The position numbers were made by a program, and so were the translations under genes. 64,000 bases of DNA from Hymenopellis radicata (Eukaryota; Basidiomycota; Agaricomycetes; Agaricales; Physalacriaceae). The stretch lies in assembly GCA_015501595.1 (NCBI GenBank), contig JADNRX010000068.1, positions 62,001 through 126,000 of the forward strand, given 5' to 3'. Below, piece after piece: positions 1 to 64,000 of this stretch (the stretch's first letter is position 1; the number at the start of each line of letters is the position of its first letter). The notes under the pieces are model-generated. The model worked only from the letters and a program-made list of their open reading frames with translations. It did no database searches and was not told the DNA's origin.

Positions 1-1352
1 CCTGGCAGGACTCGTACCTCTAAGATCGCAGGATCCCACCGAAAGTGCTACTACAGAGTATTGGTTCGGTAGGTTAGTCGTGCTGGTCATAGAGTGTCTT
101 TCTCATACATCTCTGCAGTCTCGCAGAACGGTTATCCAACAGCTCTTAACGGTCTTGCCTTACCGACAGCACTGGAACGAGAAGAGTGCCTGGGTTTCAA
201 TGGCCAGTCAGCATGGGACCTATTCCGTGGTATTATGTTGACCAAGCCGGAGTGTGGTGATGCTAGTACGTGAGATTTTGGACACGACGTTTCTCGTTTC
301 TGACCTTGGACCAGTTATTGCTGCCTTGACGAGAAGGTCCGACGCTGGACTCGCTGTATTTCTACCTCGCGGTTCCACGGAACGCGACCCCACGGATCCG
401 ATAACTCTTCCCTTAACACTAAGTATGGAGCCTCCACCTCTACCGCGTAACCCCCGTGCATTCGCAGTCCGATTAATTCATCGCTACTCATTCGTTTTTG
501 GAAGCTTGCCCTCACGCTTCTTTGGTATTGGATCTTTAGAGGGCGCAAAATAGTTATTCGGCGAAGTTGATGACCAGCGGGAGACAGTCCTTCTCTATTG
601 CGAAGCATTTGCCGGGAGTCGAGGGGGACATCAGAACCGCGCAGAACTACTGGCTCCATAAAGGTTTGACGCTCCATTTCTATCCTGGTCATCTTTACTG
701 AGATTCTGAAAGCGTTTCCGTATGTGGAGACTGATTTCGCGCATCGTGCAGCGCTCCGCCTCATAAGCTCTTCGAATCTTCTCCAGCCATGAAGAAATTG
801 ACGTCCGGTGTCGACAAGGTTACCTACCAAGGTCTATGCAACTTGATATTACCTGCAGAACAAGTCTCGCTACACAATGTTGTTGAGGACCCTTACATAG
901 CCGGTGTCTTGCTTGAGTGTTAGGTCGAGTCCCTGGAACCCTTCCTTCAGAAATCGACCACCGCGTCAGCGATACCAGTTCTCGTGAACGTGGTGACGGA
1001 TCTGTACACCTCGTGTAATGCTCCTATCCGGCGCTGTTGAGGTGCCTTGCTCTTGGGTACACTAGTGGTCCGGATGCTTTCAATCATGTAGGCAAGCCTG
1101 ATCGTATTGTGGCGGATATTGAGCAAAGTCTCAAGGTTTGTTGTTTCGTTTAGGTGGTGTAGTCCTGACGCTGACCCTCGTTCCAGGACCCCAAGCATGA
1201 TGGCCCTCTCGCTGTGTATTGAAGGGCTAGAGTCCGATTCACCATTGTGCGGCCCCGCCCAAGCCGCGTAGGAGCGACGGAAGAGTCTAACTCTTGCAGA
1301 TGCTGAAAGCTTTGGCTCAGACGCTGGGCGAGCCAACATGAAATCGACAGAT
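1..1352. other. Region without a recognisable gene
   Basis: I see no gene I can name here. The longest open stretch is on the minus strand at 315-830 (171 codons, rich in Arg and Ser). It has no motif I recognise and overlaps a plus-strand frame at 254-553. Composition and broken frames resemble the relic DNA that follows, so this is probably decayed sequence. Confidence is for the statement that no intact conserved gene is visible. Confidence 0.4.
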
Positions 1353-2305
1353 ATTAATGACGACGCGGCGGAGAAGTGGAGATGGCGGAAGAGCATGAAG
1401 ATACCGCAGGAGCCCTCTATCGCGGGTCATCGCGAGAGGGCGACGACGCAGAGGTCGCGCGCAAGAAGCGCCTCACAGCCATACAGCCGCCTGTTATCAA
1501 CGTTCCAAGCGACGTCAAGAACTCCAATTTCGAAGAGTAGATGAAGATGCACACCGACGGCGTACGTTTCAATTCTTTGTCTTCCTTCAATAACGCTAAA
1601 GCTACCATAGAAAATTAACGCGGCCAACTCATGGGATATCTTTCTCATCAACTATTTCCACGACATGTCACTCCTCAACGATAGCGACGACAACACTATC
1701 AATATCCAACGCGCGTCGTACACTCTCGATGGATGTGTCAAGCTATGGTCCACTCGTGTAGACAGTGTAGGAACGGATTCAGCGAAACTCGCCAGTAACC
1801 TCGCGTCTGGCCGGAATGACATTGGCGAGGACTCTGGTGACGAGGATCTCGATGATCCGGCCCAGCCCAAGAAAAAACGCGTGCATCGTTCTGGGGCAAC
1901 CCCGAAGGAGGCGTCGCAGCTCAGAAGCAAAAAAAATCGAGACCGAGTTCTTGGTAGACCCGTTGTTTAAAAAGACGTGCGCTGACTTCGACGAAGGAGG
2001 TGCCCAAGGGCTGTTGATGAACCATCCGAGTTTGGGCGTTGGCCAAGATGGAGGATTGCGCGTCGTCTTCGATGCTGGTGACTCTCTCTCAGCAAGGGCG
2101 ACGACAACGACGACGACTTTGAAGTTTGATGAACCGGAGGACTATGTTGACCTCAGTATCCTACGCAGTATGTTGGACTCCTCCCTTGTCTAAGCCCCCA
2201 TCTAGATTGCCTCTTAGATGACTTCATCCCTGACATGTTCATATTGGATGACCTCGAGATATGTCCCGACTTTGCAGAGTTTGCATTCCAGAAAGACGCA
2301 TGAGC
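1353..2305 (+). pseudogene. Condensin subunit CAP-H (Brn1/barren) N-terminal relic
   Basis: The translation matches the N-terminal third of condensin kleisin CAP-H, which closes the SMC2-SMC4 ring. Visible blocks in order are NDDAAEKW near 1356, then RKKRLTAIQPPVINVPSD near 1465 in another frame, a likely intron around 1561-1605, KINAANSWDI then NYFHDMSLL, and the block with QRASYTLDGCVKLW and SGDEDLDDP (1665-1880). After a frame change near 1925 come EFLVDPLFKKTCADFDEGG and FILDDLEICPDF (to about 2300). A codon expected to be Trp is TAG near 1540. The rest of the usual 800+ residue protein is missing. I infer a truncated, broken copy; a functional gene would lie elsewhere in the genome. Confidence 0.75.
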
Positions 2306-3000
2306 GCCGACCGACTGCACGCACGACTCGTGCCGGATTCGCCCACCGCGAAGAAGTGTACAACCTGCATGGCCCGACCCGCTGGACACACTCAACCTCG
2401 TATCGCTGATCCCACCCGAGCTGGCCATCACGCTGCACGCACTAGGGAAGAAGAGCCTGGTGACACGGCTGCGAGGCGTCGAGGACCTCAAGCGTCGCGG
2501 TGTGGATGCACCACCTCCCCTCGCTCCTCACGCATTCCTCCCGCCGGCTGCGCGTTCTCGCGGGCGACGTACAGCGCTCTCAAATTGACCGTCTGAACCA
2601 ACGTCGTCAATGACGTCTAAAGGAGCTGGAAATTCAGGAGAAGGAGTAGGAGTCGCGCGCGCGGGAGCTGGACATTGAGCTGAAGGCACGGGTGTTGGAG
2701 AGGCAAAGGGATGGCGTACGCATGAACATGCCTCAGCCGATGCCGCGGGAGAGTTATGCTGGGATTGGTGGTGGTGGCGGTCGGGCGGTAGGTCAGCTGG
2801 AGAGGCAGAGGGATAACCTGTTGACGAGAGAGTGCAAGCGGGCTGAATTCTCTATTCTTATTTTTATTCTAGTAGTAGCTGCTGTTGTGTTTACGACTTG
2901 AACAATTTATGGGCCTTTCAGGGTTTCCTGCAGCTGACGTGTATTCCATAAGGTGAGTAGTAGGTACCAACCTGCTTTCAAACATAAGATCACATGTCAA
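2306..3000 (+). other. Unassigned fragments, including a coiled-coil-like stretch
   Basis: After the CAP-H relic the plus strand holds an open stretch (about 2390-2560) with residues such as LIPPELAITLHALGKKSL. A Glu/Arg-rich stretch (about 2620-2850) follows that would form a short coiled coil (RELDIELKARVLERQRD) with a Gly-rich patch. Neither has a convincing start, and I do not recognise a family. They may be pieces of other host genes joined to the CAP-H relic, or simply decayed DNA. Confidence 0.25.
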
Positions 3001-3059
3001 TTACTGCAGTCCAGTTTTCAAATGACCATACATGGTCATTTAAAAACTGAGCACTTGTC
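3001..3059 (+). repeat. Left arm of a ~59-bp inverted-repeat pair (palindromic core)
   Basis: This begins TTACTGCAGTCCAGTTTT, passes through a near-palindrome around ATGACCATACATGGTCAT, and ends with GCACTTGT. A second copy occurs in reverse complement at 10563-10621. About 43 of the first 49 positions agree, and the non-palindromic flanks (TTACTGC on the outer side, GCACTTGT on the inner side) set the orientation. The pair could be the ends of one 7.6-kb element, or two independent short palindromic insertions. Confidence 0.6.
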
Positions 3060-3197
3060 ATACATGATATGTCATACATCCCTGAACACTTTTCTGCAAG
3101 TTACAAATTATCTAGAGCAACCATGTATGGCGCCTGATCATATGGATCATACCAAAAATCATGTCCGAACGGAATGCCACTCAGAGTAACGTCAAGA

Positions 3198-3889
3198 TCA
3201 TCCTTCCCATAAATACTCCTCAACCATCTCCAGTGTCCGTACGAGCCCACTGACCGAACACTCCTGAAGGAGTAAAGAACAGATCCTCGACGAGAGATTC
3301 AGGTGCACAATAGATACCATAGCCAATGGCAAAGCTATGGTGAAGGAATATCTGTTTGAGCCTTGGATGAGCCCAATGATCGACAAGGGCGAGCTCATCG
3401 CTTCGGATACAGTCGTGATCGATTTTCTCCTCTTCAGAGTCCCCCCATGAGTGAGGCGAACAAGTGGGGAAGGATGTGTGAGAGCAAACACGCGCAGTCG
3501 AGTGAAGCGGTGCAGAAGACGACAAAATGCTGCGCCCACAAACCACTCGTCCTCATCGTCTACGAGTGAGGGTAGTCTTCCTATGAAAGTCTTAGAACAG
3601 AGGCGCCTAGCGACATCGAAACGTACCTTCTCATATTCATCAAATTTGGTTATTAACCTAAGCTTCTCCAGCGTCTCCATTGCTTCCACTGCTTGAGAGT
3701 AGGGACTATTGAATCACCGTTGTATGGAATGAATTGAATCGTAATGTCGCGCAAACGCAGGTGTCGAAATGAAGATGTGTCGGAAGGGAGCTCATCGAGG
3801 TAGATATCCAGGGCCATGATGTTGCAGACGCTGTAGAATTGGAGACGAATTTGTTTCCCCGTTCGCGCCAACCACCGCTGCAGCATCAT
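3198..3889 (-). pseudogene. F-box/LRR-like hypothetical protein, truncated
   Basis: Minus-strand frames at 3889-3653 and 3689-3198 read as one interrupted protein. The first part contains LARTGKQIRLQFYSV, LDIYLDELPSD and FRHLRLRDITIQFIPYN, a style typical of the large basidiomycete family of F-box proteins with leucine-rich tails. No F-box is visible because the N-terminus is missing, and the two parts are in different frames. F-box proteins select substrates for SCF ubiquitin ligases, but the family call rests on sequence style only. It is probably a relic. Confidence 0.3.
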
Positions 3890-3954
3890 ACTATTAGCAT
3901 TGATGAGGCTTAATAAAGCCTCAACCTAGGCATGCTTAGTCTACGCTTAGCAGG

Positions 3955-4562
3955 CTATTGGAGACACACCCTTTTGCTAAACCATGGGCGTGTACCAATT
4001 TGAGGTCTGAGGTGTTGATATTGGAAGTATATCAGACTGCTGTGGGGCTCGAAGAGGGCGGCAAGTTTATTCTCATCCATCGATTCGAGTGTTAAATACT
4101 GAATGATTTCCTGCACCTCCGGAGGAGCATCTACATATGGCGCGCAGATGGCTCGCCTCTGCTCCTGTAGCAACTCGTCCTCCTTCCAGAGTTCATAAAT
4201 CAGATGAATGACTGCAAAAGATTGAGAGCGCACCTTGCGTTTAAGATGACGAGCGTAAGTTGCAGGCGATACCCATTTCCCTCCGTTACAGGTGTAATAT
4301 TCACAATCACAAAAGACTTTCTCGGTGGAAGCCTGTTTTGCGCGACGGTGGGATTTAGTTTTCCGCATGGCAACGTGACGGGAACGAGCAAGAGTGGAAG
4401 CGGACCCAGGTGTCCACTCTTTCCCTCTAACCTTCTTCGACGCAATATCCAGTGGAGCGCGCGCGTATAATTCCCGAGGGGTTGGAGGTAGCGATTGCTG
4501 AGTTCTCGCCTTCTCCAGAACGCGTTCTTACCATCTTTCAGATCCGTCAACGTCGCGCCCAT
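3955..4562 (-). pseudogene. Transposon protein N-terminal fragment (Cys/His-rich)
   Basis: The minus strand reads CDCEYYTCNGGKWVSPATY then ARHLKRK. This is a Cys/His cluster followed by a basic stretch, like the N-terminus of large basidiomycete DNA-transposon proteins (Plavaka/KDZ-like). The upstream frame (4562-4200) is out of register with it. No catalytic domain follows, since the sequence ends at the F-box-like relic. I read this as a short transposase remnant; the superfamily is a guess. Confidence 0.3.
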
Positions 4563-4692
4563 GAGGAATCAGAGGAAAAAGAACTTTGAGGTGGATAATT
4601 GGCACCACGCCTGGTCGATGTTGTCGTGAACCAGTACGTTGCCCGAATGAACATATTGTTTTGCAATTCACCATGATCTCAAGCTCGAGAAT

Positions 4693-5928
4693 TAGAGACT
4701 GCCACGGATCGTGAACCGGATCGATCCGCGATCCGTTTCACGGATATCCGTGGTCTCAAAGCCTTGACCGTGATCCGTCGTGCGATCCGGATCGCTACAG
4801 GATCCGATCCGTTAGTCTGATCCGATCCGCGGATCGTGGCACGGTTCAGACTCGCGGATATCCGTAGGTAGAACCATTTTTTTCGTCGCGGCGCGGTTCG
4901 CTCAAAGGAGCAAACCGCATACCGGCAACGAAAAATTGGTAGGGTAGTGGGGAGGGAAGATGGGGATGTGGGATCCGGCGGGTGGAACGCAAGCGGTGGG
5001 GCCGGCGGTGTCGCGGTGGGCAGATGATCGAACGAGTACACAAATTAACAGTCGTTAGCCAACAATAATGAAGAGAAAGCGTTGAATACGCACCTGGTTG
5101 CGTGGCGTCGTCTGCAGACGCGCCACGCCCGTAATCCCGCCACATCCGCTCTCCAGGCCTGCTCTGCGGCAAGACAGAGACTTCTCCCATCGTGGCATGG
5201 CCTCTTGCAGGCCGTCGTCGTCGTCGTTGGTCGCTGCTGCCCATTCGAGGGGCTTACGCGTCAAAGCTGGCGCGTTGCTAGGGCGTCGTGACCCAGCAAC
5301 GGCCTTGAGAGTCGTCCTAGCCCTCTTGTGGGGCATCCAGCGGGTGGTGATATCCTTGCTGCCTCGCCTGTGAGGGCTTACGCGGGTCGCGGGTCCAGCG
5401 CCGTTCGAAACACGTCGTCGCGAAGACAAGCGTGCAAGAAAGCCCAGGAACGTATCCATGGGCAGCAGCAGCCGGCGTGAAGCCGAACCGTGCCAAAAAA
5501 CCAAGAGAACAGAAAGAAAATAACTAGAATAGGCCCCAGAACCTCTTCTGGGGCCGACCAGCACGACGTCGCCGTCGTGCTGTGGTGGAGAGAGGCAGAT
5601 CGCAGCTGCACGATCGTTATCCGGCGTTTGCCGAGACGCTCGGCCAGCTCGGCGATCGCAGAAATTCTTTGGCAACGTCGTTTCTCAACGACGTTGCGCT
5701 TATTTAGATTCAAATAAATTCGTAAAATCACTAAAATTATGTCAGTAAGAGTACGGATCTTGCACGGATCGGTGCCACGGATATCCGTGTGCACACCAGC
5801 CAGACCGTGACCCGTGCCGCGATCCGGATCGCACGGATCGGATCGCATTTTTCCGATCCGATCCGCGGATCGGGTAGAGGATCGGGTGGCGGATATCCGC
5901 CGATTTACCCGATCCGTGGCAGACTCTA
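4693..5928 (+). mobile_element. hAT-type non-autonomous element, copy 1 (1236 bp)
   Basis: The element starts TAGAGACTGCCACGG and ends CCGTGGCAGACTCTA. It is flanked by a perfect 8-bp duplication, TCGAGAAT (4685-4692 and 5929-5936). An 8-bp duplication with TAGAG...CTCTA ends fits the hAT superfamily. Subterminal DNA is packed with CGGATC/GATCCG motifs on both arms (about 4707-4860 and 5760-5920). No transposase is encoded, so it is non-autonomous. It shares ends and several internal blocks with copies 2 and 3 but has diverged in the middle. It carries two copies of the GCGTAAGCCC hairpin motif (minus sense, 5250-5259 and 5374-5383). The long open frames inside it are not convincing genes. 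Confidence 0.93.
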
Positions 5929-6199
5929 TCGAGAATGTGCTCCTCAATGAAGGGTGGCGGGTCAAGCTGGGCAACTATGGGTTCACGCAGGAATTGGCAC
6001 GAGAGACAAGACCCAGAATGGCCCTTGGTATGCTCCGACTACGCTCGTCACTTCCTCTCCTCATGTCTCCCCACCATGCCTAAGAATTCGAAGGCCGTCT
6101 GGCCCATGTTGGCACTTCGCCCACATCGACAGCCCTATTGAGAGCAGTAAGTCGTGGATTTCTTGGGCTGCAGTTAAATAGTAACGACAATCGTTCGAA

Positions 6200-6502
6200 C
6201 AGATAGCTACCCGCACACCTTCAACAACTATGAGAGTCTAAGCATGTCGTGCAGCGGAGAGTCTGATTACAACGAGGTGCATGAGTCCGTTTTTTGTCCT
6301 TGTTTCAATAACTGATATGGGCTTAACAGTGGCCCATCTTGCTGGCGGTTCTCGAGTCGTATTCTCTGACAACGGAATCTACTGCCAGTGCGCGTACGTT
6401 GTGTGGCCTTTATGTTCGGCGTCGCTTTTTCATCTGCCATTTAGTGTCATTACCCACACCGGTGCATCTGGGAACAACTTCATCTGTTGCGCGCGCGACT
6501 AG
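6200..6502 (+). pseudogene. Guanyl-specific ribonuclease (T1/N1 family) relic
   Basis: Plus-strand pieces match the fungal secreted ribonuclease T1 family, which cleaves RNA after G. SYPHTFNNYE (about 6210-6240) corresponds to the substrate-loop region, GGSRVVFSDNG (about 6340-6375) to the central strand, and ITHTGASGNNF (about 6450-6485) to the C-terminal block carrying the catalytic His. A likely intron lies near 6275-6330. The pieces are in different frames, and the N-terminal half and signal peptide are absent. It lies 270 bp right of hAT copy 1. The family call is fairly firm; the gene is broken. Confidence 0.6.
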
Positions 6503-6984
6503 ATTGTTCTACTTTGTAAATGTATATGTGTAACGTTTATCCAACCTCTGCGAGCTACGTGAATCATAAATTTCGTCAAGTCTCCGGAAGACTCTCTCAT
6601 GACGATGATACAGCTCTTTGCGTGTCGTAAACTGGATCGTTATGATTCGGGAATGCACTATTTGACGGCCACACGATCTTAGCTCCTACGCGTTGCACAT
6701 GCGCCGAAAGACGGGACTTGGACCCTCGAGGATGTCTCTTTGAAGGAGCAACATGCCACGATTGAACGACTTGATGACACATTCTTACCTGCGCGCGCAG
6801 CGCAGAATCCGAAGGCGGGAAAGGAGGAGGATTTAGAGTGGAGCGAGGATGATTTTTATGCGGCCCACGAGCCTGGACATGGTTTGAAGTTGCTTGGCCA
6901 TACGATACGAGGTGCTCGTTATTTTTTTGGTTCAGAAAACACCTCATTTCCATCTTTATAAACGCGTCTCGACCCCCATGGCAC
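6503..6984 (+). other. Spacer with one unassigned open stretch
   Basis: A plus-strand frame from about 6708 to 6961 (KDGTWTLEDVSLKEQHATIE then an acidic stretch) is open but not recognised. It could be another host-gene fragment, given what follows at 6985. Nothing else is visible. Confidence 0.2.
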
Positions 6985-7345
6985 ATGCAGACTGACGGCA
7001 AGCAAAGTGATCATCTAATCGTCGTCTCCAACTGTCTCCCTATCACCATCAACAAGGATGCGAATTGGGAGTACCACTTCAAAATGTCCTCGGGTGGGCT
7101 CGTCTCTGCCCTCAGCGGCTTCAAAAAGTTGCTCAACTTTACCTGGATCAGGTGGCCGGGCTTCTTCATCCCAGTCAAGGATCGCGCGATTGTCGACAAG
7201 CGCCTCATGGAGGAGTATTCGTGCCAGGCCGTCTACCTCGACGACGACGTGGCAGATCGCCACTACAACGGTTTCTCCAACTCCATCCTCTGGCCCTTGT
7301 TCCATTACCACCTAGGCGAGATGAACTGTGACGACGAGAATTCGC
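6985..7345 (+). pseudogene. Trehalose-6-phosphate synthase (TPS1) N-terminal fragment
   Basis: The 120-residue frame matches the start of UDP-forming alpha,alpha-trehalose-phosphate synthase, a GT20 enzyme joining glucose-6-phosphate and UDP-glucose. LIVVSNCLPITI is the N-terminal strand with the glycine loop region. SSGGLVSALSG follows, then YLDDDVADRHYNGFSNSILW and PLFHYHLGEMN, which are signature blocks. Only about a quarter of the enzyme is present. The frame stops right where lysyl-tRNA synthetase sequence begins, so two unrelated gene pieces are joined. The fragment has no intron. Confidence 0.85.
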
Positions 7346-7690
7346 GCTGAACCTGCACCAGCAGCCCTCGTCGCACTTTGGGTTGAAGGACCAGGAGACG
7401 TACTACCGCAAGCGGTATCTCGATCTCATCATCAGCGAGAATATGCGCAAGAGCAGGATCATCAACTACATCCGCCGCTTCTTTGACGATGTCGGCTTCA
7501 TCGAGATGGAGACGCCCACCACGCAGATGACCGCCAAGCCGTTCATCACGCACCACAATGACTTGGACCTCGATCTTTTCCTGCGCATCGCGCCGGAGCT
7601 CTATCTCAAGGAACTCATTGTCGGCGGGCTCGACCGCGTGTTCCGCACTCCCACTTGCAACATTCACCGCAATCCGAGGTTCACCCCAAT
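7346..7690 (+). pseudogene. Lysyl-tRNA synthetase catalytic-core fragment
   Basis: The translation matches the class II lysyl-tRNA synthetase core: [18 protein letters not shown], then [20 protein letters not shown] (motif 1 region), then [20 protein letters not shown] and [17 protein letters not shown]. The stretch between ETP and AKPF is shorter than in normal enzymes. After DRV the sequence changes into a different frame at the point where motif 2 should begin. The anticodon-binding domain and motifs 2-3 are missing. It joins directly to TPS1 upstream and to a PB1-like piece downstream. Confidence 0.85.
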
Positions 7691-7693
7691 GAT

Positions 7694-7980
7694 TCGGCGT
7701 CTGTGATCGACGACGAACCCATATCAGCACTTGAAGGCTATCCTCGTCAGAGGGGAGGAGCCGTGCCATCCGTTGCAGCTCCTCTGCCCGCTGACGATGG
7801 CACCTACGTCTTCAAGTTCCGCACTTCCAGTGGCCGACTCATAGGTTCCAGTCACGACATGATGTCGAGCATCTGCGTGAAGTCGTGGCCGGGAAACTTG
7901 CCACAGATCCTTTCTTCACGGCCTTCAAGGGAGAAGACGGAGACATGCGGCCAGATCCCATCGATTACCAACTGTTGTAG
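7694..7980 (+). pseudogene. PB1-domain fragment, Cdc24-like
   Basis: In two successive plus frames I read PLPADDGTYVFKFRTSSGR and then DVEHLREVVAGKLATDPFF and DPIDYQLL. This resembles the C-terminal PB1 domain of Cdc24, the Cdc42 exchange factor that binds the scaffold Bem1. It is one more short host-gene piece joined head to tail in plus orientation with TPS1, lysyl-tRNA synthetase and RRN3 pieces. The family assignment is less secure than those of its neighbours. Confidence 0.42.
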
Positions 7981-8174
7981 ATACAGGTCGAGTTGGAAGA
8001 ACTCGAAGACGAGGCGGTCCTCATCCCCATTACCCGAACTCCCACCGTTACCTCCGTTTCTAGACTCGTTTAGTCCTCTCGGATTCTCCACCTCGAGTCC
8101 ATCTCCTTCACCTATACCATCTTCAACCATCCCAATACCAGAACCCATACCGTCAACTGCACCACCACCGTCGA

Positions 8175-8566
8175 ACCTGCACAATCTCTGCGCTACTTTC
8201 CATGCCTTGCTAGGTTTCTTTGACCGCACAATCCTCCTCGTGTTTAAATCTCACTACACCCAATTCCTACTGTTCTGGTATACCTCCCGCGACTCCGACT
8301 TTTCCAATATTTTTCAAGGCATGCTCATCGAGTGTGCTCTCCTCGACCCATCTACACCGTCTGTCACTCGCGCTGCGGCGGCGTCCTACATAGGCAGTTT
8401 TGTCATTCGAGCGCGCTTTGTGAAGCGGGAAGGCACGCGTCGCGTCGTAGGCGTTCTATGCGACTGGTTTTCGGCTCACGTTGATGATGATCACGACGCC
8501 GAGGTGTTTTACGCCATCTCGCACAGCCTCTTCCTCATGTTCTGTCACGTTGAGTTCACCCAGTAG
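8175..8566 (+). pseudogene. RRN3 (RNA polymerase I initiation factor) fragment
   Basis: The frame contains KSHYTQFLLFWYTSRDSDF, then FQGMLIECALLDP, then SVTRAAAASYIGSFVIRA and VKREGTRRVVGVLC. These are conserved helices of Rrn3/TIF-IA, the factor that bridges RNA polymerase I to the core promoter complex. The sequence upstream (7990-8170) is a Ser/Pro-rich open stretch of unknown origin. The fragment stops at TAG 8564-8566. Only the middle of the protein is present, so this is a captured or decayed piece. Confidence 0.62.
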
Positions 8567-9109
8567 GGGTGAAAGCAGCGAGACTCCGATAGGGCTGTCG
8601 TCGTTCCGCGGAAGCGTTATTACATCCTGAAAACACGAGCGGCGATTTGGGATGAACGGACCAGGAACGATTCAAGAGTTGAGCCGAAGACATGGAGGGG
8701 AAGTAGCGGTTGCACTCCAAGTGAGCTTCAATTTCTGAACACGCTACAGAACAATGATCTCTTCGTGTACTTATGGGCTAATCCTCTTCAAGTGGAGCAA
8801 TGCTAATACCTGTTTTCCTAGATACTTCGGTCATGGTGCCTGCGACCAATATGTCCGTTCTCACAAAATACGGAGTCTCTCGAAATGTGCACCAGAGTTC
8901 GTCTTGTCAGCTGTCACATGGCAACTTGTCATGTTAGACGCGTCTTGACTGTTATCACACATAATCCCGCATTTACGAAGTCTTCTGTACCACATAACAA
9001 ATAATTTTAGACAGACTCAAAACAAATACAGAGCTATTCAACTTCCTCCGACAATGCTGATTGTGTTTTTAGATGCTATCCCAGAAAGGCAAGAAAGACT
9101 TACGCTATT
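8567..9109 (+). other. Spacer with an open stretch lacking a start codon
   Basis: From about 8607 to 8806 the plus strand is open without a usable start (VPRKRYYILKTRAAIWDE ... SELQFLNTLQNNDLF). I do not recognise it. It could be another gene fragment in the same mosaic. The remainder shows no feature. Confidence 0.2.
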
Positions 9110-9439
9110 CGTTGGGATGCTCCTCTGAGTCGGTCTCTGTTGATTCATGAACGGCAGCCCACAGCTGCTCTATGCGCATGTTTTGAGTCGACCTAAAATA
9201 AAATTAGATTGATCTTATCAAGTAGATACTACGTACCTTCCCCACAGCAATGCACCTGACTGCACTGCCTGCGCCACAGTAATATTTTCTCCTCCATGGT
9301 CTCCTCGAGCAGGAGCCGGGTTCTGGGAAGGGCTGGCAGTAGTGGTGGACTGTGTAGTGGACATTTTTACTTGGTGGTTAGAGGCAAGTTGGATAACCCG
9401 TTCTACGACCGGCATCTCATACATAATCATTACGCGCAC
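9110..9439 (-). pseudogene. rve-type integrase fragment
   Basis: The minus strand reads RGDHGGENITVAQ, then SGALLWGRY, then an intron-like gap and TQNMRIEQLWAAVHE. These are the GDHGTEN and RIERLW blocks (second Asp and the Glu of the DDE triad) of the integrase gene at 21568-23369, interrupted by low-complexity Ser/Thr/Pro sequence upstream. Only the end of the catalytic core remains. It is a decayed relative of that family. Confidence 0.6.
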
Positions 9440-9879
9440 AATGAGGATTCTCCTTTGAGTGAGTAGTACTAGAAATATTTCCCTTCCTATCTACTCAAGA
9501 CAACCACCGACGTAGACGTTCCGTCTCGTGTTGCTCTGCATAATCGTAGGGATCCCATCCAATCTTGAGCGCGAGTTTCTTGAATTGTATAGGTCGCAGG
9601 CAAGCGATGGATCTAGACGACTTTACGCATCGCTCGTGCCACTGCGATCCTTGGTGAGCAAGTCCGTACAGCCAATAACCTGCATGCACAGCAGCACAAT
9701 AGGGTCCGTCCACGTTGTCCATAATCGCGCCCTCGGCAATTTAAGCAAACAACGAGGGTGCGGTAAGTGTAACCCGCCTCCGAGAAGATCGCTGCTCTGA
9801 GCACTGAGTTGAGGTCGTAAAGCAATCACCCGTGGAACGATGAGCTGTGTGATAGGCATGTTATTGTCGACTTCCTGTG
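9440..9879 (-). other. Unassigned open stretches
   Basis: Minus-strand frames at 9495-9722 and 9613-9859 overlap in different registers and show no known motif. I see no reliable gene. Confidence 0.2.
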
Positions 9880-10335
9880 GATCAAATCACATATGATGTT
9901 GGTCTCCGTGTCAAAGAGTTGATCAGATGCGAGAGCATCAAACGCAAAGGCAAACAACGGTGTCTCCGCAAGCTTGGATGGACCGACTTCACCCGCGTTC
10001 AGCGAGCTGCGTAGACAGTTGAATACCTGCTCCTGTACAAAGGCAGTCACACCTGCATTGATTGTTAGCGTGGTGAAGATCAGAGCCGTAGATTTTGACG
10101 CGCCGAGGTACATCACAAGAAGTCCTATACGACTTGCTGAGAGTTGGCTGTGAGCAGAGAAGAAGATTGCATGAAAAGGATGAGTAAAGGGGAGCGAACT
10201 AGGACATAGTTGTACGATTATCATTCGCGGTCTTGTCTGATATTGCTGTAGAGCGGTGATCAGGGTGTCCCGTAGAGAAGGAATATTGGCCGTATCCACT
10301 TGGGTGAGATCGTACGTGACCTGTGTCGAGAAAGA
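9880..10335 (-). pseudogene. Karyopherin MTR10/transportin-3 fragment
   Basis: Reading leftward from about 10335: QVTYDLTQVDTANIPSLRDT, then LITALQQYQTRPRMIIVQLC, a break with a likely intron, then VQEQVFNCLRSSLNAGEVG and TPLFAFAFDALASDQLFDTE. These blocks fit the N-terminal HEAT repeats of Mtr10/transportin-3, which imports SR-type RNA-binding proteins. Only about 130 residues are covered. Unlike the TPS1-to-RRN3 pieces this one is on the minus strand. Confidence 0.6.
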
Positions 10336-10562
10336 GCATCAGTGGCTACGCCCAGCAAAATTTTGGAGGACATTGCAGGTTGCCCAAGCCTCAGACTAGG
10401 ACAATGGCGAACATAGGCAACAGTCAGACGAGAATGTCGAAGGACGTCCAGGCGATGAATCCGTAGTTGGGCATCGCGTCAAGTTGTTGAGGTGCATCGA
10501 ACTGTCACAGGTGATAACGGGTCACGCAGGTTAACGGACCGAAACCCGTACTTGTACCCGCA

Positions 10563-10621
10563 AACAAGTGCGAAGTTTTTAAATGACCATATGTGGTCAT
10601 TATAAAACTGGACCGCAGTAA
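10563..10621 (-). repeat. Right arm of the ~59-bp inverted-repeat pair
   Basis: This is the reverse complement of the left arm at 3001-3059: the outer end reads TTACTGCGGTCCAGTTTT on the minus strand, then the ATGACCA...TGGTCAT palindrome, then GCACTTGT. The following 10640-10740 contains four loose copies of GATAGCAGTA. No matching target duplication is obvious outside the two arms. Confidence 0.6.
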
Positions 10622-10760
10622 CATCAGCATGATTCATAAGCATTTGATGATAGCAGTACGATAGCAGTATTCGAAATCAGTAATCTAAGTACGACGATAG
10701 CAGTAATTCGAGAGCAGTAATAAGGATATGTAAGGTAAGTCATCAAGCATCTAGAGAAAC

Positions 10761-11143
10761 CTAACCAGTAGAGTATTCCTGTCCATCGAATGCAATGTTA
10801 AGCGGGTGGAAAAAGTTGGCAAAGGCGCTAGAATCTAGAGGATTCGAAGAAACAGGCGAATTAAGTAATTGCAGAAGCCATGGACTCCTCGTAACAATAA
10901 CAAGACTGGAACATGTTTTGAAGGTGATAACGCCTTGCGCACTATCAGACGCTTCAGAGGACGGATTTTCAAAGGAAATCTAAAAGTGTTTTTCAGTCTA
11001 CATATGATAAATAGAGATTGAACGAACACTGATAAGCCACGCTCTGTCCTTTGGTACGAGGATTGACCCAGTTGATGATCGCATGAAACACTCCATGCGG
11101 AAGATGTGATTCTCTGTCTCTTGATTGCCCCATGTCTCTGGAA
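10761..11143 (-). pseudogene. HECT-like gene, 3' piece (separated by the inversion)
   Basis: Reading leftward from the edge of hAT copy 2: TWGNQETENHIFRMECFMRS, STGSILVPKDRAWLISVRS, then two in-frame TAG codons about 24 bp apart, then SAQGVITFKTCSSLVIVTRS and a stop at 10761-10763. This is the C-terminal lobe of the HECT-like protein whose middle part lies on the plus strand at 12381-15383. The last codons of the middle part (IIPE) continue in frame into TWGN once the element is removed. The in-frame stops suggest decay at this end, or a very small unspliced insert. Confidence 0.68.
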
Positions 11144-12380
11144 TAGAGACTGCCACGGATCGTGAACCGGATCGATCCGCGATCCGTTTCACGGATATCC
11201 GTGGCCTCAAGTGCCAGACCGTAACCGTACTACGATCCGGATCGCCTACAGGATCCGATCCGTAGGTGATCCGATCCGCGGATCGGATCACGGATCTGAC
11301 TCGCAGATAATCGTGGGTGAAATGAGATTTTTTCGACGCGGCGCACAACACTCAAAGGAGTGAAGCGCATACCAACGACGAAAGGGAGGAGAATAGGGGA
11401 TGGGTGGTGATAAAGAGGAGAGGTGAAGGATGGGTGCTGATGCACAGGACAGATGGAGGCAGGGTGGCGTGCAGGAAGCTGCATTCACAGCTCATCTGCC
11501 CGTCAGCCCCACATCGACATCAGCGCCGCCTCACTGTGAGCCTCATCATAAGTGCCGTTGTCGGCGTCGCATAGACAAAGTATGAAAAACGCACCTGTTC
11601 ACGCGACGTCCTCCGCAGATGCGCTACGCGTCCGTAATCCCGTCTCTCCGGCTCTTGAAGCCTACCCAAGCAGCCGTCATCGTTCTACAGCCTCTTGAAG
11701 GCTGTCATCGTTGTTGGTAACTGCCTGCTGCCCATTCGGGGGCTTACGCGTCGACGCTGGCCCGTTGCTAGGGCGTCGTGGCCGTAGCAACGGCCTTTCC
11801 AGTCGTTCTTGCCCTTTCCTGGAGGATCCAGCTGGTGGTGGGCGTCGTCGCTGCTGTCGTGGAGCAGCACGGCAGTCGTCAAGATGGCATCTGCTGTCTT
11901 GAAGACAGGACAGACGACGCCGAAACGACATGAAGTCGTTTTGGTAGCCGAACGACATGAAGTCGATTCGGTACCCAGACGCGATTTAAAATCGCGTCTG
12001 GTGGCAGGGCGGCAGTGCTGGGAGACGGGGCAGAGCAGAGAGGAGCGACCAAGCGAGGTGGTGGTGGAAAGAAAGAGATCTTGGAGAGATCAGATGGTAT
12101 CGATTGCTCGGGATCAATAATAATTGATCCCGAGCAATCGAACTCGGAGTCTCGCAAGTCGACGACGACCGTGAAACCTTTCAAGGTCGTCGTTGACTTG
12201 CGCACCCCTCTGAGGGTACGGATCGTGGTCCGCGATCCGTACCCTCCAAGGCAGGACCGTAATCCGTGCCCCGATCCGGATCGCACGGATCGGATCGCAT
12301 TTTTCCGATCCGATCCGCGGATCGGGTAGAGGATCGGGTAGCGGATATCCGCCGTTTTACCCGATCCGTGGCAGACTCTA
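11144..12380 (+). mobile_element. hAT-type non-autonomous element, copy 2 (1237 bp)
   Basis: It starts TAGAGACTGCC and ends GGCAGACTCTA, in the same orientation as copy 1. The flanking octamers are CTCTGGAA (left) and CAAACCAG (right), which do not match each other but match the reverse complements of the two octamers beside copy 3. The interior is virtually identical to copy 3; the only difference I found is one C in a C run near 11740. It is packed with perfect or near-perfect inverted repeats, for example ATTGCTCGGGATCAATA facing its complement around 12120, and CAGACGCGATTT facing AAATCGCGTCTG around 11990. No transposase is encoded. Confidence 0.95.
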
Positions 12381-15300
12381 CAAACCAGCAGGCCGCGACG
12401 GGTAGTAATGGGCGCCATCCCATAAGGACAACTAATGTTCTTGCTACGCTGGGCCATCGGGGCAGAGCAAAGCAAGCTCTCGGAGGAGGTCGATCATCTA
12501 AAATGAGCAGACCCAGATTCCAATCACCTCAATACGACACGACCACAGGAATGTATCGACAACAGATTCGACTATGCATTCTGCCTCACTCTGTACGTGT
12601 TATCACACTCTTTTCATAAACAATGTCTCACGATTATTCAGGAAGGCACAATGTTTGGACTTGAGGATCCTTATCATGGCTCACCTCGTTTCCGGCCTAT
12701 CATGCGCATCTGGGACGCAAAAATCGAACAAATCGTGGATCTGTTTGCGACCTGGAATCTCTCGCTTATTCTGGACATCACCGTTCCCAATCTGACCAAC
12801 AATATATATCCATTGCTCTACAATCAACTATCATCCTTTCTCAATCATCATCATATCGGTCTAGGACCTGCCTGTTCCCCCTTTCCCATACCCAGTGCAC
12901 CATATTCTCCGTTTATCGTTCAGAAATTAGGAAAGCATCAAGCGCTTCTGGGTACAAAGATCAAAAGCGCCGATTTGCCCTCTCAAATATGCTCTTTGGG
13001 CGATTTAAACTCTATCGCTCAGCATGTCCCGATCGTTAAGAATGATATTCCATCAATTTTCATTGGTATGTCGTTTAATCGCTCGCATTCAACATTGGTA
13101 CTAATCATTATCGATAGGAACTGATCAACGACTTTCTGGTCCACCAGTAATACCATCAGATTATCGCCCTCACCCATGCTTTTCTTACCGTTTTCACGAT
13201 GCATACCAAGCGTTGTTGAATGTTGGAAGGTTTGAGTCTCACGACTGCTGGGAAGAATGCCCAGAAATCGTAGCTGAGCCTCCTTCTCAGACTGAGGATT
13301 CAAATCTGGATTGGGTACGTTATCCAACTTCTCTCTCAAGATTTCAATATTAATCATATTTTAGGAGCAAGAATATCAAAACCAAGCCTCTGAAACCCCA
13401 AGCTCGTTGTTCTCAACCCCAACTTCACCTTCAATATCCCTTCCAGACATCAGTTTAGAATCGAATTCCTTTTCCTCTCCACCATCGACCTCTGTCCCGC
13501 TGCCATCCTCCGTCCCGTCGGCAACTTCAGTCCCATCTTCCACTTCAGTCCCGTCGGCAACTTCAGTCCCGTCTTCCACTTCAGCCCCGTCTTCCACTTC
13601 AGCCCCGTCGTCCACTTCAGCCCCGTCGTCAACTCCTGTCCCGTCGTTCACTTCAGCCCCGTCGTCCACTTCAGCCCCATCGTCAACTCCTGTCCCGTCG
13701 TCGACTTCAGTTCCGTCGGCAACTCCTGTCCCATCGTCAACTTCAGCTATGCCATCGTTATTCTCAACACGACCATCGTTATTCTCAACACGACCATCGT
13801 CAACTTCAGCAACGCCATCGTCATTCTCAGCACGACCCTCATTTTCAGCTATGCCATCGTTATTCTCCATTCCATCATCATCGACAGATACGCCATCATC
13901 TTCAGCTACACCATCATTATTCTCCATTCCGTCATCGTCGACAGATATGCCATCGTCTTCAGCTACACCATCGCCATTCTCCATTCCGTCATCATCTTCA
14001 GCTACGCCATCTCTACAACAGACAAGACGTAGACCTGCACCGTTCCCTCTACGAACACCGCCTGTGCGTCGGTCAGAGCGCAATCAGCAAGGCTTGACCC
14101 TTGAAAACGATGGATTAGAGGAGATATCATCGAGATCCATAAACGCTCTACACGAGATCGGGAACTCTTCACAATGGCTACAGGCCGTACGAGACTCTTA
14201 CAGCGATAGTTCGGTGGCCCTGAGCATTCAAGCTCTTAATGTTACTAGTGCTGCACGCGCACTTGTTGTGGCACTGGGCAGTGTGTTCGCTGATGAAGCA
14301 ATTCCACGTATAGAGAATGCGGAGATTCGAACGTTCACGTATCATAATCTTCTTACGGGGCACCGGTTTTTCATGATGTATGCATCTCTACTTGTTTGAT
14401 CTGCAAATACTGATCTAGTTCTTAGTGGCCGCAACGAAGTCGGCGAGAACAACTATCGACATCACGCAGGCCACGGACCGGGAGTCGAGCGTGAAGTTAT
14501 ACGCTACGCCATTGAACATTTAGAAGAACTCCTCGGCGTCTCTCACATGTGGCAAGCGACAAATACCACGACCGGTCTCTTTTCGTGGAACTTCAAGCTA
14601 TATGATAACGATACGCGTAAAAGGATCGCATTTGTGACCGGCTCCCTGATGGCATTGCATCTAATAGTCCTGGGCGCCACAGCCTATCCCATCACACCAT
14701 ATTTGTATCTTTTAATGGTTTATGACTTCAGCACGCTTACATCCTCTATTCCCTTTCTCCGCTCCTCCACTATGCACGTCAATGGCTCTGAAAGTTTCAC
14801 GGCCTGGCCTACATTCCAGAATCGAAACAGTCCAGACCTCCAATGGACTGGCGACTCACCATTGGCTGGACTCATTGTCTCCTATTTATCCGGAACAGCA
14901 GCCAATGTATGTTCGTATCTATTGTTGCCTTGGCCAAGTCTGACGATCATTAATAGCCCGCTGTGCTCAAAAATTCTTCAGAAGAGGATTGGAATGAGGC
15001 AACGGAAAACATTGTTGCAAGCATCTTCTTCGGACAGCCCGTGGCATATCTTCTAAAGCGATCGACGGATGTGGAGATGTTACGAAAAGGTTTCGATATG
15101 CCGATTGGAGATGTGTCTCTCAAAAGGGTATGTTCTTTTCATCGATATTGTTCCAGTCCCTAACGTGAATATGTAGCTATTCTCTTCGACACACGCTCTA
15201 TCTGTTCTAGAAGGCTTATCGGGAGAGCGTGTTCGTGATATCGAGGACGTTCTTCAGCACCACATTGACATTGAGGATGCATCACGAGTTGGTAGTACGG

Positions 15301-15383
15301 GAAACTTATTCCGTGCTCACCTCTTCCAGTATCTTCGTGGTAAAGGTCATCCGTCCTCTTTGATTGGCAATATCATTCCAGAG
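12381..15383 (+). pseudogene. HECT-like ubiquitin-ligase-type gene, central piece
   Basis: A multi-exon gene body lacking both ends. Exons joined by short introns read GMYRQ...LCILPHS, then GTMFGLEDPYHGS (intron about 12592-12642), a block ending KNDIPSIFIG, then TDQRLSGPPVIPSDYRPHPC after an intron ending near 13120. A Ser/Thr/Pro-rich linker follows (13480-14010), then NNYRHHAGHGPGVEREVIRY, FSWNFKLYDNDTRKRIAF, and FLRGKG-like sequence ending SLIGNIIPE. The order matches an Agaricomycete family with a C-terminal HECT-like fold; HECT proteins transfer ubiquitin through a catalytic Cys, and I cannot confirm that residue here. The stop after IIPE is supplied by the TAG of hAT copy 3. Its true ends lie at 16622-17165 and 10761-11143 on the other strand. 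Confidence 0.6.
13480..14010 (+). repeat. Coding minisatellite, 18-bp units (Ser/Thr/Pro hexapeptides)
   Basis: Units close to CCGTCGTCCACTTCAGCC, coding SSTSAP-like hexapeptides, repeat from about 13500 to 13840. Degenerate longer units containing CCATCGTTATTCTC and CCATCATCTTCAGC follow. The frame stays open throughout. The linker lies between the N-terminal region and the HECT-like region and is probably disordered. Confidence 0.8.
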
Positions 15384-16621
15384 TAGAGTCTGCCACGGAT
15401 CGGGTAAAACGGCGGATATCCGCTACCCGATCCTCTACCCGATCCGCGGATCGGATCGGAAAAATGCGATCCGATCCGTGCGATCCGGATCGGGGCACGG
15501 ATTACGGTCCTGCCTTGGAGGGTACGGATCGCGGACCACGATCCGTACCCTCAGAGGGGTGCGCAAGTCAACGACGACCTTGAAAGGTTTCACGGTCGTC
15601 GTCGACTTGCGAGACTCCGAGTTCGATTGCTCGGGATCAATTATTATTGATCCCGAGCAATCGATACCATCTGATCTCTCCAAGATCTCTTTCTTTCCAC
15701 CACCACCTCGCTTGGTCGCTCCTCTCTGCTCTGCCCCGTCTCCCAGCACTGCCGCCCTGCCACCAGACGCGATTTTAAATCGCGTCTGGGTACCGAATCG
15801 ACTTCATGTCGTTCGGCTACCAAAACGACTTCATGTCGTTTCGGCGTCGTCTGTCCTGTCTTCAAGACAGCAGATGCCATCTTGACGACTGCCGTGCTGC
15901 TCCACGACAGCAGCGACGACGCCCACCACCAGCTGGATCCTCCAGGAAAGGGCAAGAACGACTGGAAAGGCCGTTGCTACGGCCACGACGCCCTAGCAAC
16001 GGGCCAGCGTCGACGCGTAAGCCCCCCGAATGGGCAGCAGGCAGTTACCAACAACGATGACAGCCTTCAAGAGGCTGTAGAACGATGACGGCTGCTTGGG
16101 TAGGCTTCAAGAGCCGGAGAGACGGGATTACGGACGCGTAGCGCATCTGCGGAGGACGTCGCGTGAACAGGTGCGTTTTTCATACTTTGTCTATGCGACG
16201 CCGACAACGGCACTTATGATGAGGCTCACAGTGAGGCGGCGCTGATGTCGATGTGGGGCTGACGGGCAGATGAGCTGTGAATGCAGCTTCCTGCACGCCA
16301 CCCTGCCTCCATCTGTCCTGTGCATCAGCACCCATCCTTCACCTCTCCTCTTTATCACCACCCATCCCCTATTCTCCTCCCTTTCGTCGTTGGTATGCGC
16401 TTCACTCCTTTGAGTGTTGTGCGCCGCGTCGAAAAAATCTCATTTCACCCACGATTATCTGCGAGTCAGATCCGTGATCCGATCCGCGGATCGGATCACC
16501 TACGGATCGGATCCTGTAGGCGATCCGGATCGTAGTACGGTTACGGTCTGGCACTTGAGGCCACGGATATCCGTGAAACGGATCGCGGATCGATCCGGTT
16601 CACGATCCGTGGCAGTCTCTA
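15384..16621 (-). mobile_element. hAT-type non-autonomous element, copy 3 (1238 bp)
   Basis: This is the reverse-orientation twin of copy 2, starting TAGAGTCTGCC and ending GGCAGTCTCTA on the plus strand. Flanking octamers are TTCCAGAG (15376-15383) and CTGGTTTG (16622-16629). These are the reverse complements of the octamers flanking copy 2, one each. It is one base longer than copy 2 (six Cs instead of five at 16021-16026). It carries the GCGTAAGCCC motif at 16015-16024 and the same set of internal hairpins. Confidence 0.95.
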
Positions 16622-17165
16622 CTGGTTTGTAATAGTTCCATCGCGTGGGACGTTGATGGGACGTGTGGTGACGAAGGGCGTACTGAACGATGCAGTTGGC
16701 TCAAAGGCAGATGAGGGAATGGGGAATGGGTTTTTCACGGTGCCGGTTGATGGCAGCCGTGCGACGGTCGTTTGCTGATCCGGATGGCTCCGAGTTAGAC
16801 GGTGGCTGCCAGGGAGTGGCGGATGGTGCTTGATTATTTGGAACCTCGCTTCTCGGACCAGGAAGCTCTGAATGCGCAAGCCATAGTTGGCCACAGTTTG
16901 GGCGCTGGCACGCGCTCATGGGAGTGTGATTCCCCGCCTATCAATACCGTAAGCGCAAGAAAAAACCCAGGCCAAGACAACTTACGTGGTAAAAGCCGAT
17001 ACAGACCCCTGTGATACCGGATTTTGCGGGAGGATTAGAGTGCGGCGCTGGCTGCGCATAATGGTCCTCGTCGCTATGACCACAATAACAATTTGGGGCG
17101 TTACGTGGATCAATAATGTAAACGACGCATGGGCAGTCGAAATGAACACATGAGCGTGTGGCCAT
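16622..17165 (-). pseudogene. HECT-like gene, 5' piece (separated by the inversion)
   Basis: I chose the start at 17165 (MATRSCVHFDCPCV), which opens a small Cys/His cluster: C-x3-C-x-C, then CYCGHSDEDH. After an intron near 16935-17000, a Pro/Ser/Thr-rich exon runs HPDQQTTVARLPSTGTV and ends RPINVPRDGTITNQ at the edge of hAT copy 3. The next in-frame residues, QAATGSNGRHPIRTTN, lie at 12387-12440 on the plus strand beside copy 2. One frame ambiguity remains in the exon around 16860. An upstream in-frame Met at 17270 is possible but adds a hydrophobic stretch I think is untranslated. Confidence 0.6.
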
Positions 17166-17734
17166 ACGATCAGAAAGAGCGAAAAAAGATACAGATAAAA
17201 AGAGAGGAAGGAAGGTTGGTGGTGCAAAGGCAAGATGGCGCGTATTTGTTTGTGGCGTATTACGGATCACGTGAAGATGTTAGGGGTTTTTCGCGATAGA
17301 TTGGCGACTACTCGAGCTCTGCATACTTGTCCCCTTGGTATTCAACAATTTCACCATCTTCTAGCTCTATTATCAGCCCCAATAAACCTATTCTCCTCTA
17401 CTGAACTCATGCGTCCTCCGCTAGATGGACGTGACTTGAGATGAGTCGGCATTCGCCTGCAATGGGGCTGTCCTCAGATGCATTAATCACTGTTTTCACC
17501 GCACACGGCCTCAAGCTTCAGGCCGAATGATACATCGAGTATGCGCATCACTTCTGAGGGACAAAGATACTCTCAATTGATGGTGGATGGCAACGAATAC
17601 ATGAACAATTTGATAGGCATATGTAGATTTGCGAATACTTATCCCTCAGAGACCTCCCTAGCATTTCCAACTGTCCGGATATCTCGTTCCTGGGAGTTTC
17701 ACTCTTAATCATCGCGGGTTGAAAGCAGTGATCT

Positions 17735-18840
17735 CCAGGCTTACCACAATATACATCGAACCAGGCCACGGGCTCGTCATTCCATACGACGTCAGATAAA
17801 GATTTGTTTCGGTTTCATTGATCGCGGTCTTGAATCCTGCCAGTCTGCCAGCATCGCCCGCGGCCCGATGGACATTCTTGAGCTTGAAGACGACCTTGAG
17901 AATCTCCGCAATTGTCTGTTCTGCATACGTTACACCTGGGCAACCATGGAACCCGGTTCCATTCAGACTATAGGAGGCGCGAGGGATCGATAGTCATGAG
18001 GTTGGGGAAGTCCAAGGCCTAATCCGAAAAACAATGAGCATAGTGTCTGGACAGGATCAGTCTTTGAAACTTGCATTGATGAAGCTAGCCCAGATGTGGT
18101 CGCCAGTTTTGACATTCATGGGCGGGAGTTCCGTGCCTTGAGGGATCGTAGCGTCAGCAGCGACGTCCCGCCAGAGTCCGGTGAATTGTGGGTTGAAACC
18201 TGTTTAGCGAATCAGTAGCAAACTTCGACACTTAAGTTGTTTCTTACGCATTGCCTGACATAGCCGCGAAGCAGATCAGTCGATTTGGAGTCATCACTCT
18301 GGACAAGCTTGAGGATCTGAATGCACTCCTGTTCGTGTGAATAATCTAGATAGAAATCGAGGACGTGGACCGCGGCTTGCAGGGGACTTCAGTGACGCAG
18401 AGTCGGAATAACGTCGAGTCGGGGATTCAAAAACGCGTTTTCAGCGCCGTATGCGCAGCAAACAGGCAGAATATGTGTTGACTAGCATTTGCTACTGTAT
18501 ACATACGCGTCCTAGCATAGTAGAGCAGCACCGAGAAATCTGAAATCTTTTAAAAGAATGAGCTTTAGAGTGAAGAGAAAGAATACCGAAGTCGGACTGG
18601 GCGACTGTTCAGCGCCGTCGCAAATATCCCCGACGACGATAGCAGCGCCCCAAAACACCACAAGACCGCCAAAATGCCGCACTATATTCTGAACACGATG
18701 TGTCTATATCAATAAAGTTCAGAAGTTGACATAAGGATCCACACTCACCATAACACGCGGTTCTCTCGTTACGTGCATACCGGCGTCTTGTGCACGTCGC
18801 CACAAAGGATACAGAAACCCTAATTCAGAGGTGAGCCGAA
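17735..18840 (-). pseudogene. Ppo-type fatty acid oxygenase, C-terminal relic
   Basis: Reading leftward: FLYPLWRRAQDAGMHVTREP (about 18830-18770), a gap, VHVLDFYLDYSHEQECIQIL then DDSKSTDLLRGYVRQC (about 18380-18250), QFTGLWRDVAADATIPQG, LPPMNVKTGDHIWASFINAS (to about 18050), and GTGFHGCPGVTYAEQTIAEI ending TSYGMTSPWPG (about 17970-17740). This is the P450-like C-terminal half of PSI-factor-producing oxygenases, which make oxylipin signals. The heme-ligand Cys block (FHGCPG) is present. The N-terminal peroxidase half is missing, and gaps between blocks exceed normal introns, so I call it a relic. Confidence 0.7.
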
Positions 18841-19690
18841 AACTTCTATTCTGTATCGTTTCAATAGTGAAAGCTTACCTGAAAGTGCCGACTGTGTTGA
18901 TAATAGCAAAACTATTCCAGTACCCCATAACTCCTCCGCATAGTCCGCAGTCGGCGCAGGAGGTCTAGACGTCGTCGTCGTCGTTGCGGAGTCTTGCAGC
19001 GATGCGTTGATTGTGGTGGTATGAGCAGAAGTCCCATTTCGGGCAAACCCGAGTGATCGACATGACTTGTGCTCGTACCCTCACCACACTGAACCTCGTT
19101 TCTGACATCTAATATATTCACACTTTCTCTTCGCTTTCGTGCGCCTCTCCTGGCTTGGAATTTACCCTTCAAGAGTCTCGTCAAACATCCCGACAGTTCC
19201 AGGGGCGCGACAACGCGTCAAACGCGTCTTATTTGACTTTTGACGGTCACTCCTCTTACCGCTTCCATCAATTCGTGGTGAGCTATCTATGACGAGGCAT
19301 TTGCATGCCTCACGAACTCAGGGAAAGGTGACGCGGCCTTTCATCCTTGCCTCCATCCCCCATCCCATTTCAATCTGGACACCATTCCTGTAGGGAATCC
19401 CTCCTTGGCGTTAAAGGAGCTCATAGATACAATTCTCTGGATCCTTAATTCAGGGCGAAATACCTGGCAAGACAATTCAAAACTCGCTGTACATGCGAAC
19501 TCGAGGTTGGACTTCCATTCGCCGGTGGGATCACACAGTCTTCAAGTCACGCTTGGGGAAACAAGGTCTGCGACAACACTGCTGTAAATACGCTTATTGT
19601 TAGTGAATTTTAGCAGGGAACAGAAGGCGACGACGTACCCATTGGTATGTGTATATACATCAGTGATCTAACTAGGCTACACTACTATCA
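18841..19690. other. Region without a recognisable gene
   Basis: A minus-strand frame at 18912-19184 (90 codons, Arg-rich) and a plus frame at 19405-19587 are open but resemble nothing I know. I see no other feature in this stretch. Confidence 0.3.
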
Positions 19691-21454
19691 GTGCAGACAG
19701 CGCGTCTCAACGGTGTGATAGTACCGACGCTCTCTGTGTATCAATGTCAAGCGATATTCAACTGTCCGGTTCCCAAGACGCCAAAGGTTGGAGGTGAGCG
19801 AGCTCTTGGGCGCGCCGAACAAGTCGCGTCGCAAACACGGCGAGCAGTTCGCGCTCGCCAACAGGATCGTTGGGGACATTCGAGACCTTCAACCTTTTCC
19901 CGGTTTTGACATGATCTGGGCGCAGCTTTTCGTCCCCTTGATTTTCGAAAGACTGGCCTGCAATACCTTCCGAACCCTAGACCGCCGGGTGGTAAGTACG
20001 CGTATCTTTCTCTCTAGCGGTGGCACCTCGACTTTCAGGCCAAAATGTGATTTTGGCGCCAAAAGGGGTGGCATACTCGTTCTTGCGGGAGAGATTGATT
20101 CGAGTGTCAATCTCGAGGACCAACATCGTTCCATTCTCACAAGCATCTGCGTCATGAAGTTGGCGCGACTACTGGATCCTGCTCAGGGTGGGAAGTTGCA
20201 GCTCATGAGCGCGTTCGTTCGCAGCGATAGAGTGATGGAAATTTCTGTTCTCTATTTCTCCGGCCAACCACAGGACCTGCAGGTATGTAGGATCTCTTTG
20301 TTTCGTAAGTTTATCCAACTGAACCATTACTAGATCGAGGCCATGAACGTCTCCTTCAGCCTCCAAACCGAGAATGACCTGCAGCAGCTCATAATCTTTA
20401 TGGCCAACTTCCTGGATCAGCACACCATTGACTGCAAGTTCGATTTCTTGACCCAACTGCGGAATGCCATCCTGCGCTGCCCGGATACAGGGATACCATC
20501 AAGGAGCACCTTACTACGCGAGGGTGGTGGAGGTGCAGCGGACAGGAGTGCTGCCGGAGGTACACCAGGCAGCGGGACTGACAGCGGCGCGCTAGGCGGT
20601 GTTGGACGTGATCGTAGTGTATCAGAAGACCAACTTGATCGCACTGGGGATACCGAAATTGATTGGCCTTCTGCTGAACAATTGTTGGTGCCAACTATAA
20701 AGGTTAGCCCTACTTTCTCGACCTTGCAGTTTCACTCATTGCACGGTAGAACACCTCTGGAGGTGTTATATACCTCAGAAAACACGGTGTCCGGCGTGGA
20801 GTTGTCAAGATTGTGGGGATAGAGGAATTCCAGATACTCTCTTTCCTCACTGGTCAGCCAGGTTTTCCGGTGGTGGAGTCGTCTTTCCATCACGGTGATC
20901 AGACTGGTGTTGTCATGCGTTGGATGGGCAACATCATCTCTAGTCCTGTCGTGCTCGATACCCACAATCGGCGCAGCCTCGCTGCAAGTGTACTCGAAGC
21001 TGTCATTGCACTGCATGCCCATTGTATCGCCCATCTCGACATTAAATTACATAACATTGTGGTCGACAACGAAGGCCTGTGTACGCTCATTGACTTTGGT
21101 CACAGTCGGAGGTTTGCCTCGATGACTGATGCATTTGTCGATGGTCCGCGCGGAACCATAACGTGGCAAGGACCGGAAGTAGAGGAGGGAGGGCGTTACC
21201 ACGCATTTCAGGCTGATGTATGGTCGGTTGGGGCTGTACTGGCCTTCCTGGGGCAATTGGACGGCGACCTGCCTTTACTCAAAGTCGGAAGCCAGATGAT
21301 GATTCGATGCCCAGAGGAACGATTGTCTCTCTCATCGGCACTTTCTACCATCCACTCCTGGCGTGGGCCTGGCAAGTCCGAATGCGTCGATGAAGGAGGG
21401 GATGAAGGAGCTCGGAAAAAATTCAAGACACATGACCCTTCGCGCCCAGGATGA
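19691..21454 (+). CDS. Protein kinase-like protein of the dispersed Agaricomycete type
   Basis: An N-terminal region of about 300 residues (GGILVLAGEIDSSVNLEDQH, VMKLARLLDPAQGGKLQLMS, MANFLDQHTIDCKFDFLTQL) of unknown function precedes a Gly/Ser-rich linker at about 20520-20610. A kinase domain follows: VVKIVG (putative ATP-binding Lys, about 20805), the catalytic loop HLDIKLHN (about 21035), the metal-binding IDFGHS and an activation segment ending GPEVEEGG. The HRD Arg is replaced by Leu, so it belongs to the non-RD class. Introns near 20285-20335 and 20703-20785 are needed. The start is uncertain (19788 or upstream). Such kinases are repeated in these genomes and may not be essential. Confidence 0.5.
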
Positions 21455-21567
21455 CGAGACGAAAGAGCATATAAGGTCGGTACAGTGCTTCGCTGGATGC
21501 ATGTCAGTTAAGGCATTCTAGTAGCCCCATGTTGTCGAGGGTCTGCAACAACAGTATTCTATATTAT

Positions 21568-23369
21568 TTATTGGTCAAGTAATATACCACATTGATATAC
21601 AGCGCTTCGCCACAACTGTCTACGACTGTCCATATCCTGTCGGGAGTAAATATCAAGAGAAGAGAGATATTGGTCGAGAAGATTGACTTGTGCTGATGTA
21701 AAGGGAGATTCAGATGCCTCAACCTCGACATGAGAAAAGTGCTCTGGTCGGTGCATAAGAAAGGGATTCAAAGCATCATCAGAGTCAGCAAGATTGTTCT
21801 CTTGATGATGCGTGGAGACGCCACGATCCTCCATCTCCTCCCAGTCAACTCCATACCCATCCAACTCCTCAGAAGAAAGAATCTCATCCATTCCACGCAG
21901 TCCATTTTCCATCATACCAAATACGAAGAGTTCCTTTAGAGAGGCGGCAATGTGCTGACGTGGGAGTGAAAGAGTGTGTCCATTCCATGCTTCTGCCCAT
22001 AGAAGAGCATCTGCATTGATAGCGTCCAGAAAGAGATGGTGAAGTAGCCAAATATGAGCGGGAATATTCGCATTCAGGCCTTCACTTTGCTCGAGTTCTT
22101 GAAAGAAATACTTCCATTTCGCGCCGAACCCAAGAGTAACGTCTCGCCAAAGGCGTTCGATGCGTATGTTATGAATGCTTCTGCACAGAATGTGAGTATC
22201 AAGACGCACAATGCAAAGAGTCACTCGTACTTTCCCCACAGATATGAACCTCGGTTGAGTCCTTTCAGCGTCTCCATAAACTCGGCAACCAGGAGATTTT
22301 CAGTGCCATGGTCTCCCCGACACCGACTCGGGTACCCGTGAACGTCGGTTGCGTGTACTAAAAGGTCAAGGACAGTAGACGCGTAATTGTTGTTGCTAGC
22401 CTTGATTCCGGTAACCATACGCGAGTAGCCATCGATAAATGCGTGTATGACAATCTTATACTTGATTAGGCCTGCGAAATATGAGTAGTTGAACATTGGA
22501 AGAAACTTGTCAATTCATACCATGCTGGCCGTCATGATGCCAAAGTGAGTTGGGCCCCGGAACTGTATAGATTCGTCGTGTAATCCGACGAACACCGAAA
22601 GACTGCGTGGGAAGTCCTACAACGTGATTGTATGAAGCTTCGACTCGAGATCGTGGAATGTGCAGGCCCATAAACTTCAGTCGTCCATGAATCAAACGAC
22701 GACCAAATGATGGGAAAGATTCCATGATGCTCCGCATAACAGTATCAAGGTCGTCGTTGGATATGTCGGAGACGGCGCCGGTAGATGATTGATACATCCG
22801 AATAACAGCACCTTCATCCGTCTCGTAGTCAATATAAACAGGCTGCCCCGGCTCAACAAGTCCTTCCTCCAAGGCCCTACGACGAATGGTGCGAGGGTGA
22901 CATTGAAACAGTTCAGCTAGCGTCCTTGTGCGATGGAAATTGACAGCAAGTGCTAGAAGACCCGGATCAATCTCTCTACGAGGACGACCAGGACCACGCC
23001 TTTCTGCAGTTTCAAGTGGTGGGGTAGGTGGTGAATTAGGAAAGGGAAAGGGAGCATCTGCAGGATCGGTCGAGAGATTTCGCGCCTCGTCGAGAGATGC
23101 AATCATGAGCAATACGCTATTGACAATGATATCAAGTTCTTGTTCATCAAACTGGCGAGCATGCTTTTCTCTTCACCGTTACTACTAGCATTGGCAGATT
23201 TTAAGCAAGCTCTTACCTGTTGGACTCGTTGAAGAAAAGCAATACATGATCTGGAGACGTCTTGCAACTGCTGAGCATTGCCAGACTGAGTACGAAGGGT
23301 GATAGAGACAGTTGTTCCAAGCTCCGTATAAGCGCGTCGAAAGTTGTTGACAATATTGAGTACTGACAT
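21568..23369 (-). CDS. rve/DDE integrase (transposase-related), apparently intact
   Basis: Four exons join by GT-AG introns. MSVLNIVNNFRRAYTELG leads to an HTH-like region (GRPRREIDPGLLALAVNFH, LAELFQCHPRTIRRRALEEG, about 22990-22860). The catalytic core then reads LWHHDGQH (first Asp, about 22545), IHAFIDGYSRMVTGI, PSRCRGDHGTENLLVAEF (second Asp, about 22330) and HNIRIERLWRDVTLGFG (Glu, about 22165). The C-terminal part is alpha-helical and acidic. It has no zinc finger or chromodomain. This rve family (integrase core domain) is scattered through mushroom genomes. I see no terminal repeats that define its element. A decayed relative lies at 9110-9439. Confidence 0.8.
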
Positions 23370-23455
23370 GATGGTCCAGGTAGAGGCGCGAAATTTTGTG
23401 ACACGTGTCAGTCACGAGCCGGTCACGAGGCCCCTGGGGCCTGTGTTGCATATAC

Positions 23456-23771
23456 CAAGTTCATCTTTCCGGAGCTCACATTGATCCTTCTGGAGCTCAT
23501 GTTCATCTTTCCAGTGGTCAAGTTCATCTGTCTAGTGGTCAAGTTCATCTTTCCGGCGGTCAAGTTCATCTGTCCGGCAGTCAAGTTCATCTGTCCGGCG
23601 GTCAAGTTCATCTGTCCGGCGGTCAAGTTCATCTGTCCGGCCTCCACGATCATCCGTCCGGAGGTCAAGTCCATCTTCTCGGCGCTCATATTCATCTTCT
23701 CGGCGCTCATATTCATCTCTCCGGCGCTCATATTCATCTCTCCGGCGCTCAAGGCCATCTCTCCGGCGTTA
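23456..23771. repeat. 21-bp minisatellite, about 15 units
   Basis: Units close to GTCAAGTTCATCTGTCCGGCG run in tandem, with a GGCGCTCATATTCATCTCTCC variant at the right end. All units are 21 bp, so frames on both strands stay open: AGQMNLT heptads on the minus strand and VHLSGGQ on the plus. No start or gene context supports translation. The array sits between the integrase start and the truncated chorismate mutase. Confidence 0.9.
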
Positions 23772-23850
23772 CAAGGTCGTGTCCAGCAGGGCGGTTGATA
23801 CTATGTTTACATTGAACAGTCAAGGTACACAGTCCATTAATTTGTCCAGT

Positions 23851-24418
23851 GGGGCGCCTTTTAGCAAACGCGTACACTACGGCACGTCAGCTGTTCTACT
23901 ATGTTCCTTTCATGCTTATTCACATCCCGTCCCGCAGGCAAATTCGTGTCCGAAGGTAAATTCCTTGAGAACCCAGCTGCCTTCATACCCCATATTCAAA
24001 ATCCCCAATAGGTATAGTCTCGATTTCCAAACTCTAAACGAGGAGGAAGATAATCGTTCCTCCTTAGTATAGACAATAGGTAGGCCTTGGAGGATCTCAT
24101 CACGAAGCCCGAGGTAGAGCGCAGGCTCTTGATGCGACTAGCCAAGAAAGCTGCGACATACGCTCAAGATTTTCCTTCTGACGGTACCCAAGTACTTACC
24201 CGCCAACGACGGAAAGATCAATGGATAAATGTTGATGGTGTCGTAGATCTCTACGAGAGCTATATCATCCCTCTCACCAAAGAGGTTGAGGTAAGCTATT
24301 CTCGTTGAATTCTTATGGCGTGCTCACTCACCCATCGTCAGGTGGATTACCTTCTTCAGAGGCTGAACGGCCTAAAAGAGGAGGAAATCGAAGCGCTGTC
24401 TAAGCGAAACTTGGATTG
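23851..24418 (+). pseudogene. Chorismate mutase (ARO7-type), C-terminal half
   Basis: Exon pieces read SKRVHYG, then GKFVSEGKFLENPAAFIPHI (about 23939-24000), EDLITKPEVERRLLMRLAKK (from 24087), VDLYESYIIPLTKEVEV (to about 24290), and, after an intron, DYLLQRLNGLKEEEIEALS to the stop at 24416-24418. This is the C-terminal half of the AroQ-type mutase that converts chorismate to prephenate for Phe/Tyr synthesis. The GKFV block and the final helix are present. The N-terminal half is absent, with the 21-bp minisatellite close upstream. I infer a 5'-truncated copy. Confidence 0.72.
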
Positions 24419-24715
24419 ATATGTCCTGTAAACAAGATGTAGTGCTAGCTGAAGTTTGCGAACGACTAGCGTAAGTGTCAGCGAAGGTAAGAGACGCGCT
24501 CTTGCTGAAGTTGAGCTCGAGACTCCGCGTCCATATTCCCTGATCCCAGGCTGCACTCGATCTTCTCAGTTTTTGCTTCCTCTGTTCAACAATGAACATG
24601 GCTGGTAGCCTGTCTTGCATCTTGAGCCTACAGGAGACGGTCATTTGCAATGGAACATCGGCTGCAACGAACGGGATCAAGAGGACATTGGGCAGTAGAC
24701 CATTCGTGTCGCAAG

Positions 24716-24860
24716 TCTAGATTACCTTCAAAGGCTGAACAGACAAAGAAAAGGGAGATCATAGCGCTGTCCAAGCGAAAACTCATCATAGTAGTACGCA
24801 ATAGGCTGTAAAAATGGAACGATGTGTACTGTAAACAAAAAAAAGTCGTAGTAGGTAAAA
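24716..24860 (+). repeat. Degenerate duplicate of the chorismate mutase 3' end
   Basis: AGATTACCTTCAAAGGCTGA onward, including ATAGCGCTGTCCAAGCGAAA and GTGTACTGTAAACAA, aligns with 24343-24460 (GGATTACCTTCTTCAGAGGC, GAAGCGCTGTCTAAGCGAAA, TGTCCTGTAAACAA). It includes both the last coding exon and the 3' flank, with many differences. The rest of 24419-25040 holds no gene I can see. Confidence 0.65.
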
Positions 24861-25040
24861 CACTGTGAGACTTGACTCCGTCGTCGTAAAAAAGAATAAC
24901 CAGGCAGCACAACATGAACGTGTGGGTAAACGGGTATGGGTTAATAAAGTTAAGCAAGAAAAAAAACAGGTAGATCAAAGAAAATCACAATCCCAGCTCT
25001 AGAGAACTCACAGTAAGTCAACATGAACTGCTCCGCTCAA

Positions 25041-27169
25041 TCAATCATCCAACATACCCTCCATTAGTTTGGTCCTCTCGTCTTCCGTGATTTGGCGCGT
25101 CGCACGTCGAGCGAGAAGCTTCTCCGTCCTGTACTTTTCGTACAAAACTTCCTTGGTGTGAGTTTTCAGAACCTACATATCACTCGTCGTCAGCACGGCC
25201 CAACCGACAAAGCGAACACGGCACCTTCAAATGTGTAGACAAAACAGTAGTCCTCAGAGCCGAGAAATCGCAATGCGCAGGGTCCAGGACATCGACAGTT
25301 CCCCACCTAAACTTGCGCACAAACACGCCCTTCAGATCCTCTGGCGGTCCCTGCAGAAACACCATAGTATTACGCCCGCTATGGACAGACGCAGGCGTCT
25401 GGGGGACCGCTGCCGAGTCGATAGACGGCGCATCTCCGTCCTCGGACGCCGGCGCAGGCGACGACGGCGCCGTGTTCAGCGCCTCATGGTCCGACACATG
25501 ATGTCGATGCCGACCTGGCGTGGGCGCGATGAGCGCAAAGGGCATGATTGCCGTCAAGTCCGTCTTGGCCACGAGGTGCGCAGAGAACCGCACATTCGCG
25601 ATGCTCTCCCTGTCGTTCATATCAGGAGATATCGGTCGGCGATCGTCGTCGGCTGCGACAGAGAGATCGCGACGCGAACGCGACCTGGAGAGATTACGTC
25701 CGCCGTTATTATGACGCGACGGACGCAGCTTGATGACAGGTCGCGACTTGCGTTCCTCGCCTTCGTCTGCTTCTTCTCCTTCTTCTTCTTCCCCTCCTCG
25801 TCCTCGCTTTCCTCAGAAACGTGACCGTTGCCGTTCCCGTTGGGCTCGGTCGCTATCTTGAAATGAGTCCTGCGCGGAGTCTCTGCCGTGTCCTTCCTCC
25901 TCCGGGGAGGAGAAAAGACGCCAAAGTCCAGACCAGCTTCGGCCAAGCCAGTCCTGACAGCCTCCTTCACAGCAGTCAGCTTGTCGTCGGTGAGAGAATC
26001 GGCGTGCGCGATAACGGGGAGGATATTTGACCGAGCCGAGAGCCGCTTGATCACCCGGAGTTCAGCGGGCGACATTGTCAACGGGACATTCGCAGAGTCT
26101 TCTGCGTCAGAGTCGACAGATGATGTGTCTGGGACCAAGTCGGGGGATTGCGGTTGCTGACAGTAGTCTCCGAGCGCGTCTTGGGTGGCACAGACGACTG
26201 TGCGCGTCGGTCGGCGGCAGTCATGATTGACGAGGGATCAATCATGTAGATGCATCTTACACCCTGTTTAGCCGAAACTAACAGGACACTGAGGGAAAAA
26301 AACTCACAAATGAATGTGCTGGTCCCCTTTGCTCTTCCGAATAACCTTGGATTCCTGAAAGGGGATACATAAATTAGGAATGATAGAGAGCTGACAGCGA
26401 CGTACTTCGCTCATCGTGTCGGAATACTTGGCATCGACGTATTTCAGGATGCCGGTGACCTGGCGCTCCAGCTTGAGCTCTCTGCCCTCCAGAAAATCCA
26501 GCCCGGGGGTGTCAATGACGGAAAACATAACCCGGTCGAAGCGCGACTCGCATATCTCGACCGTCGCCGTCTGAATCGCCTGCGTCGCCTTGGGCGAGCC
26601 TCTTAGGAACTGCGACACCGCGGCCCGCTGGTCGCCGTGGCGGCAGGCGAGACGTCGGCCGTTTCCAGAAGCAGGCGAAGCAGCGACGTCTTGCCCGTGC
26701 CTTGGCCACCGACAACCTTTCATAATCGGCGCGTTGACGTAAAAAAAAAGAGAAACAGAGCTCGGGATCGACGCACCATCAGGTTGAACGTCGGAGGCAG
26801 CCGCGCGCGCCGCTGGCTGTACTTGCTCGCGGGCACCGGCGCGGGGTGCTTCCAGCTCTCGAACGCGGACGGCGGGCTGGACATGTACATGGACGATATG
26901 CTGCCGCCCTCGGTCGCGGACTTTCCTGCAAGCCGAAATGGTTTATGGAATGATATGGGGCTTTGGGGGTCCATCCCAGAGAAAGAAGTTTTGGCCGCAC
27001 CTTTTGGAGACGAGGTTGCTGTGGGCTCATCAGAGTCCCGTATGCTGTTGAGGTCAACCAAGTTCTCCGGCCATGGGATGCCTTGGCTGTTTAGTTCGGG
27101 GAGGGAGGGGCGGCCGCGGATTGTGGGCTCTTCAGCCGGCCTTGTTGGTTTTCGTCGGAAGGAGAACAT
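25041..27169 (-). CDS. Septin-like GTPase A
   Basis: Start 27169 (MFSFRRKPTRPAEEP). A Pro/Ser-rich N-terminal region with PENLVDLNSIRDSDEP precedes an intron (about 26778-26714) and the P-loop VVGGQGTGKTSLLRLLLETA. G3 is VIDTPGLDFLEGREL (about 26515). The G4 motif reads AHAD instead of the usual AKAD (about 26010). The septin-unique region contains FRWGTVDVLDPAHCDF, and the last exon ends KTHTKEVLYEKYRTEKLL and DERTKLMEGMLDD with stop at 25041. Septins form membrane-associated filaments at septa; this is a divergent member. One base appears missing after the P-loop exon near 26620. The Lys-to-His change in G4 would weaken guanine recognition. Confidence 0.72.
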
Positions 27170-27660
27170 TGTACAAGTGGGTGATAAAGGAACAAGAAAG
27201 CGGACAGGAAGGGATGGAGGAAATGGTTAAAGGAGAGGATGACGCTCGGGAGTACTTGACTCTGGTCGAGGTGGCGCTTTCAAGTCCACTGGTCAAAGTG
27301 ACTTCACAAGTTGAAAGAAAGGTTTGACAAAGGTCCAGGGCCGCACGGCGACCGATCGGCACCAGCCACACAACAACATTCTCACAGTATCAGAACACCA
27401 AAATTGGAATATACTTAGGAGTACACTCTCTCTTGAAACAACCTCTGCGATCGAAATACACGAAGCGATATCATTACTATCCAAAAACCAGTATAAATTC
27501 CTTTTACACGAAATCAAAATACAGCTGTACAGTCCCATGCACGAGGTCATGACTGCTTAAACGTCCGACCTACCCTAAAAAAACACAACAGAACGAGAGA
27601 GAAGCGAGATATAATCTACAAGGTGAGTAGTTTGAACGCGAACGAGGGAGTGTTAGGGTA
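27170..27660. other. Intergenic region
   Basis: This lies upstream of septin A and downstream of the double-Zn2Cys6 gene, both on the minus strand. I see no coding signal. It presumably contains the septin A promoter and the neighbour's 3' end. Confidence 0.5.
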
Positions 27661-28777
27661 TCAGCCCTCCATTCGCATTTTCTTTGGTGGCCGCATGTCA
27701 GAATGCTCTATGGACCTCTTGGTATCTTGTTCGTCCTCGGCACGAAGAAGGTACGCATCATCTCCTTCGTTTCCGCTTAGGGGGGTCGGAACCATTCGAG
27801 ATGAAGGAGGAGACGGTGGAGAAGGTCGCAAAGAATTTGGCGGCCGCTTCCCAGGTTTCTTGAGAGCGTCAGCCCCAAGGCCGCCACCGTTGCGATCGTT
27901 AACATAGTTGCAAGCTAGACTTCGCCGCACGCAACTCGAACATGCAGGATGTCCACCATCACATTTCGTTTTACGAGCTGTCAAAGATAATCAGTAACAA
28001 AGATCAGATCGAAGACACCAGTTCGTACCTCGACAGAAATTGCAAGCAACGACTTTCGGACCAGATGTGGAAGGTTGACGATTCCTACCAGGTGCCGTCT
28101 GGGCACGTTTACGTTGGATAACGGTATTAGGATCAACGACAGGCCGAATCGGCGGTAGTGGAGGGGCAGACATAGGAAGAGGTGTCCCGGGTGATCTGTC
28201 AGGTAGTGACAACGTCGCTATATGAGGTAGCTCATTATCTGGGAAGAAACGAGAATGGGAGTGTCCAGACGAAGATGTCGAAGGATCCGTTGAGAGTCCC
28301 ATGGGCATCGGTGTCATCCGACCAGCATTCGAAGTTCGCCGGGATATCGACATGGAAGGGGCCTCGGATACGGGTGTAGTGTTGGGCTCCTCGTCCCCAC
28401 TATCACTTGCACTGTCATCCCGATGAGTTCGAACGCCGCCACGACGTTTGCTCTGAGGCATGTAGTCACATGGATTTTGACGCTTCACGCATTGGCTGCA
28501 GGCCGGACGACCACCATCACACTTGAGCTTCCGCGCTAATAAAGAGGTGATGTTAAAAATCTCGTAACTGTATAATCGATCCTGCAACTCACATCGACAA
28601 AAGTTGCATGCGACGGTTATCTTTTTGGTACGTTGTTTCGCTTCTAATGTGATCAATTACATGATTGGACAATGGTAAATCTCACGTACTGGTTAAACCC
28701 TTTGTGGACGCACTGACAGAGATGTCAGACATTGGTCGAGAAAGGGAAACGGAACGTATGTCCCTTCCCGCGGACAT
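27661..28777 (-). CDS. Zn2Cys6 regulator with two zinc-cluster domains
   Basis: Two fungal binuclear zinc clusters lie in one protein. The first reads VACNFCR, intron, then KLKCDGGRPACSQCVKRQNP with CDYMP (about 28610-28460). The second reads VVACNFCR, intron, then KTKCDGGHPACSSCVRRSLA with CNYV (about 28050-27900). In both, the intron falls right after CNFCR. A Ser/Pro-rich linker joins them, and the C-terminus is basic (PPKKMRMEG). Such clusters bind CGG-type DNA sites. An in-frame TAA sits just before the exon carrying the first CNFC, so an upstream exon is required. MSAGRDIRSVSLS (start 28777) is the nearest Met, joined by an intron with donor GTACGTGAG. That exon is also in frame with septin B. 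Confidence 0.72.
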
Positions 28778-30288
28778 TTCACGAGAGACAGGTATTGATG
28801 GATTTCGGCTGATTGAAGAATGAGGACCGGCTGTATCTATGGCTAGCACGGGTCGCGAAGATAAACCGCCTGGATGAGGGATGCCTTGAGGATGTGCAGA
28901 GGCCGAATGGCGCGGCGGGTGTTGATCAGCATAGTCCTGCTGGAATCTAATGAATAGATAGTCCCGTGTGTATGTCTGGAGGGTCTAAAAAGGCAAAGGA
29001 AAGGCTATGAGTCGAGATCTCAGGGCAGGCAGGTACACAACGCATACATTCATGTGGTGAAAGACGGCATTCCGGAGAGGAAGGAAGTCACAGTGGGCAG
29101 GGTCTAAGACATCCAGAAAACCCCACCGATATGAACGAATGTAAGTTCCGGGGGAGAGTTTAGAAAGAGGGGAAGAATACGAGGGAGAGTACTGGCTCAT
29201 TAGTTGCTGCCGGGATGGTGCTGGCCTGGGGACACCATCACTGTGTGAGTATAAATCGGGGGATATAAGGGCGTATGGTAATTTCAATGTGGGTGATATG
29301 GGGGAAGTGGGAGGAGAATTCACGGTGGACGATGTTCCGTTGCGATAGCCGTTTGCAGGGTCGCCGTTCTGGCGGTAGACGGACACAGACTCATCAAAGA
29401 TTCCGAATCCAATCCCGGCTTCGGCAAGGTCCCGACGAATAGCGAGCTTGACAGCGGAAAGCCTGTCGTTGGAGAGAGTGTCGGCTTTGGCGATGACGGG
29501 GAGGACGTTGCATCGCATGGACAGACGGCGGATTGTTGTAACATCGTCGTTGGGTACAGTCGGACGATAGTAGAGGGTACTCGGAGGTTCCAAAATGACA
29601 GGCTCCTGAGCAGTCTGGGAGAAGCTGTTGCCACGGACACGGGGAAGAGGAAGGGTGGGCGGAGGGGAAGGATGTGAGGGTACGATTTGTTCGGGGTCAA
29701 GAAAGTAGAGACACCTAGATGTGTGGCGTTAAGCGCGTGTCGGGACGGAATGCAGCGGACCAACTTACAGATGAACGTAACCGTCACCGGTCTTCATCCG
29801 GGGCTGCAGGCATCGTCAGTAAGCGGCTATAGGACGCGAGGAAGGCTGGGGCTCACGTCATCCACGCTCTCCAGAAAGCGCGACTCGACGAGGTGCATGG
29901 TATCGGCCACGAGCCTGTCTGCCGCCCGTTCATCTGCAAAGTCGAGGGTCGGTGTGTCTATAAGGTTCAGTCCGAAGCGGCGATGGAGGCCAGTGCCATC
30001 GAGGTCGACGTCTACGTCAATGGATGCGGTGCGGATATGGGTGGTATGGCCGCTAGACCCCTGAACAAACTTGGCAACGGAGGCGACGTCGTCTGGCGTT
30101 GCCGACGTCGAGACGGCGCTGGTGTCGAGCAAAAGGCGGAGGAAGGATGTTTTGCCTGATCCGAGGCGACGGACATTATTAGCGGGCGCATTCAAGGAAA
30201 GCGGGGTAATAAGGCACTCACCTCCGCGGCACCCAGCGACGAGCAGCGTGAACTGCGACGGCGCACTCTCTGTGCAGTCGGTGCGCAT
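28686..30288 (-). CDS. Septin-like GTPase B
   Basis: Putative start MRTDCTESAPSQFTLLVAG at 30288. The P-loop region (AGCRG ... GKTSFLRLLLDT) is interrupted by an intron whose exact acceptor I cannot fix. G3 is LNLIDTPTLDF (about 29925), then DGYVHL and LYFLDPEQIVPSHP, G4 PVIAKADTLSNDRL (about 29490; canonical AKAD), and YRWGFLDVLDPAHCDFLPLR (about 29110). The next exon (TYTRDYLFIRF, from about 28965) aligns with THTKEVLYEKY of septin A at the same intron position. The frame then stays open to a TGA at 28686-28688 unless the GTACGTGAG donor is used. It is a diverged tandem relative of septin A. Confidence 0.68.
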
Positions 30289-30962
30289 TTAGCTCTGGTG
30301 ATAGTAGAACGGAAAACCGCGTACCGGGCGCATCAAGTCCAGATCCGACATGGACATGGCTGCTGCCGACCTTGTATCCCCGCGAGTATCCCGCTCGCTC
30401 GTCGTCGTCGTCGTGTCGTGAGCGGTGGTCGGAGATCATAAGCAGCGGTCCTCAACGAGCTCGACGGCGTCGGCGAGTCAATCTCAGAAAGAGGTCACCC
30501 GCAACACCCTGGCGAGCGCGGTGATTTTGAAAACTCTGATCAAGAGCTAATTCCCACCGAACCAATCGGAGCAAAACAAGGTTCAAATTATCGCGGATGC
30601 CCTTCTGCTATTTCTCCTGCTCGAGGAGGCTACACTACATTATGGTACTTGTTAACACTATACGAATATAACAACACGGACTCGATGAAATTGTAAGCTT
30701 TAGAATACGCGAAAATCCAAATTCGGGGGTGACAGAAATCGTGGGAGCCGTAGATATGCGTCCGGAGTGCGCACATAAAAGGCTAAGAAAAGAGCGGATG
30801 GCAACGGGTACGTAAAAAAGAATCTGGGAGGATCTGTCATATGTGGGCAGGGGGAGATGATTGTGGGGAAGCATTAAAATGGTCCAGAACAGAACAGAGC
30901 AGCAGCGGATGTCTTGCACAATATCCGCGAAACATCAAGGCCTGTCCGACCGACCCACCGAC
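30289..30962. other. Intergenic region
   Basis: This is the 5' region of septin B and 3' region of the next Zn2Cys6 gene. A frame upstream of 30288 (RPVRGFPFYYHQ) is open up to a TAG just before the chosen start, so part of it may be coding if a base is missing. Nothing else is visible. Confidence 0.4.
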
Positions 30963-32613
30963 CTACTGTTCTTTCTTTGGTGACTTTTCTCGCGGGGACG
31001 GGCTCTGTCTTGCACTCCGACGACTTGCGCGACCGCGTGGCGTCACGGTAATATCTGTTTCATTATCATCAAGGTACCGAGATGACGTTGGCTGCCTGTC
31101 CGACTGGGGCGAGGGTGTAGGCTCCGAAGGTGTGGTCGACGGATATGGCTCGGCTCGACGAGGATCAACGTCGCTGCGAGTCAAAGAGGTAGAAGCGCCT
31201 CGCTGGGATGAAGAAGCTCGTGTATCTTGAGGCGTCGTCGACGACCCCTCTCCAGCCTTCTTTTTCTTCTGCTTGCCTTTGCCCCGACGCTTGGGCTCCG
31301 CCGCGTAGACGCATTCGTTGCCTGGATTACGCGCTATACAATTGTAGCACTTTGGTCTATTGGCATCACAGCGAAGTTTCCGATCTGCACGACCCATTTT
31401 GAGCACTAGTCTACTCGCTAGAAGAAGATCAATACTTACTGCGGCAGAAGTCACAAGCAATAGTAACCTTCTGGATCCTGGGAGTCTTCGTTGGCCTCGC
31501 CGTTTTTGGATCTTGAAGATCCCCAGTTCGCTTCTTTCCTTTTGCTCTTGATGATCCAGCTGGTTTGTATTCTCCGTCCCGGTCATCGTCTTCGGGCGAT
31601 GTCAGACGTTCTTCGTACCAACGCTCAGGTTGTTGTTCCCGAGCTACCCAACTTGCAGGAGGAGGAGGATTGGGAGGAGACGTCAAGGCAGGAAGTCTTG
31701 GAAACATGGTCTGTTCTTCTCTCCGGTACGCCGTCTGATCGTCTCTGCGGGAATACATGGTCTGCTCGTCCCTCCGAAGATACGTCTGTTCGTCCCTCCG
31801 CGTATAATCGTCTCTTATGTGGCCGTATGAACCGCTGGGTCTTTCTGGTATGCCTGGGCCGACGTGTGGAGGATATCTCACGTTGTAAGTAGGCTCTGTG
31901 AATATAGAGTAAGGCCGCGAAATGGAAACTCCTTTATTACAAAGCGACGTACGCTGGGATGTCGAGGGCATTGGAGCTGGTGGTAGGTAACTTCTGCGGT
32001 CGAGTGGCTCTCTTGAATGGGACATGACGGGAGGAATCTGTTCGTATAGATTGTCGTATGAGCGGGATGGCCCAGCGTGACCAAGATAACCTGGATGTTG
32101 CTGTTGCTGCTGCTGGATACTGCCCCTTGGGGGATCGGCGGGGTATGACCATGATGGCGGACCTGTATCTGGTTCGCGCCAGGTATTATGCTGTGGCGCA
32201 TAGTGAGGCTCTCCCTGAGGTGGCAGATAATTTGTGTTAGGAGCAGCTCGCGGATGGTAATCCGTGCGCATGGAACCATGGTGAATGGAAGAAGTGCCCG
32301 GGATGCGGTGGCGCAAGCCTGGATCTAATTCTGGTAGGAGGGACTGTGGCGGCAATGGATCGTAGCCCTCGTACGACTGGGACGCGCGTCTGCGGTCTAA
32401 TTGGTACAAAGGAGGTGTCATGGCAGGCCGGGTAGACAGCGGCAGAGTGAGAGGCGACGGCGGGCGGTCCTGTTCCTGCTCGTCGTCGTCGCCGGCCTCT
32501 GGGACGATGGTGGTTCTGGTCGAGCTATTTCTGGTGGTCGAGCTGAGGAGAAGGGGCTGGAGGCTGACAGGCAACGAGCTCTTTGGGGGCTGCTCGTTGT
32601 CGCGCCTATCCAT
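30963..32613 (-). CDS. Zn2Cys6 transcription factor with a long disordered N-terminus
   Basis: Start 32613 (MDRRDNEQPPKSS). About 380 residues of Pro/Ser/Tyr/Gln-rich sequence, with a short QQQQQQ run and a four-fold RRDEQTxY-like repeat (about 31810-31730), precede a basic patch and the cluster VTIACDFCR. An intron follows (donor about 31440, acceptor about 31402), then RKLRCDANRPKCYNCIARNP with ECVY. The six cysteines are spaced as in Gal4-type clusters. The C-terminal tail is Lys/Ser/Thr-rich (GKGKQKKKKAGEGSS) and ends SPREKSPKKEQ at 30963. The cluster lies near the C-terminus, the reverse of the common layout. The intron position matches that in the neighbouring double-cluster gene. Confidence 0.85.
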
Positions 32614-33228
32614 GGATAAGACGGGTATTGACTGTCTGGAAAACCAACGACCAGAGTAAACAAGGAGACAAAGAGCCCATCCAGCTCGCGGAACGTCTCA
32701 AATATTAATAAATGGTGCCGTCGCAGTGGATCGAGCGGAGGCACCAAAGTGATTCTTCCCCCTACGTTTTTACTTCCGTGCAGTTGGCGTTCGCATAGAG
32801 GGGGACTAGTAGTAGGTGTCGCGACAAAGAGTGAACAAAATATTTGATTTTTCGAGCAATCTCTGATGGATCTTCCAGTCAAATACTGCCAGATCTCGTC
32901 AAAACGCTCTTTTTTCCATCTGGACGAGTTACATATGAAACACGATCGACTTTTGGGGATCATTATCCCCTGAATATGTCGCCCGAAACGGTAACCATAT
33001 CCCAGTAATACGGTACCCCTAATCCAACTTTATTCCCTTATGCCGTGGAACCAGTCTGTTTTGGACTGATTCCACGGCTGACGGAGTCAATCGGGGAGGC
33101 GGGCTTGACTGAGAGCTCGGAAGGATCATTGGCAGCTGCTCAGTTTTAAGGACGAAAACTTGTCGTTACGTAAAACTATTTTTTGCTCAACTTTTCAGAC
33201 TCCGCGGCCTTTACCGTGACCTTGTCCG
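32614..33228. promoter_or_regulatory. Divergent promoter region between the Zn2Cys6 gene and ILV3
   Basis: A 615-bp region lies between two divergent starts. It contains an inverted repeat at 33043-33077 (CCGTGGAACCAGTC, 7-bp loop, GACTGATTCCACGG; one mismatch). I recognise no known operator. Regulation of both genes from here is an inference from layout. Confidence 0.45.
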
Positions 33229-35501
33229 ATGCTAAGAAAGCGAGTCTCATTGGCGCGCCCGTCGCGCTCCTTCTCCTCGTCGGCAACATGTCTCGACAAA
33301 CCCGTTATGAATCGCTACAGTCGCGTTGTCACCAAGCCAAAGGACCAGGGAGCAAGCCAGGTCCTACTCTATCCTCAAAAAATATGACTCGAGTCTCAAC
33401 TTTTTTCAAAGGCCATGTTGTACGCGACGGACGGCATCACCAATGACGACGACTTTGACAAGGCAATGGTAGGCGTGGCAAGTGTTTGGTGCGTTTCAGT
33501 GTACAGACTATCGCAGCTGCTAATCGCTTGTCTCTGATAGGTACGAAGGTAACCCGTAAGCATTTCATCATGGCCCCCCGCTTTCAAGCCTTCTCACGTT
33601 CAACAGTTGCAACAAACACATACTCGGTCTTGGTCAAGATATCAAATCTTCCCTCAAGGACGCTGGCCTCATCGGATACCAGTTTGGCACGGTCGGAGTC
33701 AGCGATGGAATCAGTATGGGCACACCTGGAATGTCCTACTCTCTCCAATCTCGCGACTTGATTGCCGACCAGGTTGAGACTGCTGCTGGAGGACACCATC
33801 TTGATGCTATGATAGTCGTTCCTGGCTGCGACAAGAATATGCCTGGTGTCTTGATGGCGCGTGAGTGCGCGCGCGCCGAGTTCAACTTTTTACTAAATAC
33901 CCTTAGTCGGTCGTTTAAACCGTCCTGGGCTCATGGTATACGGAGGATCAATTCGACCTGGTTCATGTGAAGGCGCCCCTCAGCTCGACATTGTTTCTGC
34001 ATTCCAATCGTACGGTAAATACCTTCAAGACGGTCAGACTGATGCTGCTGAGAAAACGCGGTATAACACGAACCGACACGCTTGCCCTGGACCTGGTGCA
34101 TGTGGAGGAGTACGTGTTGTATCATATTTCCTTTTTCTCAATTCACACTTTCGAGATAGATGTACACGGCCAACACCATGGCAAGTGCTTCCGAGGCCTT
34201 GGGTATGGCACTCCCCGGTTCCTCATCGTATCCCGCGGAATCACAAGAAAAGCGTGCTGAATGTGCTTCCGTGGGCCCCGCCATGTACGATCTCATCTCC
34301 AAGAACATACTTCCGCGGGACATCATGACGCGCTCAGCGTTCGAGAATGCTATGGTCAGTCTCCTCTTCAGTACTTTGCTTTACGTGCTTAGTTATCACC
34401 AGGTCCTCACCATGATTCTCGGTGGCTCAACCAATGCCGTCCTCCACCTTATCGCCATTGCACACTCCGTCGGGATCAAACTCACGATCGACGACTTCCA
34501 AGCCGTGTCCGACCGCACGCCTTTCATTGCCGATATTAAACCCAGTGGCAAGTACGTCATGGAAGATGTATATCGCATTGGCGGTATCCCGAGTGCGTGC
34601 TCCCTCTTTTTCGTCTTTTCGTTTGTCAATAGGCATCATAGAAATCCTGGCTTTCCTCCTCAAGAACAAACTCATTGATGGTAACGGAATGACCGTCACT
34701 GGAAAGACCTTGGGCGAGAACCTCGAGGAATGGACACATAAACACGGCGAGCTTGATTTCCGACAAGATGTCATCCGGCCTCTGGAAAACCCCATCAAGT
34801 CGACGGGCCATCTTAGGTACTCTATTTCGTTCTCTTTTAAATACTCTTCTTAATGTCGGCAGGATTTTGAGGGGCAATCTCGCACCCGGGGGTGCAGTCG
34901 CCAAGATTACTGGAAAGGAAGGACTTGGGTTCACTGGGAAAGCACGTGTCTTCGATAGTGAAGACGCGTTCGTCAAGGCTGTTGAGACAAAGTCGATCAA
35001 ACAGGGAGAAAAGACGGTCGTGATTCTGAGATATCTGGGACCCAAAGGAGGTCCAGGTAAGGTCGACGGCTTGTTGTCCTTGCCGCTCGCTCACGAATGC
35101 TAGGTATGCCGGAAATGCTCAAGCCCACGAGTCTGATCATGGGGCTGGTCTGGGTATGGACGTTGCATCCATCACGGACGGACGTTTCAGTGGCGGGTAA
35201 GGATCTCTGTTCTCTTCGTTCGTTTTGATGTTCCTAAGCATTTGTATAGATCTCATGGCTTTTGTATTGGTCACGTCGTCCCCGAGGCGCAAGTCGGTGG
35301 CCGATAGCCTTCGTCCGAGACGGCGATGTTATCTCTGTTGATGCTGTGAAGAACACGATTGAACTGCGTGTGTCGGACGAGGAGATGGCTGAGAGGAGAA
35401 AGGGCTGGGTGGCCCCGCCGCTGAAGGTGAAGCAGGGTACGCTGTATAAGTATGTCAAAGTCGTGGAGGACGCTAGTCATGGGTGTATCACCGATGCCTA
35501 G
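33229..35501 (+). CDS. ILV3: Dihydroxy-acid dehydratase (mitochondrial)
   Basis: Third common step of Val/Leu/Ile synthesis: dehydration of 2,3-dihydroxy acids to 2-keto acids, using an Fe-S cluster. Start 33229 gives a basic, Ser-rich targeting peptide ([20 protein letters not shown]). Exons 33229-33360, 33412-33488 and a 15-nt exon 33541-33555 join into [20 protein letters not shown]. Cluster cysteines appear in [10 protein letters not shown] (about 33830) and [15 protein letters not shown]. Later blocks are [45 protein letters not shown] and [12 protein letters not shown]. The gene ends [11 protein letters not shown]. All needed introns are 45-60 bp GT-AG and the reading frame is intact. 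It is flanked by a divergent Zn2Cys6 gene. Confidence 0.95.
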
Positions 35502-36273
35502 GCGCGCTGACGCACAAAAGTATTATTAATGACACGGGACGTACCTCCCCTTAAAACGAGCTCGCCCTCTCGCTGCTATGAAAGTACGGAAAGGAAGAAG
35601 AACTGTGGGTGATAGACGCGTTTCTATTCAGATGAGTGGTGTGATGTGCTTTCCCTCGGCGGCTCGTAATCCCGAAAAGTCTTGCAGAGTCGTACAAACC
35701 AATCAGCGCGTCAGTCGATGGTGTCATCCAGCAGACGGAGCTCAGATACAGGACCACTGAATGGCTTACAGCCATGCGCAAGATGTTTGGGATCGAAGAA
35801 GCTCGAGGAATTCTTTGGAGACATCGCTCTCTTAGTCAAAGAGCACCAGCTCCTCATTTCGGGTCACATCGTCTTGAACTCTTTGGGCATTTCAGACCTC
35901 CGCTTGTTACGCAGTATATGCCGTTGCATCTACTGTTCCTTGCTAACGGGATGCTGAGAGGCGATAGGCGCACGATAAATCATGATCAATTCCGACACCG
36001 CTGTAAAACCTTTATACTTGTATTATGTTGATTTACGGGGGCGCTGCTGGAGTTTTAGACCAGTCAGCGCAAATTCCCAGGGAATATTGCTTGAAATACG
36101 TCCTGAAAGACCCTATCATTGTCCGAACAAGTGCTGAAGAACGGCGCGAGCTACACGACCTGAGAGTAAGGCGAATTCAAGGGTGCTGTTGCTGAATGGG
36201 GTAAGTTCGCGGACGCGTCATCGCGTCTCCATCTAAATCCGATCTCTGTTTTGTACCACCACCACTCTCAAGT
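35502..36273. other. Intergenic region
   Basis: Short open stretches on both strands (for example plus 35682-35957) show no recognisable motif. I see no gene. The right end is the NAS2 promoter. Confidence 0.4.
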
Positions 36274-37037
36274 ATGGGCTACACTCTTCCTTCGCCCGAC
36301 AGCCCGCGCGAGCAGATTCGCGCTCTCACAGCAGAAAAGGAATCCATCGAATCCCAACTCGAAGCGCAGATCTCCATCCTCAAAGCGAACAACGCGACGA
36401 TGCAGTCGCCGCTCGTAGACCCGGATGGCTTCCCACGCGCCGACATCGACATTTACGCCGTCCGCGGTGCGCGCGTGCGGGTCATCGAGCTGCGGAACGA
36501 CCTGGGCGGTGTCATGAGCAAGATCGGGACCGCGCTGGAGCGGGTGTATGATCCTGCAGTGGTGGCGCAGATGGAGGGCCCGCCGTCCGAGGAGGGCGAG
36601 CAGAGGCCGTTTGCGAAAGTGAATGGCGTGGCGCCGGGGAGTCCTGCAGCGGAGGCGGTGTGTGCTTCCTGACTATAGATCTCCATGCAAAAGATTGACG
36701 TTATGTATGTAGGGCTTGCAACGTGAGGATCTCATTGTCAAGTTTGGCAGCGTAGTGCAGGGTTCTCTGCTTCAGTCAGTTGCAGAGCTTGTGGGCGCTA
36801 ATGAAAATGTACGTCGTCGTTCAGTTTTCAACGTTCTATTCACCCGGTCAATGTGCATAGCGGAGTATCACTATCAAGGTCCTACGTGAAGATAAGGTTG
36901 TCTTCCTGACTCTCGTACCGAAGAAGTGGGGTGGTCGTGGTATGCTTGGGTATGTCACATTTGGCCCCGCAGCCCCGCTTTGTAGGTCTCGTTGGTTGAC
37001 TATCTTCTTTAGGTGCCACATTGTTCCGTATCCATAA
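36274..37037 (+). CDS. NAS2: 26S proteasome assembly chaperone Nas2/PSMD9 (p27)
   Basis: Exons 36274-36657, 36713-36808, 36861-36949 and 37013-37037 join by GT-AG introns. The N-terminal coiled coil (PREQIRALTAEKESIESQLE, QISILKANNATMQSPLVD) is followed by the conserved DGFPRADIDIYAVRGARVRV and LRNDLGGVMSKI. A PDZ domain starts at PFAKVNGVAPGSPAAEAGL and runs through DLIVKFGSV and ITIKVLREDKVVFLTLVPK. It ends GMLGCHIVPYP. Nas2 holds the Rpt5 ATPase C-terminus during base assembly through this PDZ domain. Length (about 197 residues) is typical and the gene looks intact. Confidence 0.92.
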
Positions 37038-37359
37038 TTGGGCCTGGTTCTTCAATCACTGTTGTATCACCACATTTATTGTATCATCTATTTCCATGCT
37101 CTTCAGTTCCTCCAACATCAGTGATGCTTGTTCCGCTAAGGTTCATACGGCAGCTCAGACTCGGTGGCAGCTGGAATATCAGCTTTACTTCAACATCACT
37201 ACTTATGCTATCGATGGAAGATATTGTGGATTCAGGAATTATTAAGCATTCCAATGCACCTAGTTAGAACTCTGGGCAGGTGTGAATCAAATTTATTTGC
37301 ACTATTCAGTGCAATCTTAGCATATGAAATCTACTGAAATTGAAGCAAAAATCAAGTAA

Positions 37360-39455
37360 TTACTGTTTAGTATAGCACTCCATCCAGCTTTTGCCAATAC
37401 ATGCTTCTGAAAAGTCAACAGTAAGATCGCCAAGGCGTGAAATGACAAGTTGACAGTACGGGGTACGAAGGGCAGTGACCAATGTAGATGGAAGCCATAG
37501 AAGTCTTTCTTGCTGAAGAGAGACCAGCCAGCCATCATCTTGAACACTCCAAGCTTGTGGACTTGCAGAAGCTGAGGAAAATGTCAGTGAAGAACATAAG
37601 ATCAAAGACAAGTGATAATAGAGTAACATTTTATTAAAAAAGCAAGATTGCTCACATAATACAGAGGTAACAGAATGGCTATGGCTATTCCATAGGCATA
37701 CTGTTCTATCACCTGAGGCAGAGGTGATTGAATCTGTGTAGCCCTCCAGCATCAGCTTCTCCTTACTTATCTGCATATTCCACACTCGCACTGTCTTATC
37801 ATTTGAAGCAGAAACAATGTGCTGGCCATCATGTGAGAATGAGGCAGAGTTGACCCTATCTGTATGCCCCTTCAGTATCAGCTCCTCTTTAGCTGTCTTT
37901 ACATTCCACACCCGCACTGTCTTATCACTTGAGGCAGAAACAATGTGCTGGCCATCATGTGAGAACAAGGCAGAGATGACACAGTTTATATGTCCCTCCA
38001 GCCTCAGCTCCTCTTTAGCTGTCTTTATATTCCACACCCGCACTGTCTTATCACTTGAGGCAGAAACAATGTGCTGGTCATCATGTGAGAATGTAACAGA
38101 GTTGACTGCATTTGTATGCCCTTCCAGTATCAGTTCCTCCTTGCCCGTCTTTGCATTCCACAATCGCACTGTGTTATCATCTGAGGAAGAGATAATATGC
38201 AAGTCATCATGTGAGAATGAGGCAGAGGTGACCTGCTTTGTATGCCCCGTCAGCTTCAGCTCCTCCTTAGCTGTCTTTACATTCCATACTCGCACTGTAT
38301 TGTCACCTGAAGAGGAGACAATATGCTGGCCATTATATGAAAATGAGGCAGAGATGACCCAATCTGTGTGCCCCTCCAGTATTACCTCCTCCTTGCCTGT
38401 CTCTACATTCCACACCCGTACTGTCTTATCATCTGAGGAAGAGACAATATACCGACTATCATATGAGAATGAGACAAAGATGATTCCCCTTGTGTGCCCC
38501 TTCAGCATTAGCTCCTCCTTGCCTGTCTCTGCATTCCATATCCGTACTATCTTATCATCTGAGGAAGAGACAATGTACTGGCCATCATGCGAGAATGAGA
38601 CACAATTAACCCTATTTGTATGCCCCTCGAGTATTAGTTCCTCCTTATCTATCTCTGCATTCCATACCTGCACTATGTGGACACCTGAAGAAGAGACGAT
38701 GCACTGGCTATTATGCGAGAATGAGGCAGAGACGACTCCTTGTGGATGCCCCTCTAGGATCAGCTCCTCCTTGCCTGTCTCTACATTCCACATCCGCATT
38801 GTGTTGTCAGATGAGGAAGAGACAATGTGCTGGCCATCAGGTGAGAACGAGGCAAAGTAGACCCAATTTGTATGCCCCTCCAGCCTCAGCTCCTCCTTGC
38901 CTGTCTCTGCATTCCATACTCGTACTGGCTTATCCCATGATGTAGAGACAATATGCTGATCATCATGTGAGAATGAGGCAGAGGTAACCTGATTTGTGTG
39001 CTCCTTCAGTCTTAGCTCCTCCTTGCCTGTCTTGGCATTCCACACTCGTACTGTATTATCACTTGAGGAAGAAATAATATGCGAGCCATTATGTGAGAAT
39101 GAGGCAGAAGTAACCTGATTTGTATGCCCTTCCAGCCTTAGCTCCTCTTTGCCTGTTTTGACATTCCATACCCGCACTGTGTTGTCATGTGAGGAAGAGA
39201 CAATATGCCAGCCATCATATGAGAATGAGGCAGAGGTAACCACATTTGTATGCCCTTTCAGCATCAGCTCTTCCTTACCTATTTCTACATTCCACACTCG
39301 CACTGTTTTATCTTCTGAGGAAGAGACAATGTGCCAGCCATCATGCGAGAATGAGGCAAAGGTGACCACATTTGTATGCCCTTCCAGCATCAACTCTTCC
39401 TTACCTGTTTCTGCATTCCACACCCGCACTGTTTTATCTTCTGATGATGAGACAA
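37360..39455 (-). pseudogene. NLR gene, 3' part: WD40 array and C-terminal tail
   Basis: Fourteen consecutive WD40 repeats of 42 residues (126 bp), each like HTNxVxSASFSHDGQHIVSS followed by SxDKTVRVWN, run from 39455 to about 37770. A shortened repeat (SITSASGDRTVCLWN) and a tail (GWLVSLQQERLLWLPSTLVT) follow. Repeats are highly similar, and variable residues cluster around the turns. This is the ligand-sensing C-terminus of a fungal NACHT-WD40 NLR (HET-E/HET-D type). The first blade is split: its beginning lies at 44583-44660, across the 5.1-kb element. The reading frame is open over 680 codons, so loss of function was recent if it occurred. Confidence 0.88.
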
Positions 39456-39959
39456 CATCAGGAAACAGGTCACCAGCCTAGAGGAGTGCTGAGTCAACCA
39501 CGGTGAATATGGTTGCCTAGAGGACATCAGGGTGTGAACTCTGTCCGGTTAACTTTGGCAAAGGTTCAGGTCCAAACCTTCCTTAAGGATGCCTTGAGTC
39601 TAACTCAAGATCACTCCAGTCATGCTCAAGTCATACTCAAAGCGGCTTGTGCTACCCCCAAACTAGATATATGTAACTTAGGTTCAACATAAGGTGACCT
39701 ATAGCAGCTCAGCACAACATAAACCCTAATCAAATCAGTTAAGGAAAACAGGCAAAGCTTCCGAAGAGCTTAAAACTCAAGAAATAACATAAAAGATTCA
39801 AAATGCAGTGTATTCGAATAGATTGGTACATACACATTAATACCCAAATGTAAAGAATGCCATAGTAATAGTACTACAGTTCATACAGTATCAGAATACA
39901 AAACAGCATAGACACTCAGCCAACTACTTAGCCTTACCATGACAGGAAGCCACATTGAT

Positions 39960-40520
39960 ATGTATTGGGTAGTAGTCATTGGTGTCGCCGCCATTCAAGT
40001 ATTAGTAGTAGCCATCGTCCCCGTCGGGTGAGTAGTTGGTCACCATCGTCTGTTGAGTGATCATCATTGTCATCGTCGTCGTCGCCATTATGGAGTCATC
40101 TGTTGTTGTCGTTGTTGTGGAATAGTCACTGTCGTCATTGTGATCGTCGTGGGGTTGTCGTGAAGTCGTCGTGGTTGTTGAGTAATCGTCGTCGTAGAGG
40201 GGTCGTTGTTCCTGTAGTCGTGCAGTAGTCGAGGTCGTCGTCGTCGTTGCAGTCATCGGTCGTGCTCGTGGCAGTCATGCTCATGCTCGCGACAATGGTG
40301 GTGGCGGTGGTCGTGCCATGGTAGTCATCTTTCTCATGTTGGTCGTGCTTGAGGGGCTCGTCGTCGGTCGTAGTCGTGCTTGTGCTCGTGATGGTTCTGG
40401 TGGTCATTCTCGTGCTCGTCGCCGTCGCTTTGTGGTCCCGAACCTCGCTCGTAGCCGTCCTCGTCATCTTGCAGGTGCGTTCGTCATTATCCGGAGCGCA
40501 TTCTCGACGTAGATACACCA
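39960..40520. repeat. GTC/GTT-rich low-complexity tract
   Basis: Imperfect trinucleotide repeats (GTCGTC, GTTGTT, GTCATC and variants) make long open frames of Thr/Asp or Val-rich sequence on each strand. These are composition effects. It lies inside the 5.1-kb element. Confidence 0.8.
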
Positions 40521-40579
40521 TGCCTATAAGATTGCGGTCAGTTTATCTCAGGAGGTAAGACCCTACTCACGAATGAACC

Positions 40580-40970
40580 GGTGATGGTGAGAAGAAGAGA
40601 ATGGACGATCGGGCTACGAAGCCGCACTCATGCGAAAACGAACAAGCACGTGATGCCTACAGTCAGACTAAGACAAAGTTTCAGTCAGGGGAAGCCGCGG
40701 AATGAATGTTGTTGTCACCCAGGCAGGGGGTCGTCGCGGCTCGCGGCAACTGTTGTCGTGGGGAGGTAGTTCCTGTCAGTAGGTACATGTCGTTGCTTGG
40801 GCCATTGAAGCGAGGTCGTCGTTAAGGCTCGAGGCAACAGTCGTCGTCGAGGAAGTACTTGCTGTCAGTTGTGCGGTAGCAATGAGACGGTGGTAAAAGG
40901 ACAGAAGTGATCGAGCACGCACCCTTTATCAAAACAAAACCAACGAACACGTGATGGCTACGTGGCATCA
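40580..40970 (+). repeat. Imperfect tandem duplication inside the 5.1-kb element
   Basis: GGTCGTCGCGGCTCGCGGCA ... GTAGTTCCTGTCAGTA (40728-40778) is repeated as GGTCGTCGTTAAGGCTCGAG ... GTACTTGCTGTCAGTT (40813-40869). AACGAACAAGCACGTGATG (40637) recurs as CCAACGAACACGTGATG (40941). The copies are about 75-85 percent alike by eye. Confidence 0.6.
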
Positions 40971-41169
40971 GTTGCGGGTGTCGTGGACTTGAACAGGGAG
41001 AAGGGAATGGAGCGGCAAATGAATATAATATCAGCCTGACAAGAATTAATGTTGGATGTGAGGACGGTGGTAAACATAACGGGCTTACCGCTGCGGGAAA
41101 TGGTCCAGAGTAAGGGACGCGGAGGGAAACGCTCCAAAGAATTTAGCGGGAGAGACCGCGCTCGACACC

Positions 41170-41255
41170 ACCTCCCAACCATGGGCCCACAAAGCCCTGC
41201 TCAAGGTCGGCCTGGCTCTAAGTGGGCCCACGGTTGGGTATGGTGTCGTGGTGGG
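41170..41255. repeat. Inverted repeat (hairpin) inside the 5.1-kb element
   Basis: CACCACCTCCCAACC with ATGGGCCCAC faces GTGGGCCCACGG with GTTGGGTATGGTGTCGTGGTG, leaving a loop of about 35 bases. This is another of the many hairpin-forming blocks in this element. Confidence 0.7.
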
Positions 41256-41439
41256 GCGGCGGCGGATATGATAGAACTATCGCTGTTGCTTAGCACATAG
41301 GGAAAAAAGATGTTAAAATGAGAACGTACCGCGTAATGCTGCCCGTCTGCAGACGAGACAGCATCTATTCCTCAAGTGACGGCTTCTGTTGAACCCGTTC
41401 GTGGACGCCGTTCAAGCGGGGTGCCTGTGTCGACAGCAC

Positions 41440-43870
41440 TGTCAACGGCGGGGCTGCCTGTCTTGACAGGGCTTACGCCGCGGCTATACAGCCATCTAAC
41501 AGACAATGGACAAAATTGGAGGATGAAGACGAAAGAGGCCGTGAGTGATCGACGAAAGTCGATGATAGTGGTGGTAGAAGGGTAAGCTGTACCAGCTCGA
41601 ACAGTGCTTGATCACTGTTCGGATTTGCGGTCCGAGTAGCCGCCGCCAAATCTGGGCGGCGACGACAACGATTGCCAGCGTACGGCGGCTCTGGAGAGCC
41701 TGCAACATTGCGAAATTTGTTAGCAACATTTGATTGACCTATCTATGAGGCTACAGGAAAATTGAGATGGGAGGACATACAACCTACCAGGAGCCATGAA
41801 AGGTCTTGTGAGATGAATTGTTCGAGCAACTACATTGTGTTGCTGGAGTTGAGTACCTGAAATTTAGTTAGGATTAGTACATAACACTATGTAGTGTATA
41901 TACAATTAAAAATTTGGACCTCCGGGCTGGTGTAGCGCGCTCGAGCGCGCGATTTCAGGTTATTTCAATGGTATACTATCTACGTAAGCTTGATTCTATA
42001 TCTACACGCGATAGCACTACCAGAATTTTTATTGCTATATGTTATATACATATCCTGTATTAAATTCCGATACTTATAATGCTACTCCGAGCCCGTCGTC
42101 GCTGTCCCGAGCGTCGTCGAGCTCATTCCGTTCACGATCGGATGACCGATCCGAGAATCCGGGCAGTGATCGCACGATGTTCAGAGTAGTTTCACTGCCT
42201 CCTACCACGACCACCATCTTCATTTTGGCGCTCTGTCAACACCCCTACTCCTGGAAATGCCGTCCGTAGCCACTGTGCGTTTGCTCTTACGTCTGGACCA
42301 CGGTCAGGATGAAACCAACCAGGACGACTCGCTGCATAAGCCCAGACGACTGGCAGCATTCATTCAAAACTGCGAGCGCCGTTGACGAGAAAGTCGACGT
42401 CAAGAGAGCAACGGGCACTCGCGCTGAATGCCACAAGTCTGGGAGAGGGTAGAAACGATGCTGTTCGTCAGGCGAGGCAACGCTCAAGATACTGTACAGT
42501 GTACGTATTTTTTCATTCTTTTCTATTCTCTATTCATGTCCGCCAGCATGGTCAATGGCAACGGCGGCGACGGCGACGGTGATGCAGCATCGTTAACGCC
42601 GCGTAAGCCCCACCAACGTGGGCAGCATGGCCATCAAGCATTTCCCCCCGCGATCGACTTTGAGTCATCGCCCACCACCACGACCCACGCGTAAGCCCTC
42701 GTAGTGAGGCCGCTCTGTCCGATATACAGGCTTGACGTACGGGGCCGCAGACAAAGACTGTATTCGTCCCAGGTATCAGCGATGACGCCGTGCCAAATTT
42801 GGCATGTCGTCTCTCCTTGCACCACCACCACGATTCTCGTTCCCGTTCGCCACGCTGCCTCGACCATCCCGCCCTCACCAGGGCTACGTCTACTTCTCAT
42901 CTCGTAGGCCGCTACTACCGCTACCACGCCTTTTTGGACAACATTTTCGCCGTCGTTTGACGCCACGGACATCAAATCCAACTGGGGCGGATCTGTGCTC
43001 CGCGACATTCACCGGCACCGAAAAAAGCAGCAGATACGCAGACTGGAGAGAGACGACGTATGACTGTTGCGGTCAGCTGGAAACCGTCGTCGTCGTTGTA
43101 CACGCGAGGTGCGTTATCGCTTCTTTGCCATTCCCAAATCTATCTGTTCCCAGCATCTACGACCAACAAGCTATCAACGCCTCTTCTCGGCGTAAGCCCT
43201 GGTCGACAGGCGGCCATTTTTCTTTCAATTCCTGTCAAGGGCGGTATAAAACAATCGCAGGTGTGTCTTTCACGTATCAAACTTGTTTCTGTGTTGACCA
43301 AATTTTGTCTGGCCTTTTCCTTATCTCCGTGCTCCCTCCTCGCAGAAGACGTCAGCCCTTACACACGGCTTCAGATCGACATCAAGGTGGTCAACAACCA
43401 CCCCAACGAGACGGCAAGAATCCGCCAGCGTGTCTGTTGAAACCAACGGCTCGCACCCCAGCGATGCGACTTTGTGATGTGGGTGTCGATGGGCGCGGCT
43501 TTATTGGGTTCTAGTCACGACAACGCCCGCGTAAGCCCTCGTCTTGAGGCCGCTCTGTCGACTGTGGCTCAAAGTCACGATTACGACAGCGTTCCCGCCG
43601 CCACGCAACAGCGAGCAGCTGCGTTTCCACCGCTCCCAGAGGACGACGACGGCGGCACACTCAACAGCCTTCGCACCGCTCCTCATCGCCTCCACTGCAG
43701 TAATCCCACCCTACGAGACGGCGACACCAGGACGACCTACCACGAGACGCACACATCTTTATGCCCTGACCCAAACCATTTTGCCCCACCTTTGTGGACG
43801 TGTATCTGCAGGCTTGGAGGACCCCGACGGCCCCGCTGGAAGCGTAAGCCCTCAACGAGGCAGTAGATCA
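41440..43870. repeat. Dispersed GCGTAAGCCC hairpin motif, six copies
   Basis: GCGTAAGCCC occurs at 42601-42610, 42689-42698, 43190-43199, 43529-43538 and 43842-43851 (plus sense), and at 41469-41478 (minus sense). Each is followed by a short loop and the complement of the last motif bases, giving small hairpins. Examples are GCCCTC-GTAGT-GAGGC, GCCCTG-GTCGA-CAGGC, GCCCCAC-CAAC-GTGGGC and GCCCTGTC-AA-GACAGGC. Four more copies lie in the hAT-type elements (5250, 5374, 11740, 16015). The surrounding open frames on the plus strand do not look like real genes. Confidence 0.8.
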
Positions 43871-44582
43871 ACTGAATTCTTCCGTGGGCTGACGCCGTTG
43901 AGTACAGCCCAAAAGGTGCGTCTACCCGCTCGCATTCAGCTCTTACTCACGTTCTCTAGAAATACTCGCGGCGATTCAAGGGACAATGACACTGACTATG
44001 ACTCGGATGTATCAACAATAGTTGGAGCACGGTCAGCACGGCGACCTCAGTACAGCTCACAACGAGACCTAGACGATACCCACTTCACGACACCATGGTG
44101 CAGCATGCTTTGATGACGACAGACGGCCCGCTGAGCGCTGCGACCCAGACCAAGGCCCATGCATTCGATTATTCATTGGTAGTAGTTGCTGATAAATAAT
44201 AAATGTTCCCGAGAGGTTGCGGTGCTATTGTTCCGAGGCATGGATTGGGCATGGTTTCCATTGAATATGTATGATACCTTTGAATGTGAATTGAAGATTC
44301 ATTCATTCACCCTGTAGGATACTTAAGTTGCTTTGAGTAAATGACTGTGATACCTGTGGCCTTCGGGGGTCCCGAGTTATCTTGAGTTGGGACTGCAGAT
44401 CACCGTGCCTTGAGTGAGTTTGAAGGCAGCTCAATGGCATCAGGATGACTCAAGCTTGTCATTGCTGCAGTCTTTGCTTTGAGATAGCCCAAGCTGTCCC
44501 AGGTCACCTCAATGCCCTCTGGTTACTCACTGTGACAGCGATCAACTCAGGCAGCCTCTGGCCCACAGGCTGTTTCCTGATG

Positions 44583-45258
44583 AATATATCGGTCATTATG
44601 CGAGAATGAGGCAGAGGTGACGACATCATTATGCTTTGTAATTGTAGTCAATAGATGTTCTCTTCTTCTTTTACCCGACAATCTTGGAAGGCCTATAAAG
44701 CTTTCTTTCCATCTATGTAAAAGTTTTGACTTTCCATCATAGACAGCAAGTGCAGAAATATATAGATGAGGTGTTGATGCTGCAAGAGGGTTAGAAATGA
44801 ATGCTGTTGCAAAGTTCCGAGCATCTTCCAGATCACAGGATAGTACAGTAGTTATGTCATCTCCTGTTTCATATTGCTGTAGTATATATTCAGTATTTGG
44901 TAGTAGCTCAATAATATTTAAAAAAACTCACAACTTTCAAAGCCTCTTGTGCAGTTCTGAGCACTGTTGAGCACTCGCCACCATAGCCAATGAGGTTCAT
45001 AGTCTCAATCCAGAAAAGAAGCTGATTATCACAAAATGAGTGTAATTTTTTAATAGCTTCAACTTGTTCATTTATAGCTGTCACTCCACAAGAACTATGA
45101 GAGAAATGTTCTGCCCAGTGGCGACAGACATAATGAAGAACAGGTGCAATGCAATTTTTGATACACTCAGTGAGGTCTAGAACTTCAGAGTCAAGGAGAA
45201 AGGAAGATGTAAGATTGCAAATGTTGAAGCGTAGATCACGCTTCATAATACTGTAGAC
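44583..45258 (-). pseudogene. NLR gene, middle part: helical linker and first half-blade
   Basis: Reading leftward: SIMKRDLRFNICNLTSSFLL, CIAPVLHYVCRHWAEHFSHS, LLFWIETMNLIGY, RTAQEALKV, then an intron with donor GTGAGT (about 44927) and acceptor CTACAG (about 44880). It continues QYETGDDITTVLSCDLEDAR, LAASTPHLYISALAVYDGKS, and the start of the first WD40 blade, VTSASFSHNDRYI, ending at the 5.1-kb element. This is the normal linker between NACHT and WD40 in fungal NLRs. No stop interrupts it. Confidence 0.82.
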
Positions 45259-45475
45259 TTTTAATCAATTCGTCAGTCACAGGTCACAGGCAACCTGGAT
45301 TTGACGAAATGTCACACTTGTCACCCAAAATTTCACGAAAACTGGCCCGGCGGGGCCCCCGCCGTCCTCCCGCCGCCGCTCCGCCGCGGCGGCTATTACC
45401 GCATATAGTAATCTGACGAATTCATATTTTCGTCAGGCCAGTCACACGTCACATGGCCTGACGAATTGAATTAAA
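45259..45475. mobile_element. 217-bp MITE-like insertion in the NLR gene
   Basis: The ends TTTTAATCAATTCGTCAG and CTGACGAATTGAATTAAA are near-perfect inverted repeats, flanked by GTAGAC and GTATAC (a possible 6-bp duplication with one mismatch). Inner parts carry TCACAGGTCACAGG against CCAGTCACACGTCACATGG and a strongly GC-rich palindromic core (about 45345-45400, GCCGCCGCTCCGCCGCGGCG). It interrupts the NLR frame between GCFTTVY and SIMKRDLRF. A TA duplication (Tc1/mariner style) is an alternative reading, but it would not leave the two parts in frame. Confidence 0.72.
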
Positions 45476-47405
45476 GTATACAGTAGTAAAACATCCTTGA
45501 GCAAGCAAGGCATGCTGAGTAATGATATTGCATGTATAGGTAGAGCTCCTCTCAAAGTCACACATGAAGTCGTAGAACGATTTGTGATACCAGTATATGC
45601 GGTCATCGTGCTTTGACACATATAACACAGCATGAAGATTCTCAATAACACCATCCACATCACATGCAGAGTCACATATAAGACTACTGAGCAGTGAAAT
45701 AGACACCGGCTCCTCTGTGCATAGAATGGTGTATAGAATTTTAAGGCGGCTGTAACAAAGTGTTTTTCCAACTGACGTGAAAACATCCTGCAGTACTTGA
45801 CTATATAGGTGATCCACCGGAAGCACATCAATACTATCAGAACGTGTAGGCCAGGCCTGTAGAAGACTATCTAACTGCCTAAGACGCTCATTGTGGTAAC
45901 CTTGTAAGATAAATCTGACTGCAGTGGCAGCATATACAAAGAGACCATCAGCCCTCTCCGCCAGCTCCTTGAGTTGAGGTGTATCACGAAGATCAGGAAG
46001 CTCGGCAGACAGAAATGTAAGAATGTCGTGCTGAACATTATCTCTCGTCACCTCCTCAAGATGGCAGACAAAGTCGGAGGCAAGAGCAGTACACCTCTCA
46101 ACCAACTTTGGCTCTCGCCGACTCGTAATGAGGAACTTGAGTCCGTTTAAATGGCTGGCTTTGACGGTAGAGATCAACTCGCTCAAGAATTCCCAGCCAC
46201 CTCGAACCTCATCCAAAGCGTCGACGACGATGAGACAAGGAGGGAAGTTGGGGAGGCGTTCGCTTGCTGATTTCTGCCATGGTTCGACAAGGAGATCCTT
46301 CATCTGTTTAGCGGAGGAATCGGCAGCATCTAAATTCGCTTGGAGAAGAGCAGTAGCGAAGGAGTGTGAATAGCGGGCTAGTTGATACACAATGGAAGGG
46401 ATGATATGTTTTCGCTCTCGCAACTCTGAGAGCTGTCGGGAGCAAAAGAAGGAAGCGCCAAGGATGCGTGGATCTTCAGCATCGAGAGACTTGCACACCG
46501 AGTACACAATCGTCGACTTTCCCGTCCCGGCTGAACCGTTCAGCCAGTATATGGATGCCGAATTCTCTGAGGACTGTTTTCGCGCCCACCCAACTAGGCG
46601 CCGAATGATCTCGACACGCGTCCCAGGAGTACACTCCCCGCGTGTGACACCAACTGCCTCAGAATCGACATCGGCATCATAACGGGCCTGACGAGACCGG
46701 GGCAAGCTATCGAGGCGGTGTTGCTTGAGATCGGAGAGGATGGCGGCGGTATTGCGGTCGATACTGAGGGCTATGCCGAGCTAGCCAGAATTTTAGGATG
46801 GATGGGTTAGCGAGGCAAAGGAGATACGCACATGAAAGTCCTTTGTGCTTGCTTCCAGCTCTTGGAAGACCCTCTTGATTGCTCTGATATCGTCGTCGCT
46901 TGTCAAGGTACGGGTCAAAAGGGACCTCGATGCCATCACGCGAAGTTTAGAAACTTGTGTAACGAGGACTCTGAGGGAAATAATATGAGGTTGGATTATC
47001 CAACTGCACAGTTACGACGTACTTGGCAAACTCCTCCATGCGTTCGTTTGCGAGTTGATATTCCGACTGCACTAGTGCGGTGTTGATAGTCTCGAGGCGC
47101 TTCTGTATTTGGGATACCATGTCGCGCATATCCTCACTGCGATCGCCAACATCCTACATTGGAATTTCAGCTCACGGCAAGCAGCGGAACGTTACGAATT
47201 CACGTACATGGAAAAGAGCAACCAATGCATTAATCGCGGCGACGGGAGTCTTGAATGGGGTTCCGTCCAGGCATTTCTCGGCTTTCTTCAACAACATCTC
47301 GATGCCACTCCAGGTGACCTTGGCTGGTCCCTTCCAGTCGATCGCAGGAGTAGATCCACGGTTGCCGCTATGGGATTTCTTGAAGGCTTTAACGACTTTG
47401 CGCAT
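45476..47405 (-). pseudogene. NLR gene, 5' part: N-terminal helical domain and NACHT ATPase
   Basis: Start 47405 (MRKVVKAFKKSHSG). Exon 1 carries WSGIEMLLKKAEKCLDGTPF and PVAAINALVALFH. Exon 2 has MRDMVSQIQKRLETINTALV, exon 3 LTRTLTSDDDIRAIKRVFQE. A long last exon contains YWLNGSAGTGKSTIVYSV (Walker A, about 46540), GASFFCSRQ, CLIVVDALDEVRGGWEF (Walker B, about 46230) and FLITSRREPKLVE (sensor 1). It ends CNIITQHALLAQGCFTTVY at the 217-bp insert. NACHT proteins oligomerise on ligand binding and trigger incompatibility or immune-like cell death. Introns are canonical and the frame is intact up to the insert. Confidence 0.88.
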
Positions 47406-48202
47406 TGCTGTTGGGAGCGATGGACGTCGTGGTATGATGAAGGAAAGCAGTAACGTGGGAAGACACATGTGAACAGCATGTCACTTGAGTCCATCATCGG
47501 CGCTGGGAAGAGACCGTATGATCTCGCCATATATAGCGCATACACGACGCGTCTGCGATCCGTTCTGGCGCGTCGCCGGCCATCTCCCGCAGACATGCGA
47601 ATTCGCAGCCTGATCTGAGCGCGTACGGACCGCCGCCGCTTGCTACATTTCCCCCTCGATGGCGCTCAACTTTAGCGCCGTCCACCGAATCCTGCACCAC
47701 CTGAACCAATGTGCCGTTCTTGGATCTGTATTACAGGGCTGGGTTTGGGGTGGGAGCGACTGTTGTATTTGGCGGGGGGATGTGTATCATCCAACGGGGC
47801 CGAGTGCTGTTATGTCTGCAGGATTAGATAACGAGTGATACAAATACAAGATCTGCCCACCTCGCTTTTCCTTCTTCTCGCACCGAGCGTCCGTACGAGT
47901 TTTCCATTCTCTTCCATTCTTCCTGGCTCAAGTCCGGCATAGAATCGGGCGACCAGCCACGGGAAATTTTCCTCGACACGTCGTTCATTGAGATGCCCAT
48001 TTGACGACATTGTCAAAGCGCATGTCTCCGATGTATTGAAGTGAGGCTAGAGAATGCAACGAATGTGAGCAATAGAGTACGGAGTGTAAGATTAAATCTT
48101 GGCACATATGCTTGTGCGTAGAGCATTGAGGTAGCGTCGACGGGCCACGGCAGGACTGAGGTATCGAGAAATAATAAGTAGCATTTCAAGATCGACCGAC
48201 CT
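47406..48202. other. Intergenic region
   Basis: This lies between the NLR 5' end and the PPWD1 3' end. Minus-strand frames (47810-48016 and 47494-47709) are open but unrecognised and mutually out of frame. A hidden small exon or relic is possible; I cannot support one. Confidence 0.35.
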
Positions 48203-50592
48203 CTACTCAACATCAATATTCACAATCTTAATATCCTCAAACGGCTTGTCCCCCTTATTCGTCTTCACATTCTCAATCGCATGCACAACCTCCAGCCCCG
48301 AAATCACCCTTCCAAAGATCGTATGCTTCTTATCCAACCACGGCGTCGTCGTCGTCGTAATAAAGAACTGCGACCCATTCGTTCCCGGACCGGCATTCGC
48401 CATGCTCACAGTGTACGGCCTGCCGCGTCATCAGTCAACTATTGCCTATCACAAGGGAGGAGGAAACACACACCTGTCATGCTTCAAATCGTCCGAAAAC
48501 TCATCCTCAAACTCCCGCCCCCAGATCGAGTCCCCACCCGTCCCGTCCCCGAGCGGGTCGCCCGTCTGGATCATAAACTTGGGAATGACGCGGTGGAAGA
48601 TCACGCCCTCAAAGTAGCCGCTCCTCGAGTGTCCGACAAAGTTCTCCACGGCCTTGGGGCCTGTTGCGGGAACAGGCGCATGTGAATGTCGCCGAGTGTA
48701 GTGTGGATTGTGGCCGAGTTGGCGAGAGGTGACGGTCCGCTGGATGCGATGGGCGCAGCAGATGCAATGTTCTGTTCCTCGCGTGTGGGACGCTCGTTGA
48801 ATACATCTCGTTCGCCTTCCTTGTTGTCACTGTGAAAGGTTGGGAATGTACGAAAGGAGACAATAAGGAACATACGGTTCCGAGCGTGTAAAGATGTAGA
48901 AGCGAGGGCGCTTGTAAGCCGTACAGAACATGTTCGGATCTCTTTGCGCCTTATCTGCTAAGATGGGATTCGCAGACGCAGCCATTGCCTGAAATCAAAA
49001 TAAGCGCCCGATGATGTGATGCTCATCAAAGTGTTCATACCATTGTCGTCACAGACCGCTTAGCAGGTGCGCCCTGATAAATGCTAATGTTCAAGAAACG
49101 AATGGCCTCATCCTTGCCCAGCAGGCGCACGACGCGGTTAGTCACAATATTCAGCACTATTTTCAGATTAAGAGCCAAATCCATCGAAAGAGAGGAGCGA
49201 ACATACCTTTGATCCCAAGTAGCGACGGATACAGAATGAACGCGCCACTCTCGTCCCAAACAGCATTGCTCCAGTGTCCAGGGATGAGCCCGTCCGGACC
49301 AGGCAACTCGAGCTCTCGCTCCGTCGCCAATCGCCTCCCAAACTCCATGTCCTCGACTTTGTACACGGCAGTACCTGCCTGCTGCATCTCCTGAATGGCG
49401 GTCAGAGACTCATCATATTTCCTGGTGAGCTTCCCGGTGAGGAATGAAAAAACTCGAATTTGCCTGTCAGGAAGGGAGAATGTGACGAAGGAGGAAGAGT
49501 CGGGAGAGAGCGTGATGCAGGTAGGTATGGATTTGGACTAGGCAGTTGTGAGATGGATGAGCAGTAGCTGTGATAGAACTAACCTTCTTGAATTCATACA
49601 AGTCTGTCTCGCTTTTGAACGACCACATCCCTGGGACGTTCTTGGGTAAAGTGAATGGTTCAATGGGCTGCCAATACTCGACGAAGCCGCCTTCATCCGC
49701 CGAGATGACAGTGTCATAACGGTCGCTGTACTAGTAAACGCGTCAGATATGGGCCGGGAAAATGCAGAGAAAACGCGCGTACTGTCATGACATGCACGGG
49801 GAAACGGTGCAAATTCTCAATGATTTCCAAAGGTGTGTTGGCGCCTCTGCCCTCGTACAGTCTAATGACCCCAGAAATGGAATCTGCAACGGCCAATATA
49901 CCTTGTGCCTGGCCGCTTCGATGTACCCAGCAGCATGAGCGTGGTTTGAAGCCAAGGTTGATAATGTTGATCATATCTGTGAATCGCGTCAGTACTTGGG
50001 ATGTTTAACCAGGTGTTAGAATACCAAAGTTGACCACATCGAAACTTTAGCAGTTCCATCTTCGGACACGGTGGCAAAGAGCTGTCCGTCTGCGCTTGCA
50101 GAGACTGAGATTACGGGTGTTACATGAGCGCGATAGTGCTTCACGAATTCAATGCCGTTGTCCTGCTTTTTCCACAACTTGAGATGTCCATCAACAGACG
50201 TCGTGATAATGAAATCAGTTCTATGCTGCGCATTAGAACACACTTGAATCTCTAGAATAATTACACACTTTGTTACAACCACAAAGTTGACGGTGTCGCG
50301 GTGCATAAAGCTCTTGTAGTATGGTCGGTATTCGGGAGATGCTCCAAGTAGAGCTTTTCATGGGGTAAAACTAACAAAATGGTTCTGTGTCCCTTGAGGC
50401 TCAAAATGGAGGAAATGAGATGGTAAACGCACCTTTTCGTTTCTTTTTGAGTCCACCTTCGTCGCCAGCGGGCATCGGCATTGGACCGACATCGTCGTCG
50501 CTGTCGTCTCCATTCTGGGCATCGTTGGTAACGTTCTCAGGTTTGTCGTCGTCGCCGTCGCGGGCACGCTTTCCGAGGACTGGATCGGCCAT
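48203..50592 (-). CDS. PPWD1-type cyclophilin (WD40 plus peptidyl-prolyl isomerase)
   Basis: Start 50592 ([18 protein letters not shown]) gives an acidic, nuclear-style N-terminus. WD40 sequence follows: [87 protein letters not shown]. The cyclophilin domain starts at [19 protein letters not shown], with [19 protein letters not shown] (catalytic Arg), [13 protein letters not shown] and the Trp in [13 protein letters not shown]. It ends [11 protein letters not shown] at 48203. PPWD1 proteins act in the spliceosome; the S. pombe relative is Cyp15-like. Several short GT-AG introns are needed. It appears complete and diverges from POLG over 165 bp. Confidence 0.93.
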
Positions 50593-50757
50593 GCTGGTCG
50601 AGGTTCAAGTCTGTGCTTGCCAACACCGCACAAAGTAAACAAACGCGATAAGATTGGGTTTGCAGGGCAGTAGCCGTGTTTTTCACGACCACCATTCGCT
50701 CCTTCAATTCTCATTAATTTGGTCTATTCTCCGCGTTGAACGCCCCATGAGCGCCAA
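50593..50757. promoter_or_regulatory. Short divergent promoter of the PPWD1-type gene and POLG
   Basis: Only 165 bp separates the two start codons, so the two genes must share a promoter region or have overlapping 5' regions. No specific element is recognised. Confidence 0.6.
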
Positions 50758-53700
50758 ATGCGCAGAACTGTTCAACAATTCCCAAATCCTGGTCTGTCTC
50801 GGTGGTTTCACTGTTCTCCAACCGCTACCGCCCAAGCGCAACGAGCGCGACCGAGCATCCCCAACATCCTCCACAGACCGACGCCTACCAAAACTGCGCA
50901 GAAAGGTGAAGAGCAAGAACAGCAAGTTAAGACAGTGCCCAAACATGGTAAGCAGTCAACTAAAGCAATGTTGAGATGGCCGCCTTACCTTTCCTTCCAG
51001 TCAAACGAAATGCGCTCGGAGTACAGATGTTGTCGCGGACAATCCACGAACAGGTCTTCAAAAACTGCTCTTTCCCATCTCCCCCACAAATGTACACCAA
51101 TATCGCCCTCGAACACCTTGCCGCACACGAACTCGATCCCAGTCAATCCTCAAACTTACCCTCCACCGAATTCACATTACCTCCTCTGCAGGGCAACAAC
51201 CTCCTTGAGCACTTTTACCGTATCGGTACGGCCACCGCAGATCCTTACTATGACTTTGCGCATACCTTTGCCGAGTCAGAGTTGCCTCCCCGGCCAGACA
51301 ATTTCGACCTTCAGGCTGGCTGGACAAAGTATATCTACAACAAGGATGGATCCAGCTACTCTGAACATGTCGCATACCCTGTGCACAAAGGCTCTCCCGA
51401 AGAGATGCTCTGTTTCGATGTCGAGACGCTGCCCAACTACCATACATATCCCATCATGGCGTGTGCGGCCTCGCCGAACGCGTGGTATGTCTGGATATCG
51501 CCGTGGCTCTTAGACCCCTCCTCCACCTCCCGGAACACCTCATTCCTCTGGGCCCTACAGAGGTTCCTCGTGTCGTCGTTGGTCACAATGTTTCTTACGA
51601 TCGTGCTCGTATTCTCGAGGAATACCATGTCAATGGTACCCAGAACCGTTTCCTCGACACGATGGCGCTGCATGTCGCCGTGAAGGGTATTTCATCTCAC
51701 CAACGTCCTGCGTGGATGAAGCATCGGAAGAATAAAGAAGAGGACAAACAGCGGCGGGAGGAGGCTGTGGAGGCTATAGTCACCATGCTCCAGGACATCC
51801 AAGAGCAGTTGAACGATATGCATAAAGAGGCACAGGACGGGACACCTGCTGATGAAGAGAAACGCTCTCAGCTCACGCGTCTCTGGCAGGATCTCCAAGA
51901 ATCATTACCCATCTTACAGACATCCCTCGAGTCTGACACTTTCACTCCTGGGCCGCCTCCCAGTAGCGCTGAGGAGAGTGACGAAGTCGATCGAAAGAGT
52001 TGGGAAGATCTCACCGCCATGAATTCCCTTGTCGATGTCGCCAAACTCTATTGCAACATAGACATCTCGAAGGAAATCCGTGGCGACTTTATGACCTCCA
52101 CTCCAGAAGAGATTCTCGCTGGCATCACCGACTACCTTAGTTATTGTGCCTCGGACGTCTACGTGACTCACCAGGTGTACAAAAAGGTCCTACCGGGTTT
52201 CTCGTCAAGCTGTCCGCACCCTGTGAGCTTCGCTGGGATGCTCACGATGGGAAGTGGATTTCTGCCCGTTAATGAGCAATGGGAGGCTTACTTGGAGAAA
52301 GCGGAAGCGATATGGAATAGATTGGAAAAGGGTGTAAAGGACGGATTGGAGTCTCTTGCGAGAGCCGCGATGGCGTCCTTCAAGTTAGACGAACCGAATC
52401 AGTTTGACGACGATCCTTGGTTGAGTCAATTAGACTGGTCTCCAAAAGCTGTTGGGAAAACTCGTGGTCTTTCGGACCCTAACTCGGAAGCTGCTGTTGA
52501 TGTACGTTGTATTCTCTCTGTTTCTTGAGCTTTGTTCATGGTATTGCAGGATGTAGCGCCGAAGGAGGAAAAATCAGCTGACCCTATCTGGTACTCCGAA
52601 GTTCTCGCAGACCCGCTTTCCAAGAAGTCGTTAGAGCGTCATCTCCCTCTCCTACTCCAGCTGTCGTATCAAGGGAATCCTCTCTTATTCACACCCAAGG
52701 AGAAATGGCATTACATGTCGCCAGGTGACGATGGTGAACCCCAAGTCACCCGCCTTCCCACCTCTAAAAAGGGCATGAAAACATCTACTCTTCTCAGTTC
52801 TCGTCACGCGTTGATCCTGCTCAATAGCGGGGAGATGGACTCGTGCGATGTTGAGTTGGCTAAGCGTGTTTGCGCTGGCGAAGCCTCACCCGACGTGGTT
52901 GTCGCTTTGGCCAAATCGGTGCTCGAGCGAGGTCGGACTGACGAAGATGCTTGGAGTCGCCAGTTGGACTGGAAGGAGACCGATGCGGATGTAGCGAGGA
53001 CGGTGCCCCCAAGGCGAAGCGAAAGACCAAGCCCAAAGTCGCAAAGCCGCCGTCGGTTTATTGGCCCAAGTGGTTTTGGGATTGACGAAACCGAAGAAGG
53101 GCATGCCCCCGGTTCTCTAGATATCACGATGAAGAACCGCTTCGCTCCCCTTTTTCTCAAGCTAGCATGGCACGGTTACCCCGTCTATCATTCGCGCGAA
53201 CACGGTTGGACCTTCCGTATTCCACCCCCGCTGATGGCCAACCACTCGATAAATTCAAGCACTTGAAGCCGCTTAGTTTCATTGACGATGCGGACACAAA
53301 ACTCACTGCACTCTTGGAGAACGGGTATACATTCTACAAACTCCCGCACAAGGACGGCGAGACGGCCAATGTTGGGAGCCCGCTTGCGAAGAGCTTCTTC
53401 GGGTATGCGTCTGACGGTACCCTCCGCAGTGGTGCTGGGGAGGCAGCAAAGGAGATGGTCGACGTCGGCGTGCAGTGCAGCTACTGGGTCAGTGCGCGTG
53501 ATCGTATTCTCAACCAGATGGTCGGGTGGCAGGATCTCAAGGGCAAGAAATGGGACATGGGGCTTCCCGCCGAGCAGGATCCTGCGACTACGGCGGACGG
53601 CGAGCTGCCCACAAAGTGGGGTATGATCATTCCTCAGGTCATCACCATGGGCACCGTTACACGTCGTGCTATAGAGAAGACGTGGTTGACTGCGAGCAAC

Positions 53701-54993
53701 GCCAAGAAGAACCGCGTTGGGTCGGAGCTGAAGGCGATGGTGCGCGCGCCGCCTGGGTACTCGCTCGTCGGCGCCGATGTCGACTCTGAGGAGCTGTGGA
53801 TCTCGAGCTGTATGGGCGACGCGCAGTTCGGGTTGCATGGCGCTACTGCGATCGGCTGGATGACGCTGGAGGGTACGAAATCTGCGGGCACCGATCTCCA
53901 TTCCAAGACGGCTAGCATCCTGGGTATCTCTCGCGACCAGGCGAAAGTGTTCAACTACTCGCGTATCTATGGTGCTGGGATGCGTCATGCGATGACACTT
54001 CTGCAGCAGAGTAACTCGAATTTGTTGCTTGAGGACGCTCAGAAGCTCGCGCAGAACCTTTATACCTCGACGAAGGGCAAGAACACTCATCGGACTGAGA
54101 TGTTTGGGAGGAAGTTTTGGTATGGCGGCACGGAGAGTTATGTCTTTAACAAGCTCGAGGAGATTGCGCTCTCTGATATGCCACAGACGCCTGCTTTGGG
54201 CTGTGGAGTGACTCACGCTCTATCGAAGGCCAATCTTCCTGAAGGGTTCGGTTCGGATTACATGCCTTCCAGGATTAACTGGGTTGTGCAGTCCTCCGGT
54301 GTCGACTACCTCCATCTCTTGATCGTCTCCATGAATCACCTAATCACGAAGTACGACATCCAGGCTCGTTATCTCATCTCAGTGCACGACGAGCTTCGCT
54401 ATCTGGTAAAGGATGAAGACCGCTACCGCGCCGTTCTCGCGCTACAGATAGCCAACCTGTGGACGCGGAGCATGTTCGCGTATCGATTGGGGATGGACGA
54501 CCTCCCTCAAGGCGTCGCGTTCTTCTCCGCCGTCGACGTTGACCATGTCCTCCGTAAGGAAGTCGACATGCCCTGCGTAACGCCTTCCCAACCCAACCCC
54601 ATCCCCCCAGGAGAATCCTTGAACATCAGCCAGGTCTTGGAGAAAACCAACAACGGGTCGCTCTGGGCAGACGGCCGCCCGATGACGACGACGACGTCTG
54701 GCGCTTGGGCGAAGCTCGCCGGATACGGCGAGCCAGACTGTTTGGTGCATCGTGCGCCGAACCCGGCGTGGCTCCGCGCGCAGGCGACGAACGACTTGGG
54801 GGAGATCAAGCATCTCGCTAAGCAGGTTAAGGGCAAGAAGCAGAAGAAGGATGTGGCTGAGGAGAAAAAGAGTGATTATGTGCGACGCAAGTCGAGCAGG
54901 AGGGGCGCTGGTATTGGGAACGGCGAGGATGTGGACTGGTCGGAGATGATTGATCAGATTTATCAGTCTGGTCATCAGCTGAAGCTGTGGTAA
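50758..54993 (+). CDS. MIP1: Mitochondrial DNA polymerase gamma catalytic subunit
   Basis: Start 50758 gives a targeting peptide (MRRTVQQFPNPGLSRWFHCS). Intron 50948-51000 joins PKH to VKRNALGVQML. Exonuclease motifs: MLCFDVETLP (ExoI), VVGHNVSYDRARI (ExoII), YLSYCASDVYVTHQVY (ExoIII). Polymerase motifs: VGADVDSEELWISS (A), FNYSRIYGAGMRHA (B), ISVHDELRYLVK (C). A second intron joins SEAAVD to DVAPKEEK near 52500-52550. The frame shifts at about 51530, 53010, 53085, 53110 and 53227. Each is repaired by one extra base, four of them in C runs, and the protein is otherwise highly conserved. I take these as probable sequence errors, not decay. It replicates mitochondrial DNA. Confidence 0.93.
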
Positions 54994-55589
54994 ATTATTG
55001 TTGTTTATGTTTATATGCTTTTGTTCTTGCGCGTAGAATACAATCTGCTATTCGTTCCATTGGGATTGTTGAGGCGTAGTGTCATTCACACGAGCGGTTG
55101 CTGGGGTCAGTAGGACAGGAACATTCCACGCTGGATACTGTGGATTCGTGAGTTCTGTACCGTACAATGAGTCCAGTGTGCGGAGACGAGTTGGTTAGGG
55201 ATCGTAGTATGCGTGGCGGACGCGTAGAAGTACTAAGTGAGTGCGCAGCATCTATTTCCTAAAACACTGCTCCAGCAATTTTGAACTCGAACAGCTCGGA
55301 GGTGAAATTTCCAACTGTTTTCCAAACGTGGACACGGGCACGTGACACCAACCATCTTTGCAAACGATTGTCATTGTCCACAATCTGTCCACAAGTTATT
55401 GCCATTGTCAACCGTCCACGCGATTTCCATTGTTCGCAGCTAGTCCACCCTGTACGGACTAACCACGAGGCGTTCATTGTATCCCACATTTGGTAACAGC
55501 CACTCGCGATTGTCCTGCATATAAATACGGCAGCCATGCACGCTCTTCTCTTCTTTATCGACTTTTTCCCCCTGCCTTTGCCACCCGAT
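54994..55589. other. Intergenic region
   Basis: This lies between POLG and the first FunK1 gene. I see no coding signal or repeat of note. Confidence 0.5.
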
Positions 55590-58205
55590 ATGCCCAAGTG
55601 CAAACGGTCACGGTCGCCCTCGCCGAGTGACGCCTTCAGCGCCGAAGGCGTCACCAATCGTATCCCTTCCTTGCAGCGCCCGCCTATTACCCCTCGTCCA
55701 ATGCGGTCGTTGCCAAAAAAGCCCTTGCAGACCCCGGGAACAAAGGCGCCTCCGGCCAGTTGAACTTTGCCGAGAGTTATCATCGTGCATCTGTCGATGT
55801 GTACGTGGACGAAGACCTGCAGTCCTCTCGCGTCTTCTTCCCCACCGACGTCTTTCTCCACGTCCTCCTTGGTCTGCCCAAGGACTGGGAGTCAGACGAA
55901 CCAATGCAATCTCTCATCACTTCCATCATGAAAACTACTGCCTATAGCAAAGCACGAGCGGCTTTCAAGCACACCTGCGTTGGGGAGGTCAAGCACGAGT
56001 CCCAGTTGTACGACGATTACATCGATATGTGCAACGCTGCTACTCGTACCATCGCCAAAAACGATGGGCAAAAGGACACGTTGTGGAGCTATCGCCAGGA
56101 TCACAACGCTCTTCTGGGCTCTAGCGCCAAGCTTACGCCTGATGTGATGTCTGTCTCCGAAAAATTATGGAAGGGATCTGGCAATAAAAAGCGCACCGGT
56201 CACGGTCCAGAGTATCCTATCGGTTGGCCCCAAACTCAGATTGTTCAAGACATGAAGGCGGGCTTGCGTTCCCTCGACCGTGGCTCGACGTGTCCATACA
56301 CAATTATCGGGCTTGGTATGTCTCTTTTCGTCTATGTCATTGTTTTCTGACCCGTTACATAGACGGCTTGGATCCCAGAGACTGGAACGAACTCGTGCAT
56401 GCTGTTGAAAAAGCCGAAGAGCGAGAAGGCTTGTCGAAGGACTTCAGTAACAACCTACGAAATGCGAGAAAGCGCCAGCTGCAGTCCTCCCGGAGGACAC
56501 GCGTGTCACGAAACGGTCCAAATCCCACGTTCCCCTCCACGCTATTGCGGCCTCCGTTGGGCAGGCTCCGTAGCCCCTACCATAAAGGCGAGCGATGATT
56601 CGGGAGACCGCCACTCCGTCTCCCTCCAGTGTGCACGATACGCTCTAGAAGTCCTGTCCAGTGCCGGCTTTCGATCTCACAGTTTCGGATTGCTCATTGG
56701 ATTGAACGAAATCCAAATCCTCTATTACGACCGTTCTATCATCGCGGTCTCTCAGCCTTTCCAGATGGTAGACCTCGAAGTGCGGTATCGTACCCAATGC
56801 CTGACCGAACGTCGCTTCGTCGCGGTCTTGATTTCCCTCCAGCGCGCCACCTTGGCCCAGCGAGGCATTATGGAGTACTTGATGCCAGACCCATTTTTGG
56901 AAGTTTATCGGAACTATACCGAAGACATGGCGAAAGATCCCAAGACGCTCTTTATTGGGCGCCAGATCAAACTACAGGTCAACGGCAAGTCCGTCTTCGT
57001 GACGCTAGGTCGCATTCTCATGCGCCAACCGGGAATCATTGGCCGGAACACCTGCGTCGTTGAGGCCACGTCTGACGCGTGGCCGGGCAAGGAGCTGGTT
57101 GTCAAGATCAGTTGGCCTGCATCCTCCCGGGTACCCGAGAATGAGTTTGTGGACAACATTACCGAAAGTGTCGAGGCGGAAGGAGAAGCGGCGGCATGGG
57201 TTTTGGATCACATTCCGACTGTATTGCACTCTCAGGATTTCCCTCTCCCGCCAGATAGTCCTGGAAGCAGGCTCCGGGAATACCTCGCAGGCCCCGACGT
57301 CAAGTTCGCTGACGACAAAGCATTTGATTACGAACTACGGGTGTGTCGAGTGAGCGTCCAGGAACGCCTTCAACGTCTGGACACTTTGACGAAGCCGGAG
57401 GATTATGCGCAAGTGCTTTTCGACGTTTTGCAGGGTACGTTTCTCACGTTTCGAATATTGTCTAATGCTGACTGAATTGCAGTACACCGTTGGATTTACG
57501 ACTACCCCCGTATCATGCACCGTGATCTAAGTCAAGGAAACATCATGTGGCACGTACGCAAAGGTCGCATTTGTGGTGTCCTCAACGACTTCGATTTGTC
57601 CTCTTATCGAGGCGCGTCCGGCGGCTCCTCCAAGCAGCGTACGGGAACTCGACCCTATATGGCTCACGAACTTCATGAAACGGACGATAACGGAGACCCT
57701 CCCGTCCATCTATACCGTCATGACTCGAGTCAATCTTCTACATTATCATTCTTCTTACCTGTGCCTATGCACTAAGGACGGAACCCAGCGATTCTGGCTC
57801 TTATCTCGACGCCATCAAATCCTCTCCCTACCGATTATGGCTGTCCATGACGGACACCCAGTTGTATGACAAGAAATACGCAATTATTTCGAAGTACAAG
57901 GCGAGCTCTATTCCTGTCCAACATGACTCCTTCAAGGGCTTCGCCGTTTGGATCAAACAGCTCTACACCCGCTTTGAGAAGGGCATGAGGAATAGGGCCG
58001 ACATGGAACGGGAAGCTGCACGCTTAGACGACGAGGACATGGATGTAGACGACGATCCGCCAGCAGTTGCGGTCTTTGACGAGGCAACGCTGGGTGGTGC
58101 TGTTAGCTATGATTCCATCTTGGCTATTATGAAGACCTTTGGGAGGAAAGCAGTGGCGAGAAGCGGCCGCTGCAAATGATGTATCCGGTCTCGAAGAAGG
58201 ATTAA
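55590..58205 (+). CDS. FunK1-type fungal protein kinase, copy 1 (frame interrupted)
   Basis: Start 55590 (MPKCKRSRSPSPSDAFSAEG). The N-terminal region runs SNAVVAKKALADPGNKGASG and LNFAESYHRASVDVYVDED. The kinase domain includes IGRNTCVVEAT, ELVVKISWPAS (ATP-binding Lys), IMHRDLSQGNIMWH (catalytic Asp, about 57520), VLNDFDLSSYRG (DFD instead of DFG) and RTGTRPYMAHEL. It then breaks after HLYRHD, where a C is missing relative to copy 2. It resumes LWLSMTDTQLYDKKYAIISK and ends LQMMYPVSKKD at 58205. Further one-base shifts are likely near 55660 and 56560. FunK1 kinases are a basidiomycete-expanded family of unknown substrate. Disruption may be real or technical. Confidence 0.78.
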
Positions 58206-58399
58206 TGGGGTGTCAATTGTATATATACTCGAATTTATGAAATCACAATACGTTCGCGACTGATATGATACTGCAAGTTTGTGATAGACAACTAAGGTTG
58301 GCAGCGGAGTCGAGCCATTAATCATTGAAGACCGACTCGGGACATGACCAGTTTTCCTGCACAGTTCAACTCCTTGGATAGAACACCACTGTGATCTCG

Positions 58400-59130
58400 A
58401 GCCACCATCTCTACTCGTCCTCGTCCTCATCCTCACCCTCACCTCATCCTCACCCTCATCCTCATACGTCTTGATCTTGATAGCCGCAACGCGATTGTCC
58501 GAATTCCTCTTTACATGGACGATGTATCCTCCGTCGTCAACAGAGCCTCCAAGACCAACGTCAGTCACAAACGGAGTCTTGCGTACAAAGGACTTACAAA
58601 TAACCCCTCCTGGAATCGCAGTGCATCTCGACGTACCCAAGTCCGATAGAAACTCTAGAATTGCATCCGGCGGGTCACCTCCTTCGATTTTAAGGGGTTC
58701 AGAATCAATGGCGTCCTTCGCGATAGCGATCAGAGACCCAGAGTCGAGGCTACACACCCCAAGTATTCCCATTTTCCTCCTGATTCGTCTGGGTGAGCCA
58801 CGGGAGACGGATTGGTCCAATTCACAGAGCCCTCGCCCACCCAGTGCATAGTGACACTGAAAATGTCCTCATTATCATCATTAGAAGCGCTCATCCAAAC
58901 TCCTAGAGCAACATTTTTGAGGACAATCTCAAAGTCCAGACCGTTCTTTGACAAATGGGTATCGCCAATGAGGATGTCAGAATCATTCTTGACCTGTACA
59001 CCTCGTTAGTACATTGAATAATCCCAAACGCAAAGCAGTCACCTCAAAGATACGGTGTTCTGATGTTTGATTAAGTCTATCCACGATATCTTGGATGTGT
59101 TTATCGTGTCCACTTCAGAACTCTGCGCAA
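58400..59130 (-). CDS. Unrecognised protein with acidic C-terminus
   Basis: Minus-strand exons read DDIALAQSS (about 59130) and HIQDIVDRLNQTSEHRIFE (alternative frame). After an intron ending CAG near 58995 come KNDSDILIGDTHLSKNGLDF, VALGVWMSASNDDNEDIF and HPDESGGKWEY. A one-base shift near 58765 leads to LGVCSLDSGSLIAIAKDAID, ILEFLSDLGTSRCTAIPGGV, VGLGGSVDDGGYIVHVKRNS and an acidic GAGGATGAG-type microsatellite (about 58405-58460) that probably encodes the end. I do not recognise the family; the DDGGY block faintly recalls small DUF4241-like proteins. It lies between two FunK1 copies on the opposite strand. Confidence 0.45.
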
Positions 59131-59847
59131 GAGCAATATCGTCCGGCATTCAAGGTGGTACACGGCGGGGTGCTTCGCGCCGGCGCCCTCTGCTGGTACG
59201 GTTCTTATACAAGTCTACATAGATCTTCTCACGACACGGCGTCTTGCCACTTGGCCGTCTTACGCATGACGCCGCTGTTGAACATTGAAGTGATGATGGT
59301 CCAGAGCAAGTCACAAGCAGTTCGATCGTTGAACCTCTTTCACACCATGAGCACTGCATTGGGCGCGTTCCTACTTAGTTGATCTAGGGCTCTCGTAGCG
59401 TGTGTAAAATAAAGTATCAAGGTGTCGTTGAAAGTACCAGTAAGGGTATACATGTTGCTCAACTGCGTGTAAATCCGCGAAGGATCAGGCACCAGCCTCT
59501 AGTTGGGATGAGTTGTTCTCTGGATCTAATTGATCTCAACCTTAACGTTCAACGTTCAACACGCACAATAGATGTGAAATCTGTTGTCAAGCACGTGGCG
59601 CACACGTCGCTTCTTCACGATCTCCATGTCCACTGTTCCTCCTTTTTGGCAAAGCTCAACTGTTCAAGTGCGCGCTGATCTTTCTTCGTTGGTTTCCACC
59701 TGCTCTTGTGCCACTTCAGCGCCCACCCTCGGCGCTCTCGGCGCTTTGGTAAAAGCAAGGTATCCGAGTCTGGGAACGTGTAGTATTTGATCGTCTACGC
59801 GGCCATTGTAACGCGCCTAAGGCCAGCCACCGATAATACCTACCTGG
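59131..59847. other. Region without a recognisable gene
   Basis: Overlapping open stretches on both strands (for example plus 59095-59382 and 59400-59678) show no conserved motif. This may be what remains of the first part of FunK1 copy 2, but I cannot align it. Confidence 0.3.
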
Positions 59848-61109
59848 TTGACTGGCACTGAGTTGATGCCAGACCCATTTTTGGAGGTGTATCGACACTA
59901 TACCGGCGAGGGCATGGCGGAAGATTCTAAAACACTCTTCAGTGGACGACACATCAAACTGCAGGTCGGCGACCAATCGGTCTTGGTCAAGCTAGGCCGC
60001 ATCGTTATGCGCCAAACGGGGGTTATTGGCAGAAATACATGCGTTGTCGAAGGAACGTCCGCTGCGTGGCCGGGCAGGGAGCTGGCCGTCAAGATCAGCT
60101 GGCCCGCATCTTCCTGGGTACCCGAGAACACCTTCGTGGATGAGATCAAGAGAGCGGCGGAGGCACGGGAAGATGCGGCCTGGGTTTTGGATCATATTCC
60201 GACGATATTACATGCTGAAGATTTCCCTCTCCTGCCAGATAGTCCTGGTTACAAGCTTCGGGAGTACCTTTCGGGTCGGGATGACAAGTCTTTTGACGAC
60301 AAGGTGTTTAACTATGAACTTCGCGTCTGTCGAGTGACCGTTCATGAGCGCCTTCAACCTCTGGATGCCTTAACGACGCCGGAGTATTATGCGCAAGTCA
60401 CTTTCGATATCTTTCAAGGTATTTTCTCGCCGCTTTAAAATGCTGACTTTCGTTGTAGTGCACTGTTGGATCTACGACCAACCTCGTATTCTACACCGAG
60501 ATCTTAGCCAAGGAAACATCATGTGGCACCGCCGCAGAGGTAGAATCTGCGGTGTCCTGAACGACTTTGATTTGTCCTCTTATCGAGACAAGCAGGACGC
60601 TTCCTCCAAGCAGCGTACCGGAACTCGACCCTATATGGCTCTTGAGCTCCATGAACTAGATGACGATAGAAACCCTCCCGCTCACCTTTATCGTCACGAC
60701 CTCGAGTCGATCTTCTACATTATTACTATTCTTACCTGTGCCTCTGCACTACACACGAAACCCAGCGATTCTGGCTCTTATCTCGTCCCCGTCAAATCCT
60801 CTCCCTATCGACTATGGATGTCCATGACAGACTCGGAGTTGTATGCCAAGAAACACTCGATGATCTCACGCTTCGACGCGCTCTCCATTCCTGTCCCAGA
60901 TGATTCCTTCAAGGACTTTGCTCCTGGACTACGACAGCTACACAAACTGTTTGCGACGGGGATTTACAAGATGCCTGGTGCCTCACTTTTTGGCACAGAA
61001 GACGACGTTGGGTGGTGCCGTCACTTATGCCGCATTTTTGGACATAATGAAAACCTTCGGAGGGGTTGCTCTGGAGGTCGTGTATCCCGTTTCTAAGAAG
61101 GAGGATTGA
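59848..61109 (+). pseudogene. FunK1-type kinase, copy 2 (5'-truncated)
   Basis: Close relative of copy 1 from LMPDPFLEVYRHYTG onward: IGRNTCVVEGTS, ELAVKISWPASSW, an intron after FDIFQ (about 60419-60459), WIYDQPRILHRDLSQGNIMW, VLNDFDLSSYRD, RTGTRPYMALELHELD and HLYRHDLESIFYIITILTC (the block broken in copy 1). The end FGGVALEVVYPVSKKED (stop 61107-61109) needs a one-base shift near 60995. The roughly 300 N-terminal residues of copy 1 are absent upstream. Catalytic residues (Lys, HRD Asp, Asn, DFD) are present, so the kinase core could be expressed if a start exists at 59848. Confidence 0.72.
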
Positions 61110-61575
61110 TATATGTACAAAAATGTTTACATACTCTACGCAACTCAGACTGGACACACAAGAACAATTCGAGTGTGCGTTACTACTCAAACTCGCGGAC
61201 AAAGTCAGCAGAAGTATAATAAGGCGGACAAGTTTAGATTGGATTCTCAAGTGTCGCAACTATCATAGGTACACTGGAATCCCGGCGCATGTACGAAAGT
61301 TGCATTACAGTACCCTTAGAAAAGCCCCTTGTAGCATTAAGAGTGGTTTCTGAGTTACCGCCTAATGTTTTTTTGGTTGATACGGCGGCGAGGACAACTA
61401 ACCGCTCTGAGCCTCACAATGCCACTTAACCCCCAGCTTAATAATAATCGGTAAACCAGTACGCTCGACAAGGAGACTCAAGACCCAAGATGGAATTCAA
61501 AAGAGCACAATACAGACAGCAGATATCAAAAGATCTATGGTCATAAACGATCGTGCGTCATATTGTTCATTATCA
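61110..61575. other. Intergenic region
   Basis: Convergent 3' ends of FunK1 copy 2 and the MATE gene. No gene or repeat recognised. Confidence 0.5.
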
Positions 61576-63782
61576 TTAATTCCTTCCTTCCTGCTCCTCA
61601 TCCCGCTTCTTCTTCTCCTCTTCGAGACGAGCCATAACCTTGTCCACCTCATGCTGCCAATCCGTCCTCAAACACAGAAGAGATCCAAAGACGGCACAGT
61701 ACACCAGTGATACGGTAAGCCCGAGCCACAGACCGTGAAGCCCCATGTGGGCTTTGAATGTAAGAAGGATTCCAAGTGGAATACCTAGACGTCGTCGCTC
61801 AGTCGAATCGAAAGAGTACGGCGGCGGGTTACGCACCGATGATGTAGTATGCGCTGAGGTTGAGGATAGCACCGGTAATCTGTTTGCCACGCGCGCGCAG
61901 GATGCCAGCAGATACAGCAGCACCGCCATCAAACACTTGGAAGATCGCGCACAGCGGAAGGATGGACGCCGTGGTGGCGATCACCTCTGTCCTCGCGTTT
62001 AGCAAATGGTAGTAAGCACACCCGGTAAGAACCCACCAGGATCATCGTTAAAAAGCTTGCCCCACGAATTACGGAAAGTCAGGAACATCGTGCTGATCAT
62101 CGTTGAGCGACGTTTGAGCTAACGGCGGGGTGACACGTACCATGAGATGCCCGAGAGCAAGAGTGACATGAGCAACGAGGTCTTGGACGCAACTCCGGCA
62201 CGGTGGGCATTGCTTTCACCTAACAAGTTTCCGATTCTGACGCGATTCAGCGTGTTGTCACCAGAGCGAAAAAGGCAACTAACCTGACAGACGAAGCGAT
62301 AGACAATGCGAATGGAGCCTGGAATGTCGTTGATGCCGACACCAAAAGCACCGATTGAGTCGCGAGTGCCACGGGTCCAAGCCTACCGTCTGATGTTCGG
62401 GTTAACGAAAACAAGTACAGTGAAGAAAAACTTGCAGAGAGGCCGCTAATCCAATGAGCTCCCATGCCCACCACTCTGACGCAGTTTGGCCGACACCGCC
62501 GAGTCCTAGTTGCGCGAGGACACCGAGGGAGGTGAAGCTGCGGCGCGAGAAGGGGTGCCACGCAGTGTGAGGAGCGACGAAGATGCCGTAGAGGATCGAC
62601 AGGATGGACACGAGGTTGAAGGAAATGGCAGTCGAAATGGGTGCGCCGATGAATCCGAGGCGAATGGGCTCAGGACCCCATACTGTTAGGTCACAAGTGA
62701 GTCATTTTGCATTCCACTGCGGATGTAGGAGATCGTACCAAGCAAGTAGTTCAAAAACGCGTTGATCGGTGCTACAATGAAGATGATCCGGGTGGGCACA
62801 GCAAAAAGTCCTGCGGGCAATTAGTGTCAGGTTATAAGGAGCTCGTCAAGTGAGTATACCTTGTGATTGAAAGTACCGCCTGCTGATACAGTTGAAGGCG
62901 TACGCTAACAAAGGAAGTGTTTAAAAGTCTAAATAACGTCCAGAAACAGACGCGTACCTGGAAGACCAAGAGAGACCCAGCGCAAATAAGTCGCAGCGAG
63001 TTTCGCGACTTCTGGGTCTTGCTTCAGGAAGAGTAGGATCGCCTCCGCGTTGAACCAAACCGCGTACATGGGCTGCATAGATGTTCAGTCATGAGAACAA
63101 TTTGAATAGGCCAATTACGAACAATGAGTAAAGCCGCGACGACAACAACTGAAAGAGGTTAGATGATGATTGGATGCGTCGAAAGACGTTGAAACGTACC
63201 CATGCGCTGACACCACAAGCCGACAAGCTTCGGTTGAGGAGAAGTCCAAGCCGAGGGAAGCATGGTATCGAGGGCGCTGGTAAAGCCCTGAAGGATAGAG
63301 AAGCCACTCACGCTCGCGGTCATGGAGCCGAGCGTGATAGCGGCGAGCGCAGTCGTCGAAATATGGCCAACGGAAAGGGTGGATGCAATGACAAGACTAT
63401 ATTCAAGAACGTGGGTACTGTTTAACTATGAGACAAGAGGCCAACATTGCACGAAGGTTACTCACCCAAAGACTGGCAGACCATACTTTGTCAGGATCCC
63501 AAACTCTTCCCACATCATAGCGGCCTCTCCAACGACCTGTGGATTTTCGTCCGCGTCTTCGAAGATTCGAGGAACGGCGGGGTTGATGAGCGGGGTGTTC
63601 TCGTTCGCGGTAGGGATGCTGGCCATGCTTGGCTTGGACGGACGGCGATGCAAGAACGGGGTCTCTTCATTGGGTTCGTCGTCCGTTTGTTCGAGCTGAT
63701 GATGACTCGCGTATCTGGAAAGTAGGGCATAGTCTGATGGAATGCTGCTGCCTGATGCCGCTTGACGATAAGGAGACGACAT
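61576..63782 (-). CDS. MATE family transporter
   Basis: Start 63782 (MSSPYRQAASGSSIPSDYAL). The cytosolic N-terminus (ETPFLHRRPSKPSMASIPTA, ENTPLINPAVPRI) is followed by EEFGILTKYGLPVFG, the first membrane segment of fungal MATE proteins. Many short introns split the body. Visible blocks include VGHISTTALAAITLGSMTAS, FSILQGFTSALDTMLPSAWT and WCQRM. A late exon reads GILLTFKAHMGLHGLWLGLT and VSLVYCAVFGSLLCL, and the charged tail ARLEEEKKKRDEEQEGRN ends at 61576. MATE proteins export organic cations or metabolites in exchange for H+ or Na+, in fungi at the vacuole or plasma membrane. The gene looks complete. Confidence 0.88.
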
Positions 63783-64000
63783 TGTTGCAATGATGGTACG
63801 AGAACAACCTTGGTCTGCAGAAAACTAAGCCGATTTTATAGCCGCTGTCGATAGCCGAGGCGTAAGGAGAAAAATTTCAGCTTATCAATAAAGTAGGAGA
63901 AAATCTTGGTCCGGGACTTTCGGCCGCGTGATTCGGTTCACTTCGGTGTTGGAAACCGTTGAAAGAAAATGCATTATGATGTGTACAAGTCGTATATAAC

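Follow-up and report, generated by a model that had tools for sequence, protein, structure and literature searches.

The window analysed here is a stretch of 64,000 nucleotides from the mushroom Hymenopellis radicata, corresponding to bases 62001-126000 of contig JADNRX010000068.1 in an assembly of 75.5 Mb and 1405 contigs (GCA_015501595.1). It contains what appear to be three pieces of one intron-rich gene, the two outer ones on the minus strand and the middle one on the plus strand, separated by two copies of a small transposable element lying in opposite orientations (Table 1).

Table 1. Coordinates of the interrupted gene, the two inverted elements with their flanking octamers and a further element of the same family, in window positions
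Feature	Position	Strand	Details
Probable C-terminal gene part	10761-11135	-	Opposite strand to the interval today
Octamer x, on the left of copy 2	11136-11143	+	CTCTGGAA
Copy 2, putative non-autonomous hAT-type element	11144-12380	+	1237 bp; termini TAGAGACTGCC / GGCAGACTCTA
Reverse complement of octamer y, inner, right side of copy 2	12381-12388	+	CAAACCAG
Inverted interval, putative gene middle	12383-15383	+	Seven exon pieces, 901 codons without stop
Reverse complement of octamer x, inner, left side of copy 3	15376-15383	+	TTCCAGAG
Copy 3, the element of copy 2 reversed	15384-16621	-	1238 bp
Octamer y, on the right of copy 3	16622-16629	+	CTGGTTTG
Probable N-terminal gene part	16630-17165	-	Exon from ATG 17165 to 16986; 48-nt intron 16938-16985
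Copy 1, member of the terminal inverted repeat family of copies 2 and 3, for comparison only	4693-5928	+	TCGAGAAT at 4685-4692 and 5929-5936

The inverted stretch measures 3003 bp when taken from 12381 to 15383, and the exon pieces of the interval are separated by six introns of 48-52 nt whose splice sites were picked by eye. The C-terminal part reads as 36 codons (11028-11135), a 48-nt intron in line with the intron sizes of the interval (10980-11027), and 72 codons followed by a stop (10761-10979). In the N-terminal part, the sequence beyond the intron continues into the breakpoint. A long Ser/Thr/Pro-rich, repeat-like stretch occupies positions 13480-14010 in the middle of the interrupted gene. 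Homologs of the middle piece were sought at E ≤ 0.001 with residues 560-901 (7997 candidates scored) and with residues 45-300 (809 candidates), and none was found; Pfam returned no family for the 901-aa piece or for its last 390 residues. A single sub-threshold Pfam match of the in-frame tail (E 0.15) and two matches among solved structures (E 1.1 and 1.4) were not used. Compared with its own genome, the middle piece matches itself and one other place within the Ser/Thr/Pro-rich part (E 7e-4), while the tail has only its self-match and no paralog. A HECT-type C-terminus, which the tail presumably resembles, found support from none of the tools and is not claimed. The interval and the neighbourhoods of the breakpoints (10622-11143 and 16622-17293) gave self-matches only in the 75.5-Mb assembly, very common words being skipped, and it therefore offers no second allele for comparison.

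Other features were recorded in the same window. Repeats in register every 126 bp extend from 37606 to 39543 in 14 copies sharing 60-83% identity with the reference copy; they lie in a minus-strand ORF of 705 aa, and the repeat units resemble those of WD40 proteins. Two direct repeats about 78-79% identical and lying about 2976 bp apart (57477-57986 and 60453-60963) perhaps represent a tandem gene duplication. The ORF at 53086-54993 is DNA polymerase gamma-like, with best two fungal matches of 86% and 83% and with Termitomyces, Auriscalpium, Pleurotus, Gloeophyllum, Galerina and Suillus at 70-74% among the 120 matches listed, in keeping with an Agaricomycete.

The family to which copies 2 and 3 belong is defined by its ends, TAGAG(A/T)CTGCCACGGATC, which form short terminal inverted repeats at both extremities. 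The terminal inverted repeats of hAT elements have the form YARNG, with which these termini agree. With at most one mismatch allowed, 54 such termini were encountered genome-wide and the reversed control pattern gave none. Setting aside the 11 of the 54 termini that have no partner on their own contig, 22 places have both ends on one contig, including C202, for which one end came from a separate search and was read by eye. Perfect 8-bp duplications are present at 17 of these 22 two-ended places (13 from the main scan, to which C721, C929, C556:25423 and C202 were added). The duplication at C607 matches in seven of eight bases and one duplicate at C1389 carries a small insertion; at C658 the two ends lie 8 kb apart with unrelated flanks, a doubtful span that may reflect a misjoin or a genuine translocation. 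The short terminal inverted repeats and the prevalence of perfect duplications fit the hAT type that the initial annotation had assigned to the copies, and we file copies 2 and 3 as putative non-autonomous hAT-type elements from these sequence characters. The C658 relative, whose 3' end is doubtful, contains a stop-to-stop ORF of 438 aa on the other strand, 275 bp inside the same 5' terminus, that matches the hAT dimerisation domain PF05699 (E 1e-07).

Three octamers were each found as a hAT-end duplication common to two contigs: ACTTGAAT at C658:17428 and C593:1785, ATGAGGGA at C19:283 and C9:3323, and TATCCCAC at C238:7339 and C647:10228. Such sharing could come from contigs that break within elements, from misjoins, from haplotypes or from translocations.

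Copies 2 and 3 carry mutually exchanged target duplications. Written in the orientation of the element E, copy 2 is flanked as CTCTGGAA[E]CAAACCAG and copy 3 as CAAACCAG[E]CTCTGGAA; this reciprocity, like the four octamers themselves, had been described in the initial annotation and was recovered letter for letter. All four joints are base-exact. The alignment of the two copies contains no substitution over 1237 bases, their sole difference being the length of one run of G (five or six). For any one pair of elements, simple arithmetic puts the chance of two independent 8-mer matches at about 4^-16. Elsewhere in the window, octamer x occurs at 34780 and, reversed, at 4184, and octamer y at 31560, in each case as a single occurrence away from element ends. 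Among the 22 two-ended places of the family, reciprocal exchange is confined to copies 2 and 3. A second hAT family (termini TAGGGTT..), for which 24 of 48 termini are unpaired, has perfect duplications in 10 of its 12 two-ended places and reciprocal exchange in 0 of 12. Copy 1 displays the normal state, as had been proposed, with the same octamer on either side; in the alignment of 16 copies nothing matches it at more than 71.3% identity, and it therefore represents a separate insertion.

Inverted pairs of hAT sequences also occur on other contigs. In C556, two 7.3-kb members of the second family (50802-58111 and 58737-66045) form an inverted pair with about 0.6 kb between the arms, which are 99.88% identical; this is a like arrangement of inverted near-identical hAT copies in the same assembly. 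Arm 2 is flanked by a perfect duplication and the flanks of arm 1 are unmatched (CTCTCGGC / GTGGTGCC). The pair was tested for exchange and its duplications are not exchanged; because of the unmatched flanks of arm 1, it is not a clean precursor of the state seen at copies 2 and 3. In C1229, both arms of an inverted repeat of 99.5% identity (54212-56587 and 58973-61340) contain a fragment of hAT transposase.

The reading frames of the interrupted gene provide a second view of the ancestral order. When the interval is turned round, one frame stays open across the N-terminal junction, with 98 codons ahead of the joint and 76 beyond it; the other two frames reach only 26/4 and 37/11 codons. At the C-terminal junction, the common frame is open for 69 codons before and 45 after, and each of the three frames stays open below this joint, for 45, 46 and 99 codons. 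As the DNA is now arranged, the last-exon frame of the interval reaches TTCCAGAG and then encounters the TAG at the edge of copy 3; past copy 2, on the minus strand, this same frame resumes right after the same octamer. The frame above copy 3 also meets a TAG at once at the element edge, while the frame of the tail extends 69 codons into copy 2 and the first-exon frame of the interval about 40 codons into it. The frame leading from putative exon 1 through the obvious intron stops near 16.70 kb and differs from the one crossing the N-terminal junction. This frame change in the N-terminal part (16630-16937, minus strand) could reflect an unseen intron, an older lesion or a sequencing error. Codon-usage scoring placed the expected frame best in all four pieces of interval and tail that were scored, with a margin of 0.01 or less in two of the four; it was indecisive in the N-terminal pieces, and the scoring as a whole was therefore set aside.

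With the interval turned round, long open frames thus line up across both junctions. One junction singles out a frame and the other does so less clearly, which makes the support moderate. That the three pieces form one gene is supported, not proved, and both insertions appear to lie within that gene. The octamers, rather than the reading frames, carry the case: the exchanged duplications bear out the earlier proposal that the interval once lay in the other orientation, and the frames lend it moderate independent support.

The best explanation, which we hold tentatively, is that two inverted hAT copies were followed by a crossover inverting the 3003-bp interval. Two copies of one non-autonomous hAT element would have entered one intron-rich minus-strand gene in opposite orientations, at sites about 3 kb from each other, each insertion creating its own 8-bp duplication, x (CTCTGGAA) for one and y (CTGGTTTG) for the other. 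A crossover between the identical copies would then have turned the interval, swapping the inner member of each duplication and leaving the gene split in three, with its ends on the minus strand and its middle on the plus strand. The exchanged octamers, the perfect duplications at most places of the family and the frames rejoined by turning the interval all argue for this course of events, and the exact joints are those expected of homologous exchange. Other points tell against it. The identical copies have no informative sites, so that proof of crossover by chimerism would be invisible, and the same sequence must have inserted twice in one gene, yet the next best relative of copy 2 after copy 3 is only 71.7% identical (16 copies aligned, of 22). 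Other recent pairs among the 16 aligned copies of the family are 98.5% and 97.8% identical.

The same arrangement could have been reached in one step by hybrid element insertion on sister chromatids, which we regard as unlikely, though closest to the crossover in standing. Starting from a single original element, at x or at y, the replicated copy would have transposed with one end from each sister chromatid into a site 3 kb away, and this single step would have yielded the inversion together with another copy and another duplication. A token model returns the order L x E y' M' x' E' y N for this process and for the crossover alike, and the sequence alone cannot separate the two. The identity that this process predicts between the copies is what the alignment displays, and the lack of another close copy among the 16 aligned favours it by parsimony. 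Its lack of deletion or duplication fits the exact octamers and the open frames, a fit to these features rather than to a sequenced ancestor. In the Galileo work, identical flanking copies are the expectation of hybrid insertion and chimeric copies mark crossover (PMC2775673), and alternative transposition of the maize hAT elements Ac/Ds makes both inversions and sister-chromatid products (PMC8225341). Identity of neighbouring copies is nevertheless also expected from a local jump or from gene conversion, and the inverted C556 pair is nearly identical without exchange. Hybrid element insertion is a rarer reaction than ordinary local transposition, and work in yeast indicates that an identical inverted pair 3 kb apart should flip easily by recombination. 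Because identical neighbours also arise in these other ways and such a pair should flip readily, the crossover is ranked first. Of the initial interpretation, the hAT type, the exchange and the ancestral orientation stand, whereas crossover is not singled out as the sole mechanism, hybrid element insertion, which that interpretation had overlooked, giving the same order.

Alternatively, the inversion might be an assembly artefact, the real DNA having normal duplications and the 3-kb interval having been placed backwards between the two 1.24-kb repeats. The copies differ only in homopolymer length, so short reads could not order them; for three other hAT elements the two halves of the duplication lie on different contigs, which makes some joins at such elements uncertain, and C658 spans two ends with unrelated flanks. 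Against this, no N occurs in the window or in the 82 loci inspected (282 kb, overlaps included), the 7.3-kb inverted repeat of C556 is carried within one contig, and contig C1062 contains direct repeats of 3.6-3.8 kb that are 99.7-99.8% identical. Long repeats held inside contigs suggest reads longer than 1.24 kb, or clones, and a flipped assembly is improbable, less likely than a real inversion. Least credible by far is a transposase cut at both inner ends, after which the released 3-kb interval was joined again in reverse. The elements would then stay in place with their inner octamers swapped, but such a reaction requires two like ends (3' with 3'), and the excision of hAT elements tends to leave small footprints in the cut flanks, yet all four joints are base-exact.

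We infer that the flip lies in the organism, that the event was a crossover and that it was recent. The lack of substitutions between the copies, the four intact octamers and the 901 open codons of the interval point to a young inversion, although the identity of the copies could also result from gene conversion or from consensus collapse.

Inversions linked to hAT elements, exchanged duplications and alternative transposition have all been described before (PMC2775673, PMC8225341, PMC12368964, PMC9674265). The Galileo inversions of Drosophila buzzatii, for which both crossover and hybrid insertion are described, resemble the present case in having opposite copies of a cut-and-paste element at both breakpoints with exchanged target duplications. 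They differ in that Galileo belongs to the P superfamily and makes 7-bp duplications, whereas copies 2 and 3 are of apparent hAT type, and in that the Galileo copies are chimeric and uninverted chromosomes were sequenced, whereas here the copies are identical, the inversion spans 3 kb and the assembly shows the locus in the inverted order only (PMC2775673). Maize Ac/Ds shares with copies 2 and 3 their putative hAT superfamily, the 8-bp duplications and inversions made through two element ends; however, reversed-ends transposition in maize loses the inter-element fragment (PMC8225341). The present locus has lost nothing and its two duplications are exchanged, which fits the same-site (hybrid element) case or a crossover. 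Non-autonomous hAT elements, in this instance hAT-derived MITEs, have also been proposed to cause inversions in Atlantic cod by ectopic recombination, but the breakpoints there consist of tandem arrays and the inversions are large; the terms TSD and target site duplication are absent from the main text of that article (PMC12368964). Protoclones of another mushroom, Marasmius oreades, underwent an inversion at two MarorhAT-10 copies about 2.5 kb apart; unlike here, these copies were head-to-tail and the middle sequence was deleted (PMC9674265). No report of a fungal hAT inversion with exchanged target site duplications was found in the open-licence papers searched. The added feature of the present locus is that both insertions apparently lie in one gene, whose frames record the ancestral order.

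Exchanged duplications inside a gene document, to the exact base, a transposon-mediated inversion and the order that preceded it, and the order read from the duplications can be checked against the gene's own frames. A small non-autonomous element can in this way break a gene more thoroughly than insertion alone. The absence of substitutions between the copies makes the event look young, and strains may still carry earlier states that would tell a crossover apart from alternative transposition in one step; natural inversions seldom offer this choice. If hybrid insertion were the true course, a single transposition across sister chromatids in a mushroom would have made the copy, the duplications and the inversion together. 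The identical inverted pair would also let the middle of the gene flip back and forth through later recombination.
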